From contig NZ_JAMOKO010000001.1 of NCBI RefSeq assembly GCF_023656745.1, positions 124,001-188,000 on the forward strand: a stretch of DNA of 64,000 nt. The letters are read 5' to 3'. The translations under genes and the position numbers were made by a program. The DNA comes from Collinsella sp. BG-O-102 (lineage in GTDB: Bacteria > Actinomycetota > Coriobacteriia > Coriobacteriales > Coriobacteriaceae). The notes beneath the pieces are model-generated. The model saw nothing but the letters and a program-made list of their open reading frames with translations. It searched no databases and was not told the origin of the DNA. Of the stretch, positions 1 to 64,000 are shown one piece after another. Numbering within the stretch: the first letter of the stretch is position 1; every line of letters starts with the position of its first letter.

Positions 1-1
1 C

Positions 2-175
2 GTCGTGAAGACCTGGTCCCGCGCGTCCACCATCTTCCCCGAGATGGTTGGTCACACCATCGCCGTCCACGACGGCCGCAAGCATGTGCCCGTGTATGTT
101 ACCGAGTCCATGGTTGGTCACAAGCTCGGCGAGTTCGCGCCGACTCGTACGTTCCGTGGCCACAAGGCCAAATAG
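2..175 (+). CDS. rpsS: 30S ribosomal protein S19, C-terminal part
   Basis: The window opens inside this gene; the frame starting at base 2 reads 57 residues to a TAG stop. The motifs [30 protein letters not shown] and [16 protein letters not shown] are the family signature of S19, which binds 16S rRNA in the small-subunit head with S13. Its place directly before L22 and S3 is the canonical S10-operon order. The start lies outside the window. Confidence 0.97.
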
Positions 176-189
176 GGGGTTAACCGTAA

Positions 190-561
190 ATGGCAACTAA
201 GTCTATTGAAACTGAGGCCACCGAGGTTCGCGCCGTCGCTAAGTACGTGCGTGTTTCCCCCAGCAAGGCCCGCCTGGTGGTCGATCTGATCCGCCGCAAG
301 CCTGTCGCTCAGGCCTTCGACATCCTCCACTTCTGCGACCGCGCTGTCGCCGTGGATGTCGAGAAGGTTCTCCGTTCCGCCGTTGCGAACGCCGAGAACA
401 ACAACGGTCTGCGTGCCGACAACCTGGTTGTCGCCGCTGCCTATGTTGACGAGGGTCCGACGCTTAAGCGCATCCGTCCCCGCGCCAAGGGTTCCGCTTC
501 TCGCATTCTGAAGCGTACTTCCCACATCACCGTCGTCGTTGCTCCTCGAAAGGAGGCGTAA
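190..561 (+). CDS. rplV: 50S ribosomal protein L22
   Basis: A 123-residue protein of normal L22 length. L22 binds 23S rRNA and its long beta hairpin lines the peptide exit tunnel. The family signature is seen in [19 protein letters not shown] near the N terminus and in the C-terminal hairpin region [20 protein letters not shown]. The start ATG lies 14 bases after the S19 stop. The gene is followed 6 bases later by rpsC, consistent with co-translation in the S10 operon. Confidence 0.98.
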
Positions 562-567
562 AGCTGT

Positions 568-1278
568 ATGGGTCAGAAAGTCTACCCCACCGGCTTCCGT
601 CTTGGCATCACCGAGAACTGGCGCTCCCGCTGGTTCGCAGAGAAGGATTACGCTAAGACCCTCGGTAACGATCTCGAGATCCGCAAGTACCTCGAGAAGC
701 GTCTTTCCCGCGCAGCTGTCTCCCGCGTCGAGATCGAGCGCGCTGGCGACAAGGTGAAGGTCATCATCCTCACCGCTCGCCCCGGCGTTGTCATCGGTAA
801 GAAGGGTGCCGAGATCGATACCCTCCGCACCGAGCTCGAGAAGGTTGCTGGCGTCTCCAAGGGCCAGCTCTCCGTCGACGTTGTCGAGATCAAGCGCCCC
901 GAGCTCGACGCCAACCTCGTTGCTCAGTCTATCGCCGAGCAGCTCGAGGGCCGCGTTGCCTTCCGTCGCGCTATGCGCAAGGCTGTCCAGTCCGCCCGCA
1001 AGGCCGGCGCCAAGGGCATCCGTATCCAGTGCTCCGGTCGTCTCGGCGGTGCCGAGATGGGTCGTCGTGAGTGGTACCGTGAGGGTCGCGTGCCTCTGCA
1101 CACCCTCCGTGCCAAGATCGACTACGGCACGGCTGTCGCCAGCACCACCATGGGCGCTTGCGGCGTGAAGGTCTGGATCTACCTGGGCGAGAAGCTCCCG
1201 GGCCAGCCTGTTCCCAACCCTGCACTCGAGGGCTCTTCCCGTCCTCGTCGTCGTAACTCCGAGAGGAGGGGTCAGTAG
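568..1278 (+). CDS. rpsC: 30S ribosomal protein S3
   Basis: A 236-residue protein, as expected for S3. It binds 16S rRNA in the head of the small subunit at the mRNA entry. [15 protein letters not shown] at the N terminus and the KH-domain segment [16 protein letters not shown] (about residues 70-85) are diagnostic, as is [20 protein letters not shown] later on. A GAGGAG-type site inside its last codons serves rplP, whose GTG start overlaps this stop by one base, so the two are translationally coupled. Confidence 0.98.
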
Positions 1279-1781
1279 TGCTTGCCCCTAAGCGTATTCT
1301 TCACCGCAAGGTGCAGCGTGGCTCCATGAAGGGCCAGGCCAAGGGTAATACCGAGCTGCATTTCGGCGAGTTTGGTATCCAGGCTCTCGAGGCCCATTGG
1401 ATCACCAACCGTCAGATCGAGGCCGCTCGTATTGCCATGACTCGCTACATGAAGCGTGGCGGTCGTGTCTACATCACGATCTTCCCCGATAAGCCCATCA
1501 CCAAGAAGCCTGCCGAGACTCGCATGGGTTCTGGTAAGGGTAACCCCGAGGAGTGGGTGGCCGTCGTCAAGCCCGGCCGCATCATGTTCGAGGTCAAGGG
1601 CGTGCCCGAGGAGGTCGCTCGCGAGGCTCTGCGTCTTGCACAGCACAAGCTTCCCATCAAGACCAAGATTGTTGCTGCCAAGAACGCTGAGCAGCGCATC
1701 GAGAAGGAGATGGCTGAGGAGGCCGCTCTCGAGGCCAAGTGGGCTGCTGAGGACGCCGCCGCCGCCAAGGAGGAGAACTAA
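1278..1781 (+). CDS. rplP: 50S ribosomal protein L16 with C-terminal extension
   Basis: L16 sits near the tRNA-binding sites of the large subunit. The core matches well: [15 protein letters not shown], the [17 protein letters not shown] segment and [20 protein letters not shown]. At 167 residues it is about 25-30 longer than the usual 136-144, the excess being an Ala/Glu/Lys-rich helix-like tail after residue 135. The GTG start overlaps the rpsC TAG by one base and is preceded by AGGAGGGG; its stop TAA overlaps the ATG of rpmC, so the trio is tightly coupled. Confidence 0.97.
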
Positions 1782-1996
1782 TGAAGCCCGCAGAGATTCG
1801 TGAGCTCTCGGACGCTCAGCTCGTTGAGAAGCTGAAGGAAATGCGCGCCGAGCTCTTTAACCTTCGTTTCCAGATGGCCACCAGCCAGCTGGACAACACC
1901 GCTCGCGTCAACACCGTGAAGAAGGACATCGCTCGCGTCCTCACGGAGCAGCGCGCCCGCGAGATCGCAGCGGAGAAGTCCGCTGTCGCCGAGTAG
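1781..1996 (+). CDS. rpmC: 50S ribosomal protein L29
   Basis: A 71-residue helical protein near the exit tunnel that, in bacteria, helps dock trigger factor and SRP. The pattern ELSDAQLVEKLKEMRAELFN followed by RFQMATSQLDNTARV is typical L29. The ATG overlaps the rplP stop (TAATG arrangement), and the ribosome binding site is AAGGAGG inside the end of rplP. It is followed by rpsQ in canonical order. Confidence 0.97.
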   Translation: MKPAEIRELSDAQLVEKLKEMRAELFNLRFQMATSQLDNTARVNTVKKDIARVLTEQRAREIAAEKSAVAE

Positions 1997-2012
1997 GACC
2001 TAAGGAGAGAAC

Positions 2013-2273
2013 ATGACTGATTCGCGTAACTCGCGTAAGGTCCGTACGGGTGTCGTTACCTCCGTCTCCGGTGCCAAGACCATCGTTGTCACCATCACCG
2101 AGCGCAAGCGTCACCCTAAGTACGGCAAGATGATGACCAGCTCCAAGAAGCTGCACGCTCACGACGAGGAGTGCACGGCTGGCGTGGGCGACACCGTCCG
2201 CGTTATGGAGACCCGTCCTATGTCCAAGATGAAGCGTTGGCGCCTCATCGAGGTCGTCGAGCGCGCTAAATAA
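2013..2273 (+). CDS. rpsQ: 30S ribosomal protein S17
   Basis: An 86-residue OB-fold protein that binds 16S rRNA and stabilises early 30S assembly. Family motifs are RKVRTGVVTSVSGAKTIVV, the ERKRHPKYGKM segment and DTVRVMETRPMSKMKRWRL near the end. A ribosome binding site AAGGAGAGA lies just before the ATG. It is the last gene before a 118-base gap that holds a possible leader of the rplN part of the operon. Confidence 0.98.
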   Translation: MTDSRNSRKVRTGVVTSVSGAKTIVVTITERKRHPKYGKMMTSSKKLHAHDEECTAGVGDTVRVMETRPMSKMKRWRLIEVVERAK

Positions 2274-2391
2274 GCAGTCGCTCATACGACTTGTACGTTT
2301 CCGAAGATGTGCGTATGCCTGGCTTGCATACCACAGGCCGTATAAAGGCTGCGCACCTCTCTTCGGTTCTTAGTTCGGAGGAACATCTACC
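2274..2391 (+). promoter_or_regulatory. Intergenic leader before rplN with small hairpin
   Basis: This 118-base gap is much longer than the others in the operon. It contains a hairpin with arms GTATGC (2313-2318) and GCATAC (2326-2331), enclosed by complementary GTGCG and CGCAC stretches (about 2309 and 2351). In E. coli, S8 represses the spc operon, which begins with L14, by binding inside the L5 region; here this gap is only a candidate place for a promoter or protein-binding leader. No clear promoter boxes were identified. Confidence 0.35.
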
Positions 2392-2760
2392 ATGATTCAG
2401 ATGCAAACCATGCTGAACGTCGCCGACAACTCCGGCGCTCGCAAGATTCGCTGCATCAAGGTGCTTGGCGGTTCCAAGCGTCGTTATGCAGGCATCGGCG
2501 ATGTGTTCATCGGTGCTGTCCAGGAGGCTACCCCTGGCGCCAACGTCAAGAAGAAGGACGTTGTCCGTTGCGTCGTCGTTCGCACCGTTAAGGAGATCCG
2601 CCGCAAGGATGGCTCCTACATTCGCTTTGATGAGAACGCCTGCGTTGTCATCAACAACGATGGTTCGCCCGTCGGCACCCGTATCTTCGGGCCCGTCGCT
2701 CGCGAGCTTCGTGACAAGAAGTACATGAAGATCGTCTCGCTCGCTCCCGAGACCCTGTAG
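2392..2760 (+). CDS. rplN: 50S ribosomal protein L14
   Basis: A 122-residue protein with the standard L14 length. It sits at the subunit interface and forms intersubunit bridges. The start [20 protein letters not shown] and the segment [20 protein letters not shown] are diagnostic; [14 protein letters not shown] near the end is also conserved. The ribosome binding site is GGAGGAA, 10 bases before the ATG. It is followed 13 bases later by rplX. Confidence 0.98.
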
Positions 2761-2773
2761 TTAGGGGAGATAT

Positions 2774-3079
2774 ATGTATATCAAGAAGGGCGATAAGGTC
2801 CAGGTTCTCTCTGGTAAGGATCGCGGCAAGCAGGGCGTTATCCTGCGTGCTCTCCCCGCCGAGAACAAGGTCGTTGTCGAGGGCGTTTCGGTCGTCAAGA
2901 AGGCCGTCAAGCCCAACGCTGCCAACCAGCAGGGCGGCATCGTTTCGCAGGAGGCTCCCATCGACGCCTCCAACGTCAATCTCGTCTGCCCCGAGTGCGG
3001 TAAGGTTACCCGCGTCGGTCACGAGAAGGACGGCAAGAACAAGCTGCGCGTCTGCAAGAAGTGCGGCCACAAGTTCTAA
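2774..3079 (+). CDS. rplX: 50S ribosomal protein L24
   Basis: A 101-residue KOW-domain protein that starts large-subunit assembly on 23S rRNA. The KOW motif is [19 protein letters not shown] at residues 5-23. The C terminus has a zinc-ribbon-like CPEC...CKKC pair (residues about 75-98), seen in part of the family. In the canonical spc operon rplE follows at once, but here a strong terminator follows and rplE is 46 kb downstream. Confidence 0.97.
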
Positions 3080-3108
3080 GCTGCCCGCAACATCAAGTTG
3101 CTAGCAAA

Positions 3109-3140
3109 GGCCCGGATGCCACGGCACCCGGGCCTTTTTT
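3109..3140 (+). terminator. Rho-independent terminator after rplX
   Basis: A GC-rich stem GGCCCGG/CCGGGCC with a short loop is followed by six T residues. It closes the truncated upstream half of the ribosomal protein operon, showing that the L24 end is a finished transcription unit rather than a ragged break. Confidence 0.9.
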
Positions 3141-3162
3141 GATCCCTACTCATTGGGTACTT

Positions 3163-3234
3163 ATTGGGGACAGGCTTAAATGAGTGGTCGTTGTTTGGCA
3201 GTCATTGGGGACAGACTTAAATGAGTGGTCGTTG
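3163..3234. repeat. 31-bp direct repeat pair
   Basis: Two near-identical 31-bp copies lie at 3163-3193 and 3204-3234, differing at one base (GGGGACAGG versus GGGGACAGA). Both contain GGGGACAG followed by CTTAAATGAG. The GGGGACA core recurs inside other hairpin repeats of the window (9134, 5421 in reverse). They look like repetitive extragenic elements. Confidence 0.7.
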
Positions 3235-3243
3235 GGAACGTCC

Positions 3244-3549
3244 CTATGTGCCGGCAGTTTGGTACGGTCCTTTGATGCCTGATGCTTCTATAGGTGTGGA
3301 GTAAAACGACCTACTCTGTCTTTTAGGGCTTTGGTGTTCCGTCCCTTTATGTTTCACAAGGATCGTTGCATGCGCATTTACGCGCATGTCATTGCGTGAC
3401 ATTGCGTGTAACCGCGCAAACATGTGCAAATTATGGCTATATGATGACCGTTAAGCACCTAAATACGCATATACGTGCATATACGCGCGCATTTGTGCGA
3501 ATATAGAGCTGTCTGAAATAAAAGACTTTTCACGACGCAGGAGGCACAT
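3244..3549 (+). promoter_or_regulatory. Upstream region of the oxidoreductase/DeoR operon
   Basis: This non-coding stretch has short phased repeats. GCATATACG occurs at 3467-3475 and again at 3477-3485, a 10-bp step that puts both on one DNA face. Further upstream GCATTTACGCGCATG and two copies of CATTGCGTG (about 3380-3408) form a second cluster. A DeoR-type regulator encoded in the operon is a plausible binder (inference). The ribosome binding site GGAGG sits 7 bases before the ATG at 3550. Confidence 0.4.
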
Positions 3550-4629
3550 ATGGCAGATTCCAAGCAGGCTCCACTCGACTCTGCGGCAGCCGCAAAGGCA
3601 GCGTTCGCTTCGGTCCAGGGCAAGCCGTTCCCTAACGACATCTTTACGGCTCCCGAGCTTCGTTGGGCTGTGATCGGGTGCGGCGTAATCGCCAACCAGA
3701 TGGCCCAGTCTCTTGCTCTTGCCGGCCGCAAGCTTGCGGGCGTCGCTAACCGCACCCTATCCAAGGCTCAAGCTTTTGCCGATCAGTATGGCATCGAAAA
3801 GGTCTATGAATCGGTCGAGGACCTCTATGCCGATCCGAACATCGACGCGATCTATATCACCACCCCGCATAACACGCATATCACCTATCTTCGCGCCGCT
3901 CTGGCAGCTGGCAAGCACGTGCTCTGCGAGAAGGCCATTACCCTCAACTCCGCCGAGCTCGACGAGGCACGTGCCATTGCCGACGAGCATAACGTGGTCC
4001 TTATGGACGCCACTACGGTGCTCCACATGCCCCTGTATCAGGAGCTGCGCCGCCGCATGGATGCCGGCGAATTTGGCCGCATGAACCTCGCCCAACTCAA
4101 CTTTGGCAGCTATAAGGAGTACGGCGATCTGACCAACCGCTTCTATAACCGCAACCTTGCTGGCGGTGCCATGCTCGACATTGGCGTCTATGCCCTGTCC
4201 GTTATGCGCCTCTTTATGGCACGCCAGCCCGCTGAGGTCGTATCGCTGGGCAACACCTGTGAGACCGGTGTCGACGTTGCGGGCGGCATCGTCTGCCGTA
4301 ATGCCGAGCAGCAGCTGGGTGTTGTGAGCCTTACGCTTCACTCCAAGCAGCCCAAGCGCTCGGTCATCAGCTTTGACAAGTGCTATATCGAGGTCAACGA
4401 GTATCCGCGTGCCGATCACGCGACCATCGTGTGGACTGCGGACGGCCACCGCGAGGAGGTCCACGCCGGCACCGAAGCTTACGCCCTTTGCTACGAGATG
4501 GCCGATCTTGAGAATGCCGTTGCCGGCGACGACTCCAAGCGCGAGCTGCTGGATTATGCTTCTGATGTTATGGAGCTTATGACCAAGCTCCGCGCCGATT
4601 GGGGAGTCGTGTACCCCGAGGAGGAGTAA
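3550..4629 (+). CDS. Gfo/Idh/MocA family oxidoreductase
   Basis: A 359-residue NAD(P)-dependent dehydrogenase-like protein. The Rossmann motif VIGCGVIA is at residues 41-48 after an unusual 35-residue N-terminal lead; CEKAITLN at about residue 123 corresponds to the family's EKP motif, with Ala in place of Pro. The C-terminal alpha/beta substrate domain is present (GGAMLDIGVYAL). Family members oxidise sugars, inositols or trans-dihydrodiols; the substrate cannot be told from sequence. The next gene, a DeoR regulator 3 bases downstream, suggests sugar metabolism. Confidence 0.9.
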   Translation: MADSKQAPLDSAAAAKAAFASVQGKPFPNDIFTAPELRWAVIGCGVIANQMAQSLALAGRKLAGVANRTLSKAQAFADQYGIEKVYESVEDLYADPNIDAIYITTPHNTHITYLRAALAAGKHVLCEKAITLNSAELDEARAIADEHNVVLMDATTVLHMPLYQELRRRMDAGEFGRMNLAQLNFGSYKEYGDLTNRFYNRNLAGGAMLDIGVYALSVMRLFMARQPAEVVSLGNTCETGVDVAGGIVCRNAEQQLGVVSLTLHSKQPKRSVISFDKCYIEVNEYPRADHATIVWTADGHREEVHAGTEAYALCYEMADLENAVAGDDSKRELLDYASDVMELMTKLRADWGVVYPEEE

Positions 4630-4632
4630 GCG

Positions 4633-5379
4633 ATGCTAGCGGAAGATAGGCTCAACGCGATCGTGTCGATGGTGCAGCAGGCTGGCTCGGTTACTGTGCC
4701 AGAGCTTGCCGAGGCCCTGGGCGTGACGGCGTCTACCATTCGGCGCGACCTGCAGACGCTCGATCGAGCACACCGCATCGCCAAGGTCCACGGCGGAGCG
4801 ACGAGTCTTGAGCGCGCACACGTGACGCGCGACCTAACGCTCAATGAGCGCAGCGACCTCCATAACGACGACAAGGAGCGTATCTGCGCCCATGCGGCGG
4901 CGCTTGTGGAGCCCGAGAGCTTTGTATACATCGACTCGGGCTCGACGACGCTCAAACTCATCGAGCATCTTCCACACCTTGAAGATGTCACCTATGTGAC
5001 CGATTCTGTGATCCATGCTCAGCACCTCGCTTTGCGCGGCATGCGCACCGTGGTGTTGGGTGGCGAGCTCAAGCCCGAGACCGAGGCACTCGTTGGCCCC
5101 GATGCTTTGGCAACCCTAGACCGCTACAACTTCAATTGTGGCTTTTGGGGTTCTAACGGCATTGCCGCCGAGCAGGGCTTCACGGCGCCCGATATCGAGG
5201 AAGCGCAAGTAAAGCGTATCTCGATGCGCCATACGGCCAAACGCTTCGTAATCTCGGACGCCAGCAAATTTGGCATGGTGGCGCCCGTCAAGTTCGCGGA
5301 CTTCCGCGACGCAACGATTATTACCGCGGGCGAGGTCCCCGCCAAGTACCGGGCAATGGACAACGTCATCACGGTCTAA
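4633..5379 (+). CDS. DeoR/GlpR family transcriptional regulator
   Basis: A 248-residue cytoplasmic regulator. The N-terminal winged helix covers residues 1-60 (VTVPELAEALGVTASTIRRD); the C-terminal sugar-phosphate-sensing domain has the family motif YIDSGSTTLKLIEHL and GFTAPDIEEAQVKR. These proteins are usually repressors released by a phosphorylated sugar. It begins 3 bases after the oxidoreductase stop with its ribosome binding site GAGGAG inside that gene's end, so the pair is one operon and probably autoregulated through the repeats at 3244-3549. Confidence 0.93.
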   Translation: MLAEDRLNAIVSMVQQAGSVTVPELAEALGVTASTIRRDLQTLDRAHRIAKVHGGATSLERAHVTRDLTLNERSDLHNDDKERICAHAAALVEPESFVYIDSGSTTLKLIEHLPHLEDVTYVTDSVIHAQHLALRGMRTVVLGGELKPETEALVGPDALATLDRYNFNCGFWGSNGIAAEQGFTAPDIEEAQVKRISMRHTAKRFVISDASKFGMVAPVKFADFRDATIITAGEVPAKYRAMDNVITV

Positions 5380-5401
5380 CAGCAGGGGACGGGCTAAGGC
5401 C

Positions 5402-5440
5402 AAAACCACCACAAAGGGGCCTGTCCCCATTGTGGTGGTT
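5402..5440. repeat. AACCACCACAA hairpin element, copy 1
   Basis: Inverted repeat with arms AACCACCACAA and TTGTGGTGGTT around a GGGGCCTGTCCCC core. A second copy lies at 5773-5811, bracketing the terminator and a triple hairpin array. It lies in the convergent gap after the DeoR gene. Confidence 0.8.
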
Positions 5441-5471
5441 AGCAACGGAAACCGAGTAGTTTTCTCAATAG

Positions 5472-5511
5472 AAAAGCGGCAACGTCCATCACGGACGTTG
5501 CCGCTTTCGTT
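5472..5511. terminator. Bidirectional hairpin terminator
   Basis: Perfect stem AAAGCGGCAACGTCC/GGACGTTGCCGCTTT with a five-base loop. It is flanked by T-rich sequence on the plus strand and by TTTTC on the minus strand. It lies between the convergent DeoR and pseudouridine synthase genes, so it can end transcription from both sides. Confidence 0.75.
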
Positions 5512-5524
5512 GTCTACCGGTTTT

Positions 5525-5742
5525 GTCTAAGTCTGTAACAACTGGACCGTTAAAAGTGGGCTAGGTGTTACAGATCGAGATACTTCCGAGCCGCGCCGTC
5601 CCTTTGTCTCAATCTGTAACATCTGGGACCGATTTTGCCGAGTTATTGTTACAGATTGAGATTTTTCCTTGAGAGGGATTCGAATGTCTCGATCTATAAC
5701 AAATAGACCGGAAAATGGGTTCTAACTGTTACAGATCGAGAC
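5525..5742. repeat. Three tandem hairpin units with 80-bp period
   Basis: Units at 5525-5581, 5606-5661 and 5686-5742, each about 57 bp. Each starts GTCT(C/A)(A/G)(A/G)TCTGTAAC-like and ends TGTTACAGAT(T/C)GAGA, so each is an imperfect palindrome that could fold. The inner parts differ while the arms are kept. The starts are 81 and 80 bp apart. No protein frame is supported here. Confidence 0.8.
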
Positions 5743-5772
5743 GTTTTGGGACTGTGGCTGGGCCATTGCGGC

Positions 5773-5811
5773 AAAACCACCACAAAGGTGCCTGTCCCCA
5801 TTGTGGTGGTT
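5773..5811. repeat. AACCACCACAA hairpin element, copy 2
   Basis: Same element as at 5402, with AAGGTGCC in place of AAGGGGCC inside. Its last base overlaps the stop codon of the minus-strand pseudouridine synthase, so it may also act as that gene's 3' end structure. Confidence 0.8.
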
Positions 5812-6470
5812 TAGGGCTCCCAGGGGCAGGGAGCTTCGATGTGGATGTGCTCGCCGGTTACGGGATGCGTAAAGGACACGCTGTGGGCATGGAGCATGAG
5901 GCCACAAGGACGTGGCGTGCCGTACAGCTCGTCGCCTACCAGGGGATGACGCTCGCTCGCCAGATGCACACGGATTTGGTGCTTGCGGCCGGTGAGCAGC
6001 TCGACATCGATATACGAGCGCGTGGGCAGGCCACGACGGCTCTTAAGGCGCTTGAGCACCTTGACGCGCGTCTGAGACGGCTTGCCGCTGGCGCCAACGC
6101 GCATCTTGCGGCTATCGTGGCGGTCGCGGGCGATGGGCTTGTCGATGAGCTTCTCGTTCCAGTCGATCTTGCCCTCGGCCAGCGCCAGATAGTGCTTTTC
6201 GAATGCGTGGTCGATCACCATCTGGTCAAAAGCGGGTTGTGTCTGCTTGTCGAGCGAGAACAACACCACGCCGGTAGTGTTGCGGTCCAGGCGGTTGAGC
6301 GGTTGCATGTCGGTCGCGGCAAAGCCGTCGCCCATGGCCAACAGCAGGTCGCTGGCGTAGTCGGTAAGTGTGCGCTCACCGGTGCCGTCACCGTGGACGA
6401 TCATGCCGGCGGGCTTATCGATGGCCATGAGCCAGGCGTCGCAGTAGAGGACTTGAGGTTCTTCGTTCAC
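5811..6470 (-). CDS. RluA family pseudouridine synthase
   Basis: A 219-residue enzyme that isomerises uridine to pseudouridine in rRNA or tRNA. The catalytic motif NRLDRNTTG with the nucleophile Asp62 is plain, as are ADxxW-like DAWLMAIDKPAGM at the N terminus and GRKHQIRVHLA near residue 170. It lacks an S4 domain, as in the RluA/TruC-like short members, so the exact target base is unknown. The start is GTG with GAAAGG upstream; it follows the U32 gene by 15 bases on the same strand. Confidence 0.92.
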   Translation of the reverse strand: MNEEPQVLYCDAWLMAIDKPAGMIVHGDGTGERTLTDYASDLLLAMGDGFAATDMQPLNRLDRNTTGVVLFSLDKQTQPAFDQMVIDHAFEKHYLALAEGKIDWNEKLIDKPIARDRHDSRKMRVGASGKPSQTRVKVLKRLKSRRGLPTRSYIDVELLTGRKHQIRVHLASERHPLVGDELYGTPRPCGLMLHAHSVSFTHPVTGEHIHIEAPCPWEP

Positions 6471-6485
6471 GTGTAAGCCTTTCGG

Positions 6486-8981
6486 TTAGCTAATTCCCAC
6501 AAACATGCAGCCCGAGGTCGCGCCGCGCAGGCGGGCAGCGGGCTTGCGACCTGCCTGCGCGGCCTCAATGGCGCGGCGGACACGAGCGACGGCACGGCCA
6601 ACATCATCGGCCTCGAGCAAGGTTCCGTCGACCATGAGACGACGCACGCCGGCATCGAGCAGCTGCGGAACTTGCGGTGTGAGGTCGATGGGGTAGGCGT
6701 CGTACAAGCGCGAGCGGCCGTGGATATCGGTACGCACGGGCATGACCTTGCCATCGATATTCTTGAGCGACAGCTTGCGGGCGCGCAGGCGGCAATTGGC
6801 GCAATCGTGGATACAACCGTTGGCAACCTGCAGGATGCAGTGCTCGCTCGTCATAACGCGCGGGCGGCCGAAAACGGTGATGCCCAGGGCTGCGGGCGCG
6901 GAGGTGCCAAGCGAGATAATCTCGTCGAGCGTAATCTCGGGCGAGAGCCAAAAAGCGCCGGCCCCGCGCTCGGCGAGTGCCTCCATGCAAGGCGTGTTGT
7001 GCACGGGCAGGCAGGATCGAATTTCGGCCGTGGCGCCAACCTGGGCGGCCAGGGCAAGCTCAGAGATGTTACCGACAGCGATGGTGGCCCCAGCCTGTAT
7101 CCACGAATCGACGCGCTCGTGGTCGACGGCGCGGCAGACCTCGTCGAGTACGGGCACGATGCCCTGCTCAAACGCATCGGCGGGGGAGAGCCCGGCCGCA
7201 TCGAGCGCGTCGGTGGTCATGTAGATGCGCGTTGCACCCTCCACGCGCGCTGCCTCGGCGGCCTCGAGCGAGGTGACAGTGGCGCAGATTTGCGGCTCAT
7301 CGCGGTAATGCTCGGGCGCGGGGCGGGAATTACTGGTGACAATCGCCGGCAGCTCTAGCGTACGGGCGCGCTCCTCGTAGGGTGCCAGAATGGCCTCCTC
7401 CAGCGCCTTACAAGCGGCGGCGCGCACCTTGTGCACGGCGGAAAAGCCCATGCCGCAGCCCTCATCGAGCGCCACATCAAAGTTCGCAGCCTCAAAGGGC
7501 GAGGAGCCCATACGCCCGACGTGCTCCACCAGATCGGCCGCCTCGACGGCGCGAGTCTTGGCGGCCTCGACGGTAAAGCCGGTGGCGGTGGCGGTGAGCG
7601 CGGGGTCGTCGCAGCAGGTGAGCGTAACGGTAAACGGCTCGCCCAGACGCGCCACGACGGACACGTCTACGGCGCGGCGGCGCAGCACGTCGCGTTTGAG
7701 CGCGGCGCCGGCGGCGTCGATAGCGCGCTGGCTGCGGATGACGCGCACGCGGCAGCCCTCGGGCATGCTGCGGGGCACACGGCATTCGATGATGTCGCCC
7801 GCGGCGGCATCATCGGCGGCGATGGTGGTCAGGAACTGGTCGAACTCATCGTCGTGGCGAAGCTCCAGCAGGTCGCCCTTGCCCACGGGCTCAAACAGCT
7901 CAACGCTGGCGATGGCAGCGCGACGACGGCGGTCGTCAGGCTTGAGGCCGCGCACATCGCGGTTGGCCAGGCGGCTACCGAGCACCGTGCCCACAATCTG
8001 GCCGCGGTTGTTGGAGCGCTCGTAGCTCATCATCTCGTCGCCCGAGGTGCCGTCCTGATAGGCGTGCGTAAAGTCACGGTTAAAGCAGCGCTTGAGCTGG
8101 CGCTGGCGGGCGGCCTCTTCATCCTTAGAGGTCGAAACATTGGCCAACATGTCATCAATCTGATGACGATACACGTCGACGATGGAATACACGTAATCGG
8201 GGGCCTTCATGCGGCCCTCGAGCTTGAGCGACGCGGCGCCGGCGTCATACAGACGGCGAACAAGCTGCGACGTGTTGGTGTCGCGCGGGCACAGCGCGCG
8301 CTCGCGACCGGCAGGGGAGAGCGCGCGACCGTTCTCGTCGATCAGCTCGTAAGGCAGGCGACAGGGCTGGGCGCACATGCCGCGGTTGGCCGAGCGGCCC
8401 GCCATGGCAAAGCTCGACAGCAGGCACAGGCCCGAGTAGCAAAAGCAGATGGCGCCGTGGCTAAAAACCTCCAGGTCAACGTCGGGCGCGGCATTGTGAA
8501 TGGCGGCGATCTCGTCGATGGAAAGCTCGCGCGAGAGGGTCACGCGGTCGGCGCCCTGCTCGCGACACCAGATAGTCCCACGGTCATCGTGGATGTTCGC
8601 CTGGGTCGAGATATGCGTCTCGATGCCGGGCATGGTGCGCTTGACCTCAAAGAACAGGCCCCAGTCCTGGATAATAAAGGCGTCGGCGCCCAGCGTGGAG
8701 CAACGATGGATGAGCTGCAGCGCATCGCTCATCTCGGATTCCTTGATGACGATGTTGACCGTGACGTAGACGCGCGAGCCGGCCAGGTGCGCGGCGCGGC
8801 AGGCCTGCTCAAAGGCCTCGTCGGTAAAGTTCGTTGCCTTGCGGCGGGCGTTGAAGCTGCCCATGCCACAGTAGATGGCGTCTGCCCCGGCGGCGAGCGC
8901 GGCGGCAAAGGGCTCCGGGCCTCCGGCGGGTGCCAAAAGCTCGGGCCTGCGGTTGGTGGTTCGACTGGCGGTTGCGGTCAT
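6486..8981 (-). CDS. Peptidase U32 family protein (RlhA/YdcP-like)
   Basis: An 831-residue protein. The U32 barrel domain begins at ELLAPAGGPE (residue 14); the signature EVFSHGAICFCYSGLCLLSS is at 171-190, followed by GMCAQPC, giving the cysteines proposed to hold an iron-sulfur centre. A DUF3656-like middle region and a second barrel-like C-terminal half with a CIHDCANCRL cluster follow. In E. coli the relative RlhA hydroxylates 23S rRNA C2501, so a role in RNA modification fits better than proteolysis; the downstream pseudouridine synthase supports that. Start ATG has GAAAGGCAGG upstream. Confidence 0.88.
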   Translation of the reverse strand: MTATASRTTNRRPELLAPAGGPEPFAAALAAGADAIYCGMGSFNARRKATNFTDEAFEQACRAAHLAGSRVYVTVNIVIKESEMSDALQLIHRCSTLGADAFIIQDWGLFFEVKRTMPGIETHISTQANIHDDRGTIWCREQGADRVTLSRELSIDEIAAIHNAAPDVDLEVFSHGAICFCYSGLCLLSSFAMAGRSANRGMCAQPCRLPYELIDENGRALSPAGRERALCPRDTNTSQLVRRLYDAGAASLKLEGRMKAPDYVYSIVDVYRHQIDDMLANVSTSKDEEAARQRQLKRCFNRDFTHAYQDGTSGDEMMSYERSNNRGQIVGTVLGSRLANRDVRGLKPDDRRRRAAIASVELFEPVGKGDLLELRHDDEFDQFLTTIAADDAAAGDIIECRVPRSMPEGCRVRVIRSQRAIDAAGAALKRDVLRRRAVDVSVVARLGEPFTVTLTCCDDPALTATATGFTVEAAKTRAVEAADLVEHVGRMGSSPFEAANFDVALDEGCGMGFSAVHKVRAAACKALEEAILAPYEERARTLELPAIVTSNSRPAPEHYRDEPQICATVTSLEAAEAARVEGATRIYMTTDALDAAGLSPADAFEQGIVPVLDEVCRAVDHERVDSWIQAGATIAVGNISELALAAQVGATAEIRSCLPVHNTPCMEALAERGAGAFWLSPEITLDEIISLGTSAPAALGITVFGRPRVMTSEHCILQVANGCIHDCANCRLRARKLSLKNIDGKVMPVRTDIHGRSRLYDAYPIDLTPQVPQLLDAGVRRLMVDGTLLEADDVGRAVARVRRAIEAAQAGRKPAARLRGATSGCMFVGIS

Positions 8982-9086
8982 ATCCTGCCTTTCAAAATGC
9001 TCAGATACTCAAAAGTATAGTGGTGCAGTTGCGGCGGACGAGCCCTGTGGCCCAAGCAGGATAAAGTCTTCAGCAGCCCTTGCAGT

Positions 9087-9159
9087 AAAAATGATCCGTT
9101 TCCCTCCGTCCCCATCGGATCAGGCGATCCATAGGGGACAGAGGGAAACGGATCATTTT
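9087..9159. repeat. 26-bp inverted repeat element
   Basis: Arms at 9087-9112 and 9134-9159, matching at 25 of 26 positions around a 21-base centre. The inner ends are CGTCCCC and GGGGACA. It lies in the divergent gap between the U32 gene and ridA, which otherwise (8982-9359) shows no gene. Confidence 0.8.
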
Positions 9160-9359
9160 GAGCTTCACCGTCCGGTCGTGCCGTTCAGCGGCCGACAGGC
9201 ACCGTTGGGCGATAAAATATTCTCGCAACGTGATAATAATCTTGCATCGCGCGGAAACCTTGAGTACTATCCCAAATCAAGCGCGGTGTTCAGACCGAAT
9301 TGTGCCTCCCGGTGCGAACGCCGCGCTCACGCTCTCTATCTGATCGTAAGGAGAAAAAC

Positions 9360-9737
9360 ATGAGCAAGACCGTCGTGTCTTCCGATAACGCACCTGCAGC
9401 CATCGGCCCGTATTCCCCCGGTATCCAGACCGGCAACATGGTGTTCCTGTCCGGCCAGCTGGGCATCGACCCCGCAACTGGCAAGATGCCCGAGGGCGTC
9501 GAGGCCCAGGCTAAGCAGTCCCTTGCTAACGTTGAGGCCCTGCTGACCGCTGCCGGCGCCACCTTTGCCGATGTCGTCAAGACCACGGTCTACCTGGCCG
9601 ACATTGCCGACTTCGCTGCCGTGAACGAGATTTATGCCTCCAAGTTCGAGGCCCCGTTCCCCGCGCGCAGCGCTTTCCAGGTTGCCGCTCTTCCGGCTGG
9701 CGGCCTGGTCGAGATCGAGGTCGTCGCCGCTCTCTAA
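9360..9737 (+). CDS. ridA: RidA family enamine/imine deaminase
   Basis: A 125-residue protein starting at the ATG at 9360, preceded by AAGGAGAAAAAC; a longer frame starting upstream has no conserved residues. RidA hydrolyses reactive 2-aminoacrylate and related enamines made by PLP enzymes. Family features are APAAIGPYSP, the FLSGQLGIDP strand, and PARSAFQVAALP with the catalytic arginine near residue 105. A hairpin terminator follows. It sits next to the purine locus, whose YgeX lyase makes aminoacrylate, so a functional link is possible but inferred. Confidence 0.95.
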   Translation: MSKTVVSSDNAPAAIGPYSPGIQTGNMVFLSGQLGIDPATGKMPEGVEAQAKQSLANVEALLTAAGATFADVVKTTVYLADIADFAAVNEIYASKFEAPFPARSAFQVAALPAGGLVEIEVVAAL

Positions 9738-9766
9738 GGCGTTGGCAACAGCTAAACATGACATGC

Positions 9767-9803
9767 AAAAGGACCCTGCAGTGCGAGCTGCAGGGTCCTT
9801 TGT
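9767..9803. terminator. Hairpin terminator after ridA
   Basis: Stem AAAGGACCCTGCA/TGCAGGGTCCTTT with a seven-base loop, T-rich at both ends, 30 bases after the ridA stop. Confidence 0.85.
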
Positions 9804-9833
9804 CAAGCGATGGGTCACTTGTGGAGCCACCAA

Positions 9834-9960
9834 GGGCAGTCTTTTTGGGACGGGGCTATTTTAGCTACCCCAATATGCAGGATTGCTTTTACTTGCGGCT
9901 CATCGAAATCGCGGGCAGAGGGAGGGTAGCTAAAATAGCCCCGTCCCAAAAAGACTGCCC
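9834..9960. repeat. 37-bp perfect inverted repeat
   Basis: Arms at 9834-9870 and 9924-9960 are exact reverse complements over 37 bp with a 53-bp centre. Each arm carries GGGACGGGGC and TTTTAGCTACCC. It fills the convergent gap between ridA and the downstream minus-strand regulator. No transposase is present nearby. Confidence 0.85.
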
Positions 9961-9977
9961 GCGCTCCATTTTGCTCG

Positions 9978-10634
9978 CTAGCCCTCCTTGCGGACTTTTT
10001 GCAGGTAGCGGTAGACGCTGGGCTCCGAGATGCCCAGCGCGGTGGCGGCGCAGGCCACGGCGCCCTTGAGCATGAACACCCCGTTGCCGTTGAGGTGGCG
10101 AATGACGTCCACGCGGTCGCTCTGGCCAAGTGACGCTACATCCAGCCCGCGCGCGCTCAGCAGCTCGGCAATACTGCGGTCGATGAGCTCCTGCGTAGAC
10201 TCCGAAAGACTTTCGACCTCGATAGACGCGGGCTCTGCCTGCCTTGGCACAGCGTCGAAGCAGGCCATGAGCTGCTGCGCCATGGCGTTGATGGAGCGTA
10301 CCGTGGAAAGATCGGTGTTGACGCAGAGCATGCCGACGATCTCGTTGTCCTCGCGGATAAAGTACGTCGCGGACTCCAACGTCTTGCCACCGGCGCCGCG
10401 CCCTTCATAGCCCGTAATAAACGGCAGATCGCGATACTTGGGGTCGTGCATAATCTTGAGCGCCAGATCGGTGGCGGGACCGCCGACCTTGCGGCCGCTC
10501 ACGATACCGTTGCGGATATCGACGATGGCGTGGTCGGGATCCGAGAAATCGTGCAGGACGATCTCGCTGTTCTTACCGAGTACCTGCTCCAGGAAATCGA
10601 CCATCGGCAAAAAGCGACGTACGGTCTCGTTCAC
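9978..10634 (-). CDS. YheO-like PAS/HTH transcriptional regulator (first copy)
   Basis: The GTG at 10634 is chosen because AAGGAG precedes it by 6 bases, giving 218 residues; a longer in-frame start adds 17 poorly conserved residues. The N-terminal PAS-like (YheO) domain has NSEIVLHDFSDPDHAIVDI and GRGAGGKTLESATYFIRED; the C-terminal helix-turn-helix has AATALGISEPSVYRYLQKV. Relatives such as DauR control catabolic genes. It is divergent from the purine permease across 352 bases and is a paralogue of the regulator at 38977-39630, so control of the first purine arm is likely (inferred). Confidence 0.88.
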   Translation of the reverse strand: MNETVRRFLPMVDFLEQVLGKNSEIVLHDFSDPDHAIVDIRNGIVSGRKVGGPATDLALKIMHDPKYRDLPFITGYEGRGAGGKTLESATYFIREDNEIVGMLCVNTDLSTVRSINAMAQQLMACFDAVPRQAEPASIEVESLSESTQELIDRSIAELLSARGLDVASLGQSDRVDVIRHLNGNGVFMLKGAVACAATALGISEPSVYRYLQKVRKEG

Positions 10635-10986
10635 GGGCAACTCCTTGGGGTGAAATCGGAAATGTTCATAACAATTTTTTCTCATGGTAACACGGTGTCT
10701 ATTGATTCACATATTCGCAGGTACATTGCGTAATACGGACGAGCGGTAGGAATTTAGCGGTAAACGGTCGACCAAAAGAAAAGTTAGATGTTATTTTGAC
10801 CAGACACTTTCTTGACCTGCGGAAATGCATTGTCTCAGCTCAAGAATAGTCTGATAACAAAAAATTATTATTGAGAATGAGAATCATCTTTAATACGATA
10901 TGCAACGAAGGCACAACCTCAACCCCGCACTGCGTCACAATAGAGCGTTAGATGCGAAAACAACTATTTCGAGGATTGGTGGTCAA
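10635..10986. promoter_or_regulatory. Divergent promoter region, regulator versus purine permease
   Basis: This 352-base gap is AT-rich compared with its neighbours. It holds TGAGAATGAGAATCAT (about 10872-10887), matching a Fur-box core at 13 of 15 positions, and a TTGACC-containing region at 10795-10820. No short gene is supported: an upstream in-frame ATG at 10900 has no ribosome binding site. Confidence 0.45.
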
Positions 10987-12381
10987 ATGACCCAGGAGAC
11001 GGTTAAGAACGGCACTGAAGCCCTGTTCACTCGTGAAGGCATGCCTCCCGTTAAGGAAATGATCCCGTGTGCCCTTCAGCACGTACTGGCTTCGTTTGCC
11101 GGTATCATCACCCCGGCTGTCATCATGGCCGGCGTCTACGGCTTTAATAGCCAGCAGAGCACCGACATCATCCAGGTCGCGCTCATTCTTTCGGCAATCG
11201 ACACGGCCCTTCAGGCCTTCGCTCCCTTCCGTCGCATCGGCGGCGGCCTGCCCATCGTCATGGGCGTTTCGTTCGCGTTCCTCCCGGCCCTCCAGGCCAT
11301 GGGTGCCTCGGGCTTTAGCTTTGGTGCGCTGCTGGGCGGCGAGATCGTCGGCGGCGCCGTCGCGGTCCTCTTTGGTCTGGCTTACAGCAAGATTAAGTGG
11401 CTATTCCCGCCCGTCGTGACCGGTACGGTCATCTTCTCCATTGGCGTCTCTCTCTATCCCACGGCTGTCAAGTATATGGCCGGCGGTATGGGTACGCCGC
11501 TGTGGGGCACCCCGCAGGCCTGGTGCGTCGCTCTTATCACCTTCGCCGTGGTCTTTGCGCTCGCCAACTTTGGCAAGGGCACGCTCAAGCTGGGATCCGT
11601 GTTCTTTGGCATGATCGTTGGCATGATCGTTTCGATCCCCTTTGGCATGATCGACTTCTCCAGCGTCGCCACCGCTCAGGTCTTCGCCCTTCCCAAGCTC
11701 ATGCCCTACGCGCTCGAGTTTGATCCCGAGGTCTGCATTACCCTCGCCGTCGTGTTCCCCATGGTTGCCATCCAGGTTATCGGTGACGTCTCCGCCGCCT
11801 GCCTGGGCTCCATCGACCGTATGCCCACCGAGCGCGAGCTCTCCGGCGCTATCGTGTCCCAGGGCCTCACCTCTATGGTCGGCGGCCTGCTGGGCGGTCT
11901 TCCCACCAGCGCCCTTGGCCAGAACGTGGGCATCATCTGCTCCAACAAGGTCGTCAACAAGTGGGTCTTTGTGATCATCGCGGCCGTCTTTGCCATCGCC
12001 GGTCTGTTCCCGCAGCTCTCTGCCGTCCTTTCCGCTATCCCGCAGCCCGTCATCGGCGGCGCGACCGTCGGCGTCTTTGGCACCATCACCATGAACGGTG
12101 TGCGCATGTTCACCCGCGAGGGCCTCACGCAGCGCACCACCACCATCGTCGGCACCTCCGTTGTCTTTGGCTTGGGTATCTGGATGGCCAGCGGTTGCCT
12201 TGCCGGCGAGGGCATGCCCACCTGGGTGTCCACCGTCATCGGCTCCAACGCCGTAACCCCCACCGCCATCATGGCCATCGTGCTCAACCTGATCCTTCCG
12301 CAGACGCCGGTCGTGGCTCAGCACATCGATGCCGCCAAGGATGCCGCTGTTGATCTGGTCCTGCCCGAGAGCAAGAAGTAA
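10987..12381 (+). CDS. NCS2 family purine permease
   Basis: A 464-residue inner-membrane transporter with about 14 hydrophobic segments. NCS2 proteins import uracil, xanthine or uric acid with protons. Family signatures include the QVIGDVSAACLG stretch, the LGQNVGIICSNKV loop and GVFGTITMNGVRM. The ATG at 10987 (MTQETV) fits the conserved start, and the preceding 29 codons are not conserved. Placement at the head of SsnA, YgfK and xanthine dehydrogenase suggests uptake of xanthine or urate rather than uracil. Confidence 0.93.
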   Translation: MTQETVKNGTEALFTREGMPPVKEMIPCALQHVLASFAGIITPAVIMAGVYGFNSQQSTDIIQVALILSAIDTALQAFAPFRRIGGGLPIVMGVSFAFLPALQAMGASGFSFGALLGGEIVGGAVAVLFGLAYSKIKWLFPPVVTGTVIFSIGVSLYPTAVKYMAGGMGTPLWGTPQAWCVALITFAVVFALANFGKGTLKLGSVFFGMIVGMIVSIPFGMIDFSSVATAQVFALPKLMPYALEFDPEVCITLAVVFPMVAIQVIGDVSAACLGSIDRMPTERELSGAIVSQGLTSMVGGLLGGLPTSALGQNVGIICSNKVVNKWVFVIIAAVFAIAGLFPQLSAVLSAIPQPVIGGATVGVFGTITMNGVRMFTREGLTQRTTTIVGTSVVFGLGIWMASGCLAGEGMPTWVSTVIGSNAVTPTAIMAIVLNLILPQTPVVAQHIDAAKDAAVDLVLPESKK

Positions 12382-12577
12382 CCAATTCGGTGCTATTCGC
12401 CGGCGGATGCATCGCCTCGTCCGCCGGCGCCATGCGGCGCCAAGCCGCACTTCAAAGGGCTTGTCCCTTTGGTGAAGCGTTGACGGGAGAGGGCCCGTTT
12501 CCGGTGTAGGCCGGCGCTTCGCACTTCCGCCATGTCAGAGGTGTCAAACCCCGCCTCTGATGTTGAAGGGAGCATTT
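12382..12577 (+). promoter_or_regulatory. Structured spacer between permease and ssnA
   Basis: Several hairpins follow each other: GCCGGCGGA/TCCGCCGGC (12399-12428), TGCGGC/GCCGCA, AAAGGG/CCCTTT, and CAGAGG/CCTCTG (about 12537-12560), the last just before the ribosome binding site of ssnA. None has a T-run, so they look like mRNA-processing, stabilising or sensing structures rather than terminators. No known riboswitch class was recognised. Confidence 0.4.
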
Positions 12578-13933
12578 ATGCTTCTGGTCGCTAACGGTTC
12601 CGTCTTTACCCGCAACGCTCAGACTCCGTTCATTCCCAACGGTGCAGTCGCTATTGACGGAGATACGATCGTCGAAGTGGGCCCCGAGCGCGAGCTCAAG
12701 GCCAAGTACCCGGATGCCGAGTACGTCGACGCCCAGGGCAACCTCATCATGCCCGGACTCATCAACTGCCACACCCACATCTACTCGGGTCTGGCCCGCG
12801 GCCTTGCCATTAAGGGCTGCAACCCCACCAACTTCCTGGAGAATCTTGAGCAGCAGTGGTGGAAGATTGACGACAACCTGACGCTCGACGGCACCAAGGC
12901 CAGCGCCTATGCCACGATTCTGGATTCCATCCGCGACGGCGTTACCACGATCTTCGATCACCATGCGAGCTTCTGCGAGATTCCGGGCAGCCTCTTTACC
13001 ATTAAGGACGCCGCTCAGGAGCTGGGCATGCGTTCGTGCCTGTGCTACGAGGTTTCCGACCGCCGTGGTCAGGAAAAGTGCGACCAGGCTATTGCCGAGA
13101 ACGCCGAGTTTGCCCAGTGGGCCGCCAAGGAGCGTCGCGATAACGACAATCACATGATCGCCGCCATGTTTGGCGGTCACGCCACCTTTACGCTGTCGGA
13201 CGAGACCATGGATAAGATGGCCGAGGCCAACAATGGCCTGACCGGCTTCCACATCCACGTGTGCGAGGGCATGAACGATGTGTGGGACTCCCGCCTCAAC
13301 CGCGGCGGCATCAGCCCCGTCGAGCGCCTGCTGCAGCACAACCTGCTGGGTCCCGACACCATGCTGGGCCACTGCATCCACGTGACGCCTGCCGAGATGG
13401 ATATCGTCAAGGAGTCCGGCACCTGGCTGGTCAACAACCCCGAATCCAATATGGGCAACGCCGTGGGCTGCGCCCCCGTGCTCGAGTTCTTCCGCCGCGG
13501 CATTCCCGTGTGCATGGGCACCGACGCCTACACCCACGATATGCTCGAGAGCCTCAAGGTCTTCCTGATCATTCAGCGCCACAACGCCGCTATGCCCAAC
13601 GTGGGCTGGTGCGAGGCCATGACCATGCTGTTCGAGAATAACGCCAAGATGGCGAGCAAGTACTTCGATCGCAAGCTCGGTGTGCTTGAGCCCGGCGCTG
13701 CCGCCGACGTCATCGTCATGGACTACAAGCCCTTTACGCCGCTGAGTGAGGAGAACATCGACGGCCACATGCTCTTTGGCATGATGGGCAAAAACTGCCG
13801 CACCACCATCATCAACGGCCGCGTCCTGTACAAGGATCGCGAGTTCGTTGGCATCGATGAGGAAAAGATTAACGCGTGGACCATGGCCGAGTCCAAGAAG
13901 CTCTGGAGCACGCTCAACGATCGCACCTACTAA
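12578..13933 (+). CDS. ssnA: Putative aminohydrolase SsnA
   Basis: A 451-residue metal-dependent amidohydrolase. The start is the ATG after GAAGGGAG. Metal ligands are seen in NCHTHIYSGL (residues about 62-71), GFHIHVCEG, MLGHCIHV and MGTDAYTHD. SsnA is found beside selenium-dependent xanthine dehydrogenases and in the gut bacterial purine degradation cluster; it is thought to act on a purine or an opened purine ring by hydrolytic deamination, though its exact substrate is not settled. Neighbours on both sides support this. Confidence 0.92.
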   Translation: MLLVANGSVFTRNAQTPFIPNGAVAIDGDTIVEVGPERELKAKYPDAEYVDAQGNLIMPGLINCHTHIYSGLARGLAIKGCNPTNFLENLEQQWWKIDDNLTLDGTKASAYATILDSIRDGVTTIFDHHASFCEIPGSLFTIKDAAQELGMRSCLCYEVSDRRGQEKCDQAIAENAEFAQWAAKERRDNDNHMIAAMFGGHATFTLSDETMDKMAEANNGLTGFHIHVCEGMNDVWDSRLNRGGISPVERLLQHNLLGPDTMLGHCIHVTPAEMDIVKESGTWLVNNPESNMGNAVGCAPVLEFFRRGIPVCMGTDAYTHDMLESLKVFLIIQRHNAAMPNVGWCEAMTMLFENNAKMASKYFDRKLGVLEPGAAADVIVMDYKPFTPLSEENIDGHMLFGMMGKNCRTTIINGRVLYKDREFVGIDEEKINAWTMAESKKLWSTLNDRTY

Positions 13934-14082
13934 TTCACAAGTAGATTCGCGCGCGTCGGATGTTTCGCCGCATCCGACGCGCGTATAGGCGGCCTCCGCG
14001 GGGTCGCCGGCGCTGTGCTGGCGCTACACCGTATTTGCGTCCGCCGCGCGGTCTCGCCGGGCGTTACAGAGAGGAGCTCATT
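13934..14082 (+). promoter_or_regulatory. Structured spacer between ssnA and ygfK
   Basis: A perfect 13-bp stem CGCGCGTCGGATG/CATCCGACGCGCG (13950-13962 with 13971-13983) has an 8-base loop and no T-run. A second GC-rich hairpin follows (GCCGGCG...TGGCGC). The ribosome binding site GAGAGGAG precedes the ygfK ATG. Confidence 0.5.
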
Positions 14083-17082
14083 ATGAGCGACATCATGAGG
14101 CCGATCCCGTTTTCGCAGCTGATGAACTGGATCATCGAGGAGCACAAGACCCAGGACGCCATCTTTGGCGTGCGCAAGATGGTCACGACCAACCAGGAGG
14201 GCGCGCTTCCCATTTTTGACGAGCGCATCGAGACTCCGTTTGGCCCGGCCGCCGGCCCCAATACGCAGCTGGCCCAGAACATCGTGGCCTCTTATGTGGC
14301 CGGTTCCCGCTTCTTTGAGCTCAAGACCGTTCAGGTTATGGACGGCGAGGAGCTCTCCAAGTGTGTGAACAAACCCTGCATCGTGGCACAAGACGAGTGC
14401 TACAACTGCGAGTGGTCGACCGAGCTCGAGGTTCCGCAGGCCTTTGCCGAGTACGTGAAGGCATGGTTTGCCTGCCACCTGATCGCTCGCGAGTACGGTC
14501 TGGGCAGCCCGGACGGTTTTGTCTTTAACATGTCCGTGGGCTATGACCTCGAGGGTATTAAGAGCCCCAAGGTCGACGCCTACATCGAGGGCATGAAGGA
14601 CGCCAGCGGCTCCGACGTCTGGAACGAGTGCCGCGCATGGGCGCTCGCCAACCTGGACAAGTTTGAGCATGTCGACGCCGCGTTTGTCGAGTCCATTCCG
14701 GCGCGCGTGTCCAACTCCATCACCGAGTCCACGCTGCATGGCTGCCCGCCGGCCGAGATCGAGCGCATCGCGACCTATCTGATCACCGAGAAGGGCCTCA
14801 ACACCTACATCAAGTGCAACCCCACGCTGCTGGGCTATGAGTTTGCCCGCCAGCGTCTGAACGAGCTGGGCTTTGACTACATCGTCTTCGATGACACGCA
14901 CTTCCGCGAGGACTTACAGTGGGTCGACGCCGTGCCCATGTTCGAGCGCCTGATTGCCCTGTGCGCCGAGCGCGGCCTGGAGTTTGGCGTCAAGCTCACC
15001 AACACGTTCCCCGTCGACGTGACGAGGAACGAGCTGCCTTCCACCGAGATGTACATGTCGGGCCGTTCGCTGTTCTCGCTGACCATCGAGGCTGCCCGTC
15101 GTATTACCGAGCAGTTCGATGGCAAGCTGCGCATCAGCTACTCCGGCGGTGCCACGGTCTACAACATCCGCGCCCTGTACGATGCCGGCATTTGGCCCGT
15201 TACCCTGGCGACCGACGTGCTCAAGCCCGGTGGCTACGAGCGTTTTAGCCAGATGGCCGGCGAGTTTGGCGATCTGGACGGCAAGCCGTTCGCGGGCGTC
15301 TCGCTCGAGGCAGTGACCGCGATCCAGACCGATTCGCTCACCAACCCGCTCTACAAGAAGCCGCTGCGCCCGCTGCCCGACCGCAAGGTCGCCGGCAAGA
15401 GCCCGCTTTCCGACTGCTTTACCACGCCGTGCCGCACGAGCTGCCCCATTCAGCAGGATATTCCCGCCTATCTGGCGGCTGTTGACGAGGGCCGCTACGA
15501 GGACGCGCTCAACATTATCATCGAGCGCAACGCCCTGCCGTTCATTACCGGCACCATCTGCCCACATCCCTGCGGCCGTGCCTGCGAGCGTGCGTTCTAC
15601 GAGCCCGAGGGCGCCCAGATTCGCGCCAGCAAGCTCAAGGCCGCCCGCGAGGCCATGACCGCCGTGCTGCCCAAGCTGCGTGCTCAGGCCATCGCCAACG
15701 ACGGCGAGCGCAACGTTGCCGTTATCGGTGGCGGCCCGGCCGGCCTGGCGACGGCATTCTTCCTGACGCGTGCCGGCGTGCCCGTCACCATCTTCGAGGC
15801 CCGCGACTCTCTCGGCGGCGTGGTCCGTCACGTGATTCCCGAGTTCCGTATCGCGAGCGACGATATCTCCCACGACGCCGAGCTTTGCCTGGCCTTTGGC
15901 GCCAAGGTGCAGCTCAACGCTCGCGTTGATTCCATTGACGAGCTCAAGGCCCAGGGCTTTACCGACGTGGTCGTGGCCACCGGTGCCTGGATGCCCGGCT
16001 CTGCGGGCCTGGGCGAGGGTGCCGAGCTCGATGTGCTGGAGTTCCTCGAGGCCGCCAAGAAGGGCGAGAAACTCGAGCTGGGTGAGGATGTCGTGGTCAT
16101 TGGCGCCGGCAACACCGCCATGGACGCGGCCCGCGTGGCCAAGCGCCTTGCTGGCGTGAAGAACGTGCGCCTGGTGTATCGCCGCACCAAGAAGCAGATG
16201 CCCGCCGACGAGGAAGAGCTCGATCTTGCTCTTGCCGACGGCGTTGAGTTCTGCGAGCTGCTGGCGCCCAAGGCGCTCAACGGCTCCGTGCTGACCTGCG
16301 ACGTTATGGAGCTCGGCGAGCCGGATGCAAGCGGCCGTCGCAGCCCCGTCGCCACGGGCGAGACCGTCGAGCTTTCCGCCACCACGGTGATCTGCGCCGT
16401 GGGCGAGGGCATCGATGCCAGCCTGTACGATGCCGCGGGCGTCGAGCACGACCGTCGCGGCCGTCTTGCCGCCACCTCCACCGGCGTCGAGGGCGTCTGG
16501 GCTGCAGGCGATTGCCGTCGCGGTCCGGCCACCGTGGTCGAGGCTATTGCCGACGCCGCCGAAGTCGCACGCGCTATCGCCGGCGTGGACTTTAACAAGT
16601 ACGCCGACTGCAACGAGAAGGCCGGCCGCGAGGACACCTGCTACGAGCGCAAGGGGTCGCTGTGCCGCGACAAGCGCAACTGCACCAAGACCCGCTGCCT
16701 GGGCTGCGGCTCGGTGTGCGAGGTCTGCTGCGACGTGTGCCCCAACCGCGCCAACGTGGCAATTAAGGTGCCGGGCCTGGCCAAGCATCAGGTCGTCCAT
16801 GTCGACGGCATGTGCAACGAGTGCGGCAACTGCGCCGTGTTCTGCCCTTACCAGGAGGGTCGTCCCTACAAGGACAAGCTCACCCTGTTCTGGAGCGAGC
16901 AGGACATGGAGAACTCCGAGAACGAGGGCTTCCTGGCCGTGGACGAGGACCACTTTAAGGTCCGCGTCGCCGATACGGTCCGCACCGTCTCGGTCGATGC
17001 CGTCAACACCGGCCTTCCCGAGGCCGTCCGCCTGACCATCAGGGCCGTGCGCGACAACTATTCGTACCTTCTTAAGAAATAG
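14083..17082 (+). CDS. ygfK: Selenate reductase-like flavin/Fe-S oxidoreductase YgfK
   Basis: A 999-residue cytoplasmic electron-transfer protein, close to the 1032 of E. coli YgfK. The N-terminal part (to about 440) is a dihydropyrimidine-dehydrogenase-like barrel. Residues 440-540 carry the CRTSCP...CPHPCGRAC iron-sulfur region. Two nucleotide-binding sites follow: VAVIGGGPAGLATAFF near 545 and VVVIGAGNTAMDAARV near 670. The C terminus has CLGCGSVCEVCCDVCP and CNECGNCAVFCP ferredoxin clusters. The ATG follows GAGAGGAG. It belongs to the selenium-linked purine cluster and probably exchanges electrons between NAD(P)H and the hydroxylase. Confidence 0.94.
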   Translation: MSDIMRPIPFSQLMNWIIEEHKTQDAIFGVRKMVTTNQEGALPIFDERIETPFGPAAGPNTQLAQNIVASYVAGSRFFELKTVQVMDGEELSKCVNKPCIVAQDECYNCEWSTELEVPQAFAEYVKAWFACHLIAREYGLGSPDGFVFNMSVGYDLEGIKSPKVDAYIEGMKDASGSDVWNECRAWALANLDKFEHVDAAFVESIPARVSNSITESTLHGCPPAEIERIATYLITEKGLNTYIKCNPTLLGYEFARQRLNELGFDYIVFDDTHFREDLQWVDAVPMFERLIALCAERGLEFGVKLTNTFPVDVTRNELPSTEMYMSGRSLFSLTIEAARRITEQFDGKLRISYSGGATVYNIRALYDAGIWPVTLATDVLKPGGYERFSQMAGEFGDLDGKPFAGVSLEAVTAIQTDSLTNPLYKKPLRPLPDRKVAGKSPLSDCFTTPCRTSCPIQQDIPAYLAAVDEGRYEDALNIIIERNALPFITGTICPHPCGRACERAFYEPEGAQIRASKLKAAREAMTAVLPKLRAQAIANDGERNVAVIGGGPAGLATAFFLTRAGVPVTIFEARDSLGGVVRHVIPEFRIASDDISHDAELCLAFGAKVQLNARVDSIDELKAQGFTDVVVATGAWMPGSAGLGEGAELDVLEFLEAAKKGEKLELGEDVVVIGAGNTAMDAARVAKRLAGVKNVRLVYRRTKKQMPADEEELDLALADGVEFCELLAPKALNGSVLTCDVMELGEPDASGRRSPVATGETVELSATTVICAVGEGIDASLYDAAGVEHDRRGRLAATSTGVEGVWAAGDCRRGPATVVEAIADAAEVARAIAGVDFNKYADCNEKAGREDTCYERKGSLCRDKRNCTKTRCLGCGSVCEVCCDVCPNRANVAIKVPGLAKHQVVHVDGMCNECGNCAVFCPYQEGRPYKDKLTLFWSEQDMENSENEGFLAVDEDHFKVRVADTVRTVSVDAVNTGLPEAVRLTIRAVRDNYSYLLKK

Positions 17083-17093
17083 GCGAGTCTCTT

Positions 17094-17573
17094 ATGGCCA
17101 AATCCATTCAACATAACGTGGCCTACGTCGCCTGCGGAAGCGGTTGCGCCTCCGCAGGCGGCGACGCCCGCTGCAGCGAAGGCTGCATTGGCTGTGGCGC
17201 CTGCGTCACGGCCTGCCCCCACGGCGCCATTGCGCTGGTCGATGGCATCGCCCGCGTGGACCGCTCAAAGTGCACGGGCTGTGGCCTGTGCGGCATGGCA
17301 TGCCCGCAGCGCGTGATTGCCTTCGTTCCCGGCTACCAGAACATCCTGGTGCGCTGCAACAACACCGATAAGGGCGCTATCGCCCGCAAGATCTGCGACA
17401 CGAGCTGCATCGGTTGCGGCATGTGCGCCAAAAAGTGCCCTGCCGGCGCAATCCGCATCGAGGACAACTGCGCCCACATCGACGGCGCCGACTGCCTGTC
17501 GTGTGGTATGTGCGCCGTCGTGTGCCCGCATGGCGCCATTCACGACCGCACCGGCATCGCCGCCGGCGTGTAG
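17094..17573 (+). CDS. Four-cluster ferredoxin-like 4Fe-4S protein
   Basis: A 159-residue protein with four CxxCxxCxxxCP motifs: CIGCGACVTACP, CTGCGLCGMACP, CIGCGMCAKKCP and CLSCGMCAVVCP. An extra N-terminal Cys group (CGSGC...C) resembles RnfB. It lacks membrane segments, so it is a soluble electron carrier. It starts 11 bases after ygfK and ends 12 before the xanthine dehydrogenase, in the position where an FAD subunit might be expected, so it likely links YgfK to the hydroxylase (inferred). Confidence 0.9.
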   Translation: MAKSIQHNVAYVACGSGCASAGGDARCSEGCIGCGACVTACPHGAIALVDGIARVDRSKCTGCGLCGMACPQRVIAFVPGYQNILVRCNNTDKGAIARKICDTSCIGCGMCAKKCPAGAIRIEDNCAHIDGADCLSCGMCAVVCPHGAIHDRTGIAAGV

Positions 17574-17585
17574 AAGGGAATCACC

Positions 17586-20363
17586 ATGGCACAGGAATTC
17601 ACTTTTACCGTTAACGGCGTCGAGCGCACGACGACTCAGAACAAGCCGCTGCTCCGCTACCTGCGCGACGACCTGCACATTCACTCCGCCAAGGATGGCT
17701 GCTCCGAGGGCGCCTGCGGTACCTGCACCATCCATGTGGACGGTGCGGCCGTCAAGGCCTGCGTGCTGACCACCGCGCTTGCCGCTGGCCGCAACATCGT
17801 GACCGTCGAGGGCCTGCCCGAGGACGTGCGCGAGGCCTTTGTGTACGCCTTTGGCGCCGTGGGCGCCGTGCAGTGCGGCTTTTGCATCCCCGGCATGGTC
17901 ATGGCGGGTGCAGCGCTTATCGCCGAGGATCCCGAGCCCACCGAGGAGCAGATCAAGTACGCCATCCGCGGCAACGTCTGCCGTTGCACCGGCTACAAAA
18001 AGATTATCGAGGGCATCTCGCTGGCCGCTGCGGTGCTCCGTGGCGAAAAGCAAATCGACGATGATCTGGAGCGCGGCGACGACTACGGCGTGGGCAAGCG
18101 CGCCTTCCGTATCGACGTGCGCAAGAAGGTGCTCGGCGAGGGCAAGTATCCCGACGACATCGACGAGCTCGATCAGCCGGGTCTGACCTACGCCAGCGCC
18201 GTGCGCTCCAAGTATCCGCGCGCCCGTGTGCTCTCCATCGATACCTCCAAGGCCGAGGCCCTGCCCGGCGTGGTGGGCATCCTGCGCGCCGAGGACGTGC
18301 CGGTCAACCAGGTCGGCCACCTTATCCAGGACTGGGACGTCATGATCGCCCAGGGCGATATCACCCGCTGCGTGGGTGACGCCATCGTGCTGGTGGTTGC
18401 CGAGGACGAGGCGACGCTCGAGAAGGCCAAGAAGCTCGTAAAGATCGATTACGAGCCGCTGGAGCCCGTGCGCAACATCGCCGAGGCCAAGGCCACCGAC
18501 GCCCCGCGCCTGCACGACAGCTTCTTTGCCTTTGGCAACACGGTGGAGCTCAAGGACAATGTATGCCAGAGCCGTCACGTGACGCGTGGCGACGCCGCCA
18601 AGGCACTGGCGGAGAGCGCGTTCACCGTGACGCAGCGCTTTACCACGCCCTTTACTGAGCATGCCTTCTTGGAGCCCGAGTGCGCCGTCGCCTTCCCGTA
18701 CAAGAACGGCGTCAAGGTGCAGTCGACCGACCAGGGCGCCTACGATACGCGCAAAGAGTGCGCCCACATGTTTGGCTGGGACAACGAGCCCGAGCGCGTG
18801 GTCGTCGAGACCATGCTCGTGGGCGGTGGCTTTGGCGGCAAGGAGGACGTGTCCATCCAGCACCTGGCCGCGCTCGCCGCATATAAGTTCCAGCGTCCCG
18901 TGAAGTGCAAGCTCACGCGTGCCGAGTCGCTTGCCTTCCATCCCAAGCGTCATGCCATGGACGGCACCTTTACGCTGGGTTGCGACGCCGAGGGCAACTT
19001 TACCGGCCTGGATTGCGAGATTAACTTTGATACCGGCGCCTACGCGTCGCTGTGCGGCCCGGTGCTCGAGCGCGCCTGCACGCATGCCGTCGGCCCCTAC
19101 AAGTACCAGAACACCGACATTCGCGGTTTTGGCTACTACACCAACAACCCGCCCGCCGGCGCGTACCGCGGCTTTGGCGTGTGCCAGTCCGAGTTTGCGC
19201 TCGAGAGCCTGGTCGACCTGCTGGCCGAGAAGGTCGGCCTGGATCCGTGGGAGATCCGCTACCGTAACGCTATCGAGCCGGGCGAGGTTTTGCCCAACGG
19301 CCAGATTGCCGATTGCTCCACGGCGCTTAAGGAGACGCTGCTCGAGGTCAAGGATGCCTACTACGCGCATCCCGGACACGCCGGTATTGCCTGCGCCATG
19401 AAGAACGCCGGCGTGGGCGTGGGTCTGCCCGATGCCGGCCGCTGCAAGATTCGCGTCGAGAACGGCGTGGCTACGGTCTATGCCGCCACGTCCGACATCG
19501 GCCAGGGTTGCAATACCGTCTTTTTGCAGGACGTTGCCGAGGCATGTGGCTTGCCGCTTCGCTGCATCGCCAACGGCGAGTGCTCTACCGAGAACGCCCC
19601 CGACTCCGGCACCACGTCTGGCTCGCGTCAGACGGTTGTGACCGGCGAGGCCGTGCGCGGTGCCGCCTTCCTGCTGCGCGATGCTATGGTTGGCATCGAG
19701 GCTGGCAAGCCTGCGCCCGATGCTCCCGTGAGCGCGCATGGCGACGGCGTCAAGATCGAGTACGACGACGGTCGCGCCTATCAGCTGCACACACAGGAAC
19801 TCGTCGCCGGCCAGGGTATGCATCCCCAAGATCCCGCTGCCGCCATCAAGGCGCTCGAGGGCTGCGAGTTTGGCTACGTGTACCTGGAGCCGACCGACAA
19901 GCTGGGCGCCGACGTTTCCAACCCCAAGAGCCACATCTGCTACGGCTTTGCCACGCATGTGGTCATTCTGGATGATGACGGCCGCGTGAGCGAGGTCTAT
20001 GCTGCGCACGATTCCGGCAAGGTGGTCAACCCCATCTCCATCCAGGGTCAGATCGAAGGCGGCGTGCTCATGGGTATGGGCTATGCGCTTACCGAGGACT
20101 GGCCGCTCAAGGACTGCGTACCCCAGGCAAGGTACGGCACGCTCGGGTTGTTCCGTGCGCCCGAGATCCCGGATATCCACGCCATTTACGTGGAGAAGGA
20201 CGAGCTGCTGCCCGTGGCATATGGCGGCAAGGGCATTGGCGAGATCGCAACGATCCCCACGGCGCCCGCCGTACAGAACGCCTATCGCGCATTTGACGGC
20301 AAGCTGCGTCCGGATCTGCCCATGGTGGATACGCCCTACAGCCGCGCTCGTCACCGCGGGTAG
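17586..20363 (+). CDS. xdhD: Selenium-dependent-type xanthine dehydrogenase (fused 2Fe-2S and molybdenum parts)
   Basis: A 925-residue molybdenum hydroxylase. Residues 1-155 form the two 2Fe-2S domains (GCSEGACGTC near 39; CGFC near 98 and CRCTG near 134). The molybdopterin domains follow from about 170, with GGGFGGKEDVS (near 416) and AYRGFGVCQSEFALES (near 525). The fused plan and neighbours YgfK, SsnA, YqeB, YqeC and MocA match the labile-selenium xanthine dehydrogenase class that hydroxylates hypoxanthine/xanthine or the reverse for urate. There is no in-frame UGA, so selenium would be a cofactor, not selenocysteine. No FAD subunit gene lies in the window. Confidence 0.9.
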   Translation: MAQEFTFTVNGVERTTTQNKPLLRYLRDDLHIHSAKDGCSEGACGTCTIHVDGAAVKACVLTTALAAGRNIVTVEGLPEDVREAFVYAFGAVGAVQCGFCIPGMVMAGAALIAEDPEPTEEQIKYAIRGNVCRCTGYKKIIEGISLAAAVLRGEKQIDDDLERGDDYGVGKRAFRIDVRKKVLGEGKYPDDIDELDQPGLTYASAVRSKYPRARVLSIDTSKAEALPGVVGILRAEDVPVNQVGHLIQDWDVMIAQGDITRCVGDAIVLVVAEDEATLEKAKKLVKIDYEPLEPVRNIAEAKATDAPRLHDSFFAFGNTVELKDNVCQSRHVTRGDAAKALAESAFTVTQRFTTPFTEHAFLEPECAVAFPYKNGVKVQSTDQGAYDTRKECAHMFGWDNEPERVVVETMLVGGGFGGKEDVSIQHLAALAAYKFQRPVKCKLTRAESLAFHPKRHAMDGTFTLGCDAEGNFTGLDCEINFDTGAYASLCGPVLERACTHAVGPYKYQNTDIRGFGYYTNNPPAGAYRGFGVCQSEFALESLVDLLAEKVGLDPWEIRYRNAIEPGEVLPNGQIADCSTALKETLLEVKDAYYAHPGHAGIACAMKNAGVGVGLPDAGRCKIRVENGVATVYAATSDIGQGCNTVFLQDVAEACGLPLRCIANGECSTENAPDSGTTSGSRQTVVTGEAVRGAAFLLRDAMVGIEAGKPAPDAPVSAHGDGVKIEYDDGRAYQLHTQELVAGQGMHPQDPAAAIKALEGCEFGYVYLEPTDKLGADVSNPKSHICYGFATHVVILDDDGRVSEVYAAHDSGKVVNPISIQGQIEGGVLMGMGYALTEDWPLKDCVPQARYGTLGLFRAPEIPDIHAIYVEKDELLPVAYGGKGIGEIATIPTAPAVQNAYRAFDGKLRPDLPMVDTPYSRARHRG

Positions 20364-20430
20364 GGTAGAGCGCGGACGGCATTGCTGACGGGCAGTTCGC
20401 GCTCAGCATCAACTACATACGCTGCGCCTT

Positions 20431-20464
20431 TGGCCCCGGCTCCATCGCGAGTCGGGGCCTTTTG
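20431..20464 (+). terminator. Terminator of the first purine arm
   Basis: Stem GGCCCCG/CGGGGCC with a loop of about 14 bases and a TTTTG tail, 70 bases after the xanthine dehydrogenase stop. Confidence 0.8.
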
Positions 20465-20483
20465 TTTGGAGCGCCTCCGCATA

Positions 20484-20752
20484 CGGAAACTGTGTCCCGG
20501 ATTTGGCGCTCAGAATGGGATGCGCTTTCCGTTAACCGCTCACTTGGAAAGTGCATCCCAGCTTGAGCGTTTATTCCGGGATGCGGTTTCCGCTGAAGGA
20601 CTCAACCGGAAAGCACGACCCGTTCCGAGACCTGATTCCGGGATACGCTTTCCGCTAGGCCCGCCATCCGGAAAGTGCATCCCGTTTTGAGCGTCCAGGC
20701 TAGGACGCGCTTTCCGTTGGCGTGGTCGTTGGGAAAACGCGGCCCAAATAGG
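20484..20752. repeat. 48-bp hairpin repeat array 1 (four units plus remnant)
   Basis: Units at 20484-20531, 20545-20592, 20607-20654 and 20669-20716, each exactly 48 bp and starting 61-62 bp apart; a decayed fifth begins at 20731. Each unit reads CGGAAA(G/C)TGxxTCCC, a middle of about 18 bases, then GGGATGCGCTTTCCG-like, so it folds as one hairpin. Spacers are 13-14 bp and unrelated in sequence. Confidence 0.9.
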
Positions 20753-20787
20753 GGGGTGCGATCCGGCGATGCGTGGCCTAGCAGCTC

Positions 20788-21786
20788 CTACAGGTCCACG
20801 TCGTTGAGCCATGTCGGCAGCGCGGTCTGCCGGATGCCTGCTGTCTGCAGCTTTTTTGCGAGCACTCCTGTCGAGCGGACTTCACTCATGGTAAAGCGCA
20901 GCAAGGGATGGCCGTAGAGCGACAGGTGCGCTTCGCGTTGCCGTTCGGCAACGAGTGCTTCGGCGGTGGTGCGCCCGGCTAACATGGCCTGGTCGGTATA
21001 TTTGACGAACCCGTCGAGTTCTCCCAACGTGAGCTCCCGCGCCTGGCGCTCCCAGGCAAAGTCCGTTCGCATAGTCTCGGTCGAATCGAAGGGGTCCGTC
21101 AGCTCGTATTGCAGTTGGTCGGGTGCGAAGCCGGTCTCGATCATGACGGCGCGGGCGACTGATTCTCCACCGCTCTCGGCGCGGGCGTCGGCATATCGAA
21201 GCGTTGTGAGGGCGGTGCGAATCGTGCGACCATTGCGGGCGGTCGCTCGTTGCTCGACGGCCTCCATCAGCTGTTCCCGCGCAAGGCCGAGCTTTAAGAT
21301 CGTCGAATCGGCAATGGGCATGCCGTCGGCAAAACCGGTCTGCAACAGGCAATCTGTGACCGTTTGGATGGGCGGCGTTACCGATATGCCGGCTCTGCGT
21401 ATTGCTCCGGCCGGCTCAATCTGGTGCCGCTGAATATGTGCGCCCGGACGAGCCGACGGCTTTGTCGAGCTGCAGACATGCACGACATTCAGGTGTCGCC
21501 ACGAGACCTCGAGCCCCAGCAAACAGGCGGCCGAAAACGAGCAGAACGTCCAATCGGGGTGGATGATCGCAAGGGCGCGGAGGATTTCGCAATGGCGCTG
21601 TGCCCGGTTGAGTTCATCCCAACGCATTTTGCGTGCGAACAGTCCCGGCATGGGCGAGACGACCGTGCTGCCGGTGCGCCGAAGGAGCGCTTTTCTGATT
21701 GCCGTGCTCGGGGGAATCAGACAGCGCCTCTCGTGTTCGGCTTGGGTTAGCAGCTGGTCGATGAGCTGGTCATTGCAATGGGTCAT
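20788..21786 (-). CDS. AbiEi-like protein with Vsr/DUF559-type nuclease-like C-terminal domain
   Basis: A 332-residue protein. The N-terminal part resembles AbiEi-type antitoxin/regulator proteins of actinobacteria (DWTFCSFSAACLLGLEVSW near 95-113). The C-terminal part has a PD-(D/E)XK-like layout: GGESVAR near 205, MRTDFAWE near 238 and LGELDGFVKY near 255. The start ATG has AAGGAGG nine bases before it. No partner AbiEii toxin lies beside it. The gene lies alone between repeat arrays 1 and 2. Whether it is a defence protein, a nuclease or only a domesticated regulator cannot be told. Confidence 0.65.
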   Translation of the reverse strand: MTHCNDQLIDQLLTQAEHERRCLIPPSTAIRKALLRRTGSTVVSPMPGLFARKMRWDELNRAQRHCEILRALAIIHPDWTFCSFSAACLLGLEVSWRHLNVVHVCSSTKPSARPGAHIQRHQIEPAGAIRRAGISVTPPIQTVTDCLLQTGFADGMPIADSTILKLGLAREQLMEAVEQRATARNGRTIRTALTTLRYADARAESGGESVARAVMIETGFAPDQLQYELTDPFDSTETMRTDFAWERQARELTLGELDGFVKYTDQAMLAGRTTAEALVAERQREAHLSLYGHPLLRFTMSEVRSTGVLAKKLQTAGIRQTALPTWLNDVDL

Positions 21787-22081
21787 GAGCTACCGCCTCC
21801 TTTTGGGTAGCAAAAACGTATCAGCCGGAACTTGCCGCTCAGCTGACCAAAAGCTGACCAAAATCTAACCATGCAGGTAGATGGCCTATTTTCGGCGACA
21901 TTTTTATATCCGAATCGGTGGGCGGTAATCGGCGACCGTGAACGGCGACGAGTTATGAAGACTGGGTAAGTTTCGGGACGTGTACTTTTCAGAAAAAGAG
22001 CATTCTATCTGCTGTTTTGTGTTTCTGGATCGCATATTTGAAGGTATGTGATAAGGGCGGCGGACTGTCGCCTTGTATCTG
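21787..22081. promoter_or_regulatory. Upstream region of the AbiEi-like gene
   Basis: An AT-richer gap. Two adjacent copies of AGCTGACCAAA lie at 21841-21851 and 21852-21862 with a weaker third (ATCTAACC) after them, 55 bases upstream of the minus-strand start. They look like operator iterons for that gene. Nothing else was recognised. Confidence 0.4.
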
Positions 22082-22252
22082 CGGAAGCTGTGACCCGGAA
22101 TGAGCGCTCGGAATGGGATGCATTTTCCGGTAGAAGCTTCAGCGGAAAGTGCATCCCAGAATTCAGGCTCAGAACGGGACACGCTTTCCGGATGGCATGC
22201 TTAGCGGAAACTACGGCCCAGTTTTTGGTTCCAGAACGGGATACATTTTCCG
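22082..22252. repeat. 48-bp hairpin repeat array 2 (three units)
   Basis: Same family as array 1. Units at 22082-22129, 22143-22190 and 22205-22252, all 48 bp with starts 61 and 62 bp apart. Arms run CGGAAA...CCC and GGGA...TTTTCCG or CTTTCCG. Confidence 0.9.
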
Positions 22253-22307
22253 GAACGGTCCACGTGCGGCGGTGTATCGCCCTTTTTCGTGCGCCGCTTG
22301 TCGAATT

Positions 22308-22359
22308 GCGTTATAGCTAGCTATATTATAGGAAGGTATAATATAGCTAGCTATAACGC
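22308..22359. promoter_or_regulatory. Perfect palindrome with 23-bp arms upstream of ATPase gene
   Basis: Arms at 22308-22330 and 22337-22359 are exact reverse complements around GGAAGG. Each arm contains TATAGCTAGCTATA, itself a palindrome. It ends 17 bases before the ATG of the ATPase and covers where the promoter should be, so it is a likely autoregulatory operator or 5' mRNA hairpin. Confidence 0.75.
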
Positions 22360-22376
22360 AAAGGAAGGATGGCCCT

Positions 22377-23756
22377 ATGTTTATCGGAAGAACGGCGGAA
22401 ATGTCCGAGCTCAATCGACTGTATGGCACGGGCTCCTTTGAGATGCCTGTGATTTACGGCCGCCGTCGCGTGGGCAAAACGCGTCTCATCACAGAATTCA
22501 TCCAAGGCAAGAAGGCTATTTACTTTCAAGCTCGTCGTACCAATGCGGAGGCAAACCTGCATGGCTTTAGCCAGGCGATACTTGCAGGCTCGGTTGGTGC
22601 TGCAGGCGTGTCGTTTCGTAGTTTTGACGAAGCGTTCGATGCATTGGCCACCATGGCTCGCGCGGAACGTTTGATTGTCGTGATTGACGAGTATCCCTAT
22701 CTCGCCCAATCGAATCCCGAGATCAGCTCGTTGCTGCAAGACAAGATTGATCACCTGTACAAAGAGACCAGGCTCATGCTGATCCTATGCGGCTCGTCTC
22801 TTTCGTTTATGGAGGAACAGGTGTTGGGCTACGAGAGCCCACTATACGGTAGACGTACGGCCCAGTTTAAGATCATGCCGCTCGATTTTACGACGACCCT
22901 CGGGTTGTGGCAGAGCATGGGTCGCGAAGACGCTGCAGTTTGCTATGGCATGACAGGTGGCATTCCTGCATATATCGAGAAAGTCGATCCTGCCGCATCG
23001 CTCAAGGACAACATCAAACGTCTTTTTCTTACTCCTACGGGCTATCTCTTTGAGGAGCCGAGTAACCTGCTATTGCAAGAGTGCCGCAATCCCGAGCAAT
23101 ATGATGCGATCGTGCAAGCAATTGCTCAGGGGCGCTCGAAGATCTCGGAGATTGCGAGCTCTACGGGAATCCCTGCGAGCAACGTAAAGAGCTATGTGGA
23201 TAAGCTGGCGTCGCTTGGGATTGTCGAGCGCGAGCTGCCCCTAAACGAGACGAGCAATAAGCGAGCCGTGTATCTGCTGAGCGACCAGATGTTTAGGTTC
23301 TGGTACAAGTTTGTTCCGCAGAACATCGGGCTGATTCAAAACGATATGGCCGAGATGGCGTATAAGCGCATTGAGCCGCACATATCGGATTACATGGGTA
23401 TGGTCTTTGAGCTTATATGCAGACAATACGTGTACGAACTCGCACGCGCGGGCCAGCTCGATGTGGTTCCGGCGAGCGTCGGGCGCTGGTGGGGGACGGA
23501 TAATCGCACGCATACGCAGGAAGAAATCGACTTGATTGTTGACGATGGCGAGGGCACTGCGCTGTTTGCGGAGTGCAAATGGCGCAATGAACCGGCGGGC
23601 GAAGACGTGCTGCAAAAGCTCGTTCGTCGAAGCGAGCTCTTTAGACGGCAACGAAAAAGCTATGCGCTTTTCTCAAAACGCGGCTTTACGCAGGGATGTC
23701 GGGATGCCGCGGAGAGCAGGGGAGACGTTAAGTTGATCTCCTTTGCCGAGATGTGA
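22377..23756 (+). CDS. AAA ATPase with C-terminal DUF234 nuclease-like domain
   Basis: A 459-residue protein of the archaeal-type ATPase family. Walker A is GRRRVGKT (residues 24-31); Walker B is LIVVIDEYPYLA near 100; the sensor-like ILCGSSLSFME is near 140. A winged helix follows (about 245-300, SKISEIASSTGIPASNVKSY). The C-terminal DUF234 part has EEIDLIVDD then FAECKWRNEP, a PD-(D/E)XK pattern (D, ExK). Function in the family is unproven; defence or toxin-like roles have been suggested. It has its own palindromic upstream region and lies between repeat arrays 2 and 3. Confidence 0.85.
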   Translation: MFIGRTAEMSELNRLYGTGSFEMPVIYGRRRVGKTRLITEFIQGKKAIYFQARRTNAEANLHGFSQAILAGSVGAAGVSFRSFDEAFDALATMARAERLIVVIDEYPYLAQSNPEISSLLQDKIDHLYKETRLMLILCGSSLSFMEEQVLGYESPLYGRRTAQFKIMPLDFTTTLGLWQSMGREDAAVCYGMTGGIPAYIEKVDPAASLKDNIKRLFLTPTGYLFEEPSNLLLQECRNPEQYDAIVQAIAQGRSKISEIASSTGIPASNVKSYVDKLASLGIVERELPLNETSNKRAVYLLSDQMFRFWYKFVPQNIGLIQNDMAEMAYKRIEPHISDYMGMVFELICRQYVYELARAGQLDVVPASVGRWWGTDNRTHTQEEIDLIVDDGEGTALFAECKWRNEPAGEDVLQKLVRRSELFRRQRKSYALFSKRGFTQGCRDAAESRGDVKLISFAEM

Positions 23757-23862
23757 GGACGGGGTAGCTCTGCTCGAGGGCAAGAGCCTGTCCTCGAATT
23801 GCTGGAATAGGGCCCCTTCTTTTGTCGTGTTGGCTGTCGGCGGAATGCCGGTGGAAAGCCAG

Positions 23863-24072
23863 CGGAAAGCGTGTCCCAGATTTCGGCCCCAGGGTGGGAT
23901 GCCGTTTCCGAATCGGCCCTCAAACGGAAATTGCATCCCGGAACGAGCTCTCAAACCGGGATGAACTTTCCCAGCGGGGCTGCAGGCGGAAACTGTGTCC
24001 CGGATTCGACGCTCAGAATGGGATTCGTTTTCCGGCAGGGGCTTCAAATGGAACATGCGTCCCGGGGCCCCA
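23863..24072. repeat. 48-bp hairpin repeat array 3 (three units plus remnant)
   Basis: Units at 23863-23910, 23925-23972 and 23987-24034, each 48 bp with 62-bp spacing; a broken fourth starts at 24049. Same arms as arrays 1 and 2. The array lies between the DUF234 ATPase and the SIMPL gene. Confidence 0.88.
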
Positions 24073-24091
24073 CACGGCGTCGCCACACAAC

Positions 24092-24132
24092 TTTGTGTCC
24101 GCACGGACGGCTATGTTTACTGCAACGTAGCC
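24092..24132 (+). promoter_or_regulatory. Upstream element shared with 25177-25217, copy 1
   Basis: A 41-bp stretch beginning TTTGTGTCCGCACGG and ending GTAGCC. A closely similar stretch lies before the exonuclease gene. It lies 23 bases before the SIMPL start and may hold a shared promoter or regulator site. Confidence 0.5.
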
Positions 24133-24154
24133 ATTCGTGGAAAGGACGGATGCC

Positions 24155-24796
24155 ATGGCAACGGATAAGACCGGTTATGTGAGCGTTGGTGCCCGGATCG
24201 AGGATAAGGTCATGCCCGATCGCGTGATCTTTAGCATTGGCTTTGGCGGCCGCTTTGATACCAAGGAGGCGTGCCTGGACGATTACAACGCCGATCGCGC
24301 CAAGGTCGCCGCCGCGCTGGCGCCCTTTGGTCTGGATGACGAGTTAACGTGTCGCCGGTACACCTGCTATGCGCAGACGACGCGCAAAAGGGCAATCATC
24401 GTGGGCTACGATTACTATGCGTACGGCACGGTTGCCGCGCCTGTCGATTCGGTTGACTGTGCGGCTGTGTGGGCGGCGCTCAACACCTGCGGATCGCATG
24501 CCGACATGAACATTCGATTTGAACTTGCGGATGAGCGCGCGGCAGAGGACGTCCTGATTGCCCGCGCTGTCGAGCGCGCTCGCGGTAATGCGCAGGCGCT
24601 TGCTGCGGCGGCGGGGACTAAGCTGGGCGGCATCAAGCATATCTCGTATAACAGCCGGCCGGGGGATTACGGTACGGTGTACTGCGCTGCCATGGGCGCT
24701 CCCGATGGGGCATCCGGAGGCCTTGGGGAAACGGTGCTGGATCCGGAACCCATCGAGGTCGAGTGTTCCGCGGACGTGGAGTGGTGGCTGGAATAG
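24155..24796 (+). CDS. SIMPL domain (DUF541) protein
   Basis: A 213-residue protein using the ATG at 24155, preceded by GAAAGGACGG. The family pattern is visible: MPDRVIFSIGFGGRFDTKEA near the start, IIVGYDYYAYGTVAAPVD in the middle and DVLIARAVERARGNAQALAA near 150. No signal peptide is present, unlike many SIMPL proteins that are periplasmic. The biochemical role of the domain is unknown. It stands alone between array 3 and the exonuclease. Confidence 0.75.
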   Translation: MATDKTGYVSVGARIEDKVMPDRVIFSIGFGGRFDTKEACLDDYNADRAKVAAALAPFGLDDELTCRRYTCYAQTTRKRAIIVGYDYYAYGTVAAPVDSVDCAAVWAALNTCGSHADMNIRFELADERAAEDVLIARAVERARGNAQALAAAAGTKLGGIKHISYNSRPGDYGTVYCAAMGAPDGASGGLGETVLDPEPIEVECSADVEWWLE

Positions 24797-25260
24797 TGGA
24801 CGAGCCGGGCGAGCGTCGAGACTTCATGACTGAAAAACCATTTGTTGAACCTGGCGCCCGTGGGTAAAATAAGGCAGACGGCAGCCCAAGTAGTGAAGAG
24901 CTGGGCAGCGCCGTTGCTTGGTCAAGAGGTCAGTGCCTTAATGGCAGCGACTTGTTATGCTTCGAATGCTGCTTGAGTGCCTCGGAAAGTTCGATAAGCG
25001 CCGTGAAGAGCAAGACCAAAGCAACCAAGAGCTCTGTGAGCTCTGATGGGCCCGGGATGACCTCTGATTCAAGTCACCGGTCCTCAATTTTTATCACATG
25101 CATTTGAATAGAGCGGGCGGGATCCCTTGGGTCCGTTTGTGTGGCGCGTGCCTGGTGCACGGCATTGCACCCCGCTTTTGTGTCCGCACGGGCGCCTATC
25201 CTTACGGCAATGTAGCCGCTTATGTAACCAAGCGGCAGGCAACGGAGAAAGGCCCTAACC
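24797..25260. other. Non-coding gap before exonuclease
   Basis: A 464-base gap. It holds a 27-bp element at 25054-25080 repeated at 26006-26033 and the upstream element at 25177-25217. A minus-strand frame at about 24940-25070 encodes a hydrophobic stretch (LLVALVLLFTALIEL) but lacks an ATG, GTG or TTG at a sensible place, so no gene is called. Confidence 0.5.
25177..25217 (+). promoter_or_regulatory. Upstream element shared with 24092-24132, copy 2
   Basis: Begins TTTGTGTCCGCACGG and ends GTAGCC like copy 1, with scattered changes between. It lies 43 bases before the exonuclease GTG start. Confidence 0.5.
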
Positions 25261-25995
25261 GTGTCAGCTGAAAAGACGCCGTGCATCTCGGCTATCGATA
25301 CGACGAACTTTGCGCGCCAGATCGTGCTGGACTTTGAGTTTGCGCCGGTGCCAAAGCAGCGCCAGCGCCGTGGACTGCGCAATGAGGTTATCGAGGTCGG
25401 CGCCGTCAAGCTCGATTACCACGGCAACGTTATGGGCGAGTTCTCGCAGTTTGTGCAGACGGAATTTACCGAAGGCGTTGCGTTTCCCGTCCGCGAGCTC
25501 ACAGGGATATCGGCCGTGGATACCGCGATGGCCGATCCGCTCTATGTGGTGATCAAAAGGCTCAGCGATTGGATCGGTCGCTACTCCGCCCAGGTGGTCT
25601 GTTGGAGCGGGGCGGACCGTCGACAGCTTTTGACCGAGTGCCAGGCAAAGCGCATCGACCTTTCCGCATTTCCTACGGACTGGGCCGACCTGCAGGCGTT
25701 TTACACCTCGATCATGGACGTGGGCAGCCACGGGTGTGTCTCTTTGAGTGACGCGGCGACGTGGTTTGGCATCGGGCTCGACGAGTCGACGGGTCACGCC
25801 CACAGCGCCCTAGCCGATGCGCGCGTAACCGCCAAGCTGCTCAGGCAGATGATGGACGGGGACTATCACGTGAGTCCGCGTGCCCAGGAGATCCGCCAGC
25901 GGTGGGGGATGGGCGAGCGACCCCAGACGCGCCTTTCCAGCAAGTGCCCCGAGCTGGGCGACCTGCTGCTGAAGCTGAAAGCGGAGGGGAGGTAG
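25261..25995 (+). CDS. DEDDh-type 3'-5' exonuclease family protein
   Basis: A 244-residue DnaQ/RNase T-like protein. ExoI has IVLDFEFAP with Asp24 and Glu26; ExoIII has HAHSALADARVTAKLL near residue 180 with the general-base His and last Asp. The second Asp probably lies in the VVCWSGADRRQL region. It cleaves nucleotides from the 3' end of DNA or RNA; which is not known. Start GTG follows GGAGAAAGG. It lies between two copies of a 27-bp repeat, next to the restriction cluster. Confidence 0.82.
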   Translation: MSAEKTPCISAIDTTNFARQIVLDFEFAPVPKQRQRRGLRNEVIEVGAVKLDYHGNVMGEFSQFVQTEFTEGVAFPVRELTGISAVDTAMADPLYVVIKRLSDWIGRYSAQVVCWSGADRRQLLTECQAKRIDLSAFPTDWADLQAFYTSIMDVGSHGCVSLSDAATWFGIGLDESTGHAHSALADARVTAKLLRQMMDGDYHVSPRAQEIRQRWGMGERPQTRLSSKCPELGDLLLKLKAEGR

Positions 25996-26005
25996 GCAGG
26001 ACTCC

Positions 26006-26033
26006 GGGAATGACCTCTGATGCAAGTCATCGG
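26006..26033. repeat. 27-bp repeat, second copy (first at 25054-25080)
   Basis: Both copies share GACCTCTGAT and CAAGTCA and are imperfect palindromes (GATGAC...GTCATC-like). They lie on either side of the exonuclease gene and its upstream element, about 950 bp apart. Confidence 0.55.
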
Positions 26034-26186
26034 AGCTCATGTTGCTTTCTTTGGAGCTTTCTCACGGAGCTGACTTTACTTCGTCTCATTTCGTATAAAG
26101 CAGCTGCTAGATTGCATGGTGATGATAAAATTAATAAGTTCAACACCAACAGTTGCCGCCTTGCGCAATGAGGAGTTCCGAGACGT

Positions 26187-28517
26187 ATGAACGAGTCTGA
26201 TACACGGCTTAAGCTCATCGATCCTGCGATTATGAAGTCGTGGGATCGCAACACCCAAGTCTTCACTGAGTATTTCTTTACCAGTGGCGAGATTGTCGTG
26301 CGCGGAAGCATGGTCTCCCGCAAAGACAAGAAGAAGGCGGACTACCTTCTGATGTACGCTCCCGGTATCCCTATCGCAATCGTCGAGGCCAAGGATACGG
26401 AGCACACCGTTGATGCCGGTCTCCAACAGGGGATGGGATATGCTCAACTGCTCGATATTCCGTTTGCATACAGCTCAAACGGAAAGGGTTTTGTTGAGCA
26501 CGATTTTCTTACCGGGAAAGAGCGCGCTCTCGCCATGAACGAGTTCCCCGCTCCGGCGGAGCTCTGGACACGATACTCAAAAGCTAAGGGACTTGAGCAT
26601 CCGTATAGCCAGGAGATTGTGACCGCTCCGTATTACCAGGAGCACGGCGGCAATCATCCTCGCTACTATCAGTGCATCGCCATCAATCGTACGCTTGAAG
26701 CTATTGCGCGAGGTAAGAATCGCATCTTGCTCGTTATGGCAACGGGAACGGGAAAGACTTTTACGGCTTTTCAAATCGTTCATCGCTTGCGACAGACTAC
26801 CGAGGTTCGTAAGGTTCTCTATCTGGCGGACCGCAATATTCTCGTCGATCAGACCATAGACGGCGATTTCAAGCCTCTCAAGAGGGTTACAACCAAAGTC
26901 GTAGGCCGAAAGCTCGATTCTGCTTACGAGGTCTATTTCTCGCTCTACCAACAGCTTGTTGGTGAAAACGGTGAAGAAATATTCCGCGAGTTCGACTCGG
27001 AATTTTTCGATTTGATTATCGTTGACGAGTGCCATCGCGGAAGCGCCGCGGCGGACTCCGCATGGCGTAAGGTGCTCGAGTATTTCAATTGTGCAATTCA
27101 AATCGGAATGACGGCCACGCCAAAGGAGACTGAAGAGGTTTCAAACATTACCTACTTCGGCGAACCTGTCTATACCTACTCCCTTAAACAAGGCATCGAG
27201 GATGGCTTTCTTGCCCCGTATAAAGTTATTCGCCCTAAGCTGAACGTCGACATTTACGGATACCGTACTGAGGAAGGCACCGTAGATGATCGCGGCGAAG
27301 CTCTGCCCAAACGTGTTTTCGAGAAGCAAGACTTCGACAGCGAGATTGTCATCAAAGAGCGCTACGAGGAAGTTGCCAAGCGGATAACTCAATTTCTAAA
27401 GGAGACGGATCGTTACTCCAAGACCATAGTCTTTTGCGTTGACATCGAGCATGCCGAAAATATGCGACGTGCCCTTGTAAACGAGAACGCCGATATCGTA
27501 AGAGATCACCCCACCTACATCATGAAGATTACGGGTGACGACAGGGAAGGTAAGGCTCAGTTAGATAACTTCATCGACCCCGACGAGAAATACCCGACCA
27601 TCGTTACGACTTCGAAGCTTCTCACCACTGGCGTTAATTGCAAGACGTGTAAGGTAGTCGTGCTCGACAACAAGTTCGGTGAGCACGGAATGACGGAGTT
27701 CAAGCAGATTATCGGCCGCGGGACCCGTATCTGTGAGGACTACGACAAACTTTATTTCACCATCCTCGATTTTCGTGACGCATCGCGTTTGTTTGCAGAT
27801 CCCGAGTTTGATGGCGAACCTGTTGTTGTGTTTGAGCCTAATCCGGGTGACCCCATTGCGGATCCGGGTCCCGGCGGCAATGGCGGCAGTCCCGTTCCGC
27901 CTCCGTCTCCAATCGTAGACCCACCCGTATTACCGCCGGACGATCCGTCTTCTCATGTGAAATATCACGTTCATGGGGCCGACGTCTATGTAGTGTCGGA
28001 GATGGTGCAGTATTACTCATCCGATGGTCTTCTTGTAACTGAGAGCCTTAAGGACTATACGCGGAAGAACATTCTTGGCGAATACGACACTCTTGACCAC
28101 TTCCTAGCGGCGTGGAACTCTGAACATAAGAAGCAAGCAATTATCGATGAGCTGCGCGCACGTGGCGTATTCCTGGATGAGCTGCGGCTCGAGACTGGGC
28201 AGGAGCAAATGAGCGACTTTGACCTCATTTGCCATATTGCTTACGACCAGAGACCTCTTACGCGCAGCGAGAGAGCCAATAGCGTCAAGAAAAAGGGCGT
28301 GCTTTATGAGTATGCCGGCGTCGCGCGCGAGGTCCTTGAAGCACTTCTCGACAAATATGCGACGTCGAACCTCGTAGACTTGGACGATACCCATGTCCTC
28401 GATCTCGAGGAGTTCCGTCGGTTTGGCAGCCCAATGAAGATCGTTGCCGCATTCGGCGGCAAACAACAGTACATTCAAGCAGCGCAGATGCTCGAGGACG
28501 AGCTCTACATCGCATAG
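26187..28517 (+). CDS. hsdR: Type I restriction enzyme, R subunit
   Basis: A 776-residue motor and nuclease subunit that translocates and cuts unmodified DNA. The nuclease core is DYLLMYAPGIPIAIVEAKDT (residues 51-70, with D and ExK). Walker A is MATGTGKTFTA near 184; the DEAD-like box is VDECHRG near 280; motif III is GMTATPKE. A Pro/Gly-rich linker (about 550-585) precedes the EcoEI-type C-terminal domain. The length and order fit the EcoEI subfamily. hsdM follows after 19 bases. Confidence 0.95.
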   Translation: MNESDTRLKLIDPAIMKSWDRNTQVFTEYFFTSGEIVVRGSMVSRKDKKKADYLLMYAPGIPIAIVEAKDTEHTVDAGLQQGMGYAQLLDIPFAYSSNGKGFVEHDFLTGKERALAMNEFPAPAELWTRYSKAKGLEHPYSQEIVTAPYYQEHGGNHPRYYQCIAINRTLEAIARGKNRILLVMATGTGKTFTAFQIVHRLRQTTEVRKVLYLADRNILVDQTIDGDFKPLKRVTTKVVGRKLDSAYEVYFSLYQQLVGENGEEIFREFDSEFFDLIIVDECHRGSAAADSAWRKVLEYFNCAIQIGMTATPKETEEVSNITYFGEPVYTYSLKQGIEDGFLAPYKVIRPKLNVDIYGYRTEEGTVDDRGEALPKRVFEKQDFDSEIVIKERYEEVAKRITQFLKETDRYSKTIVFCVDIEHAENMRRALVNENADIVRDHPTYIMKITGDDREGKAQLDNFIDPDEKYPTIVTTSKLLTTGVNCKTCKVVVLDNKFGEHGMTEFKQIIGRGTRICEDYDKLYFTILDFRDASRLFADPEFDGEPVVVFEPNPGDPIADPGPGGNGGSPVPPPSPIVDPPVLPPDDPSSHVKYHVHGADVYVVSEMVQYYSSDGLLVTESLKDYTRKNILGEYDTLDHFLAAWNSEHKKQAIIDELRARGVFLDELRLETGQEQMSDFDLICHIAYDQRPLTRSERANSVKKKGVLYEYAGVAREVLEALLDKYATSNLVDLDDTHVLDLEEFRRFGSPMKIVAAFGGKQQYIQAAQMLEDELYIA

Positions 28518-28536
28518 AGAAAGGTAACGATAGCAA

Positions 28537-30015
28537 ATGGCACTGGGATCTCTTGTAAAGACCCTGCAGAACATCATGCGCAAAGATGCTGGCATCAATG
28601 GCGATGCGCAGCGCATCGAGCAGATGACCTGGCTTTTCTTCCTCAAGATTTACGATGCCAAGGAGCAGGAGTGGGAGTTTCACGATGACTCCTATCAGTC
28701 CATCATCCCCGAGCGCCTGCGCTGGCATAGCTGGGCGCACGATGCGAAGGACGGTAAGGCGCTTACTGGTGATGAGCTTCTCGACTTTGTAAACAATGAT
28801 CTATTCAAGACCCTTGAGAGTCTTGAGCTTGCACCTGATGCGCCTTTGCGACACGTCGTCGTCAAGGCTGCTTTTACTGACGCCAACAACTACATGAAGG
28901 ATGGGATTCAGCTTCGTCAAGTCATCAACGAGATTGACGGGTCGGTTGACTTTACCGAGTACAAAGAGCGCCACGCCTTCGGTGAAATTTACGAGACCAT
29001 CCTGAAAGACTTGCAGTCCGCAGGTAATGCCGGCGAGTTTTACACGCCCCGAGCGGTGACTGACTTTATGGCCCAGGCGCTTGCGCCCAAGCTCGGCGAG
29101 ACTGTGGCTGACTTCGCGTGTGGCACGGGCGGCTTTTTGACGAGCGCCCTCAAGATTCTCGACTCCCAGGTTCAGACTCCGGCCGATCGTGAGCTCTATG
29201 CAAGATCGGTCTACGGTATCGAGAAGAAGCAGCTCCCTTACCTGCTGTGCGTGACCAACATGCTGTTGCACGATATCGATAATCCTGAAGTCTTTCACGA
29301 TAACTCTCTCGAGAAGGACGTTCGCGAGTGGAAGCACAAGCCTGACGGCCAGTTTGACGTTGTACTTATGAACCCACCGTATGGCGGGTCCGAGAGTGCA
29401 TCGGTGCAAAACAACTTTCCTGTTGCACTCCGTAGCTCCGAGACTGCAGATCTATTCCTTGGACTCATTCTTTATCGTCTTAAGCGAGGCGGCCGCGCTG
29501 CTGTTATCATTCCGGATGGTTTTCTCTTTGGCCAGGATGGTGCAAAGACGGAGATCAAGCGTCGCCTGCTTGAGGACATGAACCTGCATACTGTCTTGCG
29601 CCTTCCACAGAGTGTCTTCGCTCCGTACACGCCCATCACTACTAACGTTCTGTTCTTCGATAATACGGGGGCCTCTGAGGGCGTTTGGTTCTATCGCATG
29701 GACATGCCCGAGGGGTATAAACACTTCTCTAAGACCAAGCCCATTAGGATCGAACATTTTGCGCCTGTAAAGGAGTGGTGGGAGAATCGTCGGGATATCG
29801 AGGAAGACGGCAATCCCAAGGCCAAGTTCTATACGGTTGACGAGCTGCGAGACGGCGGCTTTAACTTTGACGTATGCGGCTATCCTCACGAGGAAGAGGA
29901 GATCTTACCGCCGGACGAACTGATCAGGAGCTACAAAGAAGAGCGTGCTAGGCTCGACGCCGAGATTGACCAGAAGTTGGCTCGAATTTGCGAGATTCTT
30001 GGGATTGAGGCGTAG
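28537..30015 (+). CDS. hsdM: Type I restriction-modification system, M subunit
   Basis: A 492-residue N6-adenine methyltransferase. Residues about 1-120 are the HsdM N-terminal bundle; GEFYTPRAVTDFMAQ near 167 opens the catalytic domain; DFACGTGGFLTSAL near 194 is the SAM site and LMNPPYGGSES near 277 is the NPPY catalytic motif. It methylates host DNA with HsdS and joins HsdR for restriction. The stop TAG touches the ATG of hsdS with no gap. Confidence 0.97.
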   Translation: MALGSLVKTLQNIMRKDAGINGDAQRIEQMTWLFFLKIYDAKEQEWEFHDDSYQSIIPERLRWHSWAHDAKDGKALTGDELLDFVNNDLFKTLESLELAPDAPLRHVVVKAAFTDANNYMKDGIQLRQVINEIDGSVDFTEYKERHAFGEIYETILKDLQSAGNAGEFYTPRAVTDFMAQALAPKLGETVADFACGTGGFLTSALKILDSQVQTPADRELYARSVYGIEKKQLPYLLCVTNMLLHDIDNPEVFHDNSLEKDVREWKHKPDGQFDVVLMNPPYGGSESASVQNNFPVALRSSETADLFLGLILYRLKRGGRAAVIIPDGFLFGQDGAKTEIKRRLLEDMNLHTVLRLPQSVFAPYTPITTNVLFFDNTGASEGVWFYRMDMPEGYKHFSKTKPIRIEHFAPVKEWWENRRDIEEDGNPKAKFYTVDELRDGGFNFDVCGYPHEEEEILPPDELIRSYKEERARLDAEIDQKLARICEILGIEA

Positions 30016-31617
30016 ATGAAGGCAAAAGACCTGAAGAACTCAATCCTTCAAATGGCAATTGAAGGCAAACTTGTGCCGCAGGATCCGAACGACGAGCCTG
30101 CCAGCGTCCTTCTTAAACGTATTCGTGAGGAAAAGCATAGGCTAATTGCTGAAGGTAAGGCCAAATTCCCGAAGGGCGGGGAGAGCATTATTTATATCGG
30201 TTCCGATGGCTCCCCCTATGAGAAGAGGGTGGACGCCAAGGGTCGCGTGCTAAGCGATAGGTGTATCGCGGATGAGGTGCCGTTTGAGGAGTTGCCCGAA
30301 GGATGGGCTTGGGCAAGACTAGAAAGCTTGTGCTCAGTAATTACCGACGGCGACCATCAAGCTCCACCCCAACAAGCAGATGGGATACCGTTTCTTGTCA
30401 TCTCCGACGTCTCGTCAGGCAAGATTGACTTTTCCAATACTCGACATGTTTCATCGAATTATTTCGATTCACTCGACGGCTCAAGAAAGCCTCGTTACAG
30501 TGATTTGCTGCTAACCGTAACGGGATCGTTCGGGATTGTGGTGCCAGTCAATACCGAAGAGCGTTTTTGCTTTCAACGTCACATTGCCTTGCTTCGCCCC
30601 TTGGGCTACAGACGGTTCATGATAAATGCCCTTGCGGCACCATCAACATACGCATATTTCAATGCCAAGGCTACCGGTACCGCTCAGAAAACAGTTTCGT
30701 TGGGATGCTTGAGGTCTACGCTTCTTGCTCTTCCGCCAGAAAATGAGGAGCCGAGAATTATAAATCAGCTCACTCAGCTCATGCCCCTGGTCGAGGAGTA
30801 CGGCGAGCTCGAGGACGCCCGCGAGGCGCTCGACGCCGCGCTGCCCGGCCGCCTGCGGAAGTCGGTGCTGCAGCTGGCGGTTCAGGGAGGGCTTGTGCCG
30901 CAGGACCCCGCAGACGAGCCCGCCGGCGTCCTGCTCGAGCGCATCCGCGGGCAGCGCCGGCAGCTCGTGGCCGAGGGGAAGATGAGGGCCCCGAAGGGCG
31001 GCGAGTCGATCATCTTCGCCGGTTCCGATGGCCGCCGCTATGAGAAGAGGGTGGACGCAAAGGGCCGCGAGTCCGAGCCCGTCTGCATCGAGGACGAGAT
31101 CCCGTTCGAGATACCCGAGGGCTGGGAGTGGCGTCGCTTAGGGTCTCTTGTCTTGAATCGCGGGCAGAAGAGGCCTGAGGCGCGTTTTGCCTATATCGAC
31201 ATCTCGTCGATTGACAATGTGAACCAAAAGCTTGGACAGGAAACTGTTATAAATGCAGCTGACGCGCCTTCACGAGCAAGAAAGCTAGTCGCAAAGAATG
31301 ATGTGCTCTATGCGACCGTTCGCCCTTATTTGCATAATGCCTGTATCGTAGATAAAGATTTTAATATTGAGCCCATCGCAAGTACTGGGTTTGCTGTCCT
31401 TTCATGTCTTGATGGATTCCTTCCTAGTTTTCTTCTCTACTTTTTGGTTTCTCCTAGCTTTGACTCTTATGCAAATGCCAATGAGAACGCAAAGGGGGTT
31501 GCCTATCCGGCAATCAATGACAACAGGCTGTATCGCGCTCTAATCCCTGTTCCCCCAGCCAGCGAGCAGAAACGAATTGTTTCTAGAATCACCGAAGTAT
31601 TTGCTCTTACCAATTAA
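30016..31617 (+). CDS. hsdS: Type I restriction-modification, S subunit (expressed copy)
   Basis: A 533-residue specificity subunit with two target recognition domains. Conserved region 1 is residues 1-100 (LKNSILQMAIEGKLVPQDP, GSDGSPYEKRVDAKGR); TRD1 is about 100-250; conserved region 2 is 255-375 (LRKSVLQLAVQGGLVPQDP, GSDGRRYEKRVDAKGR); TRD2 runs to the end. The codons of region 2 are exactly repeated, inverted, in the second hsdS at 32438. It is directly behind hsdM, so it is the expressed copy in this orientation. Its 3' end overlaps the recombinase end by 11 bases. Confidence 0.95.
   Translation: MKAKDLKNSILQMAIEGKLVPQDPNDEPASVLLKRIREEKHRLIAEGKAKFPKGGESIIYIGSDGSPYEKRVDAKGRVLSDRCIADEVPFEELPEGWAWARLESLCSVITDGDHQAPPQQADGIPFLVISDVSSGKIDFSNTRHVSSNYFDSLDGSRKPRYSDLLLTVTGSFGIVVPVNTEERFCFQRHIALLRPLGYRRFMINALAAPSTYAYFNAKATGTAQKTVSLGCLRSTLLALPPENEEPRIINQLTQLMPLVEEYGELEDAREALDAALPGRLRKSVLQLAVQGGLVPQDPADEPAGVLLERIRGQRRQLVAEGKMRAPKGGESIIFAGSDGRRYEKRVDAKGRESEPVCIEDEIPFEIPEGWEWRRLGSLVLNRGQKRPEARFAYIDISSIDNVNQKLGQETVINAADAPSRARKLVAKNDVLYATVRPYLHNACIVDKDFNIEPIASTGFAVLSCLDGFLPSFLLYFLVSPSFDSYANANENAKGVAYPAINDNRLYRALIPVPPASEQKRIVSRITEVFALTN
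30199..30312 (+). repeat. Inverted repeat IR1 (hsdS region 1), left copy
   Basis: About 114 bp, with a partner in inverted orientation at about 33764-33880. Similarity is high but not complete; a run from ATGGCTCCCC to GGTGGA of about 28 bp is identical. It could serve to exchange TRD1. Confidence 0.65.
30776..31131 (+). repeat. Inverted repeat IR2 (hsdS region 2), left copy
   Basis: 356 bp, apparently identical by eye to the reverse complement of 32936-33291. It covers the central conserved region of HsdS between TRD1 and TRD2. Recombination between the copies would invert the segment holding TRD2, the recombinase and the other TRD2. Confidence 0.92.
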
Positions 31618-32404
31618 CTGCTTCATCAACCGCGGCGCGCTGTTCATTGGCGGTGCGTCGCAGGTAGATTCGTGTCGTCTCAATGCTCTCGTGCCCCATC
31701 AAGTCGGCAAGCAGCGAAATGTCTGGGTTGCGGTCGATGAAGTTCTTTGCGAATAGGTGTCTAAACGAATGCGGATAGACCACGTTTGGATCAACGCCGT
31801 AACGAATGGCAGCACGTTTGAGCCCAAGGGCTATTCCGCGAGAGCTAATCGCGTTTTCTCCTTTGCCAGGAAACAACAATGCGCCATGGTCACGCTCCGG
31901 CATCCAGTCCTTCGTCTCCCGACAGAGTATTTCAGGTATCCAGACCCTGCGAAGCTTTTGGCCTTTGGAAACTATGTCCATATAGCCATCGAAGGCATGT
32001 TTAGCCCTAAACTGCCGCAACTCGCTCACACGGGCACCCGTACAGCCAAGATAACGAACAACGAAGTACCAGAACAAATTATTGTCGCCCTTCAAGCCGT
32101 CCTTTAGCTGTGCATACTGCTCATTGCTAATAATATTATCGAGGAAGGGCTTCTGTTGGATCTTTACTCCTTTTAGTCGTATTCCGTCAAATGCGATGTA
32201 ATCCAAATAGGCGTTAATGGCTCCGATGCGGCTGTTAGCGGTCTTGGGTGCAAACGACGAAACCAGCCATTCCTTGTGGGCAAGAAGTGACTGGTTCGTG
32301 AGGGATTGGATACGATTGATTAGCTGATCAATCGCAAATGCGTACGAGTTAACTGTATTCTCCGCATAACCCTTCTCCCGTAAGTGCTGAGCAAACTTTT
32401 TCAT
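31607..32404 (-). CDS. Tyrosine recombinase of the hsdS inversion system
   Basis: A 265-residue XerC/D-like recombinase. The N-terminal SAM-like core-binding domain is at 1-90 (YAENTVNSYAFAIDQLI). Catalytic residues are visible: Arg in CTGARVSELR (near 128), HSFRH (near 217), GHES (near 238) and Tyr in TTRIYLRRT (near 247). It lies between two inverted hsdS genes, the layout of phase-variable type I systems in which such enzymes flip specificity domains. The start ATG has AAGGATG upstream. Confidence 0.93.
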   Translation of the reverse strand: MKKFAQHLREKGYAENTVNSYAFAIDQLINRIQSLTNQSLLAHKEWLVSSFAPKTANSRIGAINAYLDYIAFDGIRLKGVKIQQKPFLDNIISNEQYAQLKDGLKGDNNLFWYFVVRYLGCTGARVSELRQFRAKHAFDGYMDIVSKGQKLRRVWIPEILCRETKDWMPERDHGALLFPGKGENAISSRGIALGLKRAAIRYGVDPNVVYPHSFRHLFAKNFIDRNPDISLLADLMGHESIETTRIYLRRTANEQRAAVDEAVNW

Positions 32405-32935
32405 GGCATCATCCTTTCGACAATGCCATGAAAACAGCTAATCGTTAGTGTTTCGCAACATTTCGAGCCACTCGAAGATGCGACGTTGTTCGGGCAACGG
32501 CGGAAGTGGAACAAGAAGGTTGAGCACGTAAGATTCCTTGACGTTATTTATGTTAGTACCGGTCGAAAGCACCCTAATGCGGCTTCGATATAAGTCGGAA
32601 AAGAAAATGAGCCAGCACCAGCCTTGACAGGCCAAGGGTCTCGCAATCCGCAAGAATGCTCCGATTTGCGTATTGGGCATCTCTCTCGAAACGAATCCGG
32701 GCTTGCCGATCACCTTTTTACTGCCCGTTGACGCAACATACAGTACGTCTCCGACCTGAACTTGAGCAGAGGGTACGACGTGTCCGTAATCGAGGAATAC
32801 ATCGTCTGTGCCGATCGTCAGTGACCCATTCTCGAGGATGTTTCCTCCCCTCAGGATACGAATCCCCTGACTCGTCACTTCGTGCTTTTTGTAGGAAGTA
32901 CCTGGCGCAAGATCAATTAACGTGGAAAATCTCGC

Positions 32936-33291
32936 CCACTCCCAGCCCTCGGGTATCTCGAACGGGATCTCGTCCTCGATGCAGACGGGCTCGGACTCGC
33001 GGCCCTTTGCGTCCACCCTCTTCTCATAGCGGCGGCCATCGGAACCGGCGAAGATGATCGACTCGCCGCCCTTCGGGGCCCTCATCTTCCCCTCGGCCAC
33101 GAGCTGCCGGCGCTGCCCGCGGATGCGCTCGAGCAGGACGCCGGCGGGCTCGTCTGCGGGGTCCTGCGGCACAAGCCCTCCCTGAACCGCCAGCTGCAGC
33201 ACCGACTTCCGCAGGCGGCCGGGCAGCGCGGCGTCGAGCGCCTCGCGGGCGTCCTCGAGCTCGCCGTACTCCTCGACCAGGGGCATGAGCT
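32936..33291 (-). repeat. Inverted repeat IR2 (hsdS region 2), right copy
   Basis: Partner of 30776-31131, equal length (356 bp) and inverted. Confidence 0.92.
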
Positions 33292-33763
33292 CGTTTATGC
33301 GTTTGACGACGCGGCGTTGCTCGGCGAGGGGCGGGAGGGGGAGAATGAAGTCCGGTATATCACCGAGATTAATTTTGAAAGTATGGGTTCCGCCGCCGAC
33401 TTTAACTTTTTCGATCCATGCGAAACCAACGGGAGAATCAATGCATGAACAAATCCACTCCGCAATAGCTATGGAAACTGGTCGGAGTAATCCCAGGCTG
33501 ACAAAGATGCTGAATTCATAATCGACGTCAACGATAATCGGCTTGCCCAGAGTTCCAATGCGGCAAAGCAAGATGTCTCCGCGGCCAGGTTTCACTCGCC
33601 TACAAAGATCTTCATGAGTTTCTCGACTGATGTACCGCACTTTAGTCAAGTCAAACGAGCCACCAGAAACGTTTTGCACCGAAAGAAACAAGACGCCAGT
33701 CTCAGTATATTGAGGTGTCTTATGCGTACCGTCCGAAACAAGTGAGAGCAGATTGCCCAATCT

Positions 33764-33880
33764 CGTCCAGCACCACCCCTCGGGCAGTTCCTCAAACGGT
33801 ATTTCGTTCGCGATACACTTATCGCTTGTCACGCGGCCCTTGGCATCCACCCTCTTCTCATAGGGGGAGCCATGGGAACT
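33764..33880 (-). repeat. Inverted repeat IR1 (hsdS region 1), right copy
   Basis: Partner of 30199-30312. Its outer end at about 33880 coincides with the sudden loss of hsdS similarity in the silent cassette, which marks it as a recombination boundary. Confidence 0.65.
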
Positions 33881-34097
33881 TGATGGGCATTCAATTGCAT
33901 ACAATCGCGTCCTAGTGAATCGCGTCCCAACGCCATGCTTTAATGCATGCAAAAACGCACCTGCAACAAGCGTTGTAAAATCTAGTGATATGAGCATCCC
34001 GGTTGCTTCAGCACCTCGATGCTCTCGTCTTTAGCGCCCTCCGCTCAGTGGAGGACTGACTGCAAACGGCGTAAACAAGACAAGGGGGATTGCGCAA

Positions 34098-36221
34098 ATG
34101 AAAGCAACTGAGGCGAATCTGCTCGACCTTATGGGCGTGGCGAAGATGCAGTTCGTCATTCCCGTGTACCAGCGAGTTTACTCGTGGAGTGTAAAAGAGT
34201 GCGAGGTGCTTTGGGATGACGTCATGCGAGCGGGTCGTGATGGCGTATCGCACTTCGTGGGGTCGATGCTTTATATCCCCGAGTCCGAGAGCTCTGCCAC
34301 GAGTATTTCGCGCGTGCTTCTGATTGACGGACAGCAGCGCATGACGACGTTTTCGTTGATGATTACAGCCTTGGCTGAATATCTGGAGGATAATCCCGAC
34401 AAGGCCGGCTTCCTTGGCGATCTCAAGATCTCAGCGCTGCGGAAGAACTATCTCTTTAACGATGATGACTACAACGGCCTGGCGCGCTACAAATTAGTGC
34501 TCTCGCAGGACGATAAAGAGACTCTGTTTTCCATCGTGTCTGGGTTTCCCATGCCAGATGAAAAATCGGATCGCATTGTCGAGAACCATGCGTTCTTCCG
34601 CGAAAAGATGCGCGGAAAATCATTCGATCCGGCAAGGCTTTGGGCGGGGCTAAACCGCGTGCAGGTCATCGATACTAAGCTCACCGCTGGCGTCGATAAT
34701 GCCCAGCTCATATTTGAGTCCATGAACTCCAAGGGCAAGCCCCTCATGCCCATCGATCTCATACGCAACTATGTTCTTATGTCGCTTCCTAACGACGAAC
34801 AGACCAAGCTCTACGAGGGCTACTGGCATCCCATTGAGCGTCTGTTTGGAAAAGGGGGCGAGGGCGAGTTTAACGCCTTCATTTGGTACTGGCTGTGGCT
34901 CAAGGCTCCCAATAGGCAGCCAAAGGAGAATGAGGCTTATTACGAGTTCAAACGGTATTTTACCGATGACTACGACGGAGACACCGAGAGTCTGCTCAAG
35001 GAGTTGCGCGAGTATGCGCAAAGGTATGCCAGCCTGTTCCGAGACAAAGAAAAGGACGCTGGCCTACGTCGGGTGTTCAGCAGAATCGTAAGCCTTGATG
35101 TGAGACAGATCAGGCCTCTTTTGATGCTGCTCTACTCGGTTTACGAGAGAAATAGGCTAGACCGCAACGCGTTCCTTCGCATCTGCGAGACCATCGAGTC
35201 GTTTCTGTTTAGACGCGCGGTTTGCGGCAGGCTTACCACGGGCTTAAACAACTTTTTTGCAGGCATGTATCGCAACCTGGAGCTTCAAGCCGATATAGAG
35301 GAGTACGTTACGGCGATGCTCCTTATCCACAGCAGCGGTATGACCGCGTACTTCCCGACAGACGAGCATTTTGTCGAGGAGCTTAAGACGCGTGACTGTT
35401 ACAACCGCTTCTCTAAAAAGCGCTATTACCTGGAGCGTATGGAGAACTGGCACCACCCGAAGGAGCCCATCTCGGCTGACGATTACCAGATCGAGCACGT
35501 CATGCCCCAGACGATCGATGGTGAGCACGGCTGGAAGGAATCGCTTGGTGAGAACTGGGAAGACATCCACGACAGGCTGTGCAACAACTTGGGAAATCTT
35601 ACGCTGACGGGCTACAACCAGGAGTACTCAAACCGGTCGTTCTCGGACAAGCTCAATCTTCCGAACGTGGGACTTAAATGCAGCCCGCTCTACCTAAACA
35701 AGTCGATCGCCTCGCATGAAAAATGGGGCGAGGAGGAGATTAGGCAGCGCGCGGACGATCTGGCGAAAGAGGCGTGTGAGATATGGAAATATCCCGACCT
35801 TCCGGCAGATGTCGTCGACAAGTATCGCCCCTCTCGTGGGAAGTCTGACGAGGTGCCTATTTGGACCTTGCAAGAGAACCATCCAACCTTTGCCGAGGGC
35901 GGGCTTAATCAAAAATTGTTCGAGGAGATACGCGAGTCTATCCTCAACGCCAATCCTTCGTGGGAATCCTATATGGCCAAGTACTACGTAGGATTCAGGT
36001 CGGGCAAACGGAAGTTGCATGCCGTGCTGGAAGGCAGGACTAGCAACGGCGGCTGGATTGCCGTTGGCTTGGCAAAGAGTGTGGACGAGCTGATTGACCC
36101 GGAGGCCATGTGTCAGGACAAGCGCGCACAGGGTGGATTTGGGCCGGGTATGCCGACCTATGTTGCACTCCGTAGCGCTGACGATATTCCGGCGGTGCTC
36201 GATCTTATAAAGCAGTGCTAG
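34098..36221 (+). CDS. DUF262/DUF1524 protein, GmrSD-like
   Basis: A 707-residue protein. The DUF262 part has IPVYQRVYSW (residues 18-27) and DGQQRMTTFSLM (near 78), which in GmrS/SspE relatives form an NTPase. The DUF1524 HNH-like nuclease part has YQIEHVMPQT near 466 and LGNLTLTGYNQEYSNRSF near 500. A C-terminal DUF5655-like domain (about 590-705) ends the protein. GmrSD enzymes are type IV restriction systems that cut modified phage DNA; position beside the type I system supports defence. Confidence 0.87.
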   Translation: MKATEANLLDLMGVAKMQFVIPVYQRVYSWSVKECEVLWDDVMRAGRDGVSHFVGSMLYIPESESSATSISRVLLIDGQQRMTTFSLMITALAEYLEDNPDKAGFLGDLKISALRKNYLFNDDDYNGLARYKLVLSQDDKETLFSIVSGFPMPDEKSDRIVENHAFFREKMRGKSFDPARLWAGLNRVQVIDTKLTAGVDNAQLIFESMNSKGKPLMPIDLIRNYVLMSLPNDEQTKLYEGYWHPIERLFGKGGEGEFNAFIWYWLWLKAPNRQPKENEAYYEFKRYFTDDYDGDTESLLKELREYAQRYASLFRDKEKDAGLRRVFSRIVSLDVRQIRPLLMLLYSVYERNRLDRNAFLRICETIESFLFRRAVCGRLTTGLNNFFAGMYRNLELQADIEEYVTAMLLIHSSGMTAYFPTDEHFVEELKTRDCYNRFSKKRYYLERMENWHHPKEPISADDYQIEHVMPQTIDGEHGWKESLGENWEDIHDRLCNNLGNLTLTGYNQEYSNRSFSDKLNLPNVGLKCSPLYLNKSIASHEKWGEEEIRQRADDLAKEACEIWKYPDLPADVVDKYRPSRGKSDEVPIWTLQENHPTFAEGGLNQKLFEEIRESILNANPSWESYMAKYYVGFRSGKRKLHAVLEGRTSNGGWIAVGLAKSVDELIDPEAMCQDKRAQGGFGPGMPTYVALRSADDIPAVLDLIKQC

Positions 36222-36360
36222 GTTGAAGGCCGGGGATTGGCCCCCCGGCCCTCATTGCCTCAGATTTGTTGGTGGCTCTTCACCGTAAAGCGCATCTGGT
36301 GGGAGAGGCTGCTCTTGGTCGGTTGGTGTCGGAATCGCGGGCAATTATTCGGCCTAAATC

Positions 36361-36470
36361 CGGAAAAGTGCAATATTGACTGGTATAAAAGTACGGAAAA
36401 GTGTCGTAATACACACTTCAAAACCTCGAAAAAGTGTCGATTTGAGCACATAACAATCACGGAAAAGTGT
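36361..36470 (+). promoter_or_regulatory. Four 33-bp-spaced CGGAAAAGTGT repeats upstream of ATPase gene
   Basis: Copies start at 36361, 36394, 36427 and 36460, each exactly 33 bp apart. They read CGGAAAAGTGC, CGGAAAAGTGT, CGAAAAAGTGT and CGGAAAAGTGT. Three DNA turns separate them, placing all on one helix face. The last ends 40 bases before the ATPase ATG. They look like binding sites for a regulator, perhaps the ATPase itself. Confidence 0.8.
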
Positions 36471-36509
36471 ATCCTAGTGCTAAAACAGCACGTAATAAGG
36501 GGTACGCTT

Positions 36510-37832
36510 ATGCTACAGAGAAAAGCGAAAGCACAGTTTGAATCTTGGCTTGCCTCGTCGCCTAACAAGGCTCTTTTGGTCAAGGGCGCCCGACAGGTAG
36601 GAAAGTCATATTTGGTCAACGTCTTTGCAAGCGAATCGTTCGAAAATGTCGTGACGTTCGACCTTATCGCCGACGCGTCCGTGCGCGATTCGTTTTTGGC
36701 GGCAAAAAGCGCGGATGACCTGCTTATGCGCATGTCTATTGCTGCAACGCAGCCGATGGTTGCGAACAAGACCGTTGTGGTTATCGACGAGGTGCAGCGA
36801 TGCCCCAACGTAGTGACGTTTATCAAATACCTGGTCCAGCGCGGCGACTTTCGATACATCCTTACCGGATCGCTCCTTGGTGTTGAGCTCGAGGGCATCG
36901 ATTCCCTGCCGGTGGGGTATGTCGAGCAGGTCCAGATGTACCCGCTCGACTTTGAGGAGTTCTGCTGGGCAAGCGGCGTTGCTGCCGGAGCGTTTGACAT
37001 GCTCAGGGGTTGTCTAAAGGACGAAAAGGAGCTCCCCGGCTATCTGTATGACCGCTTGCTCAATCTGTTCCATCAGTATGTGGTGGTGGGGGGCATGCCC
37101 GACGCGGTCAATTCCTTCTTGGCGACGCGCAATGTCGACGAGGTTCGAAACATCCATCGCGATCTTCACGCCCTGTATCGCGATGACATCGCAAAGTACG
37201 CTCCGCCTGAGCTACGCTTGGTTATTCGCGATATCTATGATCTGATTCCCAGCGAGGCCGGCTCCAAAAACAAGCGATTCAAACTGTCATCGATTAACGG
37301 TGTCAAACGTTTTTCGCAGGTGACAGATCATTTTCTCTGGCTATCGGAGGCGGGTGTCGCGCTTCCCGTGTATAACGTAACGGCGCCCGTGGCACCCCTT
37401 TTATTGGGGGAGCAACGAAATTTGTTCAAGCTGTTTTACTTGGACACCGGAATGCTCATGTCGTCGTATTCCAAAAGGGTCGCCCAAGGCGTTTTTGATG
37501 GGGGGACGGAAGACGCCTTTGGCATGAACATGGGGGCGGCGTTTGAGGGCTTCGTTGCCCAAGAGCTCAAAGCCCACGGATTCAGATTGCGCTACTTTAC
37601 GTCTAAAAAAGTCGGCGAGCTCGATTTTGTGGAGGAGACGCTCGATGGGGAGGTTCTTGCCATCGAGGTCAAGTCGGGCAAGAGCTTTAAGTCCCATGCG
37701 GCGCTCGACAACGCGCTCGCGACGAAGGGCTACGGAATCGATCGCGCCCTGGTACTTGCGGAATGTAATCTTCACCGCGATGGTGACGTGCTGTATCTGC
37801 CCATCTTTATGGCAGGGCTTTTGGAGCCGTAA
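36510..37832 (+). CDS. AAA ATPase with DUF4143 domain
   Basis: A 440-residue protein from the ATG at 36510, preceded by AAGGGG. The AAA_14 domain has Walker A GARQVGKSYLV (about residues 26-36) and Walker B TVVVIDEVQRCP (near 89), then ILTGSLLG. The DUF4143 part ends with GELDFVEE and LAIEVKSGK (near 370-392), a PD-(D/E)XK-like D...ExK pattern. The family is common in anaerobes and its role is unknown. A longer frame upstream is caused by the 33-bp repeats, whose period is a multiple of three. Confidence 0.85.
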   Translation: MLQRKAKAQFESWLASSPNKALLVKGARQVGKSYLVNVFASESFENVVTFDLIADASVRDSFLAAKSADDLLMRMSIAATQPMVANKTVVVIDEVQRCPNVVTFIKYLVQRGDFRYILTGSLLGVELEGIDSLPVGYVEQVQMYPLDFEEFCWASGVAAGAFDMLRGCLKDEKELPGYLYDRLLNLFHQYVVVGGMPDAVNSFLATRNVDEVRNIHRDLHALYRDDIAKYAPPELRLVIRDIYDLIPSEAGSKNKRFKLSSINGVKRFSQVTDHFLWLSEAGVALPVYNVTAPVAPLLLGEQRNLFKLFYLDTGMLMSSYSKRVAQGVFDGGTEDAFGMNMGAAFEGFVAQELKAHGFRLRYFTSKKVGELDFVEETLDGEVLAIEVKSGKSFKSHAALDNALATKGYGIDRALVLAECNLHRDGDVLYLPIFMAGLLEP

Positions 37833-37869
37833 CATGCCGCCGGCTCTTCCGGCCCTCCCTTAACCCCCG

Positions 37870-38853
37870 CTACTCGTCCCCGTCGTTGGGGTCGCCCTTG
37901 AGGGTGTTGATGTCCAGGTACTGGTTATCGTCCTCTTTTTGCTGGGTCTCCGACTCCGCTTGGGTGGGGCCGCGGAACAGCTGGAATCCCTCAAACGCAA
38001 TGACGCCGAGCAGGGCAATGATAATGGCGATAAAGGCAACCTTGACTGCCTGCGGAAATTCCGAGAAACGCAGCGCCTTTTCCTCGGCGTAATAATCGGC
38101 AAAGCGCTCTTCGCCCGTGCTTTTGGTATACGCCGGCGCGGACGCGGCCTCCGGGTCATATTCCGGTGCAGGCGTGGCAGCGTACGGATCGTTGAGATAA
38201 TCGCTCGATGCGGTGCCATAATCCTCGGTCTCGATGCGACCGGTGCCAGCATAGCCATCGGAATAGTCGGAATATGCCGCACCGCCCTCATAGTCCGCGG
38301 CGCTCGTGTTGGCGGCAAAAAGCGGGTTAACTGGAACATCGAGCGCCGGCATGCCGGTAGAGGTCTCATCCAGATCGGTTGCAGCCCAGGAATCGTAGGC
38401 AACTTGATGGGCAACGGGCTCGTCGAGCCTTGCGACCGGAGGCTTGCGTGCCGCAGGAACAGGCAACTGCTGGGCGCTGTACATAACGGTGCTGTCGGCC
38501 GATTTGCCCTGCGTCGCTGCAGCGAGAAATGCTGCCGTCTCGGACGGGTCGCTTGCGGGGCGGGGAGCGGGCGTGGGCGCCGAAGTGGGTGCGGGCGTAG
38601 GCGCGGGCGTCGAAACAGCCGACTGCGCAGGAGTCGGCGCAGATGCGGTCTTAGGCGCAAGTGCGGGATTGGGGTTTGACGGGCGAGCCCCGCCGCCCAT
38701 GAGTTCGTCGGCGGTCCACGGGCGATCATCCATCACGTCGTCAAGGCTCAGCGAAAACAAGTCGTCTTCACCCTCATCGAACATGCGGTGCACATGTCCA
38801 CCAATTGCCGGAATCAATCCGCGACCGGTGCATGATGCCTTGCTCAACGCCAT
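37870..38853 (-). CDS. Single-pass membrane protein with Pro/Ala-rich disordered region
   Basis: Not recognised. The ATG at 38853 follows AAAGGGTGG, giving 327 residues. The N-terminal part has an acidic block (EGEDDLFSLSLDDVMDD), then a low-complexity stretch rich in Ala, Pro and Thr (about 65-110), then Tyr/Asp/Ala-rich sequence. One clear membrane segment VAFIAIIIALLGVIAFEGF lies near residues 277-296, with a short acidic tail. It would sit in the membrane with most of its mass on one side, most likely cytoplasmic. It reads in the same direction as the regulator at 38977 and follows it by 123 bases. Confidence 0.65.
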   Translation of the reverse strand: MALSKASCTGRGLIPAIGGHVHRMFDEGEDDLFSLSLDDVMDDRPWTADELMGGGARPSNPNPALAPKTASAPTPAQSAVSTPAPTPAPTSAPTPAPRPASDPSETAAFLAAATQGKSADSTVMYSAQQLPVPAARKPPVARLDEPVAHQVAYDSWAATDLDETSTGMPALDVPVNPLFAANTSAADYEGGAAYSDYSDGYAGTGRIETEDYGTASSDYLNDPYAATPAPEYDPEAASAPAYTKSTGEERFADYYAEEKALRFSEFPQAVKVAFIAIIIALLGVIAFEGFQLFRGPTQAESETQQKEDDNQYLDINTLKGDPNDGDE

Positions 38854-38976
38854 TCTGTTCCACCCTTTCGAAATACTAATAACATCGATTATATGGAACT
38901 TTCCAAGCGGCTCGGTCTTGGATTCATGCTTTCCAGAACTCGCGCCCAAAAGGGGAGAGGCAATCCAGGCGAGTGC

Positions 38977-39630
38977 CTACTTGTCGCCTGCTGCCGCCTT
39001 GGCCTCATTGAGGTAGCTATAGAAGCTGTACTTGGAGATGCCAAAGAACTCGCAGGCGCGCTCGCTCGACTTGGAAATGAGGAAGGCGCCGCGACGGTCA
39101 AGGTAGCCAATGGCACGAATGCGCTCGTCTTTGGTCATGAGTGCCGCGGGCTTGCCCACAAACTGCTCGCACTCGTGCAGCAGGTCTTCGAGCAGGTCGC
39201 CGATGTTCTTGGTAATGGGCTCGGGTTCGGTATAGCCCGTGCCGCCGGTGCCGGTAAAGGCGTCGAGCGAACGCTCAAAAGCCTTCATAAGCGTAATGTC
39301 AAAGTTGATGCCCAAAATGCCGACAGGCTTGCCCTCATCGTTGCGGATAAAGATCGTCGAGGACTTGAGCAGCTTGCCATCGGTGGTTTTGGTGAGGTAT
39401 GGCTCGCGGTCGTGTACGTCGGTGGCGCCCTCGTGCATGGACTCAAACACAATATGGCTGGGGCCGTCACCCAGTTTGCGCCCGCTGACGTGGCCGTTTT
39501 CGATCACTACGATGGAGTGGTCCACGTCATCGGTCTCCAGATCGTGGACGACGATTTCGCAGTTGGGGCCAAATTGGAGCGCCAGACCGTGTGCAAGGCG
39601 CTTATAGAACTCAATCTGTGCGGGGGTCAT
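38977..39630 (-). CDS. YheO-like PAS/HTH transcriptional regulator (second copy)
   Basis: 217 residues from the ATG at 39630, which has AGGAAGG before it. The PAS-like domain has CEIVVHDLETDDVDHSIVVI and GKLLKSSTIFIRNDEGKPVG; the C-terminal helix-turn-helix is SSERACEFFGISKYSFYSYL. It is a paralogue of the regulator at 9978-10634, sharing the HD...SGRK and FIR(E/N)D motifs. It is divergent from ygeX across 277 bases, so it probably senses a purine breakdown intermediate and controls the second arm (inferred). Confidence 0.88.
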   Translation of the reverse strand: MTPAQIEFYKRLAHGLALQFGPNCEIVVHDLETDDVDHSIVVIENGHVSGRKLGDGPSHIVFESMHEGATDVHDREPYLTKTTDGKLLKSSTIFIRNDEGKPVGILGINFDITLMKAFERSLDAFTGTGGTGYTEPEPITKNIGDLLEDLLHECEQFVGKPAALMTKDERIRAIGYLDRRGAFLISKSSERACEFFGISKYSFYSYLNEAKAAAGDK

Positions 39631-39907
39631 GGGTGCCTTCCTAAAAATTAGTTTGGGCACACTTTGCCATAAACCACACTTGTTCGCAAATAACGAAAGC
39701 GTCGCTGCGTTATGTGACCGTTCGGCGGCGAAAAGGTACCGATTACGGCAACAAACAATTTGTTAGGTTTGCCAATCAAAAAGTGTGATAGAACAGTACT
39801 AACAAACTTTTTATTTGGCATCCACATAAAAGTTTAGCCGCATGAATGGGAATGGGCTGAAACGCGTATGCGGGGGCCGGCAAGAGAGGACTTAAGGAGT
39901 TCACCGT
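39631..39907. promoter_or_regulatory. Divergent promoter region, second regulator versus ygeX
   Basis: A 277-base AT-rich gap. Inverted half-sites TTTGTTAG (39759-39766) and CTAACAAA (39799-39806) are centred 40 bp apart; a nearby ACAAACAATTTGTT palindrome overlaps the first. They are candidates for regulator binding. The ribosome binding site TAAGGAG lies before the ygeX ATG. Confidence 0.45.
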
Positions 39908-41122
39908 ATGGCCGATAAGATCCAGTGGGCGGGCAACACGATGCCCAAGAGCGATGATAAGCACTTGGGAATCATGAGCCTCGACCACGTGAAGAAGGCC
40001 CGCGCCTTCCACCAGTCGTTCCCTCAATATACCGTCACTCCGCTTGCCCGCCTGGACGGTCAGGCTGCGCGCCTGGGCCTGTCCAACCTGTGCGTTAAGG
40101 ACGAGAGCTACCGCTTTGGCCTCAACGCCTTTAAGGTCCTGGGCGGATCGTTTGCCATGGCCAACTACATTGCCGACGAGACCGGCAAGGACGTTGCCGA
40201 CTGCACCTTCGATTACCTGACCTCCGATCAGCTGGCCGAGGACTTTGGCCAGGCTACCTTCTTTACCGCCACCGACGGCAACCATGGCCGCGGCGTGGCA
40301 TGGGCTGCCAACAAGCTGGGCCAGAAGGCCGTCGTGCACATGCCCAAGGGTTCCACCAAGCCCCGCTTTGATAACATCGCCGCCGAGGGCGCCACGGTGA
40401 CCATCGAAGAGGTCAACTACGACGAGTGCGTGCGCATGGCCGCCGCCGAGGCCGACGCCTGCGAGCGCGGCGTCATCGTTCAGGACACCGCCTGGGAGGG
40501 CTACGAGAAGATCCCGTCTTGGATCATGGAGGGCTACGGCACCATGGCTTCCGAGGCGGCCGAGCAGCTGCGCGAGATGGCCATCAACCGCCCGACGCAC
40601 GTCTTTGTCCAGGCTGGCGTGGGCTCGCTGGCTGGCGCCGTGGTGGGCTACTTCACCAACCTGTATCCCGATAACCCGCCCACCTTCGTCGTGGTCGAGT
40701 GCGCGCCTGCCGCCTGCCTGTACAAGGGCGCTGCCGCCGGCGACGGCGACCCGCGCATCGTGGACGGCGACATGCCCTCCATCATGGCCGGCCTGTGCTG
40801 CGGCGAGCCCAACATCTTGGGCTGGGATATCCTGCGCAACCACACCACCGCCTTCGTGTCCTGCCCCGACTGGGTCACCGCTCGCGGCATGCGCACCCTG
40901 GGCGCTCCCGAGAAGGGCGACCCGCGCGTCATCTCCGGCGAGTCCGGCGCGGTGACCACCGGCCTGGTCGAGACCCTCATGCTCGATCCCGAGTACGCCG
41001 AGCTCAAGGAGCTCATCGGCCTGGACAAGACGAGCTCCGTGCTCTGCTTCTCCACCGAGGGCGACACCGATCCGGACCAGTACCGTCGCATCGTCTGGGA
41101 GGGCGAGTATCCGACCTGCTAG
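39908..41122 (+). CDS. ygeX: Diaminopropionate ammonia-lyase
   Basis: A 404-residue PLP enzyme (also called DpaL) that turns 2,3-diaminopropionate into pyruvate and two ammonia. The PLP lysine is in NAFKVLGGSF (residue about 76), with YRFGLNAFKV before it; ATDGNHGRGVAWAA near 120 holds the cofactor phosphate contacts, and GVGSLAGAVVGYF is the glycine-rich loop. Length equals that of the E. coli enzyme. It is first in the second purine arm and supplies the final carbon skeleton. Confidence 0.96.
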   Translation: MADKIQWAGNTMPKSDDKHLGIMSLDHVKKARAFHQSFPQYTVTPLARLDGQAARLGLSNLCVKDESYRFGLNAFKVLGGSFAMANYIADETGKDVADCTFDYLTSDQLAEDFGQATFFTATDGNHGRGVAWAANKLGQKAVVHMPKGSTKPRFDNIAAEGATVTIEEVNYDECVRMAAAEADACERGVIVQDTAWEGYEKIPSWIMEGYGTMASEAAEQLREMAINRPTHVFVQAGVGSLAGAVVGYFTNLYPDNPPTFVVVECAPAACLYKGAAAGDGDPRIVDGDMPSIMAGLCCGEPNILGWDILRNHTTAFVSCPDWVTARGMRTLGAPEKGDPRVISGESGAVTTGLVETLMLDPEYAELKELIGLDKTSSVLCFSTEGDTDPDQYRRIVWEGEYPTC

Positions 41123-41360
41123 CGAGCCTAGCCTGTCCGGGTGGCGGAGCATATGTTTACTCCCTGCTCGGACAGTCCTGCTCGCACGGAGAGCACATTA
41201 AGTGCTCTCCGGCTCGTGCGGAACTCGCGACGGAGCAAACATATGCTCCGCCACCCTACGTTTACTTGCTTGCCGGGTGCTCGACCTCACGCTGCTTGGC
41301 ACAAGTGATCTATCTGAAATATCTACCTGTAGGTAAACCCTTGTAGAAAGGTTGACTGTT
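41123..41360 (+). promoter_or_regulatory. Nested inverted repeats between ygeX and ygeY
   Basis: Outer arms of 20 bp, exact reverse complements, lie at 41139-41158 and 41237-41256 (GGGTGGCGGAGCATATGTTT). Inside is a second stem CGGAGAGCAC/GTGCTCTCCG near 41187-41211. Next to ygeY is TACCT-GT-AGGTA (41324-41335), a possible operator. No T-run follows the stems. Confidence 0.6.
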
Positions 41361-42746
41361 ATGACTAAAGAACTCGATTTTGATGCCATTAAGGCTGCGG
41401 CTGAGTCCCATCGTGCTGATATGACTCGCTTCCTGCGCGCCATGATCTCCCACCCCTCTGAGTCCTGCGAGGAGGGCGAGGTTGTCGCTTGCATCAAGGC
41501 CGAGATGGAGAGCCTTGGCTATGACGAGGTCAAGGTCGATGGCTTGGGTAACGTCATGGGCTTTATGGGCGAGGGCGACAAGATTATCGCCATCGACTCC
41601 CACATCGACACCGTCGGCATCGGCAACATCGAGAACTGGGATGCCGATCCCTATGAGGGCTACGAGACCGACGAGATCATCTACGGCCGCGGCGGCTCTG
41701 ACCAGGAGGGCGGTATGGCTTCCGCTACCTATGCTGCCAAGATGATGAAGGACATGGGCCTCATCCCCGAGGGCTACAAGATCATGGTCGTCGGCACCGT
41801 CCAGGAAGAGGACTGCGACGGCATGTGCTGGCAGTACATCTACAACAAGGACGGCATTAAGCCCGAGTTCGTCATTTCCACCGAGCCCACCGACGGCGGC
41901 ATCTATCGCGGTCACCGCGGCCGTATGGAGATCCGCGTCGACGTTCACGGCACCTCCTGCCACGGCTCCGCTCCCGACCGCGGCGACAACGCCATCTACA
42001 AGATGGCCGACATCATCGCCGACGTCCGCGCCCTCAACAACAACGGCTGCGACGAGTCGACCGACATCAAGGGTCTCGTCAAGATGCTCGACCCCAAGTA
42101 CAACCCCGAGCACTTCGAGGATGCCCGCTTCCTGGGCCGCGGCACCTGCACCGTCAGCCAGATCTTCTACACCAGCCCCAGCCGCTGCGCTGTCGCTGAC
42201 TCCTGCGCCATCTCCATCGACCGTCGCATGACCGCCGGCGAGACCTGGGAGTCCTGCCTGGACGAGATCCGCAACCTTCCGGCCGCCAAGAAGTACGGCG
42301 ACGACGTGAAGGTCTCCATGTACATGTACGACCGTCCGTCCTGGACCGGCGAGGTCTACGAGACCGAGGCTTACTTCCCCACGTGGATCAACAAGGAGAC
42401 CGCTCCGCACGTCAAGGCCCTCGTCGACGCCCACAAGGCCATGTTTGGTGACGAGCGCATCGGCTGCGAGCCCAGCATGGACAAGCGCACCGGTCGTCCG
42501 CTGTGCGACAAGTGGACCTTCTCCACGAACTGCGTTTCCATCCAGGGCCGCTATGGCATCCCCTGCGTCGGCTTTGGCCCGGGTGCCGAGTCTCAGGCTC
42601 ACGCTCCCAACGAGGTCACCTACAAGGACGACCTGGTCACCGCTGCCGCCATGTATGTGGCTGCCCTGAACCTCTACGATCCGAGCCAGGCCGATGGCGA
42701 CGCCACCGTGTTCCGCGCCGGTCTGACCAACAACAAGATCGACTAG
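41361..42746 (+). CDS. ygeY: YgeY family M20-like metallohydrolase
   Basis: A 461-residue enzyme of the M20/ArgE/DapE fold. The ATG at 41361 follows AGAAAGG. Zinc ligands are suggested by [11 protein letters not shown] (about residue 75), [10 protein letters not shown] (near 110), QEEDCDG (near 150), STEPTDGG and [13 protein letters not shown] near the end. It belongs to the selenium-metabolism-linked hydrolase family of the purine cluster and probably removes an acyl or carbamoyl group from a diaminopropionate derivative before YgeX acts (inferred). Confidence 0.93.
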
Positions 42747-42947
42747 TCCCATTCCTCGATCTTGTTGAGCCGGGGGCCGCTCGTGTCCCCGGCACCCCCT
42801 GTTGACTTGGGGCCCGCGGTCGTTATCTCCCATGCTTCCTCAACGGTAGCGGGTCCTCGTCATAGTGCTCTGCATGTTCTAGCCACACGCGCATGCCGGG
42901 GCGCATCTACTCATTGCGATCGTTTCACCTTTAGAAAGGACATTTAC
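42747..42947 (+). other. Spacer between ygeY and ygeW
   Basis: 201 bases without a gene. It contains a GC-rich stem GCCGGGGGCC.../GGGACACG-like region near 42771-42800 and GAAAGGA just before the ygeW ATG. No terminator or clear promoter was found. Confidence 0.4.
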
Positions 42948-44150
42948 ATGGACGCCAAGTTTACCGAGCTCGTCGAGCAGCTGAACGGCCTCGATTTTAA
43001 GGGCATGTACGGCAGCGACTTCCTGCACACCTGGGATAAGACCACCGATGAGCTCAAGGCGCTCTACATCGTCGCCGACGCCCTGCGCGAGCTGCGCGAG
43101 AACAACGTTTCGTCCAAGATCTTTGACTCGGGTCTGGCCGTCTCCCTGTTCCGCGACAACTCCACCCGCACGCGCTTCTCCTTCTCTAAGGCCGCCAACC
43201 TGCTCGGCCTTGAGCTGCAGGACCTGGACGAGAAGAAGTCCCAGATCGCCCACGGCGAGACCGTCCGCGAGACCGCTACCATGATCTCCTTCATGGCCGA
43301 CGTCATCGGCATCCGCGACGACATGTACATCGGCAAGGGCGACGCCTACATGGCCGAGGTCTCCGAGTCTGTCCAGCAGGCCTACGAGGATGGCGTTCTG
43401 GACCACCGTCCCACGCTCATCTCCCTGCAGTCCGACTCCGACCACCCCACGCAGTCCTCTGCCGACATGCTCTACCTCATCAACGAGTTTGGCGGTCTTG
43501 AGAACCTCAAGGGCAAGAAGGTCGCCGTTACCTGGGCCTATTCGCCCTCTTACGGAAAGCCGCTGTCCTGCCCGCAGTCGCTGATCAGCCTGCTGCCCCG
43601 TTTTGGCATGGACGTCACCCTGGCCCACCCCGAGGGCTACGACCTCATGCCCGAGGTCGTCGAGCGCGCCAAGAGCTACGCCGCCGAGTCCGGCACCACC
43701 TTTAAGCAGGTCAACACCATGGCCGAGGCCTTCGAGGGCGCCGACATCGTGATCCCCAAGAGCTGGGCTCCGTTTGCCGCTATGGAGAAGCGTACCAATC
43801 TGTACGCCGAGGGCGACGACGCCGGCATCGCCGCGCTCGAGAAGGAGCTGCTCGCTCAGAACGCTACGCATCAGGATTGGTGCTCCACGACCGAGCTCAT
43901 GGAGAAGACCGCCAACGGCCAGGACACCATCTTTATGCACCCGCTGCCCGCCGACATCTCCGGTGTCTCCTGCGAGCACGGCGAGGTCAACGCCGACGTC
44001 TTCGACATGCACCGTGTGGGCATGTACAAGGAGGCCAGCTACAAGCCGTACGCCATCGCAGCTATGATGTTCCTGCAGAAGGTTGCCGATCCCGCCGCTA
44101 CCCTCAAGGCCCTCGACGAGCGCAACACCGCCCGTTGGTTCCAGGCCTAA
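42948..44150 (+). CDS. ygeW: Knotted carbamoyltransferase YgeW
   Basis: A 400-residue member of the aspartate/ornithine carbamoyltransferase superfamily. The carbamoyl phosphate motif is SLFRDNSTRTRFSF (residues about 65-78); HPTQSSADM near 162 and MHPLPADISG near 325 are also conserved. The ATG at 42948 follows AGAAAGGACAT. E. coli YgeW has no activity on the common amino acids; in this context it likely works in the phosphorolysis direction, yielding carbamoyl phosphate and energy from purine-derived ureido acids (inferred). A terminator follows. Confidence 0.94.
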   Translation: MDAKFTELVEQLNGLDFKGMYGSDFLHTWDKTTDELKALYIVADALRELRENNVSSKIFDSGLAVSLFRDNSTRTRFSFSKAANLLGLELQDLDEKKSQIAHGETVRETATMISFMADVIGIRDDMYIGKGDAYMAEVSESVQQAYEDGVLDHRPTLISLQSDSDHPTQSSADMLYLINEFGGLENLKGKKVAVTWAYSPSYGKPLSCPQSLISLLPRFGMDVTLAHPEGYDLMPEVVERAKSYAAESGTTFKQVNTMAEAFEGADIVIPKSWAPFAAMEKRTNLYAEGDDAGIAALEKELLAQNATHQDWCSTTELMEKTANGQDTIFMHPLPADISGVSCEHGEVNADVFDMHRVGMYKEASYKPYAIAAMMFLQKVADPAATLKALDERNTARWFQA

Positions 44151-44173
44151 AGCTGGGCTGAGGTAAGCCATGT

Positions 44174-44214
44174 AAAGGGGGCGCTCTGCCAACCGGCGGG
44201 GTGCCCCCTTTTTT
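44174..44214 (+). terminator. Rho-independent terminator after ygeW
   Basis: Stem AAAGGGGGC/GCCCCCTTT with a loop of about 21 bases and a run of six T, 24 bases after the ygeW stop. Confidence 0.85.
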
Positions 44215-44301
44215 GCATCGTGGGCGTGCGGGATAAGCGCTTTCGATGTAGATGCCCGCGGCGCGAGTTATGGGTACGATGGTTTCAGGGGAGGTATCGC
44301 C

Positions 44302-44916
44302 ATGAAACTTGGTTGCGTCATTATGGCTTCGGGCGAGGGCAAGCGGTTTGGCTCTAACAAGATGCTTGCCGATATCTATGGCGAGCCGCTGATTGCCCGG
44401 ACCATCGATTCGGTTCCCCAGGGCTTTGACGTCGTGGTTTCGACGCGTTGGCCCGAGGTCGCCCAGATTTGCGAGGACAAGCATTGTTCGTGCGTGCTGC
44501 ACGATGGCGAGCTGCGCAGCGAAAGCGTCCGTGCGGGCCTTTCGTGGGGAGTCGAACGCAACTGGAAAGGTTGCCTCTTTTTGCCGGGCGACCAGCCGCT
44601 CGTGAGTTCGGATTCTTTTGAGGCTATGGTTCGTGCATTTGACGAGCGTGGCCGCAAGCATCCGGTGCGTCTTGCGTGCAACGGTGAGCCTTCGAGCCCG
44701 GTGCTCTTTCCGGCGGAACTGTTCGATGCACTTATGTGTCTTGAGGGCAAGGACGGCGGGGGCTCGATTCTCAAAGGTCGCGTCGACGTTGCGCTGGTCG
44801 AGGCGCGTGCCTACGAGCTGTGGGACGTCGATACCGTCAAGGGACAGCGACGCATAACGGAGCATATTGCCGCCTGCTCGTATTTTGATCGCGTGGCCAA
44901 CTGCATCAATCAATAA
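44302..44916 (+). CDS. mocA: Molybdenum cofactor cytidylyltransferase-like protein
   Basis: A 204-residue MobA-like nucleotidyltransferase. The GxGxR-type start MASGEGKRFGSNKML (residues 9-23) binds the nucleotide phosphates, and FLPGDQPLV near 95 holds the metal-binding Asp. MocA adds CMP to molybdopterin to give MCD, the cofactor form used by xanthine dehydrogenase family enzymes. It has GGGGAGG before its ATG and is 9 bases from hyuA, so it supplies the hydroxylase at 17586. Confidence 0.9.
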   Translation: MKLGCVIMASGEGKRFGSNKMLADIYGEPLIARTIDSVPQGFDVVVSTRWPEVAQICEDKHCSCVLHDGELRSESVRAGLSWGVERNWKGCLFLPGDQPLVSSDSFEAMVRAFDERGRKHPVRLACNGEPSSPVLFPAELFDALMCLEGKDGGGSILKGRVDVALVEARAYELWDVDTVKGQRRITEHIAACSYFDRVANCINQ

Positions 44917-44925
44917 GGAGCAATT

Positions 44926-46293
44926 ATGATCATCATCAAAAACGGCGCGCTCGTGACGTCCCAGGGGCTGCGCCGCGCCGATCTTGCCATGGATGGCGAT
45001 AAGATCGTGCGGATCGCCGCAGCGATTGAGCCGGCCGAGGGCGATACCGTCGAGGATGCCGCGGGCTGCTGGGTGTTCCCCGGCTTTATCGACGGCCACA
45101 CGCACATGCAGTGCTGGACTGGCATGGATTGGACAGCCGATAGCTTTGAGACCGGCACGCGCGCGGCTGCCTGCGGCGGCACGACGACCATTGTGGACTA
45201 CGCGACGGCCGATCGCGGCGTGACCATGCCCGATGCCTTGGCCGAGTGGCATCGCCGCGCCGACGGAACCTGCACGGCCAACTACGCTTTTCATATGGCA
45301 CTCGCCGAGTGGAATGAGCGCAACCGCGCCGATCTTTCGGCCATGCGCGAGGCGGGCGTATCGTCGTTTAAGACCTACTTTGCCTACGATCATTTGCGCC
45401 TGGACGATGCCGAGACGCTCGAGGTGCTCGAGGAGCTCAAGCGTATTGGCGGCATACTGTGCGTGCATTGCGAGAACGGTACGCTGGTGAATGAGCTGCA
45501 GAAGCGCGTGTACGAGCAGGGGATTCATGGGCCCGAGGGGCATGCGCTCAGCCGCCCGGACGTGTGTGAGGCCGAAGCCGTGAGCCGCCTGCTGTATCTG
45601 GCGCACCTGGCCGGGGACGCTCCGGTCAACGTGGTGCACCTTTCGACCAAGCTGGGGCTCGAGGCCATTCGCGCTGCCAAAGCGCGCGGGCAGAAGGATA
45701 TCTATGTCGAGACCTGCCCCCAGTATCTGATGCTCGACGACACCTGTTATCTGGAGCAGGGCGAGGACGGCTTTGCGGGCGCCAAGTATGTGATGAGCCC
45801 GCCGCTGCGCCATGCCGGTGACCGTGCCGCGCTGCGCGAGGCGCTTGTGGCCGGCGAGATCGATACGATTGCGACCGACCACTGCAGCTTTAACCTGCAC
45901 GGGCAAAAGGACCGCGGGCGCGACGATTTCCGCGCGATTCCCAACGGCGGGCCCGGCGTGGAGCATCGTCCCGTCGCGATTGCCACGAGCTTTGAGGGAC
46001 AGCTGGGTCCCGAGGATCTGTGCCGCTTGATGAGCGAGAACCCGGCGCGCGTTTTTGGCATGTATCCACGCAAGGGCTGTCTTGCCGAGGGTGCCGATGC
46101 CGACGTGTGCGTGTGGGATCCCCAGGCGCGCTGGACCATTCGCGCCGCGACACAGCATCAGGCTGTGGACTACACGCCGCTCGAAGGCTTTGAGGCACAT
46201 GGCCGCGCCAAGGCCGTGTTTGTGAACGGCGTGCTGGCGGCACGCGACGGCGAGCCTACCGGAGCCCAGCCCGGTCGCTACGTGCCCCGCTAG
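44926..46293 (+). CDS. hyuA: Dihydropyrimidinase-like hydrolase HyuA/YgeZ
   Basis: A 455-residue cyclic amidohydrolase. Metal ligands are in FIDGHTHMQ (near 57), the carbamylated lysine in SSFKTYFAYD (near 146), then CVHCENGTL (near 180), VVHLSTKLG (near 238) and TDHCSFN (near 315). It opens five- or six-membered imide or ureide rings; in the purine cluster it most likely opens a ring of a urate-derived intermediate. Start ATG follows AAGGAGC. It is the last plus-strand gene before a convergent yqeC. Confidence 0.93.
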   Translation: MIIIKNGALVTSQGLRRADLAMDGDKIVRIAAAIEPAEGDTVEDAAGCWVFPGFIDGHTHMQCWTGMDWTADSFETGTRAAACGGTTTIVDYATADRGVTMPDALAEWHRRADGTCTANYAFHMALAEWNERNRADLSAMREAGVSSFKTYFAYDHLRLDDAETLEVLEELKRIGGILCVHCENGTLVNELQKRVYEQGIHGPEGHALSRPDVCEAEAVSRLLYLAHLAGDAPVNVVHLSTKLGLEAIRAAKARGQKDIYVETCPQYLMLDDTCYLEQGEDGFAGAKYVMSPPLRHAGDRAALREALVAGEIDTIATDHCSFNLHGQKDRGRDDFRAIPNGGPGVEHRPVAIATSFEGQLGPEDLCRLMSENPARVFGMYPRKGCLAEGADADVCVWDPQARWTIRAATQHQAVDYTPLEGFEAHGRAKAVFVNGVLAARDGEPTGAQPGRYVPR

Positions 46294-46317
46294 CAGCAAA
46301 GATGCCGTGTCCCCTCC

Positions 46318-46391
46318 CTCAGTTGCGGTGAAATACGGACTGTTTGCGGCCGTCAGGCGGCCAAACAGTCCGTATTTCACCGCAACTGAGG
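46318..46391. repeat. GTTGCGGTGAAATACGG hairpin, copy 1
   Basis: Inverted repeat with arms reading GTTGCGGTGAAATACGGAC onwards to CTGTTT and its reverse complement; further internal pairing GGCCG/CGGCC. A second copy lies at 49106-49172. It sits in the convergent gap between hyuA and yqeC, where it could end transcription from both sides. Confidence 0.85.
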
Positions 46392-46403
46392 AGATGGGGC
46401 CGG

Positions 46404-47138
46404 CTATTTGAGGCTGGTGGCGATGAGGGGGCGGCCGAGGGCGGCCTCAAAGCGGTCGGCCATCGTGGGGTCGCTGAGCGTGTCGACTTGGTTGAGCACG
46501 ACGCGTGCGGTGCTGAGTTTCAGCGCCTGCAGCTCGGCATTGAGCACCTGGGCGACGCGCTCGGGCGTGGCAGTGTCGGTGGGCTCGCAGCCGCAACGCA
46601 CGCAAAAGAGCTCGGGGCGGTGGACAGCTTCGTTGATGGGCTTGCCGAGCCCCGAGGCGCCGACGAGCCAGATGACGTTGGCCGTGCCAGAGGGGATCAC
46701 CGGCTCCCAGGCGGCATGCGCCTTGAGCGGGAGCCGCTTGCTGCCGTCCGCCTCGGCCAGGACGTAGTCAAAGCGCTGCGCCAGCTGGTCGAGCGGCTCG
46801 GCAGGGGAGGAGAACTTGCCTGTCTGGGGGTCCAAGACACCTGTCTGGCAGATGCTTCCCCGCACAAGCCCCGCGCAGGCCTCGCAGGTGCAGCCTAGGG
46901 CGTGTGAGGCACCTGGCTTCCAGGGCGCGGCGTCCAGGCGACGGCTCGACCCGTCCCACGGCACGCCGGCGACGGGGAACATGCGCGTGGTGGTGCAGAG
47001 GAGCACGCGGCCGCCAGCGCGCATAAGCTCAAGGCCGAGCGTCTTTAGCAAGGTCGACTTGCCACCGCTGCCGATAATCGCGGTAATGCCCGGCTCGATC
47101 TTGAGCGCGGAGGCAAGGTTTCCGCTCGTCGTTTCCAT
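46404..47138 (-). CDS. yqeC: Selenium cofactor biosynthesis protein YqeC
   Basis: A 244-residue P-loop-like protein of the YqeC family. The nucleotide loop is IIGSGGKSTLLKTL (residues about 17-30), followed by LLCTTTRMFP; DYVLAEADGSKRLPLK near 140 is the other conserved block. It is found only with selenium-dependent molybdenum hydroxylases and is thought to help load selenium into their cofactor. It is divergent from yqeB across about 100 bases, unlike the same-strand arrangement often seen. Confidence 0.9.
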   Translation of the reverse strand: METTSGNLASALKIEPGITAIIGSGGKSTLLKTLGLELMRAGGRVLLCTTTRMFPVAGVPWDGSSRRLDAAPWKPGASHALGCTCEACAGLVRGSICQTGVLDPQTGKFSSPAEPLDQLAQRFDYVLAEADGSKRLPLKAHAAWEPVIPSGTANVIWLVGASGLGKPINEAVHRPELFCVRCGCEPTDTATPERVAQVLNAELQALKLSTARVVLNQVDTLSDPTMADRFEAALGRPLIATSLK

Positions 47139-47240
47139 CTGTTCACCGCCGTATAATACTGTGATAATAAATAATCATCAGAGTAGCGGTCGAACCGCAT
47201 TTGCTCTGCTCAAACCGTAGCACAGGGAGGTGTCCCGGGA

Positions 47241-48035
47241 ATGCTCGTTTATGTTCGCGGCGCCGGCGATATCGCCACGGGCGTCGCCGCTCGCTTGGTG
47301 CGCGCCGGCGTGTCAGTTGTCATGGCCGATATCGCGGTTCCCACGTGCATCCGTCGCACAATCAGTTTTTGCGAGGCCATTCGCCTGGGCGAGGTCGAGG
47401 TCGAGGGCATTCGCGCCCGCTTGGCGCAGACGTCGGCCGAGGCGCTTGAGATTACCGAGGCCGGAGACGTCGCCGTTGTGGTGGACCCCCAGGCACAGAT
47501 GCTCGACGAACTGGAGCCCGCGGCTGTGGTCGACGCAATTCTAGCCAAGCGCAATCTGGGTACCACGCGCGACATGGCTCCTGCCGTCATCGCTGTGGGG
47601 CCGGGCTTCACCGCGCCGGTTGACTGCGACGCCGTGATCGAAACCATGCGTGGGCATTTCCTGGGCCGTGTCATTACCCAAGGTTCGCCCCAGCCCAACA
47701 CGGGCGTGCCGGGCGTCATCGCCGGATATGGCAAAGAGCGTGTTATCCACAGCCCCGCCGCCGGCGTGTTTAGGTCCGACCATGTGATCGGCGACATCGT
47801 GAGTGCCGGCGATGTGATCGGGTATGCGGGCGATTCGCCCATGTGCACGCAGATCGATGGCTGTCTGCGCGGGCTTTTGGCGAACGGCGTGCAGGTGACT
47901 GAGGGCTTTAAATGCGCCGATGTCGATCCGCGCGGCGATGCCAGCTATATCAACTACATTTCGGACAAGGCGACGTCGGTCGGCGGCGGCGTGCTCGAGG
48001 CACTCGCTATGCTCACCGATATCTTTAGAGGATAG
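47241..48035 (+). CDS. yqeB: Selenium-dependent molybdenum cofactor maturation protein YqeB
   Basis: A 264-residue protein. The N-terminal Rossmann-like motif is RGAGDIATGVAARLVRAG (residues 5-22); VIAVGPGFTAPVDCDAVIE near 113 and SPAAGVFRSDHVIGD near 172 are family blocks. YqeB marks labile-selenium molybdenum hydroxylases. The ATG follows GGGAGGTGTCCCGGGA. It is 9 bases from xdhC, so the two form one operon. Confidence 0.92.
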   Translation: MLVYVRGAGDIATGVAARLVRAGVSVVMADIAVPTCIRRTISFCEAIRLGEVEVEGIRARLAQTSAEALEITEAGDVAVVVDPQAQMLDELEPAAVVDAILAKRNLGTTRDMAPAVIAVGPGFTAPVDCDAVIETMRGHFLGRVITQGSPQPNTGVPGVIAGYGKERVIHSPAAGVFRSDHVIGDIVSAGDVIGYAGDSPMCTQIDGCLRGLLANGVQVTEGFKCADVDPRGDASYINYISDKATSVGGGVLEALAMLTDIFRG

Positions 48036-48044
48036 AAGGCGGCA

Positions 48045-49088
48045 ATGGAAAAGCTCGATGTTGTGAATGCGGCGCTTGTCGCCCTGCGTGCTGGCGAGAC
48101 GTGCGAGCTCGTGGTCGTGGCCGGCACGGCGGGGTCGTCGCCGCGCGGCGTGGGCGCCTGGATGGCCGTCTTTGCCGACGGTAGCCAGGCGGGCACCATC
48201 GGCGGCGGCAAGATCGAGCTTTTTGCGCTGGACGAGGCGCGAGAGCTGCTGGCCGCGGGGCAATCGCGTCTGGTCCGCTACACCATGGGCGGCGAGAACT
48301 CCGATAGCGGTATGATCTGCGGCGGAGCCATCTGCCTGTGCTATCTGCATCTGGATGCGATCCAGGCACCGTTGTTCCAGGAAATTGCCGACGTCTTGAC
48401 GTATCGACGTATCGGCGACTTCGTCATCGACTTTGAGCCGTTTATCGCAAGCGCGCTCGAAAGCGACGCTACTGAATACCATGGCGAGGAATCGCGCCGC
48501 ACCATTGCGGGTTGCCCCGGGCTTTCGCTGGTGGAGGAGGGGAGTAAGGTTACCTATACAAACGCCGCCTCCGAGATTCCTCCCGCGCACATCGAGACGC
48601 TCTGCCCCGAGGGCCTGACCTATATCTTTGGCTGCGGACACGTGGGCGCCGCGACGGCGCGCGTGCTCACGGCGGCGGGCTTTGCCGTCGTGGCCTGCGA
48701 TGACCGCCCCGGCACGTTGACGCCCGAATGGGTGCCCGGTGTCTACGATCGTCGCCTGGTCGATTACAAGAACCTGAGCGAGCTGTGTCCCATCGGTCCG
48801 CGCGACTTGGTGGTCGTCGCCACGGCGGGTCACAAGTCCGATATCGACGTGGTGATTCAGGCCATGCGTGCCAAGCCTGCCTATCTGGGCTGTCTGGGTT
48901 CGCGCCGCAAGACGGCCTTTGTGCGTGCCCGCCTGGAGCAGGAAGGTTTTACGCAGGACCAGATCGACGAGCTGCACCTTCCGATCGGCGTTGCCATCGA
49001 GGCCGAGGACCCCAAGGAGATCGCCATCTCCATCGCCGCCGAGATGATCCACCTGCGCCGCACCAAACTCGTCCCCCGCAAGCGCTAA
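48045..49088 (+). CDS. xdhC: XdhC family cofactor insertion protein
   Basis: A 347-residue protein. The N-terminal XdhC/CoxI domain has VAGTAGSSPRGVGAWMAVF (about residues 24-42) and GTIGGGKIELFALDEA; the C-terminal Rossmann domain has IFGCGHVGAATARVL (near 189) and CLGSRRKTAF (near 284). XdhC binds molybdenum cofactor, guides its sulfuration (or selenation here, inferred) and inserts it into xanthine dehydrogenase. It ends the second purine arm. Confidence 0.93.
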   Translation: MEKLDVVNAALVALRAGETCELVVVAGTAGSSPRGVGAWMAVFADGSQAGTIGGGKIELFALDEARELLAAGQSRLVRYTMGGENSDSGMICGGAICLCYLHLDAIQAPLFQEIADVLTYRRIGDFVIDFEPFIASALESDATEYHGEESRRTIAGCPGLSLVEEGSKVTYTNAASEIPPAHIETLCPEGLTYIFGCGHVGAATARVLTAAGFAVVACDDRPGTLTPEWVPGVYDRRLVDYKNLSELCPIGPRDLVVVATAGHKSDIDVVIQAMRAKPAYLGCLGSRRKTAFVRARLEQEGFTQDQIDELHLPIGVAIEAEDPKEIAISIAAEMIHLRRTKLVPRKR

Positions 49089-49105
49089 TCGGATCCCCAC
49101 CAATA

Positions 49106-49172
49106 AGTTGCGGTGAAATACGGACTGTTTAAGCCTGTTAGGCCGCCAAACAGTCCCTATTTCACCGCAACT
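49106..49172. repeat. GTTGCGGTGAAATACGG hairpin, copy 2
   Basis: Same outer arms as the element at 46318, with one arm mismatch (CCCTATTT for CCGTATTT) and a different centre. It lies just after xdhC and may end the second purine arm. Confidence 0.85.
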
Positions 49173-49399
49173 GCTTTTTGGGATCCATTTGTGCGGGGGA
49201 GTTGTGGAGTTGTGCAGGCAGACGAGGTTTTTCTGGAAATACGCTCCCGATGCGCGTATAGTACCGATTGTTTTGTCGGCTCCTGCTGCGTCGAGTCCAA
49301 ACCGCAAAATGCCATGAGCGGCGCGGATGCAGCCAGGAGGCACGAGGACAACCCATCGTGGCCACGCCCCGTGCTTAAAACCCCAAGAAGGAGTGAACA
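49173..49399 (+). promoter_or_regulatory. Leader of the downstream spc operon half
   Basis: About 230 bases before rplE. TATAGT at 49257-49262 could be a -10 box, but no good -35 is seen. Since rplX is terminated 46 kb upstream, a promoter for rplE to rplQ must lie about here. AAGGAG precedes the rplE ATG. Confidence 0.4.
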
Positions 49400-49957
49400 A
49401 TGGCAGAAGAGAAGTATGTGCCGCGTCTGAAGACCAAGTACAACAACGAGGTCAAGCAGCAGCTTCAGGACAAGTTCCAGTACGAGAACGTCATGATGAT
49501 CCCCAAGTTTGAGAAGATCGTCGTGAACATGGGTGTCGGCGAGGCCGCTACCGATTCCAAGGCCATCGACGGTGCCGTGCGCGACCTGCGCGCCATCACC
49601 GGCCAGCAGCCGATGATCACCCGTGCCCGCAAGTCCATCGCTACCTTCCGCCTGCGCGCTGGTATGCCGATCGGCTGCAAGGTTACCCTGCGTGGCGACC
49701 GTATGTGGGAGTTCTTCGATCGTCTGACCTCCGTCGCGATCCCCCGTATCCGCGACTTCCGCGGCATCTCCGCCAAGAGCTTCGACGGCCGTGGTAACTT
49801 CTCCATGGGCGTCACCGAGCAGCTCATCTTCCCCGAGATCGACTTCGACTCCGTCGATCACCAGCGCGGTATGGACATCACTTTCGTGACCACCGCCAAC
49901 ACCGATGAGGAGGCCAAGGCCCTTCTGGACGCCTTCGGTTTCCCGTTCAAGAAATAG
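49400..49957 (+). CDS. rplE: 50S ribosomal protein L5
   Basis: A 185-residue protein that binds 5S r[21 protein letters not shown] (about residues 36-53), [21 protein letters not shown] and the [20 protein letters not shown] end are diagnostic. In nearly all bacteria it follows rplX directly; here it starts a new block behind its own leader. Confidence 0.98.
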
Positions 49958-50036
49958 GTTCACCTGCCCTATAAGCGCCGTTCCCACAAGGGGGCGGCGC
50001 TTGGGGCGAACAATACTCTATGTGAGGAGGATATAA

Positions 50037-50222
50037 GTGGCTAAGACATCGATGATCGTCAAGTGCAATCGCAAGCAGAAGTTCTCTACTCGTGAGTACA
50101 CGCGCTGCCAGCGCTGCGGCCGTCCGCACTCTGTGTACCGCAAGTTCGGCCTGTGCCGTGTCTGCTTCCGCGAGCTTGCACTCAAGGGCGAGCTTCCCGG
50201 CGTTAAGAAGGCCAGCTGGTAA
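50037..50222 (+). CDS. rpsN: 30S ribosomal protein S14, zinc type
   Basis: A 61-residue short S14 with the zinc pattern [20 protein letters not shown]. It starts with GTG after GAGGAGG. The short zinc form is usual for actinobacteria and Firmicutes spc operons. Confidence 0.97.
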
Positions 50223-50341
50223 GTCACTACCAGCGTTTCAAGCATCAGTTTGGAACAGGGAAAACGCGCTAAAAAGGCTTTGCCGTTAAGGGCGGCGAAG
50301 AACCAAGAGCACGTGTTCATCAAGAACGAAGGAGAATCTGT

Positions 50342-50740
50342 ATGAACCTTACAGACCCGATCGCAGATATGCTTACGCGCATCCGTAACGCTAACTCTGT
50401 GAACAAGGCCACGGTCTCCATGCCGAGCAGCAAGAAGCTCGTCGAGATCGCTCGTGTTCTGCACGAGGAGGGCTACATCGAGGGCTACGATGTCGAGGAC
50501 ACCGTTCCCCAGAAGACTCTGCACATCACGCTTAAGTATGGTCCCAAGAAGGCTAAGGTCATCAACGGCATCCGCCGCATTTCCAAGCCGGGCCTGCGTA
50601 AGTACACCGGCGTTGCCGACATGCCCCGCGTCCGCGGTGGCCTTGGTACCGCCATTATTTCCACCAGCCATGGCGTCATGACCGACCGCGATGCTCGCAA
50701 GCACAACGTCGGCGGCGAGATCATCGCTTACGTCTGGTAA
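50342..50740 (+). CDS. rpsH: 30S ribosomal protein S8
   Basis: A 132-residue protein needed for central-domain assembly of 16S rRNA and, in E. coli, the repressor of the spc operon. [18 protein letters not shown] at the start and the end [20 protein letters not shown] are typical. AAGGAGAAT precedes the ATG. In this genome it is encoded far from rplN and rplX. Confidence 0.98.
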
Positions 50741-50773
50741 TTCGCTCGGTAGGTAGAAGGAAAGGAGATCACC

Positions 50774-51310
50774 GTGTCTCGTATCGGTAATAAGCCTGTC
50801 CAGATTCCCGCCGGAGTCGAAGTGGCAGTCAACGGCAACAACGTTGTCGTCAAGGGCCCCAAGGGCCAGCTCGAGCTCGATGTCTTTGAGAAGCTCGCTA
50901 TCAACGTCGAGGACAATGTCCTCACCGTTTCCCGTCCCGACGACGAGCGTGAGACCCGTGCCCGCCACGGCCTCACCCGCGCCCTCATCCACAACATGGT
51001 TGTTGGCGTTTCCGAGGGCTTCGAGAAGAAGCTCGAGCTCGCCGGCGTCGGTTACCGCGTGCAGCAGAAGGGCAAGAACCTCGAGTTCTCTCTGGGCTTC
51101 TCGCACCCCGTGATCGTCGAGGCTCCCGAGGGCATCACCTTCGAGGTTCCCGACAACACCCACGTGAACGTCAAGGGTATCAACAAGCAGCAGGTCGGTC
51201 AGATCGCCGCTGAGATCCGCGGCCATCGTCCTCCCGAGCCTTACAAGGGCAAGGGTATCCACTACGTTGGCGAGCACATCCGCCGCAAGCTGGGTAAGGC
51301 CGCCAAGTAG
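50774..51310 (+). CDS. rplF: 50S ribosomal protein L6
   Basis: A 178-residue protein near the factor-binding site. [16 protein letters not shown] at the start and [20 protein letters not shown] near 155 are diagnostic. The start is GTG after AAGGAGATCACC. Confidence 0.98.
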
Positions 51311-51385
51311 TCGTAACCGACTCACTCGCATAAGACCAGCACCCCGTCAGGTGCTGGCAAGATCAACCTTTTTAGGAGTTTACGT

Positions 51386-51754
51386 ATGAACAAGCATAAG
51401 GCGAAGCTGGAAGGCCTCAAGCGTCGTCAGCGTCGTGTTCGCGGCAAGGTCTCGGGTACCTCCGAGCGTCCGCGTCTTCGCGTGACCCGTACTAACGCCA
51501 ACATCTATGCCCAGATCATCGACGACAGCAAGGGCTCCAGCCTGACGCTCGTCTCTGCCTCGACCCTCGAGGCCGAGTTCAAGGGCACCCACACCTCGAA
51601 CAAGGAGGCTGCGGAGAAGGTCGGTCAGCTCGTTGGCAAGCGCGCCATCGAGGCCGGCATCACCAAGGTCGCCTTCGATCGCGGTGGCCGTATCTACCAT
51701 GGCCGCGTCAAGGCCCTCGCCGACGGTGCTCGTGCCGCCGGTCTCGAGTTCTAG
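51386..51754 (+). CDS. rplR: 50S ribosomal protein L18
   Basis: A 122-residue 5S rRNA-binding protein. The basic N terminus, [18 protein letters not shown] and the C-terminal [20 protein letters not shown] are conserved. A 75-base gap before it has a CACC-rich GCACCC/GGTGCT hairpin. Confidence 0.98.
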
Positions 51755-51768
51755 GAGGTATGTAGCAC

Positions 51769-52293
51769 ATGGCTCGTAATCAGAAGCAGCAGCGCGAGGC
51801 CTCCGAGTTCGAGGAGCGCGTCGTTTACATCAACCGCGTGTCGAAGACCGTCAAGGGTGGTCGTCGCATGAGCCTCGTCGCTCTCGTCGTCGTTGGCGAC
51901 GGCAAGGGCAACGTCGGCGTTGGCATGGGCAAGTCCGCTGAGGTGCCCATGGCCATCTCCAAGGCATCTCTCGATGCCAAGAAGAACATGTTCCACGTGC
52001 CGGTGACCGAGCAGGGCACCATCCCGCACGAGGTTCTCGGCCACTTTGGTGCCGGCCGCATCATCATCAAGCCCGCTGTCGAGGGTACCGGCGTTATCGC
52101 CGGCGGCGCTGTGCGTCCCCTCTTTGAGCTTGCTGGCATCAAGAACGTCCTGTCCAAGTCCCTCGGTACCGACAACGGCCTCAACATCATCAAGGCTGCC
52201 GTCGAGGGCCTCAAGGAGCTCTCCAGCCCTGAGGACGTCGCGGCTCGCCGTGGCCTGACGGTCTCCGAGATGTTCGTCGGTAAGGAGAACTAA
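51769..52293 (+). CDS. rpsE: 30S ribosomal protein S5
   Basis: A 174-residue protein at the decoding centre. [20 protein letters not shown] (residues about 14-33) is the double-stranded RNA-binding part and [19 protein letters not shown] follows. AGGAGG precedes the ATG. Confidence 0.98.
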
Positions 52294-52295
52294 GC

Positions 52296-52478
52296 ATGGC
52301 TGACACCATCAAGATCAAGCAGGTCCGCAGCACCAACGGTTGCAAGCAGGACCAGGTCCGTACTGTCCGTGCCCTCGGTCTCCACAGGATCCGCGAGGTT
52401 CGCGAGATTGCTGACAACGAGTCCGTCCGCGGCATGATCTTCAAGGTCAAGCACCTTGTCGAGATTGTAGAGGAGTAG
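52296..52478 (+). CDS. rpmD: 50S ribosomal protein L30
   Basis: A 60-residue protein; IKIKQVRSTNGCKQDQVRTV and LGLHRIREVREIADN show the family. It starts 2 bases after the rpsE stop, so translation is coupled. Confidence 0.97.
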   Translation: MADTIKIKQVRSTNGCKQDQVRTVRALGLHRIREVREIADNESVRGMIFKVKHLVEIVEE

Positions 52479-52481
52479 CAA

Positions 52482-52931
52482 ATGCAGCTTCACGATCTTA
52501 CTCCCGCGCCCGGTTCCACCAAGAACCGCAAGCGCGTCGGCCGTGGCAATTCTTCGGGTCACGGCACCACTTCTGGCCGCGGTCAGAAGGGCCAGGGTTC
52601 CCGCTCTGGCGGCACCAAGGGTGCCGGCTTCGAGGGTGGCCAGACTCCGCTGGCTATGCGCCTGCCCAAGCTTCCGGGCTTCCGTAACCCCCGTCGTATC
52701 GAGTACACCGCTGTTAACGTTGAGCGTCTCGAGCGTAAGTTCGAGGACGGCGCTGTGATCGACGGTGCCGCTCTTAAGGCCGCTCGCATCACCAAGAGCG
52801 AGTTCGAGCCCGTCAAGGTGCTCGGCAATGGTGAGCTCACCAAGAAGTTCACGGTCAAGGTCGACAAGGTCAGCGCTTCTGCGCAGGCCAAGATCGAGGC
52901 CGCCGGCGGAAAGGTCGAGCTGCCGTGCTAA
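52482..52931 (+). CDS. rplO: 50S ribosomal protein L15
   Basis: A 149-residue late-assembly protein. [20 protein letters not shown], then [20 protein letters not shown] and [18 protein letters not shown] are typical. The stop overlaps the secY GTG start by 7 bases. Confidence 0.98.
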
Positions 52932-54211
52932 ATGGTCTTAAGAATGCTTTCCGCATCAAAGAATTGCGCGAAAAGATTCTTTTTACCATAGCTATGCTCG
53001 TCGTGTACCGCATTGGTGCGCACGTTCCTGTGCCCGGCATTCCCTTCCAGGGGATGCTGGGCCTTTTCTCGACCGATAACAATTCGGTCGCCGCAGGTGC
53101 TATGGCCCTCCTGAATCTTTTCTCTGGCGGCGCGTTGAGCTATGTGTCGGTGTTTTCGCTGGGCATCATGCCTTACATCACCAGCTCGATCATCCTCCAG
53201 ATGCTCCAGGCCGTTGTGCCTTCCCTGCATGAGCTTGCCCGCGAGGGCGAGGTCGGTCAGACCAAGATTACGCAGTATTCGCGTTACCTCACCCTTGCTC
53301 TGGCAATCCTCAACTCCGTGGGTTACCTCTTCCTCTTTAAGAGCTTCGGCATCAGCTTCAATGGCGCCGGCGCTCCCGAGATCATCTTCGACCTCATGAT
53401 CGTCGGCACGCTCACTGCGGGCGCCATGCTGATCATGTGGATTGGTGAGCTCATCACCCAGCGCGGTATCGGCAATGGCATGTCGCTGATCATCTTTGCG
53501 AACATCATGGCCGGTCTGCCGCAGGCGATCTTCTCCAGCACCGAGGGCAATGCCGGTGGCATCATCACCATGGTGATCATCTGCGCCATCATCCTGCTGG
53601 TTATCCCGCTGATTGTTTTCCTTGAGCGCGGCCAGCGCCGCATCCCGGTCTCCTACGCTAAGCGCGTCGTGGGCCGTCGCATGATGGGTGGTCAGACCAC
53701 CTACCTGCCCATCAAGGTCAACACCGCGGGTGTCGTGCCAATCATCTTCGCTTCGGCGCTGCTGTACTTCCCGGCTCAGATTGCCGTGTTCTTCCCCGGC
53801 ATCGGCTGGATTCAGGCAGTTGCCTCTGCGCTTTCGCGCGGCTGGCTCAACTGGGTGCTTAACGTTGTCCTCATCGTGTTTTTCGCGTACTTCTACACCT
53901 CCATGGTGTTCAACCCCGATGACACGGCCGACAACCTTAAGAAGCAGGGCGGCTTTATTCCGGGCGTGCGTCCGGGTAGGGCTACCGCGGCCTACATCAA
54001 GAACGCGCTCAACAAGATTACGCTTCCCAGCGCTGTCTTTTTGGCGCTCATCGCCATCGTGCCTTCGATCATCTTCTCCTTTACGGGTAACCAGCTGATC
54101 CAGGCATTTGGCGGCACGTCCATCCTCATCATGGTCGGCGTCGTGCTCGACACGGTCGATAAGCTCGAAGGCCAGATCAAGATGTATGATTACGATGGAT
54201 TCTTTAAATAG
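52925..54211 (+). CDS. secY: Preprotein translocase subunit SecY
   Basis: A 428-residue channel of the Sec translocon with ten membrane segments. [20 protein letters not shown] opens the first segment; [15 protein letters not shown] is the plug region and [15 protein letters not shown] and [18 protein letters not shown] are conserved cytosolic loops. The GTG start inside the end of rplO gives the expected N terminus. Confidence 0.97.
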
Positions 54212-54229
54212 GCTAGAGGAGGATTGCTC

Positions 54230-54856
54230 ATGAACCTCGTATTGCTCGGAGCTCCGGGTGCCGGTAAGGGCACTGTCGCACAGGAGCTCGTCGCCGAGTT
54301 CGGCGTCGCTCACATTTCCACGGGCGACCTGCTGCGTGCTGCCGTCAAGGGTGGCACCGAGCTTGGTATTCAGGCTAAGAAGTACATGGACGCCGGCGAG
54401 CTCGTTCCCGACCAGCTCGTGATTGACCTTGTCAAGGAGCGCCTTGCCGCCGATGACGCCCAGCAAGGTTTCATTCTCGATGGCTTCCCGCGCAACACCG
54501 CCCAGGCTGTGACGCTCGATTCCGAGCTCTCCGCCATGGGTCGCGAGATCGACTGCGCCCTTCTGGTCGACGTGGCCCCCGAGGTCATCATCGACCGTCT
54601 GTCTTCGCGCCGCACCTGCCGCGCCTGCGGTTACACCGGCACCGCTGCCGATGCTACCTGCCCCAAGTGTGGTGGCGAGATGTATCAGCGCGACGACGAC
54701 AAGCCCGAGACCATCAAGAACCGTCTCGACGTCTACGAGAAGTCCACGAGCCCGCTCGTCGACTACTATCGTGGCCAGGGTCTGCTCAAGTCGGTCAACG
54801 GTGACCAGGCTCGCGAGACCGTGTACGGGGATGTCAAAGAGGCTCTCGGTCTATGA
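54230..54856 (+). CDS. adk: Adenylate kinase
   Basis: 208 residues from the ATG at 54230, placed after GGAGGA. It interconverts ATP plus AMP and two ADP. The P-loop is LLGAPGAGKGT (residues 4-14); GFPRNTAQA is the AMP site; the lid has a zinc set CRACGYTG and CPKCGG. Its stop overlaps the map start (ATGA). Confidence 0.97.
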   Translation: MNLVLLGAPGAGKGTVAQELVAEFGVAHISTGDLLRAAVKGGTELGIQAKKYMDAGELVPDQLVIDLVKERLAADDAQQGFILDGFPRNTAQAVTLDSELSAMGREIDCALLVDVAPEVIIDRLSSRRTCRACGYTGTAADATCPKCGGEMYQRDDDKPETIKNRLDVYEKSTSPLVDYYRGQGLLKSVNGDQARETVYGDVKEALGL

Positions 54857-55641
54857 TCAAGATTAAGTCTGCAACGCAAATCGAGCAGATGAAGAAGGCA
54901 GGAGCGCTATCTAAGATGGCGCTCCGCCACGTTGGAGCCATGGTTCGCCCTGGTGTTTCGACCTTTGAGCTTGATCAGCTTGCGGAGCAGATTATCCGCA
55001 TGCATGGTGGCACCCCGGCCTTTAAGGGTTACGGCGGGTTCCCCGGTACCATTTGTGCATCGATTAACGATGCCGTGGTGCACGGTATTCCCAATCCCGA
55101 CATGATTCTGCGCGATGGCGATATCATCTCCATCGATACGGGTGCCGTTGTCGACGGTTGGGTCGGCGATAACGCTTGGACGTTTTTCGTCGGTACCCCC
55201 ACGCCCGAGGCTAAGGCCCTGTGCGAGGTTACGCGCGATTGCCTTAAGGCTGCCATCGAGCAGGCTGTTCCCGGTAACCATATTGGGGACATTGGTTATG
55301 CCGTCCAGTCCCTCGCCGAGTCTCACGGCTATGGCGTGCTTCGCGATTATGTGGGGCACGGAATTGGCCATGTGATGCACGAGGACCCCAACGTTCCGAA
55401 TTATGGAAAGAAGGGGAGGGGCGTTCGCCTCCAGGCCGGCATGGTCATTGCCATCGAGCCGATGGTTACGATGGGATCCAATCATGTGAGCACGGGCTCC
55501 GATGGTTGGATTGTCACGACCAACGACCACCTGCCCGCCGCGCACTACGAGAACACCGTCGCCATCACCGATGACGGTCCGGTGATTCTTACCACCGATG
55601 CGCAAGGATCCTGGTGTTCGCTCCAGGGCGGAGAAATGTAA
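54853..55641 (+). CDS. map: Type I methionine aminopeptidase
   Basis: A 262-residue enzyme that removes initiator Met. Metal ligands are seen in ISIDTGAVVDGWVGDNAW (two Asp), GHGIGHVMHEDP (His), MVIAIEPMV (Glu) and the final ENTVAIT (Glu). Coupled to adk by a 4-base overlap. Confidence 0.97.
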   Translation: MIKIKSATQIEQMKKAGALSKMALRHVGAMVRPGVSTFELDQLAEQIIRMHGGTPAFKGYGGFPGTICASINDAVVHGIPNPDMILRDGDIISIDTGAVVDGWVGDNAWTFFVGTPTPEAKALCEVTRDCLKAAIEQAVPGNHIGDIGYAVQSLAESHGYGVLRDYVGHGIGHVMHEDPNVPNYGKKGRGVRLQAGMVIAIEPMVTMGSNHVSTGSDGWIVTTNDHLPAAHYENTVAITDDGPVILTTDAQGSWCSLQGGEM

Positions 55642-55677
55642 CAAGTTCCACGTAGTTGTGGAGCCATTACGAAGTTA

Positions 55678-55706
55678 TTACGATGCGTGCATACGTGTTG
55701 TAGAAT
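55678..55706 (+). promoter_or_regulatory. Candidate promoter of infA
   Basis: TTACGA, 17 bases, then TAGAAT. The -10 is good and the -35 weak. It lies 40 bases before the infA start in the 104-base gap after map. Confidence 0.4.
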
Positions 55707-55745
55707 ACTCAATCGCTGTCGTTTTCTAGAGAAAGATGATTGCTT

Positions 55746-55964
55746 GTGAAGAAGGAAGACGCAATTGAGCTCGAGGGTACGGTAAAGGAACCGCTGCCCA
55801 ACGCCATGTTTAAGGTCGAGCTCGAGAACGGTCATTCGGTTCTGTGCAACATTTCTGGCAAGATCCGAATGAATTACATCCGCATTCTCCCCGGTGACAG
55901 GGTTGTCGTGGAGCTTTCCCCGTACGACCTGACCCGCGGTCGCATCACCTATCGCTATAAATAG
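55746..55964 (+). CDS. infA: Translation initiation factor IF-1
   Basis: 72 residues from the GTG at 55746, the normal length. [20 protein letters not shown] and [20 protein letters not shown] are typical OB-fold IF-1. An in-frame TTG two codons upstream is possible but gives an atypical start. Confidence 0.96.
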
Positions 55965-56111
55965 CGACACGCATACACGCTCTTTTCCGACTGCAGGCTT
56001 AGCTCAACCTACGGTCGGTTTGCGTGTGAAGACCAGCCATAGTTTTAAACGCCTGCGGCTGGGCGAGTAGATAGTAGGGAAGTAGTTTGAGCGCTACCGA
56101 AAGGAAGAACG

Positions 56112-56225
56112 ATGAAGGTACGTCCTTCGGTCAAGAAGATGTGCGATAAGTGCAAAATCATTAGGCGCCATGGCAAGGTCCTCGTCATTTGCGAGAACCC
56201 CCGTCATAAGCAGCGTCAGGGTTAA
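56112..56225 (+). CDS. rpmJ: 50S ribosomal protein L36
   Basis: A 37-residue protein: [20 protein letters not shown], then [17 protein letters not shown]. The zinc set is CxxC...C...H. AAAGGAAG precedes the ATG. The 147-base gap before it holds a stem CCGACT/AGTCGG-like leader inside CACGCA/TGCGTG. Confidence 0.97.
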
Positions 56226-56239
56226 GAGAGGAGACTACG

Positions 56240-56614
56240 TTGGCCCGTATTAATGGTGTCGACCTCCCGCGTGAGAAGCGCGTTGAGATCGGTCTGACCT
56301 ACATTTACGGCATCGGCCGCACCACTGCGACGAAGATTTGCGTCGAGTGCAACGTTAACGTGGATACGCGCGTTAAGGACCTCACCGAGGATGAGGTTAA
56401 CGCCATCCGCGATTATATCGATAAGAATCAGATCATGGTTGAGGGCGACCTCCGCCGTGAGCGCAACCAGAACGTCAAGCGCCTCATGGACATCGGCTGC
56501 AACCGCGGCCTTCGTCACCGCAAGGGCCTCCCGGTCCGCGGCCAGCGCACCCACACTAACGCTCGTACCCGCAAGGGCCCGAAGCGTCAGATCGGTGCTA
56601 AGAAGAAGAAATAA
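56240..56614 (+). CDS. rpsM: 30S ribosomal protein S13
   Basis: A 124-residue protein contacting S19 and the P-site t[23 protein letters not shown] and [20 protein letters not shown] are diagnostic. It starts with TTG after AGAGGAG, an uncommon start in this operon. Confidence 0.97.
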
Positions 56615-56628
56615 GGAGCGCTAGATAG

Positions 56629-57033
56629 ATGGCTACTGCTAAGAAGAACGTTCGCGCTGCCCGTCTGAAGCGCGCGGACCGTAAGAACATTTCCGTGGGC
56701 CAGGCTCACATTCGTTCTACGTTCAACAACACGATCGTTTCGATCACCGATCCCCAGGGCAACGTCATTTCCTGGAAGTCGGCTGGCCAGGTGGGCTTCA
56801 AGGGCTCCCGTAAGTCCACGCCGTTCGCTGCCCAGATGGCTGCCGAGGCTGCTGCCAAGCAGGCCATGGAGCACGGTATGAAGAAGGTTTCCGTCTTCGT
56901 CAAGGGCCCCGGCTCCGGTCGTGAGACCGCCATCCGCTCCCTCCAGGCTGCTGGCCTCGAGGTCTCGAGCATCCAGGACAAGACCCCCATTCCGCACAAC
57001 GGCTGCCGCCCCAAGAAGCGTCGCCGCGTGTAA
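56629..57033 (+). CDS. rpsK: 30S ribosomal protein S11
   Basis: A 134-residue platform protein. [20 protein letters not shown] and the end [18 protein letters not shown] are the family marks. AAGGAGCG precedes it. Confidence 0.98.
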
Positions 57034-57052
57034 CTGAAAGGATCGTATCAAT

Positions 57053-57649
57053 ATGGCAATCGACAGGACTCCTGTTCTTAAGCGCTGCCGTCAGCTCGGG
57101 ATCGATCCCGCTGAGCTCGGTTACAGCAGCAAGAAGGAATCTATCCGTCAGCCCAAGCGCCGTCGCAAGGAATCTGAGTACGGCATGCAGCTGCGTGAGA
57201 AGCAGAAGGTCAAGTTTATCTATGGCGTTCTGGAGAAGCAGTTCCACGGCTACTTCAACAAGGCCCGTAAGATGAACGGCGTCACCGGTGAGAACCTCAT
57301 GATCATCCTTGAGTCTCGCCTCGACAACGTCGTCTTCCGTCTTGGCTTTGCCCGCACCCGCAAAGAGGCTCGTCAGTCCGTCCGTCACGGTCACTTCACC
57401 GTGAACGGCAAGCGCGTGGACATTCCGTCCTACCGCGTCAAGGCCGGCGACGTCGTCGCTGTCGGCGAGAAGTTCCGTGACCTCCTCCCCATCAAGGAGG
57501 CCCTGATTTCCTCCGAGCGCTTTGAGGTCCCTGGCTGGCTCGAGGTCGATATCGAGAAGCTGTCTGGTAACGTGCTCGCTCTGCCGACGCGTGAGCAGAT
57601 CAGCGGTGATATCAACGAGCAGCTCATCGTCGAGCTCTACTCTAAGTAG
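57053..57649 (+). CDS. rpsD: 30S ribosomal protein S4
   Basis: A 198-residue primary 16S-binding protein; the S4 domain is RLDNVVFRLGFARTRKEARQ (near 87). No zinc knuckle cysteines are seen. In E. coli it represses the alpha operon. Confidence 0.97.
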   Translation: MAIDRTPVLKRCRQLGIDPAELGYSSKKESIRQPKRRRKESEYGMQLREKQKVKFIYGVLEKQFHGYFNKARKMNGVTGENLMIILESRLDNVVFRLGFARTRKEARQSVRHGHFTVNGKRVDIPSYRVKAGDVVAVGEKFRDLLPIKEALISSERFEVPGWLEVDIEKLSGNVLALPTREQISGDINEQLIVELYSK

Positions 57650-57681
57650 TCCATCCGGGCTGCTGAGGCTGGAGGTAATAC

Positions 57682-58623
57682 ATGTCAGAATTCATTAGGC
57701 CTCAGGTTCAGGTCGAAGAGATCAACGAGACCTCTGCTCGTGTCTCCGTCGAGCCGCTCGAGCGTGGCTACGGCGATACGCTGGGTAACTCGCTTCGTCG
57801 TGTTCTTCTGTCCTCGCTCGAGGGTGCCGCCGTCGAGGCCATTCAGATCGATGGTGCGCAGCACGAGTTCATGACCATCCCTAACATGGTCGAGGATGTC
57901 ACCGACATCGTCCTGAATGTCAAGGGTCTTGTCTTCAGGGCTCTCGGCACGACCGACGAGGCAACCGCCACCATCTCGGTTGACGGCCCTTGCGAGGTCA
58001 CCGGTGCGGACTTCTTTATTCCGTCCGAGTTTGAGCTGGTCAACCCCGAGCAGCACATTGCTACGCTCACTGAGGGCGGCCATCTCACCATGAGCATGCG
58101 CATCGGCTATGGCCGCGGCTATGTTTCTGGCGAGGCCAACAAGCGCGACAACGATCCCATCGGTGTGATCCACGTCGACTCGCTGTACTCGCCGGTTTCC
58201 CGTTGCGCCAAGCTCGTTGAGGCTTGCCGTGTCGGTCAGCACACCGACTACGACCGCCTTGTCCTCGAGATCGAGACCAACGGCTCCATCGCCCCTCGCG
58301 ACGCCGTGGTCCAGGCTGCCAATATCATCAACCAGCATATGGCCGCCTTTATGAACCTTGCCGAGACCCCCGAGGTCGAGGAGGAGGCTTCGATCTTCGC
58401 TCCCGAGGTCACCAACGACAACGCCGAGCTGGACAAGCAGATCGAGGATCTGGACCTTTCCGTCCGTTCCTACAACTGCCTTAAGCGCGCCAGCATTCAC
58501 TCGGTCCGTCAGCTCGTTGAGTTCTCGGAGAACGATCTGCTCAACATCCGTAACTTCGGTGTTAAGTCGATCGAGGAAGTGAAGGACAAGCTTGAGTCCA
58601 TGGGCCTGAGCCTGAAGGCTTAA
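57682..58623 (+). CDS. rpoA: RNA polymerase subunit alpha
   Basis: A 313-residue subunit. The assembly domain has EPLERGYGDTLGNSLRRVLL (near 25); the C-terminal promoter-binding domain has CLKRASIHSVRQLVEFSEND and NFGVKSIEEVKDKL. The linker is acidic. GGAGGT precedes the ATG. Confidence 0.98.
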   Translation: MSEFIRPQVQVEEINETSARVSVEPLERGYGDTLGNSLRRVLLSSLEGAAVEAIQIDGAQHEFMTIPNMVEDVTDIVLNVKGLVFRALGTTDEATATISVDGPCEVTGADFFIPSEFELVNPEQHIATLTEGGHLTMSMRIGYGRGYVSGEANKRDNDPIGVIHVDSLYSPVSRCAKLVEACRVGQHTDYDRLVLEIETNGSIAPRDAVVQAANIINQHMAAFMNLAETPEVEEEASIFAPEVTNDNAELDKQIEDLDLSVRSYNCLKRASIHSVRQLVEFSENDLLNIRNFGVKSIEEVKDKLESMGLSLKA

Positions 58624-58653
58624 TGCTTCGCATATTTGAGGAGAAACTAGACC

Positions 58654-59121
58654 ATGCGTCACAACGTTAAGAAGGGCCTGAAGCTCGGCACCGATGCGAG
58701 CCACACCAAGGCCATGAAGAAGAGCCTTGCTAAGGCCCTCTTCGAGAACGACCGCATCAAGACCACCGAGACCCGCGCTAAGGCGCTGCGTTCGGTCGTC
58801 GATCCGATCATCACCTGGGCCAAGAAGGGCGACCTGCACTCTCGTCGTCTGGCTATCGCCAAGCTCGGCGATAAGCAGCTCGTTGCCGAGATCTTCGACA
58901 AGGCTGCTCAGGGCATGTGGCAGGACCGCAACGGCGGTTACACCCGCATCATGAAGCTCGGTAACCGCAAGGGCGACAACGCTCCGATCGTTATCATGGA
59001 GCTCGTCACCGAGCCTTGCACGCCCAAGGCCAAGAAGGCTGCTCCGGCCCCCAAGAAGGCCGCTGCTCCCAAGAAGGTCGAGGCTGTCGAGGAGGCTCCT
59101 GCTGAGGAGACTGCTGAGTAG
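58654..59121 (+). CDS. rplQ: 50S ribosomal protein L17
   Basis: A 155-residue protein; RHNVKKGLKLGTDASHTKAM and RIKTTETRAKALRSVVD are typical. An Ala/Lys/Glu-rich tail of about 35 residues extends beyond the common 116-127-residue core. It is last in the alpha operon and is followed by a terminator. Confidence 0.97.
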   Translation: MRHNVKKGLKLGTDASHTKAMKKSLAKALFENDRIKTTETRAKALRSVVDPIITWAKKGDLHSRRLAIAKLGDKQLVAEIFDKAAQGMWQDRNGGYTRIMKLGNRKGDNAPIVIMELVTEPCTPKAKKAAPAPKKAAAPKKVEAVEEAPAEETAE

Positions 59122-59147
59122 ACATTCCGTCTGCATAGGCTATATTC

Positions 59148-59178
59148 GAGGGGTACGTTCGCGTACCCCTCTTTTTTT
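59148..59178 (+). terminator. Rho-independent terminator after rplQ
   Basis: Stem GAGGGGTACG/CGTACCCCTC with TTCG loop and seven T. It closes the ribosomal protein block. Confidence 0.92.
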
Positions 59179-59213
59179 GTCGCAATACCGTTGCTTGTTT
59201 GTAGGGAGCGCCC

Positions 59214-60038
59214 ATGACTGCGCCGTCTGATTTCAATTCGACCCCCGAGCTCGACGCCACCCTTGTATTTCGTGTGGCCTATGATGGCTCCTCCTATAGC
59301 GGATTTGCCGAGCAGCCGGGCCAGACGACGGTTGCGGGTGAGTTGCGCCGTGCAATCGAGACGTTGCTGCGTCGCCCAATCGATCTGACGTGCGCGGGAC
59401 GTACCGATGCCGGCGTGCATGCGGTGGCCCAATACATCAGCGTGCCCGTAACGGACGCTGAGCTCGCCTTGACGCGCCGTAGGTGGCTGCGGGCTATGGA
59501 TGCTCTGCTGCCCAAAGATATCGCCATAAACGAGGTCTACAGGGCCCGTAAAGGCTTTTCTGCACGTTTTGACGCGCGTTCTCGCACGTACACTTATCGC
59601 ATCGCCGACCGTGATGCGCGACCCGTGCTGTCACGCGGTGCAGTGTGGTGGCATCGCTATCCCCTCGACGTCGATGCGATGGCGGCCGCCTGCCCTGCGC
59701 TTTTGGGCGAGCAGGACTTTAAGAGCTTTTGCAAGGTCGCTTCTGCCGTGGGCAAACCTACGCACCGCTGCGTAATGCGTGCCGAGTTTGGCCATGAGGT
59801 CGCCTTTGGCGAGGACATCCTCACGTTTACCATCGAGGGCAATGCGTTTTTGCATTCGATGGTTCGAACCATTGTGGGCACCCTTGTCGAGATCGGCATG
59901 CATCGCCGCGATCCCGAGTGGATGCGCGAGGTAATTGATGCCTGCGATCGCTCCGCTGCCGGTCCTACGGCGCCCGCATGCGGTCTTACCTTTATGGGCG
60001 TGGACTACGACCCCGCCGAGCTTGTGGTGCTCGATTAG
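59214..60038 (+). CDS. truA: tRNA pseudouridine synthase A
   Basis: A 274-residue enzyme that makes pseudouridine at positions 38-40 of tRNA. The catalytic Asp65 is in CAGRTDAGVHA; YDGSSYSGFAEQPG and the end FLHSMVRTIVGTLVEIG are conserved. It commonly follows rplQ in Gram-positive genomes, as here. Confidence 0.96.
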   Translation: MTAPSDFNSTPELDATLVFRVAYDGSSYSGFAEQPGQTTVAGELRRAIETLLRRPIDLTCAGRTDAGVHAVAQYISVPVTDAELALTRRRWLRAMDALLPKDIAINEVYRARKGFSARFDARSRTYTYRIADRDARPVLSRGAVWWHRYPLDVDAMAAACPALLGEQDFKSFCKVASAVGKPTHRCVMRAEFGHEVAFGEDILTFTIEGNAFLHSMVRTIVGTLVEIGMHRRDPEWMREVIDACDRSAAGPTAPACGLTFMGVDYDPAELVVLD

Positions 60039-60157
60039 GGAAGTGGCTGCCTGACGGCGATCTTTGTGTGCGGCGCCTGTGGGCGGGGCGTGTGCAACAT
60101 CTGTTCTTGACGTGCATCGCGACGGGCGACCGCCCGCATTAATTAACGGGGTGTACC

Positions 60158-61240
60158 ATGAACGACAGTTTGTTACTAGCTGTCGAGAGGACGGAAAACT
60201 TGGTTCGACGTGGTTCGCATCCGCGACTTTCGGTGATCCTGATTGTTGAGGGTTCGCCCAGTTATACGATGCGCGCTCTCGAGAGCATCCAGAACCAAGA
60301 CCTCTACGATTTGCAGATTGTCGTCGTTTGCCGCGGCGTGGTAGCTGGTGTGCGCCATTCGCTCGAAGTTGCTGCCGACAGAGACATCCATATTGATTTG
60401 ATTGACGTCGAGGACGCGAAGCGCGGCGCTTGTCTTCGTGCCGGTTTTGCTGCCTCGCGCGGCTCTCAAATCATCGCTATGAACGCCGATGAGTGGTTTG
60501 CTCCGCAGTCCCTTTCCAAGATGGTCAATATCGCGTGCGATACTACGGCAGACATAGTGCTCCCCACGGTGTCGCTCGACCGCTATGATGCACATCGAGA
60601 GCGCCATTCGCGCGTCTTGGATGCTGCTCATATTTCCATTGATAGCAAATCTTCGATGGTGGCCGGGCTGCCTCAGTTGATTTTAGGCGGCCTAGTCGTT
60701 CAGACCTCTGGTGTGATGTACAGCCGCTCGCTGTTTGAGGCATGCCTTTTGTGCGACAAGGTGTTTCGCACAGTTGGGTTTATGGCATGCGCGCTTTCGC
60801 AGACACGATGCGTGTCCGGCTGCGGCGATGCTTGTTTCCACACGGCGGCACCTAAACTTACAGATGCCTTTGATCCCACCATGTATGCCAAGGTATCCGA
60901 TGACACTCGAGCGCTCGACGAGCTTGCGGACTCACTCTCGGAAGCAGACAGCGGTGGTCGGCTCAAGCTGGCAAGCCAAAAGTTCTACTTTGCCGGACTG
61001 GTCGCCTGCATCGAGAATTTGTGTCTGAGCCCGCATGGGGTGTCGTCAATCGAGCGTTCCGCCCGCATGCGTGATATGCTCGATGCGCCTCGAACCCGTC
61101 AGATGGTCGCCGCGCTCAAGGATAACCATCGGGGGCTCGGTCTGTTGTTTGGGCCGATCGCCAGCGCCAAGCCCGCGCGCTGCGTGATGTGTACGCATCT
61201 GGCAGCTTTTCTTAACCGGACGGGCGCAAAAACCGCCTAA
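60158..61240 (+). CDS. Glycosyltransferase family 2-like protein
   Basis: A 360-residue protein. The N-terminal GT-A fold begins LSVILIVEGSPSYTMRALES (near 24); LRAGFAASRGSQIIAMNADE near 93 ends in NADEW, the place of the DxD metal motif. The C-terminal half (after about 200) is not recognised. Such enzymes add sugars to cell-surface polymers; donor and acceptor are unknown. No membrane segment is seen. Confidence 0.75.
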   Translation: MNDSLLLAVERTENLVRRGSHPRLSVILIVEGSPSYTMRALESIQNQDLYDLQIVVVCRGVVAGVRHSLEVAADRDIHIDLIDVEDAKRGACLRAGFAASRGSQIIAMNADEWFAPQSLSKMVNIACDTTADIVLPTVSLDRYDAHRERHSRVLDAAHISIDSKSSMVAGLPQLILGGLVVQTSGVMYSRSLFEACLLCDKVFRTVGFMACALSQTRCVSGCGDACFHTAAPKLTDAFDPTMYAKVSDDTRALDELADSLSEADSGGRLKLASQKFYFAGLVACIENLCLSPHGVSSIERSARMRDMLDAPRTRQMVAALKDNHRGLGLLFGPIASAKPARCVMCTHLAAFLNRTGAKTA

Positions 61241-61247
61241 ACGGCTC

Positions 61248-61283
61248 ATTTCGAAACAAACTTGCATAGAATTGTTTCGAAAT
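61248..61283. promoter_or_regulatory. Inverted repeat ATTTCGAAACAA upstream of argR
   Basis: Perfect 12-bp arms at 61248-61259 and 61272-61283 with a 12-base centre. It lies 90 bases before argR. It could be an operator or the end structure of the preceding gene; no T-run favours the operator. Confidence 0.5.
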
Positions 61284-61325
61284 GCGTTCTTATACACAAA
61301 AGCCTTCAAATAGCGTTAAACTATT

Positions 61326-61338
61326 CAATCACTGATTG
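61326..61338. promoter_or_regulatory. Possible operator near argR start
   Basis: CAATCA-C-TGATTG palindrome 35 bases before the argR ATG; it could be an autoregulatory site but does not match a well-defined ARG box. Confidence 0.3.
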
Positions 61339-61372
61339 ATTGTCTCCGCCATCTTTTGGAGTGAGGTTTTGT

Positions 61373-61810
61373 ATGGCCAAAAAACGCAATGGGCGCCAGG
61401 ATGCCATCAGAGATATTGTTCGCAATAAGGACGTACGTACGCAGCGCGTTTTGGTAGACGAGCTTCGCGCCATGGGTTTCGATTGCACGCAGGCGACCGT
61501 TTCGCGCGACATCGCGGACATGGGACTGCGTAAGCTCCCCGAGGGCATCTATGTCCTTGCCGAGGACCTGCATCTGCAGCGCATGGTTTCCGAGCTGGTT
61601 ACCGGCGTACTGCGCACCGATAATCTGGTTATGATCAAGGCACAGCCCGGTACGGCTTCTGGTATTGCCGCAGCGGTCGATGCCGCGGAGCTGCCCGACG
61701 TGCTTGGCTCGCTTGCCGGCAACGACACGATCTTAGTCATTGCGCAGACGGCCGAGGACGGCGAACGTCTTGAGGCACTCATCAACAAGCTGAGTAACTC
61801 TCATAAGTAG
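61373..61810 (+). CDS. argR: Arginine repressor ArgR
   Basis: 145 residues from the ATG at 61373, placed after GAGTGAGG. The winged helix has VDELRAMGFDCTQATVSRDI; the hexamer/arginine-binding domain has QPGTASGIAAAVDAAELPD and GNDTILVIA. It senses arginine and controls its biosynthesis or breakdown. No arginine genes lie in the window. Confidence 0.95.
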   Translation: MAKKRNGRQDAIRDIVRNKDVRTQRVLVDELRAMGFDCTQATVSRDIADMGLRKLPEGIYVLAEDLHLQRMVSELVTGVLRTDNLVMIKAQPGTASGIAAAVDAAELPDVLGSLAGNDTILVIAQTAEDGERLEALINKLSNSHK

Positions 61811-61860
61811 GGGATGCGCGGCTCTGCTGCTGTGCCGTTTGTTGCTATAGGTAATTGCCG

Positions 61861-61890
61861 AGGGCGTTGATAAAGGTCAGCGCCCTTTTT
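61861..61890 (+). terminator. Terminator after argR
   Basis: Stem AGGGCG/CGCCCT with a 14-base loop and a run of T. Confidence 0.7.
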
Positions 61891-61965
61891 GCATACCAGT
61901 GCCTGTTGTTCTATCGGTCCTGTAGCCGGGGCCGTCGTGGCATCTTGTGGTATCTGCCGAAATAA

Positions 61966-62002
61966 AGAAGCGCCCGAGCAGCGTATATGCTGCTCGGGCG
62001 CC
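61966..62002 (-). terminator. Hairpin terminator after the penicillin-binding protein
   Basis: Strong stem GCGCCCGAGCAGC/GCTGCTCGGGCGC with a short loop, 25 bases beyond the stop on the minus strand, followed there by TTCTTTATTT. Confidence 0.7.
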
Positions 62003-62025
62003 TTGGTGTCAGTCGTTTTTTGCGC

Positions 62026-64000
62026 TTACTGGCCCGTAGAGGGGTCGGGCGTGGGCGTAGGATCGGGGGTAGGCGTAGGATCGGGTGTGGGCGTGGGAGT
62101 AGGGGTGGGGGTAGGAGAGCCGCCCTCGCCGCCGCTACCGTCGCCGCCGCCGGTCGTACCGTCTCCGCCGGTGGTACCGTTGCCGCCGGTCGTATCGCCA
62201 CCCGTGGTCTCGGTCGTCGTGGTGGTAGTCGTCGTGGTGGTTGCTCCCTCGTCTTTGTCGTCTTTGTCCTCCGACTTCTTGGCGTTGCTAGTGCCGTAGA
62301 ACTTCCAGACGCTATTGTTCTTGTACGTGGGAGCCGTTCCGGTCTGGAATTCCTCGCGCTCGGTGCCCGCAAGAACGGTGTTCATGAACTTCTTAAAGAC
62401 GGGCAGGTTGGTGCTGTCGCCCAGCAGGTCCGAACCGTACTTTTGGATGGGAATCTCGCCTGCGGAATAACCGGTCCACAGGGCGCATGTCAGTTGCGGC
62501 GTGAAGCCGCAGAACCACAGGTTGGTGGTGTTGTCAGTGGTGCCCGTCTTGCCGGCATAGGGCTGGTTGACGTTCAGCGCGCCGGCGGCACCCGTGCCGC
62601 TGCCCTGCATGACGCCGGATAGAACATCGGTAACCGCGGCAGCCTCGCCTTCGGTGAGCACCTGCGTGGGATTGTCGGTGTGCTGGTACAGAACCGAGCC
62701 GGTACGCGAGTCGATCTCGGTAATGGCGATGGGCTGACGGTAGTAGCCACCGTTGGCAAACGTTGCGTAGGCAGATGCCATCTCGAGCGGTGAGATGGAC
62801 CCGGTGCCGAGCGTCATGACGGGAACGTCCTCGATATTGTCCTTGGCGGGATCGATGCCAAGCTTTTTGACGAGCGATATGATCTTGTCATTGCCGATGG
62901 CTTCGGCCACCTGAATGTAGCCGGTGTTGGATGAGTATGCCGTTGCCTGCTTAAGCGTGATGTTGCCATAGCTCTGGTTGCCGTAGTTTTGCACCTCGGT
63001 CGTGGTGCCCTTGGCCTTGAGCGGCGAGTTGCAGTTGAGGGTGACGTTGGGGTTCATACCGTTTTGGATGGCAGTTGCCAGCGTAAAGGCCTTAAACGTG
63101 GAGCCCACGGGGCGCTTTGCCGTAGCGTGGTTCACGTGATTCTCGTCGGCGTTGTAGTCGTAGCCGCCTACCATGCACTTGATGTAGCCGGTCTTGGGGT
63201 CAACGACGACCATGCCCATGTCCAGGCCGTCGAGCGAAAGCGTGTCGAGCTGCGAGCGCACAGCCTCCTCGGCCACCTGCTGCATGGTGGGGTCGATGGT
63301 GGTCTTGACGGTCAGACCGCCCTTAAAGAGCACGTCGGTGGAGAACTCCTGCTCAAGCAACTGCTTAACGTAGGAGACAAAGTAGGGCTGAGAGTACACA
63401 TCGACGCCACTGCCCGAAATCTCGGTCACGTTAAGCGTGATGGGCTCAGCCTGTGCGGCATCGTGCTCTTCCTGCGTGATGTGGCCCAGACGCAGCATGT
63501 TGTCCAGAACCTTATTGCGGCGGGACAGCGCCAAGTCGGGATTAACCGTGGGGTCGTACTGCGAGGGCGAGTTGGGAAGGCCGATGAGCAGCGCGGCCTC
63601 GCTCAGGGTGAGGTCGGCGGCGGTTTTGGACAGATAGGTCTCGGCGGCGGCCTCGATGCCATATGCTCCATGGCCGTAGTAGATGGTGTTGAGGTACATC
63701 ATGAGGATCTCGTCTTTGGAGTACATATCCTCCATCTTGATGGCGATATAGGCCTCGCGCACCTTACGCTCGATGGTCGAGTCGAATTGTTCCTCCTGCA
63801 AGATGGTGTTGCGAACCAGCTGCTGGGTGATGGTCGATGCGCCCTCGTGGCCACCGGTGAGGGTTGCCACCGATGCGCGTGCAATGCCCCAGAGGTCGAT
63901 GCCGCCATGCTCGTAGAAGCGCTCGTCCTCAACGTCGACAGTGCCCTGCAGCACGTACGGGGACACCTGGTCCTTGGTAATGGACTTGCGGTTTTGCGTG
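62026..64000 (-). CDS. Class A penicillin-binding protein (N terminus outside window)
   Basis: At least 657 residues are visible. The GT51 peptidoglycan polymerase has EDERFYEHGGIDLWGIAR and GASTITQQLVRNTIL; the transpeptidase has SxxK in GSTFKAF, SxN in YSSNTGY and KTG in AGKTGTTDN. The C-terminal tail is low-complexity: a run of Thr, then Gly/Asp-rich, then Pro-Thr-Pro repeats, likely spanning or anchored in the cell wall. The frame is open at the window edge, so the membrane anchor is missing only because of the cut. Confidence 0.95.
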   Translation of the reverse strand, partial: TQNRKSITKDQVSPYVLQGTVDVEDERFYEHGGIDLWGIARASVATLTGGHEGASTITQQLVRNTILQEEQFDSTIERKVREAYIAIKMEDMYSKDEILMMYLNTIYYGHGAYGIEAAAETYLSKTAADLTLSEAALLIGLPNSPSQYDPTVNPDLALSRRNKVLDNMLRLGHITQEEHDAAQAEPITLNVTEISGSGVDVYSQPYFVSYVKQLLEQEFSTDVLFKGGLTVKTTIDPTMQQVAEEAVRSQLDTLSLDGLDMGMVVVDPKTGYIKCMVGGYDYNADENHVNHATAKRPVGSTFKAFTLATAIQNGMNPNVTLNCNSPLKAKGTTTEVQNYGNQSYGNITLKQATAYSSNTGYIQVAEAIGNDKIISLVKKLGIDPAKDNIEDVPVMTLGTGSISPLEMASAYATFANGGYYRQPIAITEIDSRTGSVLYQHTDNPTQVLTEGEAAAVTDVLSGVMQGSGTGAAGALNVNQPYAGKTGTTDNTTNLWFCGFTPQLTCALWTGYSAGEIPIQKYGSDLLGDSTNLPVFKKFMNTVLAGTEREEFQTGTAPTYKNNSVWKFYGTSNAKKSEDKDDKDEGATTTTTTTTTTETTGGDTTGGNGTTGGDGTTGGGDGSGGEGGSPTPTPTPTPTPDPTPTPDPTPTPDPSTGQ

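Follow-up and report, generated by a model that had tools for sequence, protein, structure and literature searches.

The hsdS locus of Collinsella sp. BG-O-102 raises the question of whether a type I restriction-modification system can change its own target specificity and, if so, at which sequences. The answer that we reach is that hsdS can probably be recut, at two pairs of short sites, by the recombinase that the locus encodes. The window, i.e., the whole 64-kb stretch of DNA analysed, is part of a 2.27-Mb genome. It carries an operon-like array of open forward-strand genes: hsdR (positions 26187–28517, 776 aa) and hsdM (28537–30015, 492 aa), both full length, followed by the expressed hsdS (30016–31617, 533 aa). 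HsdR has ResIII and EcoEI_R_C domains and scores 1087.8 bits against the EcoAI/FtnUII equivalog model NF046051 (cut-off 550), as befits a restriction subunit of that family. HsdM, an N6-adenine methyltransferase subunit, matches N6_Mtase and HsdM_N above the Pfam cut-offs and PADLOC type I methyltransferase models strongly; its score against TIGR00497, 79.6 bits, is under the cut-off of 242.75. HsdS matches Methylase_S and type I specificity models and has two target recognition domains, TRD1 (approximately 30295–30771) and TRD2 (approximately 31114–31617). Scans for promoters and terminators gave no signal above chance level, and Rfam gave no match.

A second, silent copy, hsdS', lies on the reverse strand (32438–33997), with TRD2' at approximately 32438–32953 and TRD1' at approximately 33284–33784. 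Its frame is open to 33997 but hsdS homology extends only to ~33878, so that the first ~60 HsdS residues are missing; the left half-site of an outer site, described below, marks where this homology starts. Between the two copies, inside the putative invertible segment, a reverse-strand gene (31607–32404) encodes a 265-aa tyrosine recombinase of the PsrA/CreX family with a Phage_integrase domain. It is 51.1% identical over 100% of its length to the annotated psrA product of Streptococcus dysgalactiae (WP_000651186.1), and its profile matches XerA, XerC-like and XerD structures. The catalytic residues R125, K147, H212, R215, H238 and Y247 are all present and are invariant across the recombinase family; just 18 residues follow Tyr247, so an additional C-terminal domain of the Rci type is lacking. 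Frames, domains and the homology start thus bear out the initial annotation, which had described an expressed hsdS, a tyrosine recombinase and an inverted, 5'-truncated hsdS. That annotation had passed over the open, full-length hsdR and hsdM, as well as a second, 28-bp repeat and a 25-bp site present at four places. When the proteins of named genomes were scanned, the recombinase had no matches; six-frame searches of whole genomes did find homologues, and relatives from several families have the same locus layout.

The 356-bp inverted repeat reported earlier as seemingly identical is exact: its arms (30776–31131, forward; 32936–33291, reverse) are 100% complementary, are separated by 1804 nt, and sit in the central conserved regions of hsdS and hsdS' with the recombinase gene between them. 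Such a match within 64 kb is far beyond chance. A search for exact inverted matches of at least 16 nt found the second repeat, 28 exact bp at 30206–30233 and 33846–33873, at the 5' border of TRD1. Common to this outer pair and the inner pair is the motif TTCCGATGG-N6-CTATGAGAAG, with four matches in the window at up to three mismatches against 0.05 expected. Each match is a 25-bp site composed of a 9-bp left half-site, a 6-bp central region and the 10-bp right half-site CTATGAGAAG. In the expressed gene, the outer site occupies 30201–30225 (forward strand, hexamer CTCCCC at 30210–30215) and the inner site 31023–31047 (forward, CCGCCG at 31032–31037); in the silent copy, the inner site occupies 33020–33044 (reverse, CCGCCG at 33030–33035) and the outer site 33854–33878 (reverse, CTCCCC at 33864–33869).

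The target of the recombinase is probably this 25-bp site inside the long repeat rather than the whole 356 bp, and we rejected the 356-bp identity itself as the functional repeat; between the long arms of relatives, identity has fallen to 76–94%, and the site alone stays exact. A motif scan of ~85,000 species genomes returned 30 stretches, mostly Coriobacteriia hsdS loci carrying two to four copies, and several contigs stop inside or right beside a site, as is expected of a repeat. The codons of the site, TCC GAT .. TAT GAG AAG, are invariant across the 15 inner arms compared; elsewhere in the same arms GAC and TAC are favoured and the commonest codon averages 75%. As those arms were picked via the motif, a degenerate-codon search for the peptide SDGxxYEK in 199 genomes is the better check of codon constraint. 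At hsdS-locus sites the peptide is encoded with GAT and TAT, whereas matches outside these sites have GAC and, with few exceptions, TAC. Synonymous positions of the site codons are thus conserved against local codon preference.

These observations bear on the role of the long repeat. The inner inversion might proceed mainly by homologous or RecA-independent recombination across the 356 bp, with the recombinase playing a minor part or serving the outer pair alone. The length and exactness of the inner repeat fit this alternative, as does the finding that in pneumococcus the 333-bp and 85-bp repeats still invert without CreX and without RecA (PMC6620402). We nevertheless consider it unlikely: the arms of relatives have drifted around an exact site, codon fixation is confined to the site, the outer pair, at 28 bp, is short for homologous recombination, and pneumococcal PsrA catalyses IR2 and IR3 inversions in vitro (PMC7096588). 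Since inversion on long repeats in pneumococcus proceeds partly without CreX (PMC6620402), the recombinase may not be the sole agent at the inner pair here.

The architecture of the site points to the recombinase as well. In several loci the silent outer copy has no hsdS homology on its left, which leaves the left half-site there without coding constraint. For seven such copies, the left half-site was compared with the right half-site in reverse complement and not with other left arms. At 6-nt spacing they averaged 6.3 of 9 matches, against 1.6–4.0 at all other offsets tried; the naive product of the single-locus probabilities is 1e-13. Dyad symmetry at exactly 6-nt spacing, and at no other, indicates a dyad with a 6-nt centre, i.e., a Xer-like site. 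Two inverted half-sites flanking a 6-bp central region characterize Xer dif sites.

When both site pairs were inverted in silico at their hexamers, the hsdS reading frame was retained and four open, full-length HsdS proteins resulted (533, 537, 541 and 537 aa). In the proposed mechanism, recombination between inner sites would swap TRD2 with TRD2', recombination between outer sites would swap both TRDs, and the two inversions combined would generate four HsdS proteins within the hsdRMS operon; the second site pair raises the predicted number of specificities from two to four. Every inversion would also turn the recombinase gene around. In silico, this gene runs against the operon in the assembled form and again after both inversions; in either singly inverted form it is parallel to the operon and lies 33 bp behind hsdS.

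It could be argued that the segment has stopped inverting and that the type I system is now fixed, next to an hsdS copy that is dead. One substitution in TTCCCATGG, the left half of the outer site in hsdS', does fit such a relic and counts against the switching model. A full-length recombinase with its catalytic residues kept, arms that are 100% identical, open frames for all four predicted HsdS proteins and the presence of both orientations among relatives make a relic very improbable. On sequence evidence, the window very likely holds an EcoAI-type type I locus in which hsdS is switched, at four 25-bp Xer-like sites, by a PsrA/CreX-type recombinase encoded within the locus. The earlier proposal that hsdS is invertible and flips its TRDs is supported by the open hsdRMS genes, the PsrA-family recombinase, the inverted silent hsdS, the in-frame exchange in silico and the orientations of relatives, with the refinement that the recombinase probably recognises the 25-bp site in place of the long repeat.

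Recombinase orientation among relatives is consistent with inversion. Of 14 loci that have the recombinase next to hsd genes, the present one among them, ten carry it opposed to hsdRM and four parallel to it. The parallel loci are those of Enorma burkinafasonensis (L045) and Adlercreutzia sp. ZJ176 (L130), plus L141 and L132, both incomplete. For one locus (L143), the direction of hsdM was deduced from a second contig of that genome (L064), whose end matches. Both segment orientations thus occur, between species only, which supports inversion over evolutionary time. In pneumococcus, creX expression is 2.6-fold higher when the gene is parallel (PMC6620402). We considered the bias of 10 versus 4 as a hint of feedback and rejected it, since it is not significant (two-sided binomial P ~0.18).

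Having two site pairs in one gene raises the matter of which site recombines with which. In the window, the outer (TRD1-class) sites share CTCCCC and the inner (TRD2-class) sites CCGCCG. Among Coriobacteriia, the hexamer is shared in 20 of 44 inverted site pairs and in 0 of 23 direct pairs (P 4e-5), and in other groups in 13 of 25 inverted pairs versus 1 of 13 direct pairs (P 0.012); the inverted fractions lie near one half because all-against-all comparisons take in inner × outer pairs. The sole direct pair sharing a hexamer comes from E. faecalis, in a locus that has three inner sites. When the outer and inner sites within a gene are compared with each other, mismatch is 1.2% in left half-sites, 0% in right half-sites and 12.5% in the 12 bases that come next, but 65% in hexamers. 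The half-site pattern was absent from Mycoplasmopsis homologues (L201, L210) and several viral-contig homologues, which were not counted as support. A search among Bacillota-like relatives of one genome (G424) gave three further homologues, none with hsdS nearby.

Tyrosine recombinases generally require identical central regions. If the central hexamer is the strand-exchange region, then partners must carry matching hexamers, and the difference between CTCCCC and CCGCCG would confine recombination to sites of one class. Class-confined recombination would in turn prevent loss of TRD1 between the two directly repeated sites of a single hsdS. The pairing data suggest that the hexamer is the tag by which the recombinase tells which sites belong together.

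The hexamers are, however, coding (S-P or S-H in outer sites; R-R, G-Y or G-H in inner sites), so that the class difference could reflect the protein. A tentative alternative, confined to the hexamer, is that the difference is a by-product of protein needs and of homogenisation within pairs by inversion or conversion, and has no part in partner choice. The identity of many pairs, which runs well past the hexamer, is in keeping with this explanation. Harder to accommodate is that both half-sites, and often at least 20 bases rightward, are identical between classes within one gene, leaving the hexamer as an island of mismatch, and that in six loci (L198, L199, L200, L181, L187 and L130) the two outer copies cease to be identical where the hexamer starts on its left, or close by, or have left half-sites that are alike only as dyad arms. 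The general need of tyrosine recombinases for identical centres also weighs against a by-product, as does recurrence of the class pattern in other phyla and in pneumococcus (CTCTT versus GAAAC, PMC6620402). The by-product explanation is accordingly possible, if doubtful. With modest confidence, we favour the 6-bp centre of PsrA-family sites as an address code in Coriobacteriia, Bacillota and Bacteroidota, by which one recombinase would serve two orthogonal site classes per gene that pair only within class, keeping frame and domain order and avoiding deletion. For this strain we infer inversion, choice of partner by hexamer and a change in methylation. A stricter proposition, that TRD positions are locked, was rejected; one TRD family is found at position 1 in the window and in another locus (L131) and at position 2 in a third (L047), so TRDs do pass from one position to the other over evolutionary time, by whatever means, which weighs against the model.

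Pneumococcal data can be read in the same terms. A conserved 10 bp, ATTATGGGAA, follows CTCTT in two of the repeats, those of 15 bp and 333 bp, and GAAAC in the one of 85 bp, and the authors discuss the bases upstream of ATTATGGGAA as affecting CreX use (PMC6620402). CTCTT plus ATTATGGGAA makes 15 bp, equal to a hexamer plus a 9-bp half-site, and the bases upstream of ATTATGGGAA would then correspond to the strand-exchange region. In vitro, PsrA can invert each of IR1, IR2 and IR3, and it depends on the bases immediately upstream of IR1 (PMC7096588). When many loci are compared, the PsrA-family site resolves into two half-sites with a hexamer between them; this reading, if true, explains both the need of the 15-bp repeat for immediately upstream sequence and the differing bases just upstream of the 10-bp core between repeats. 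The address code predicts that swapping hexamers alters partner choice, and natural orthogonal sites for one recombinase would help DNA-shuffling tools. Novelty, if any, would lie in the hexamer rule, which may be partly anticipated in pneumococcal repeat-mutation work. A literature search for hsdS inversion in Coriobacteria or Collinsella found no report; the present locus would extend the PsrA/CreX-type specificity switch to a gut Actinomycetota clade comprising Collinsella, Enorma, Adlercreutzia and relatives.

By the features tested, including a shared core within inverted repeats at TRD borders, the locus belongs to the PsrA/CreX-type inverting type I systems (cod/SpnIII). Like Streptococcus pneumoniae cod (SpnD39III, Spn556II), it has hsdR-hsdM-hsdS, a silent inverted hsdS and a recombinase within the invertible region (PMC4948785, PMC6620402, PMC7096588). 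In both, repeats lie at TRD borders, the short pneumococcal repeat being the core TTATGGGAA after class-differing bases, and recombinase orientation turns with the segment. It has two hsdS genes and four predicted alleles, against three genes and at least six alleles in cod; its HsdR is of the EcoAI family, its right half-site is CTATGAGAAG, and its inversion is predicted. Duplicated hsdS genes, inverted repeats and four HsdS proteins are shared with Streptococcus suis SSU1271-SSU1274 and other inverting systems of a REBASE survey (PMC7394358); hosts differ, and the comparison covers hsdS layout and HsdS count. That survey, by Atack et al., puts the share of hsdS genes with inverted repeats in a duplicated hsdS at 3.9%, making this kind of system common (PMC7394358). 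The SsuCC20p system of S. suis, which is XerD-dependent, likewise shuffles TRDs by a locus-encoded tyrosine recombinase, but its repeats, TAAATCATCATTTA and TAAATGATGATTTA in two identical sets, differ from the site here (PMC10790761). The R64 shufflon also uses a tyrosine recombinase, Rci, to exchange 3' gene segments at sfx sites with a fixed core and right arm and a more variable left arm (PMC11852207). An sfx site combines a 7-bp core with arms of 12 bp, and Rci, unlike the 265-aa recombinase here, has an extra C-terminal domain (PMC11852207). Also unlike the shufflon, the Collinsella locus has two core classes in one gene and a left half-site that is conserved in Coriobacteriia.

The position-1 target recognition domain (TRD) of the silent hsdS' (TRD1', 33284-33784 in the window) belongs to a family with members at the related loci L131 (5264-5764) and L047 (6673-7170). 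In L131 (68%), as in the window, this family occupies hsdS position 1, but in L047 (75%) it occupies position 2, indicating that TRDs changed position during evolution.

The contigs carrying six related loci (L050, L053, L060, L064, L066, L076) end inside or near the recombination site or its arm, the long inverted repeat copy around the inner site, which is what would be expected of an assembler facing a repeat or mixed orientations. At L043 (genome G014; about 7700-10060) a ~2.4-kb insertion interrupts the expressed hsdS at its 3' end, within the invertible segment; its two open frames appear, by eye, to be IstA/IstB-like.

The silent hsdS' is adjoined by a GmrSD-type gene (DUF262/PADLOC Orf5; window 34098-36221). 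GmrSD-like matches also lie close to the type I locus in eight relatives (L043, L045, L046, L049, L050, L130, L140, L143), and the association may be non-random. On the other side of the locus, an exonuclease-domain gene immediately upstream of hsdR (25261-25995) is bracketed by copies of a 36-nt direct repeat (25051-25086 and 26004-26039; 83% identity). Further upstream, an ATPase_2/DUF234 gene (22377-23756) lies between two three-copy clusters (22079-22255 and 23860-24037) of a degenerate, internally palindromic repeat with ~62-nt spacing and the pattern CGGAAA..TCCC....GGGA..TTTCCG.

Close relatives of the PsrA/CreX-family tyrosine recombinase, at 43-48% identity, were also found with no hsdS match in their vicinity (L133, L134, L142, L206, L207, L208), and at L206 the relative is adjoined by an almost perfect dyad, TTCTCATAA-CACCTC-TTATGGGAA. 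The recombinase family may therefore act on other invertible genes as well.
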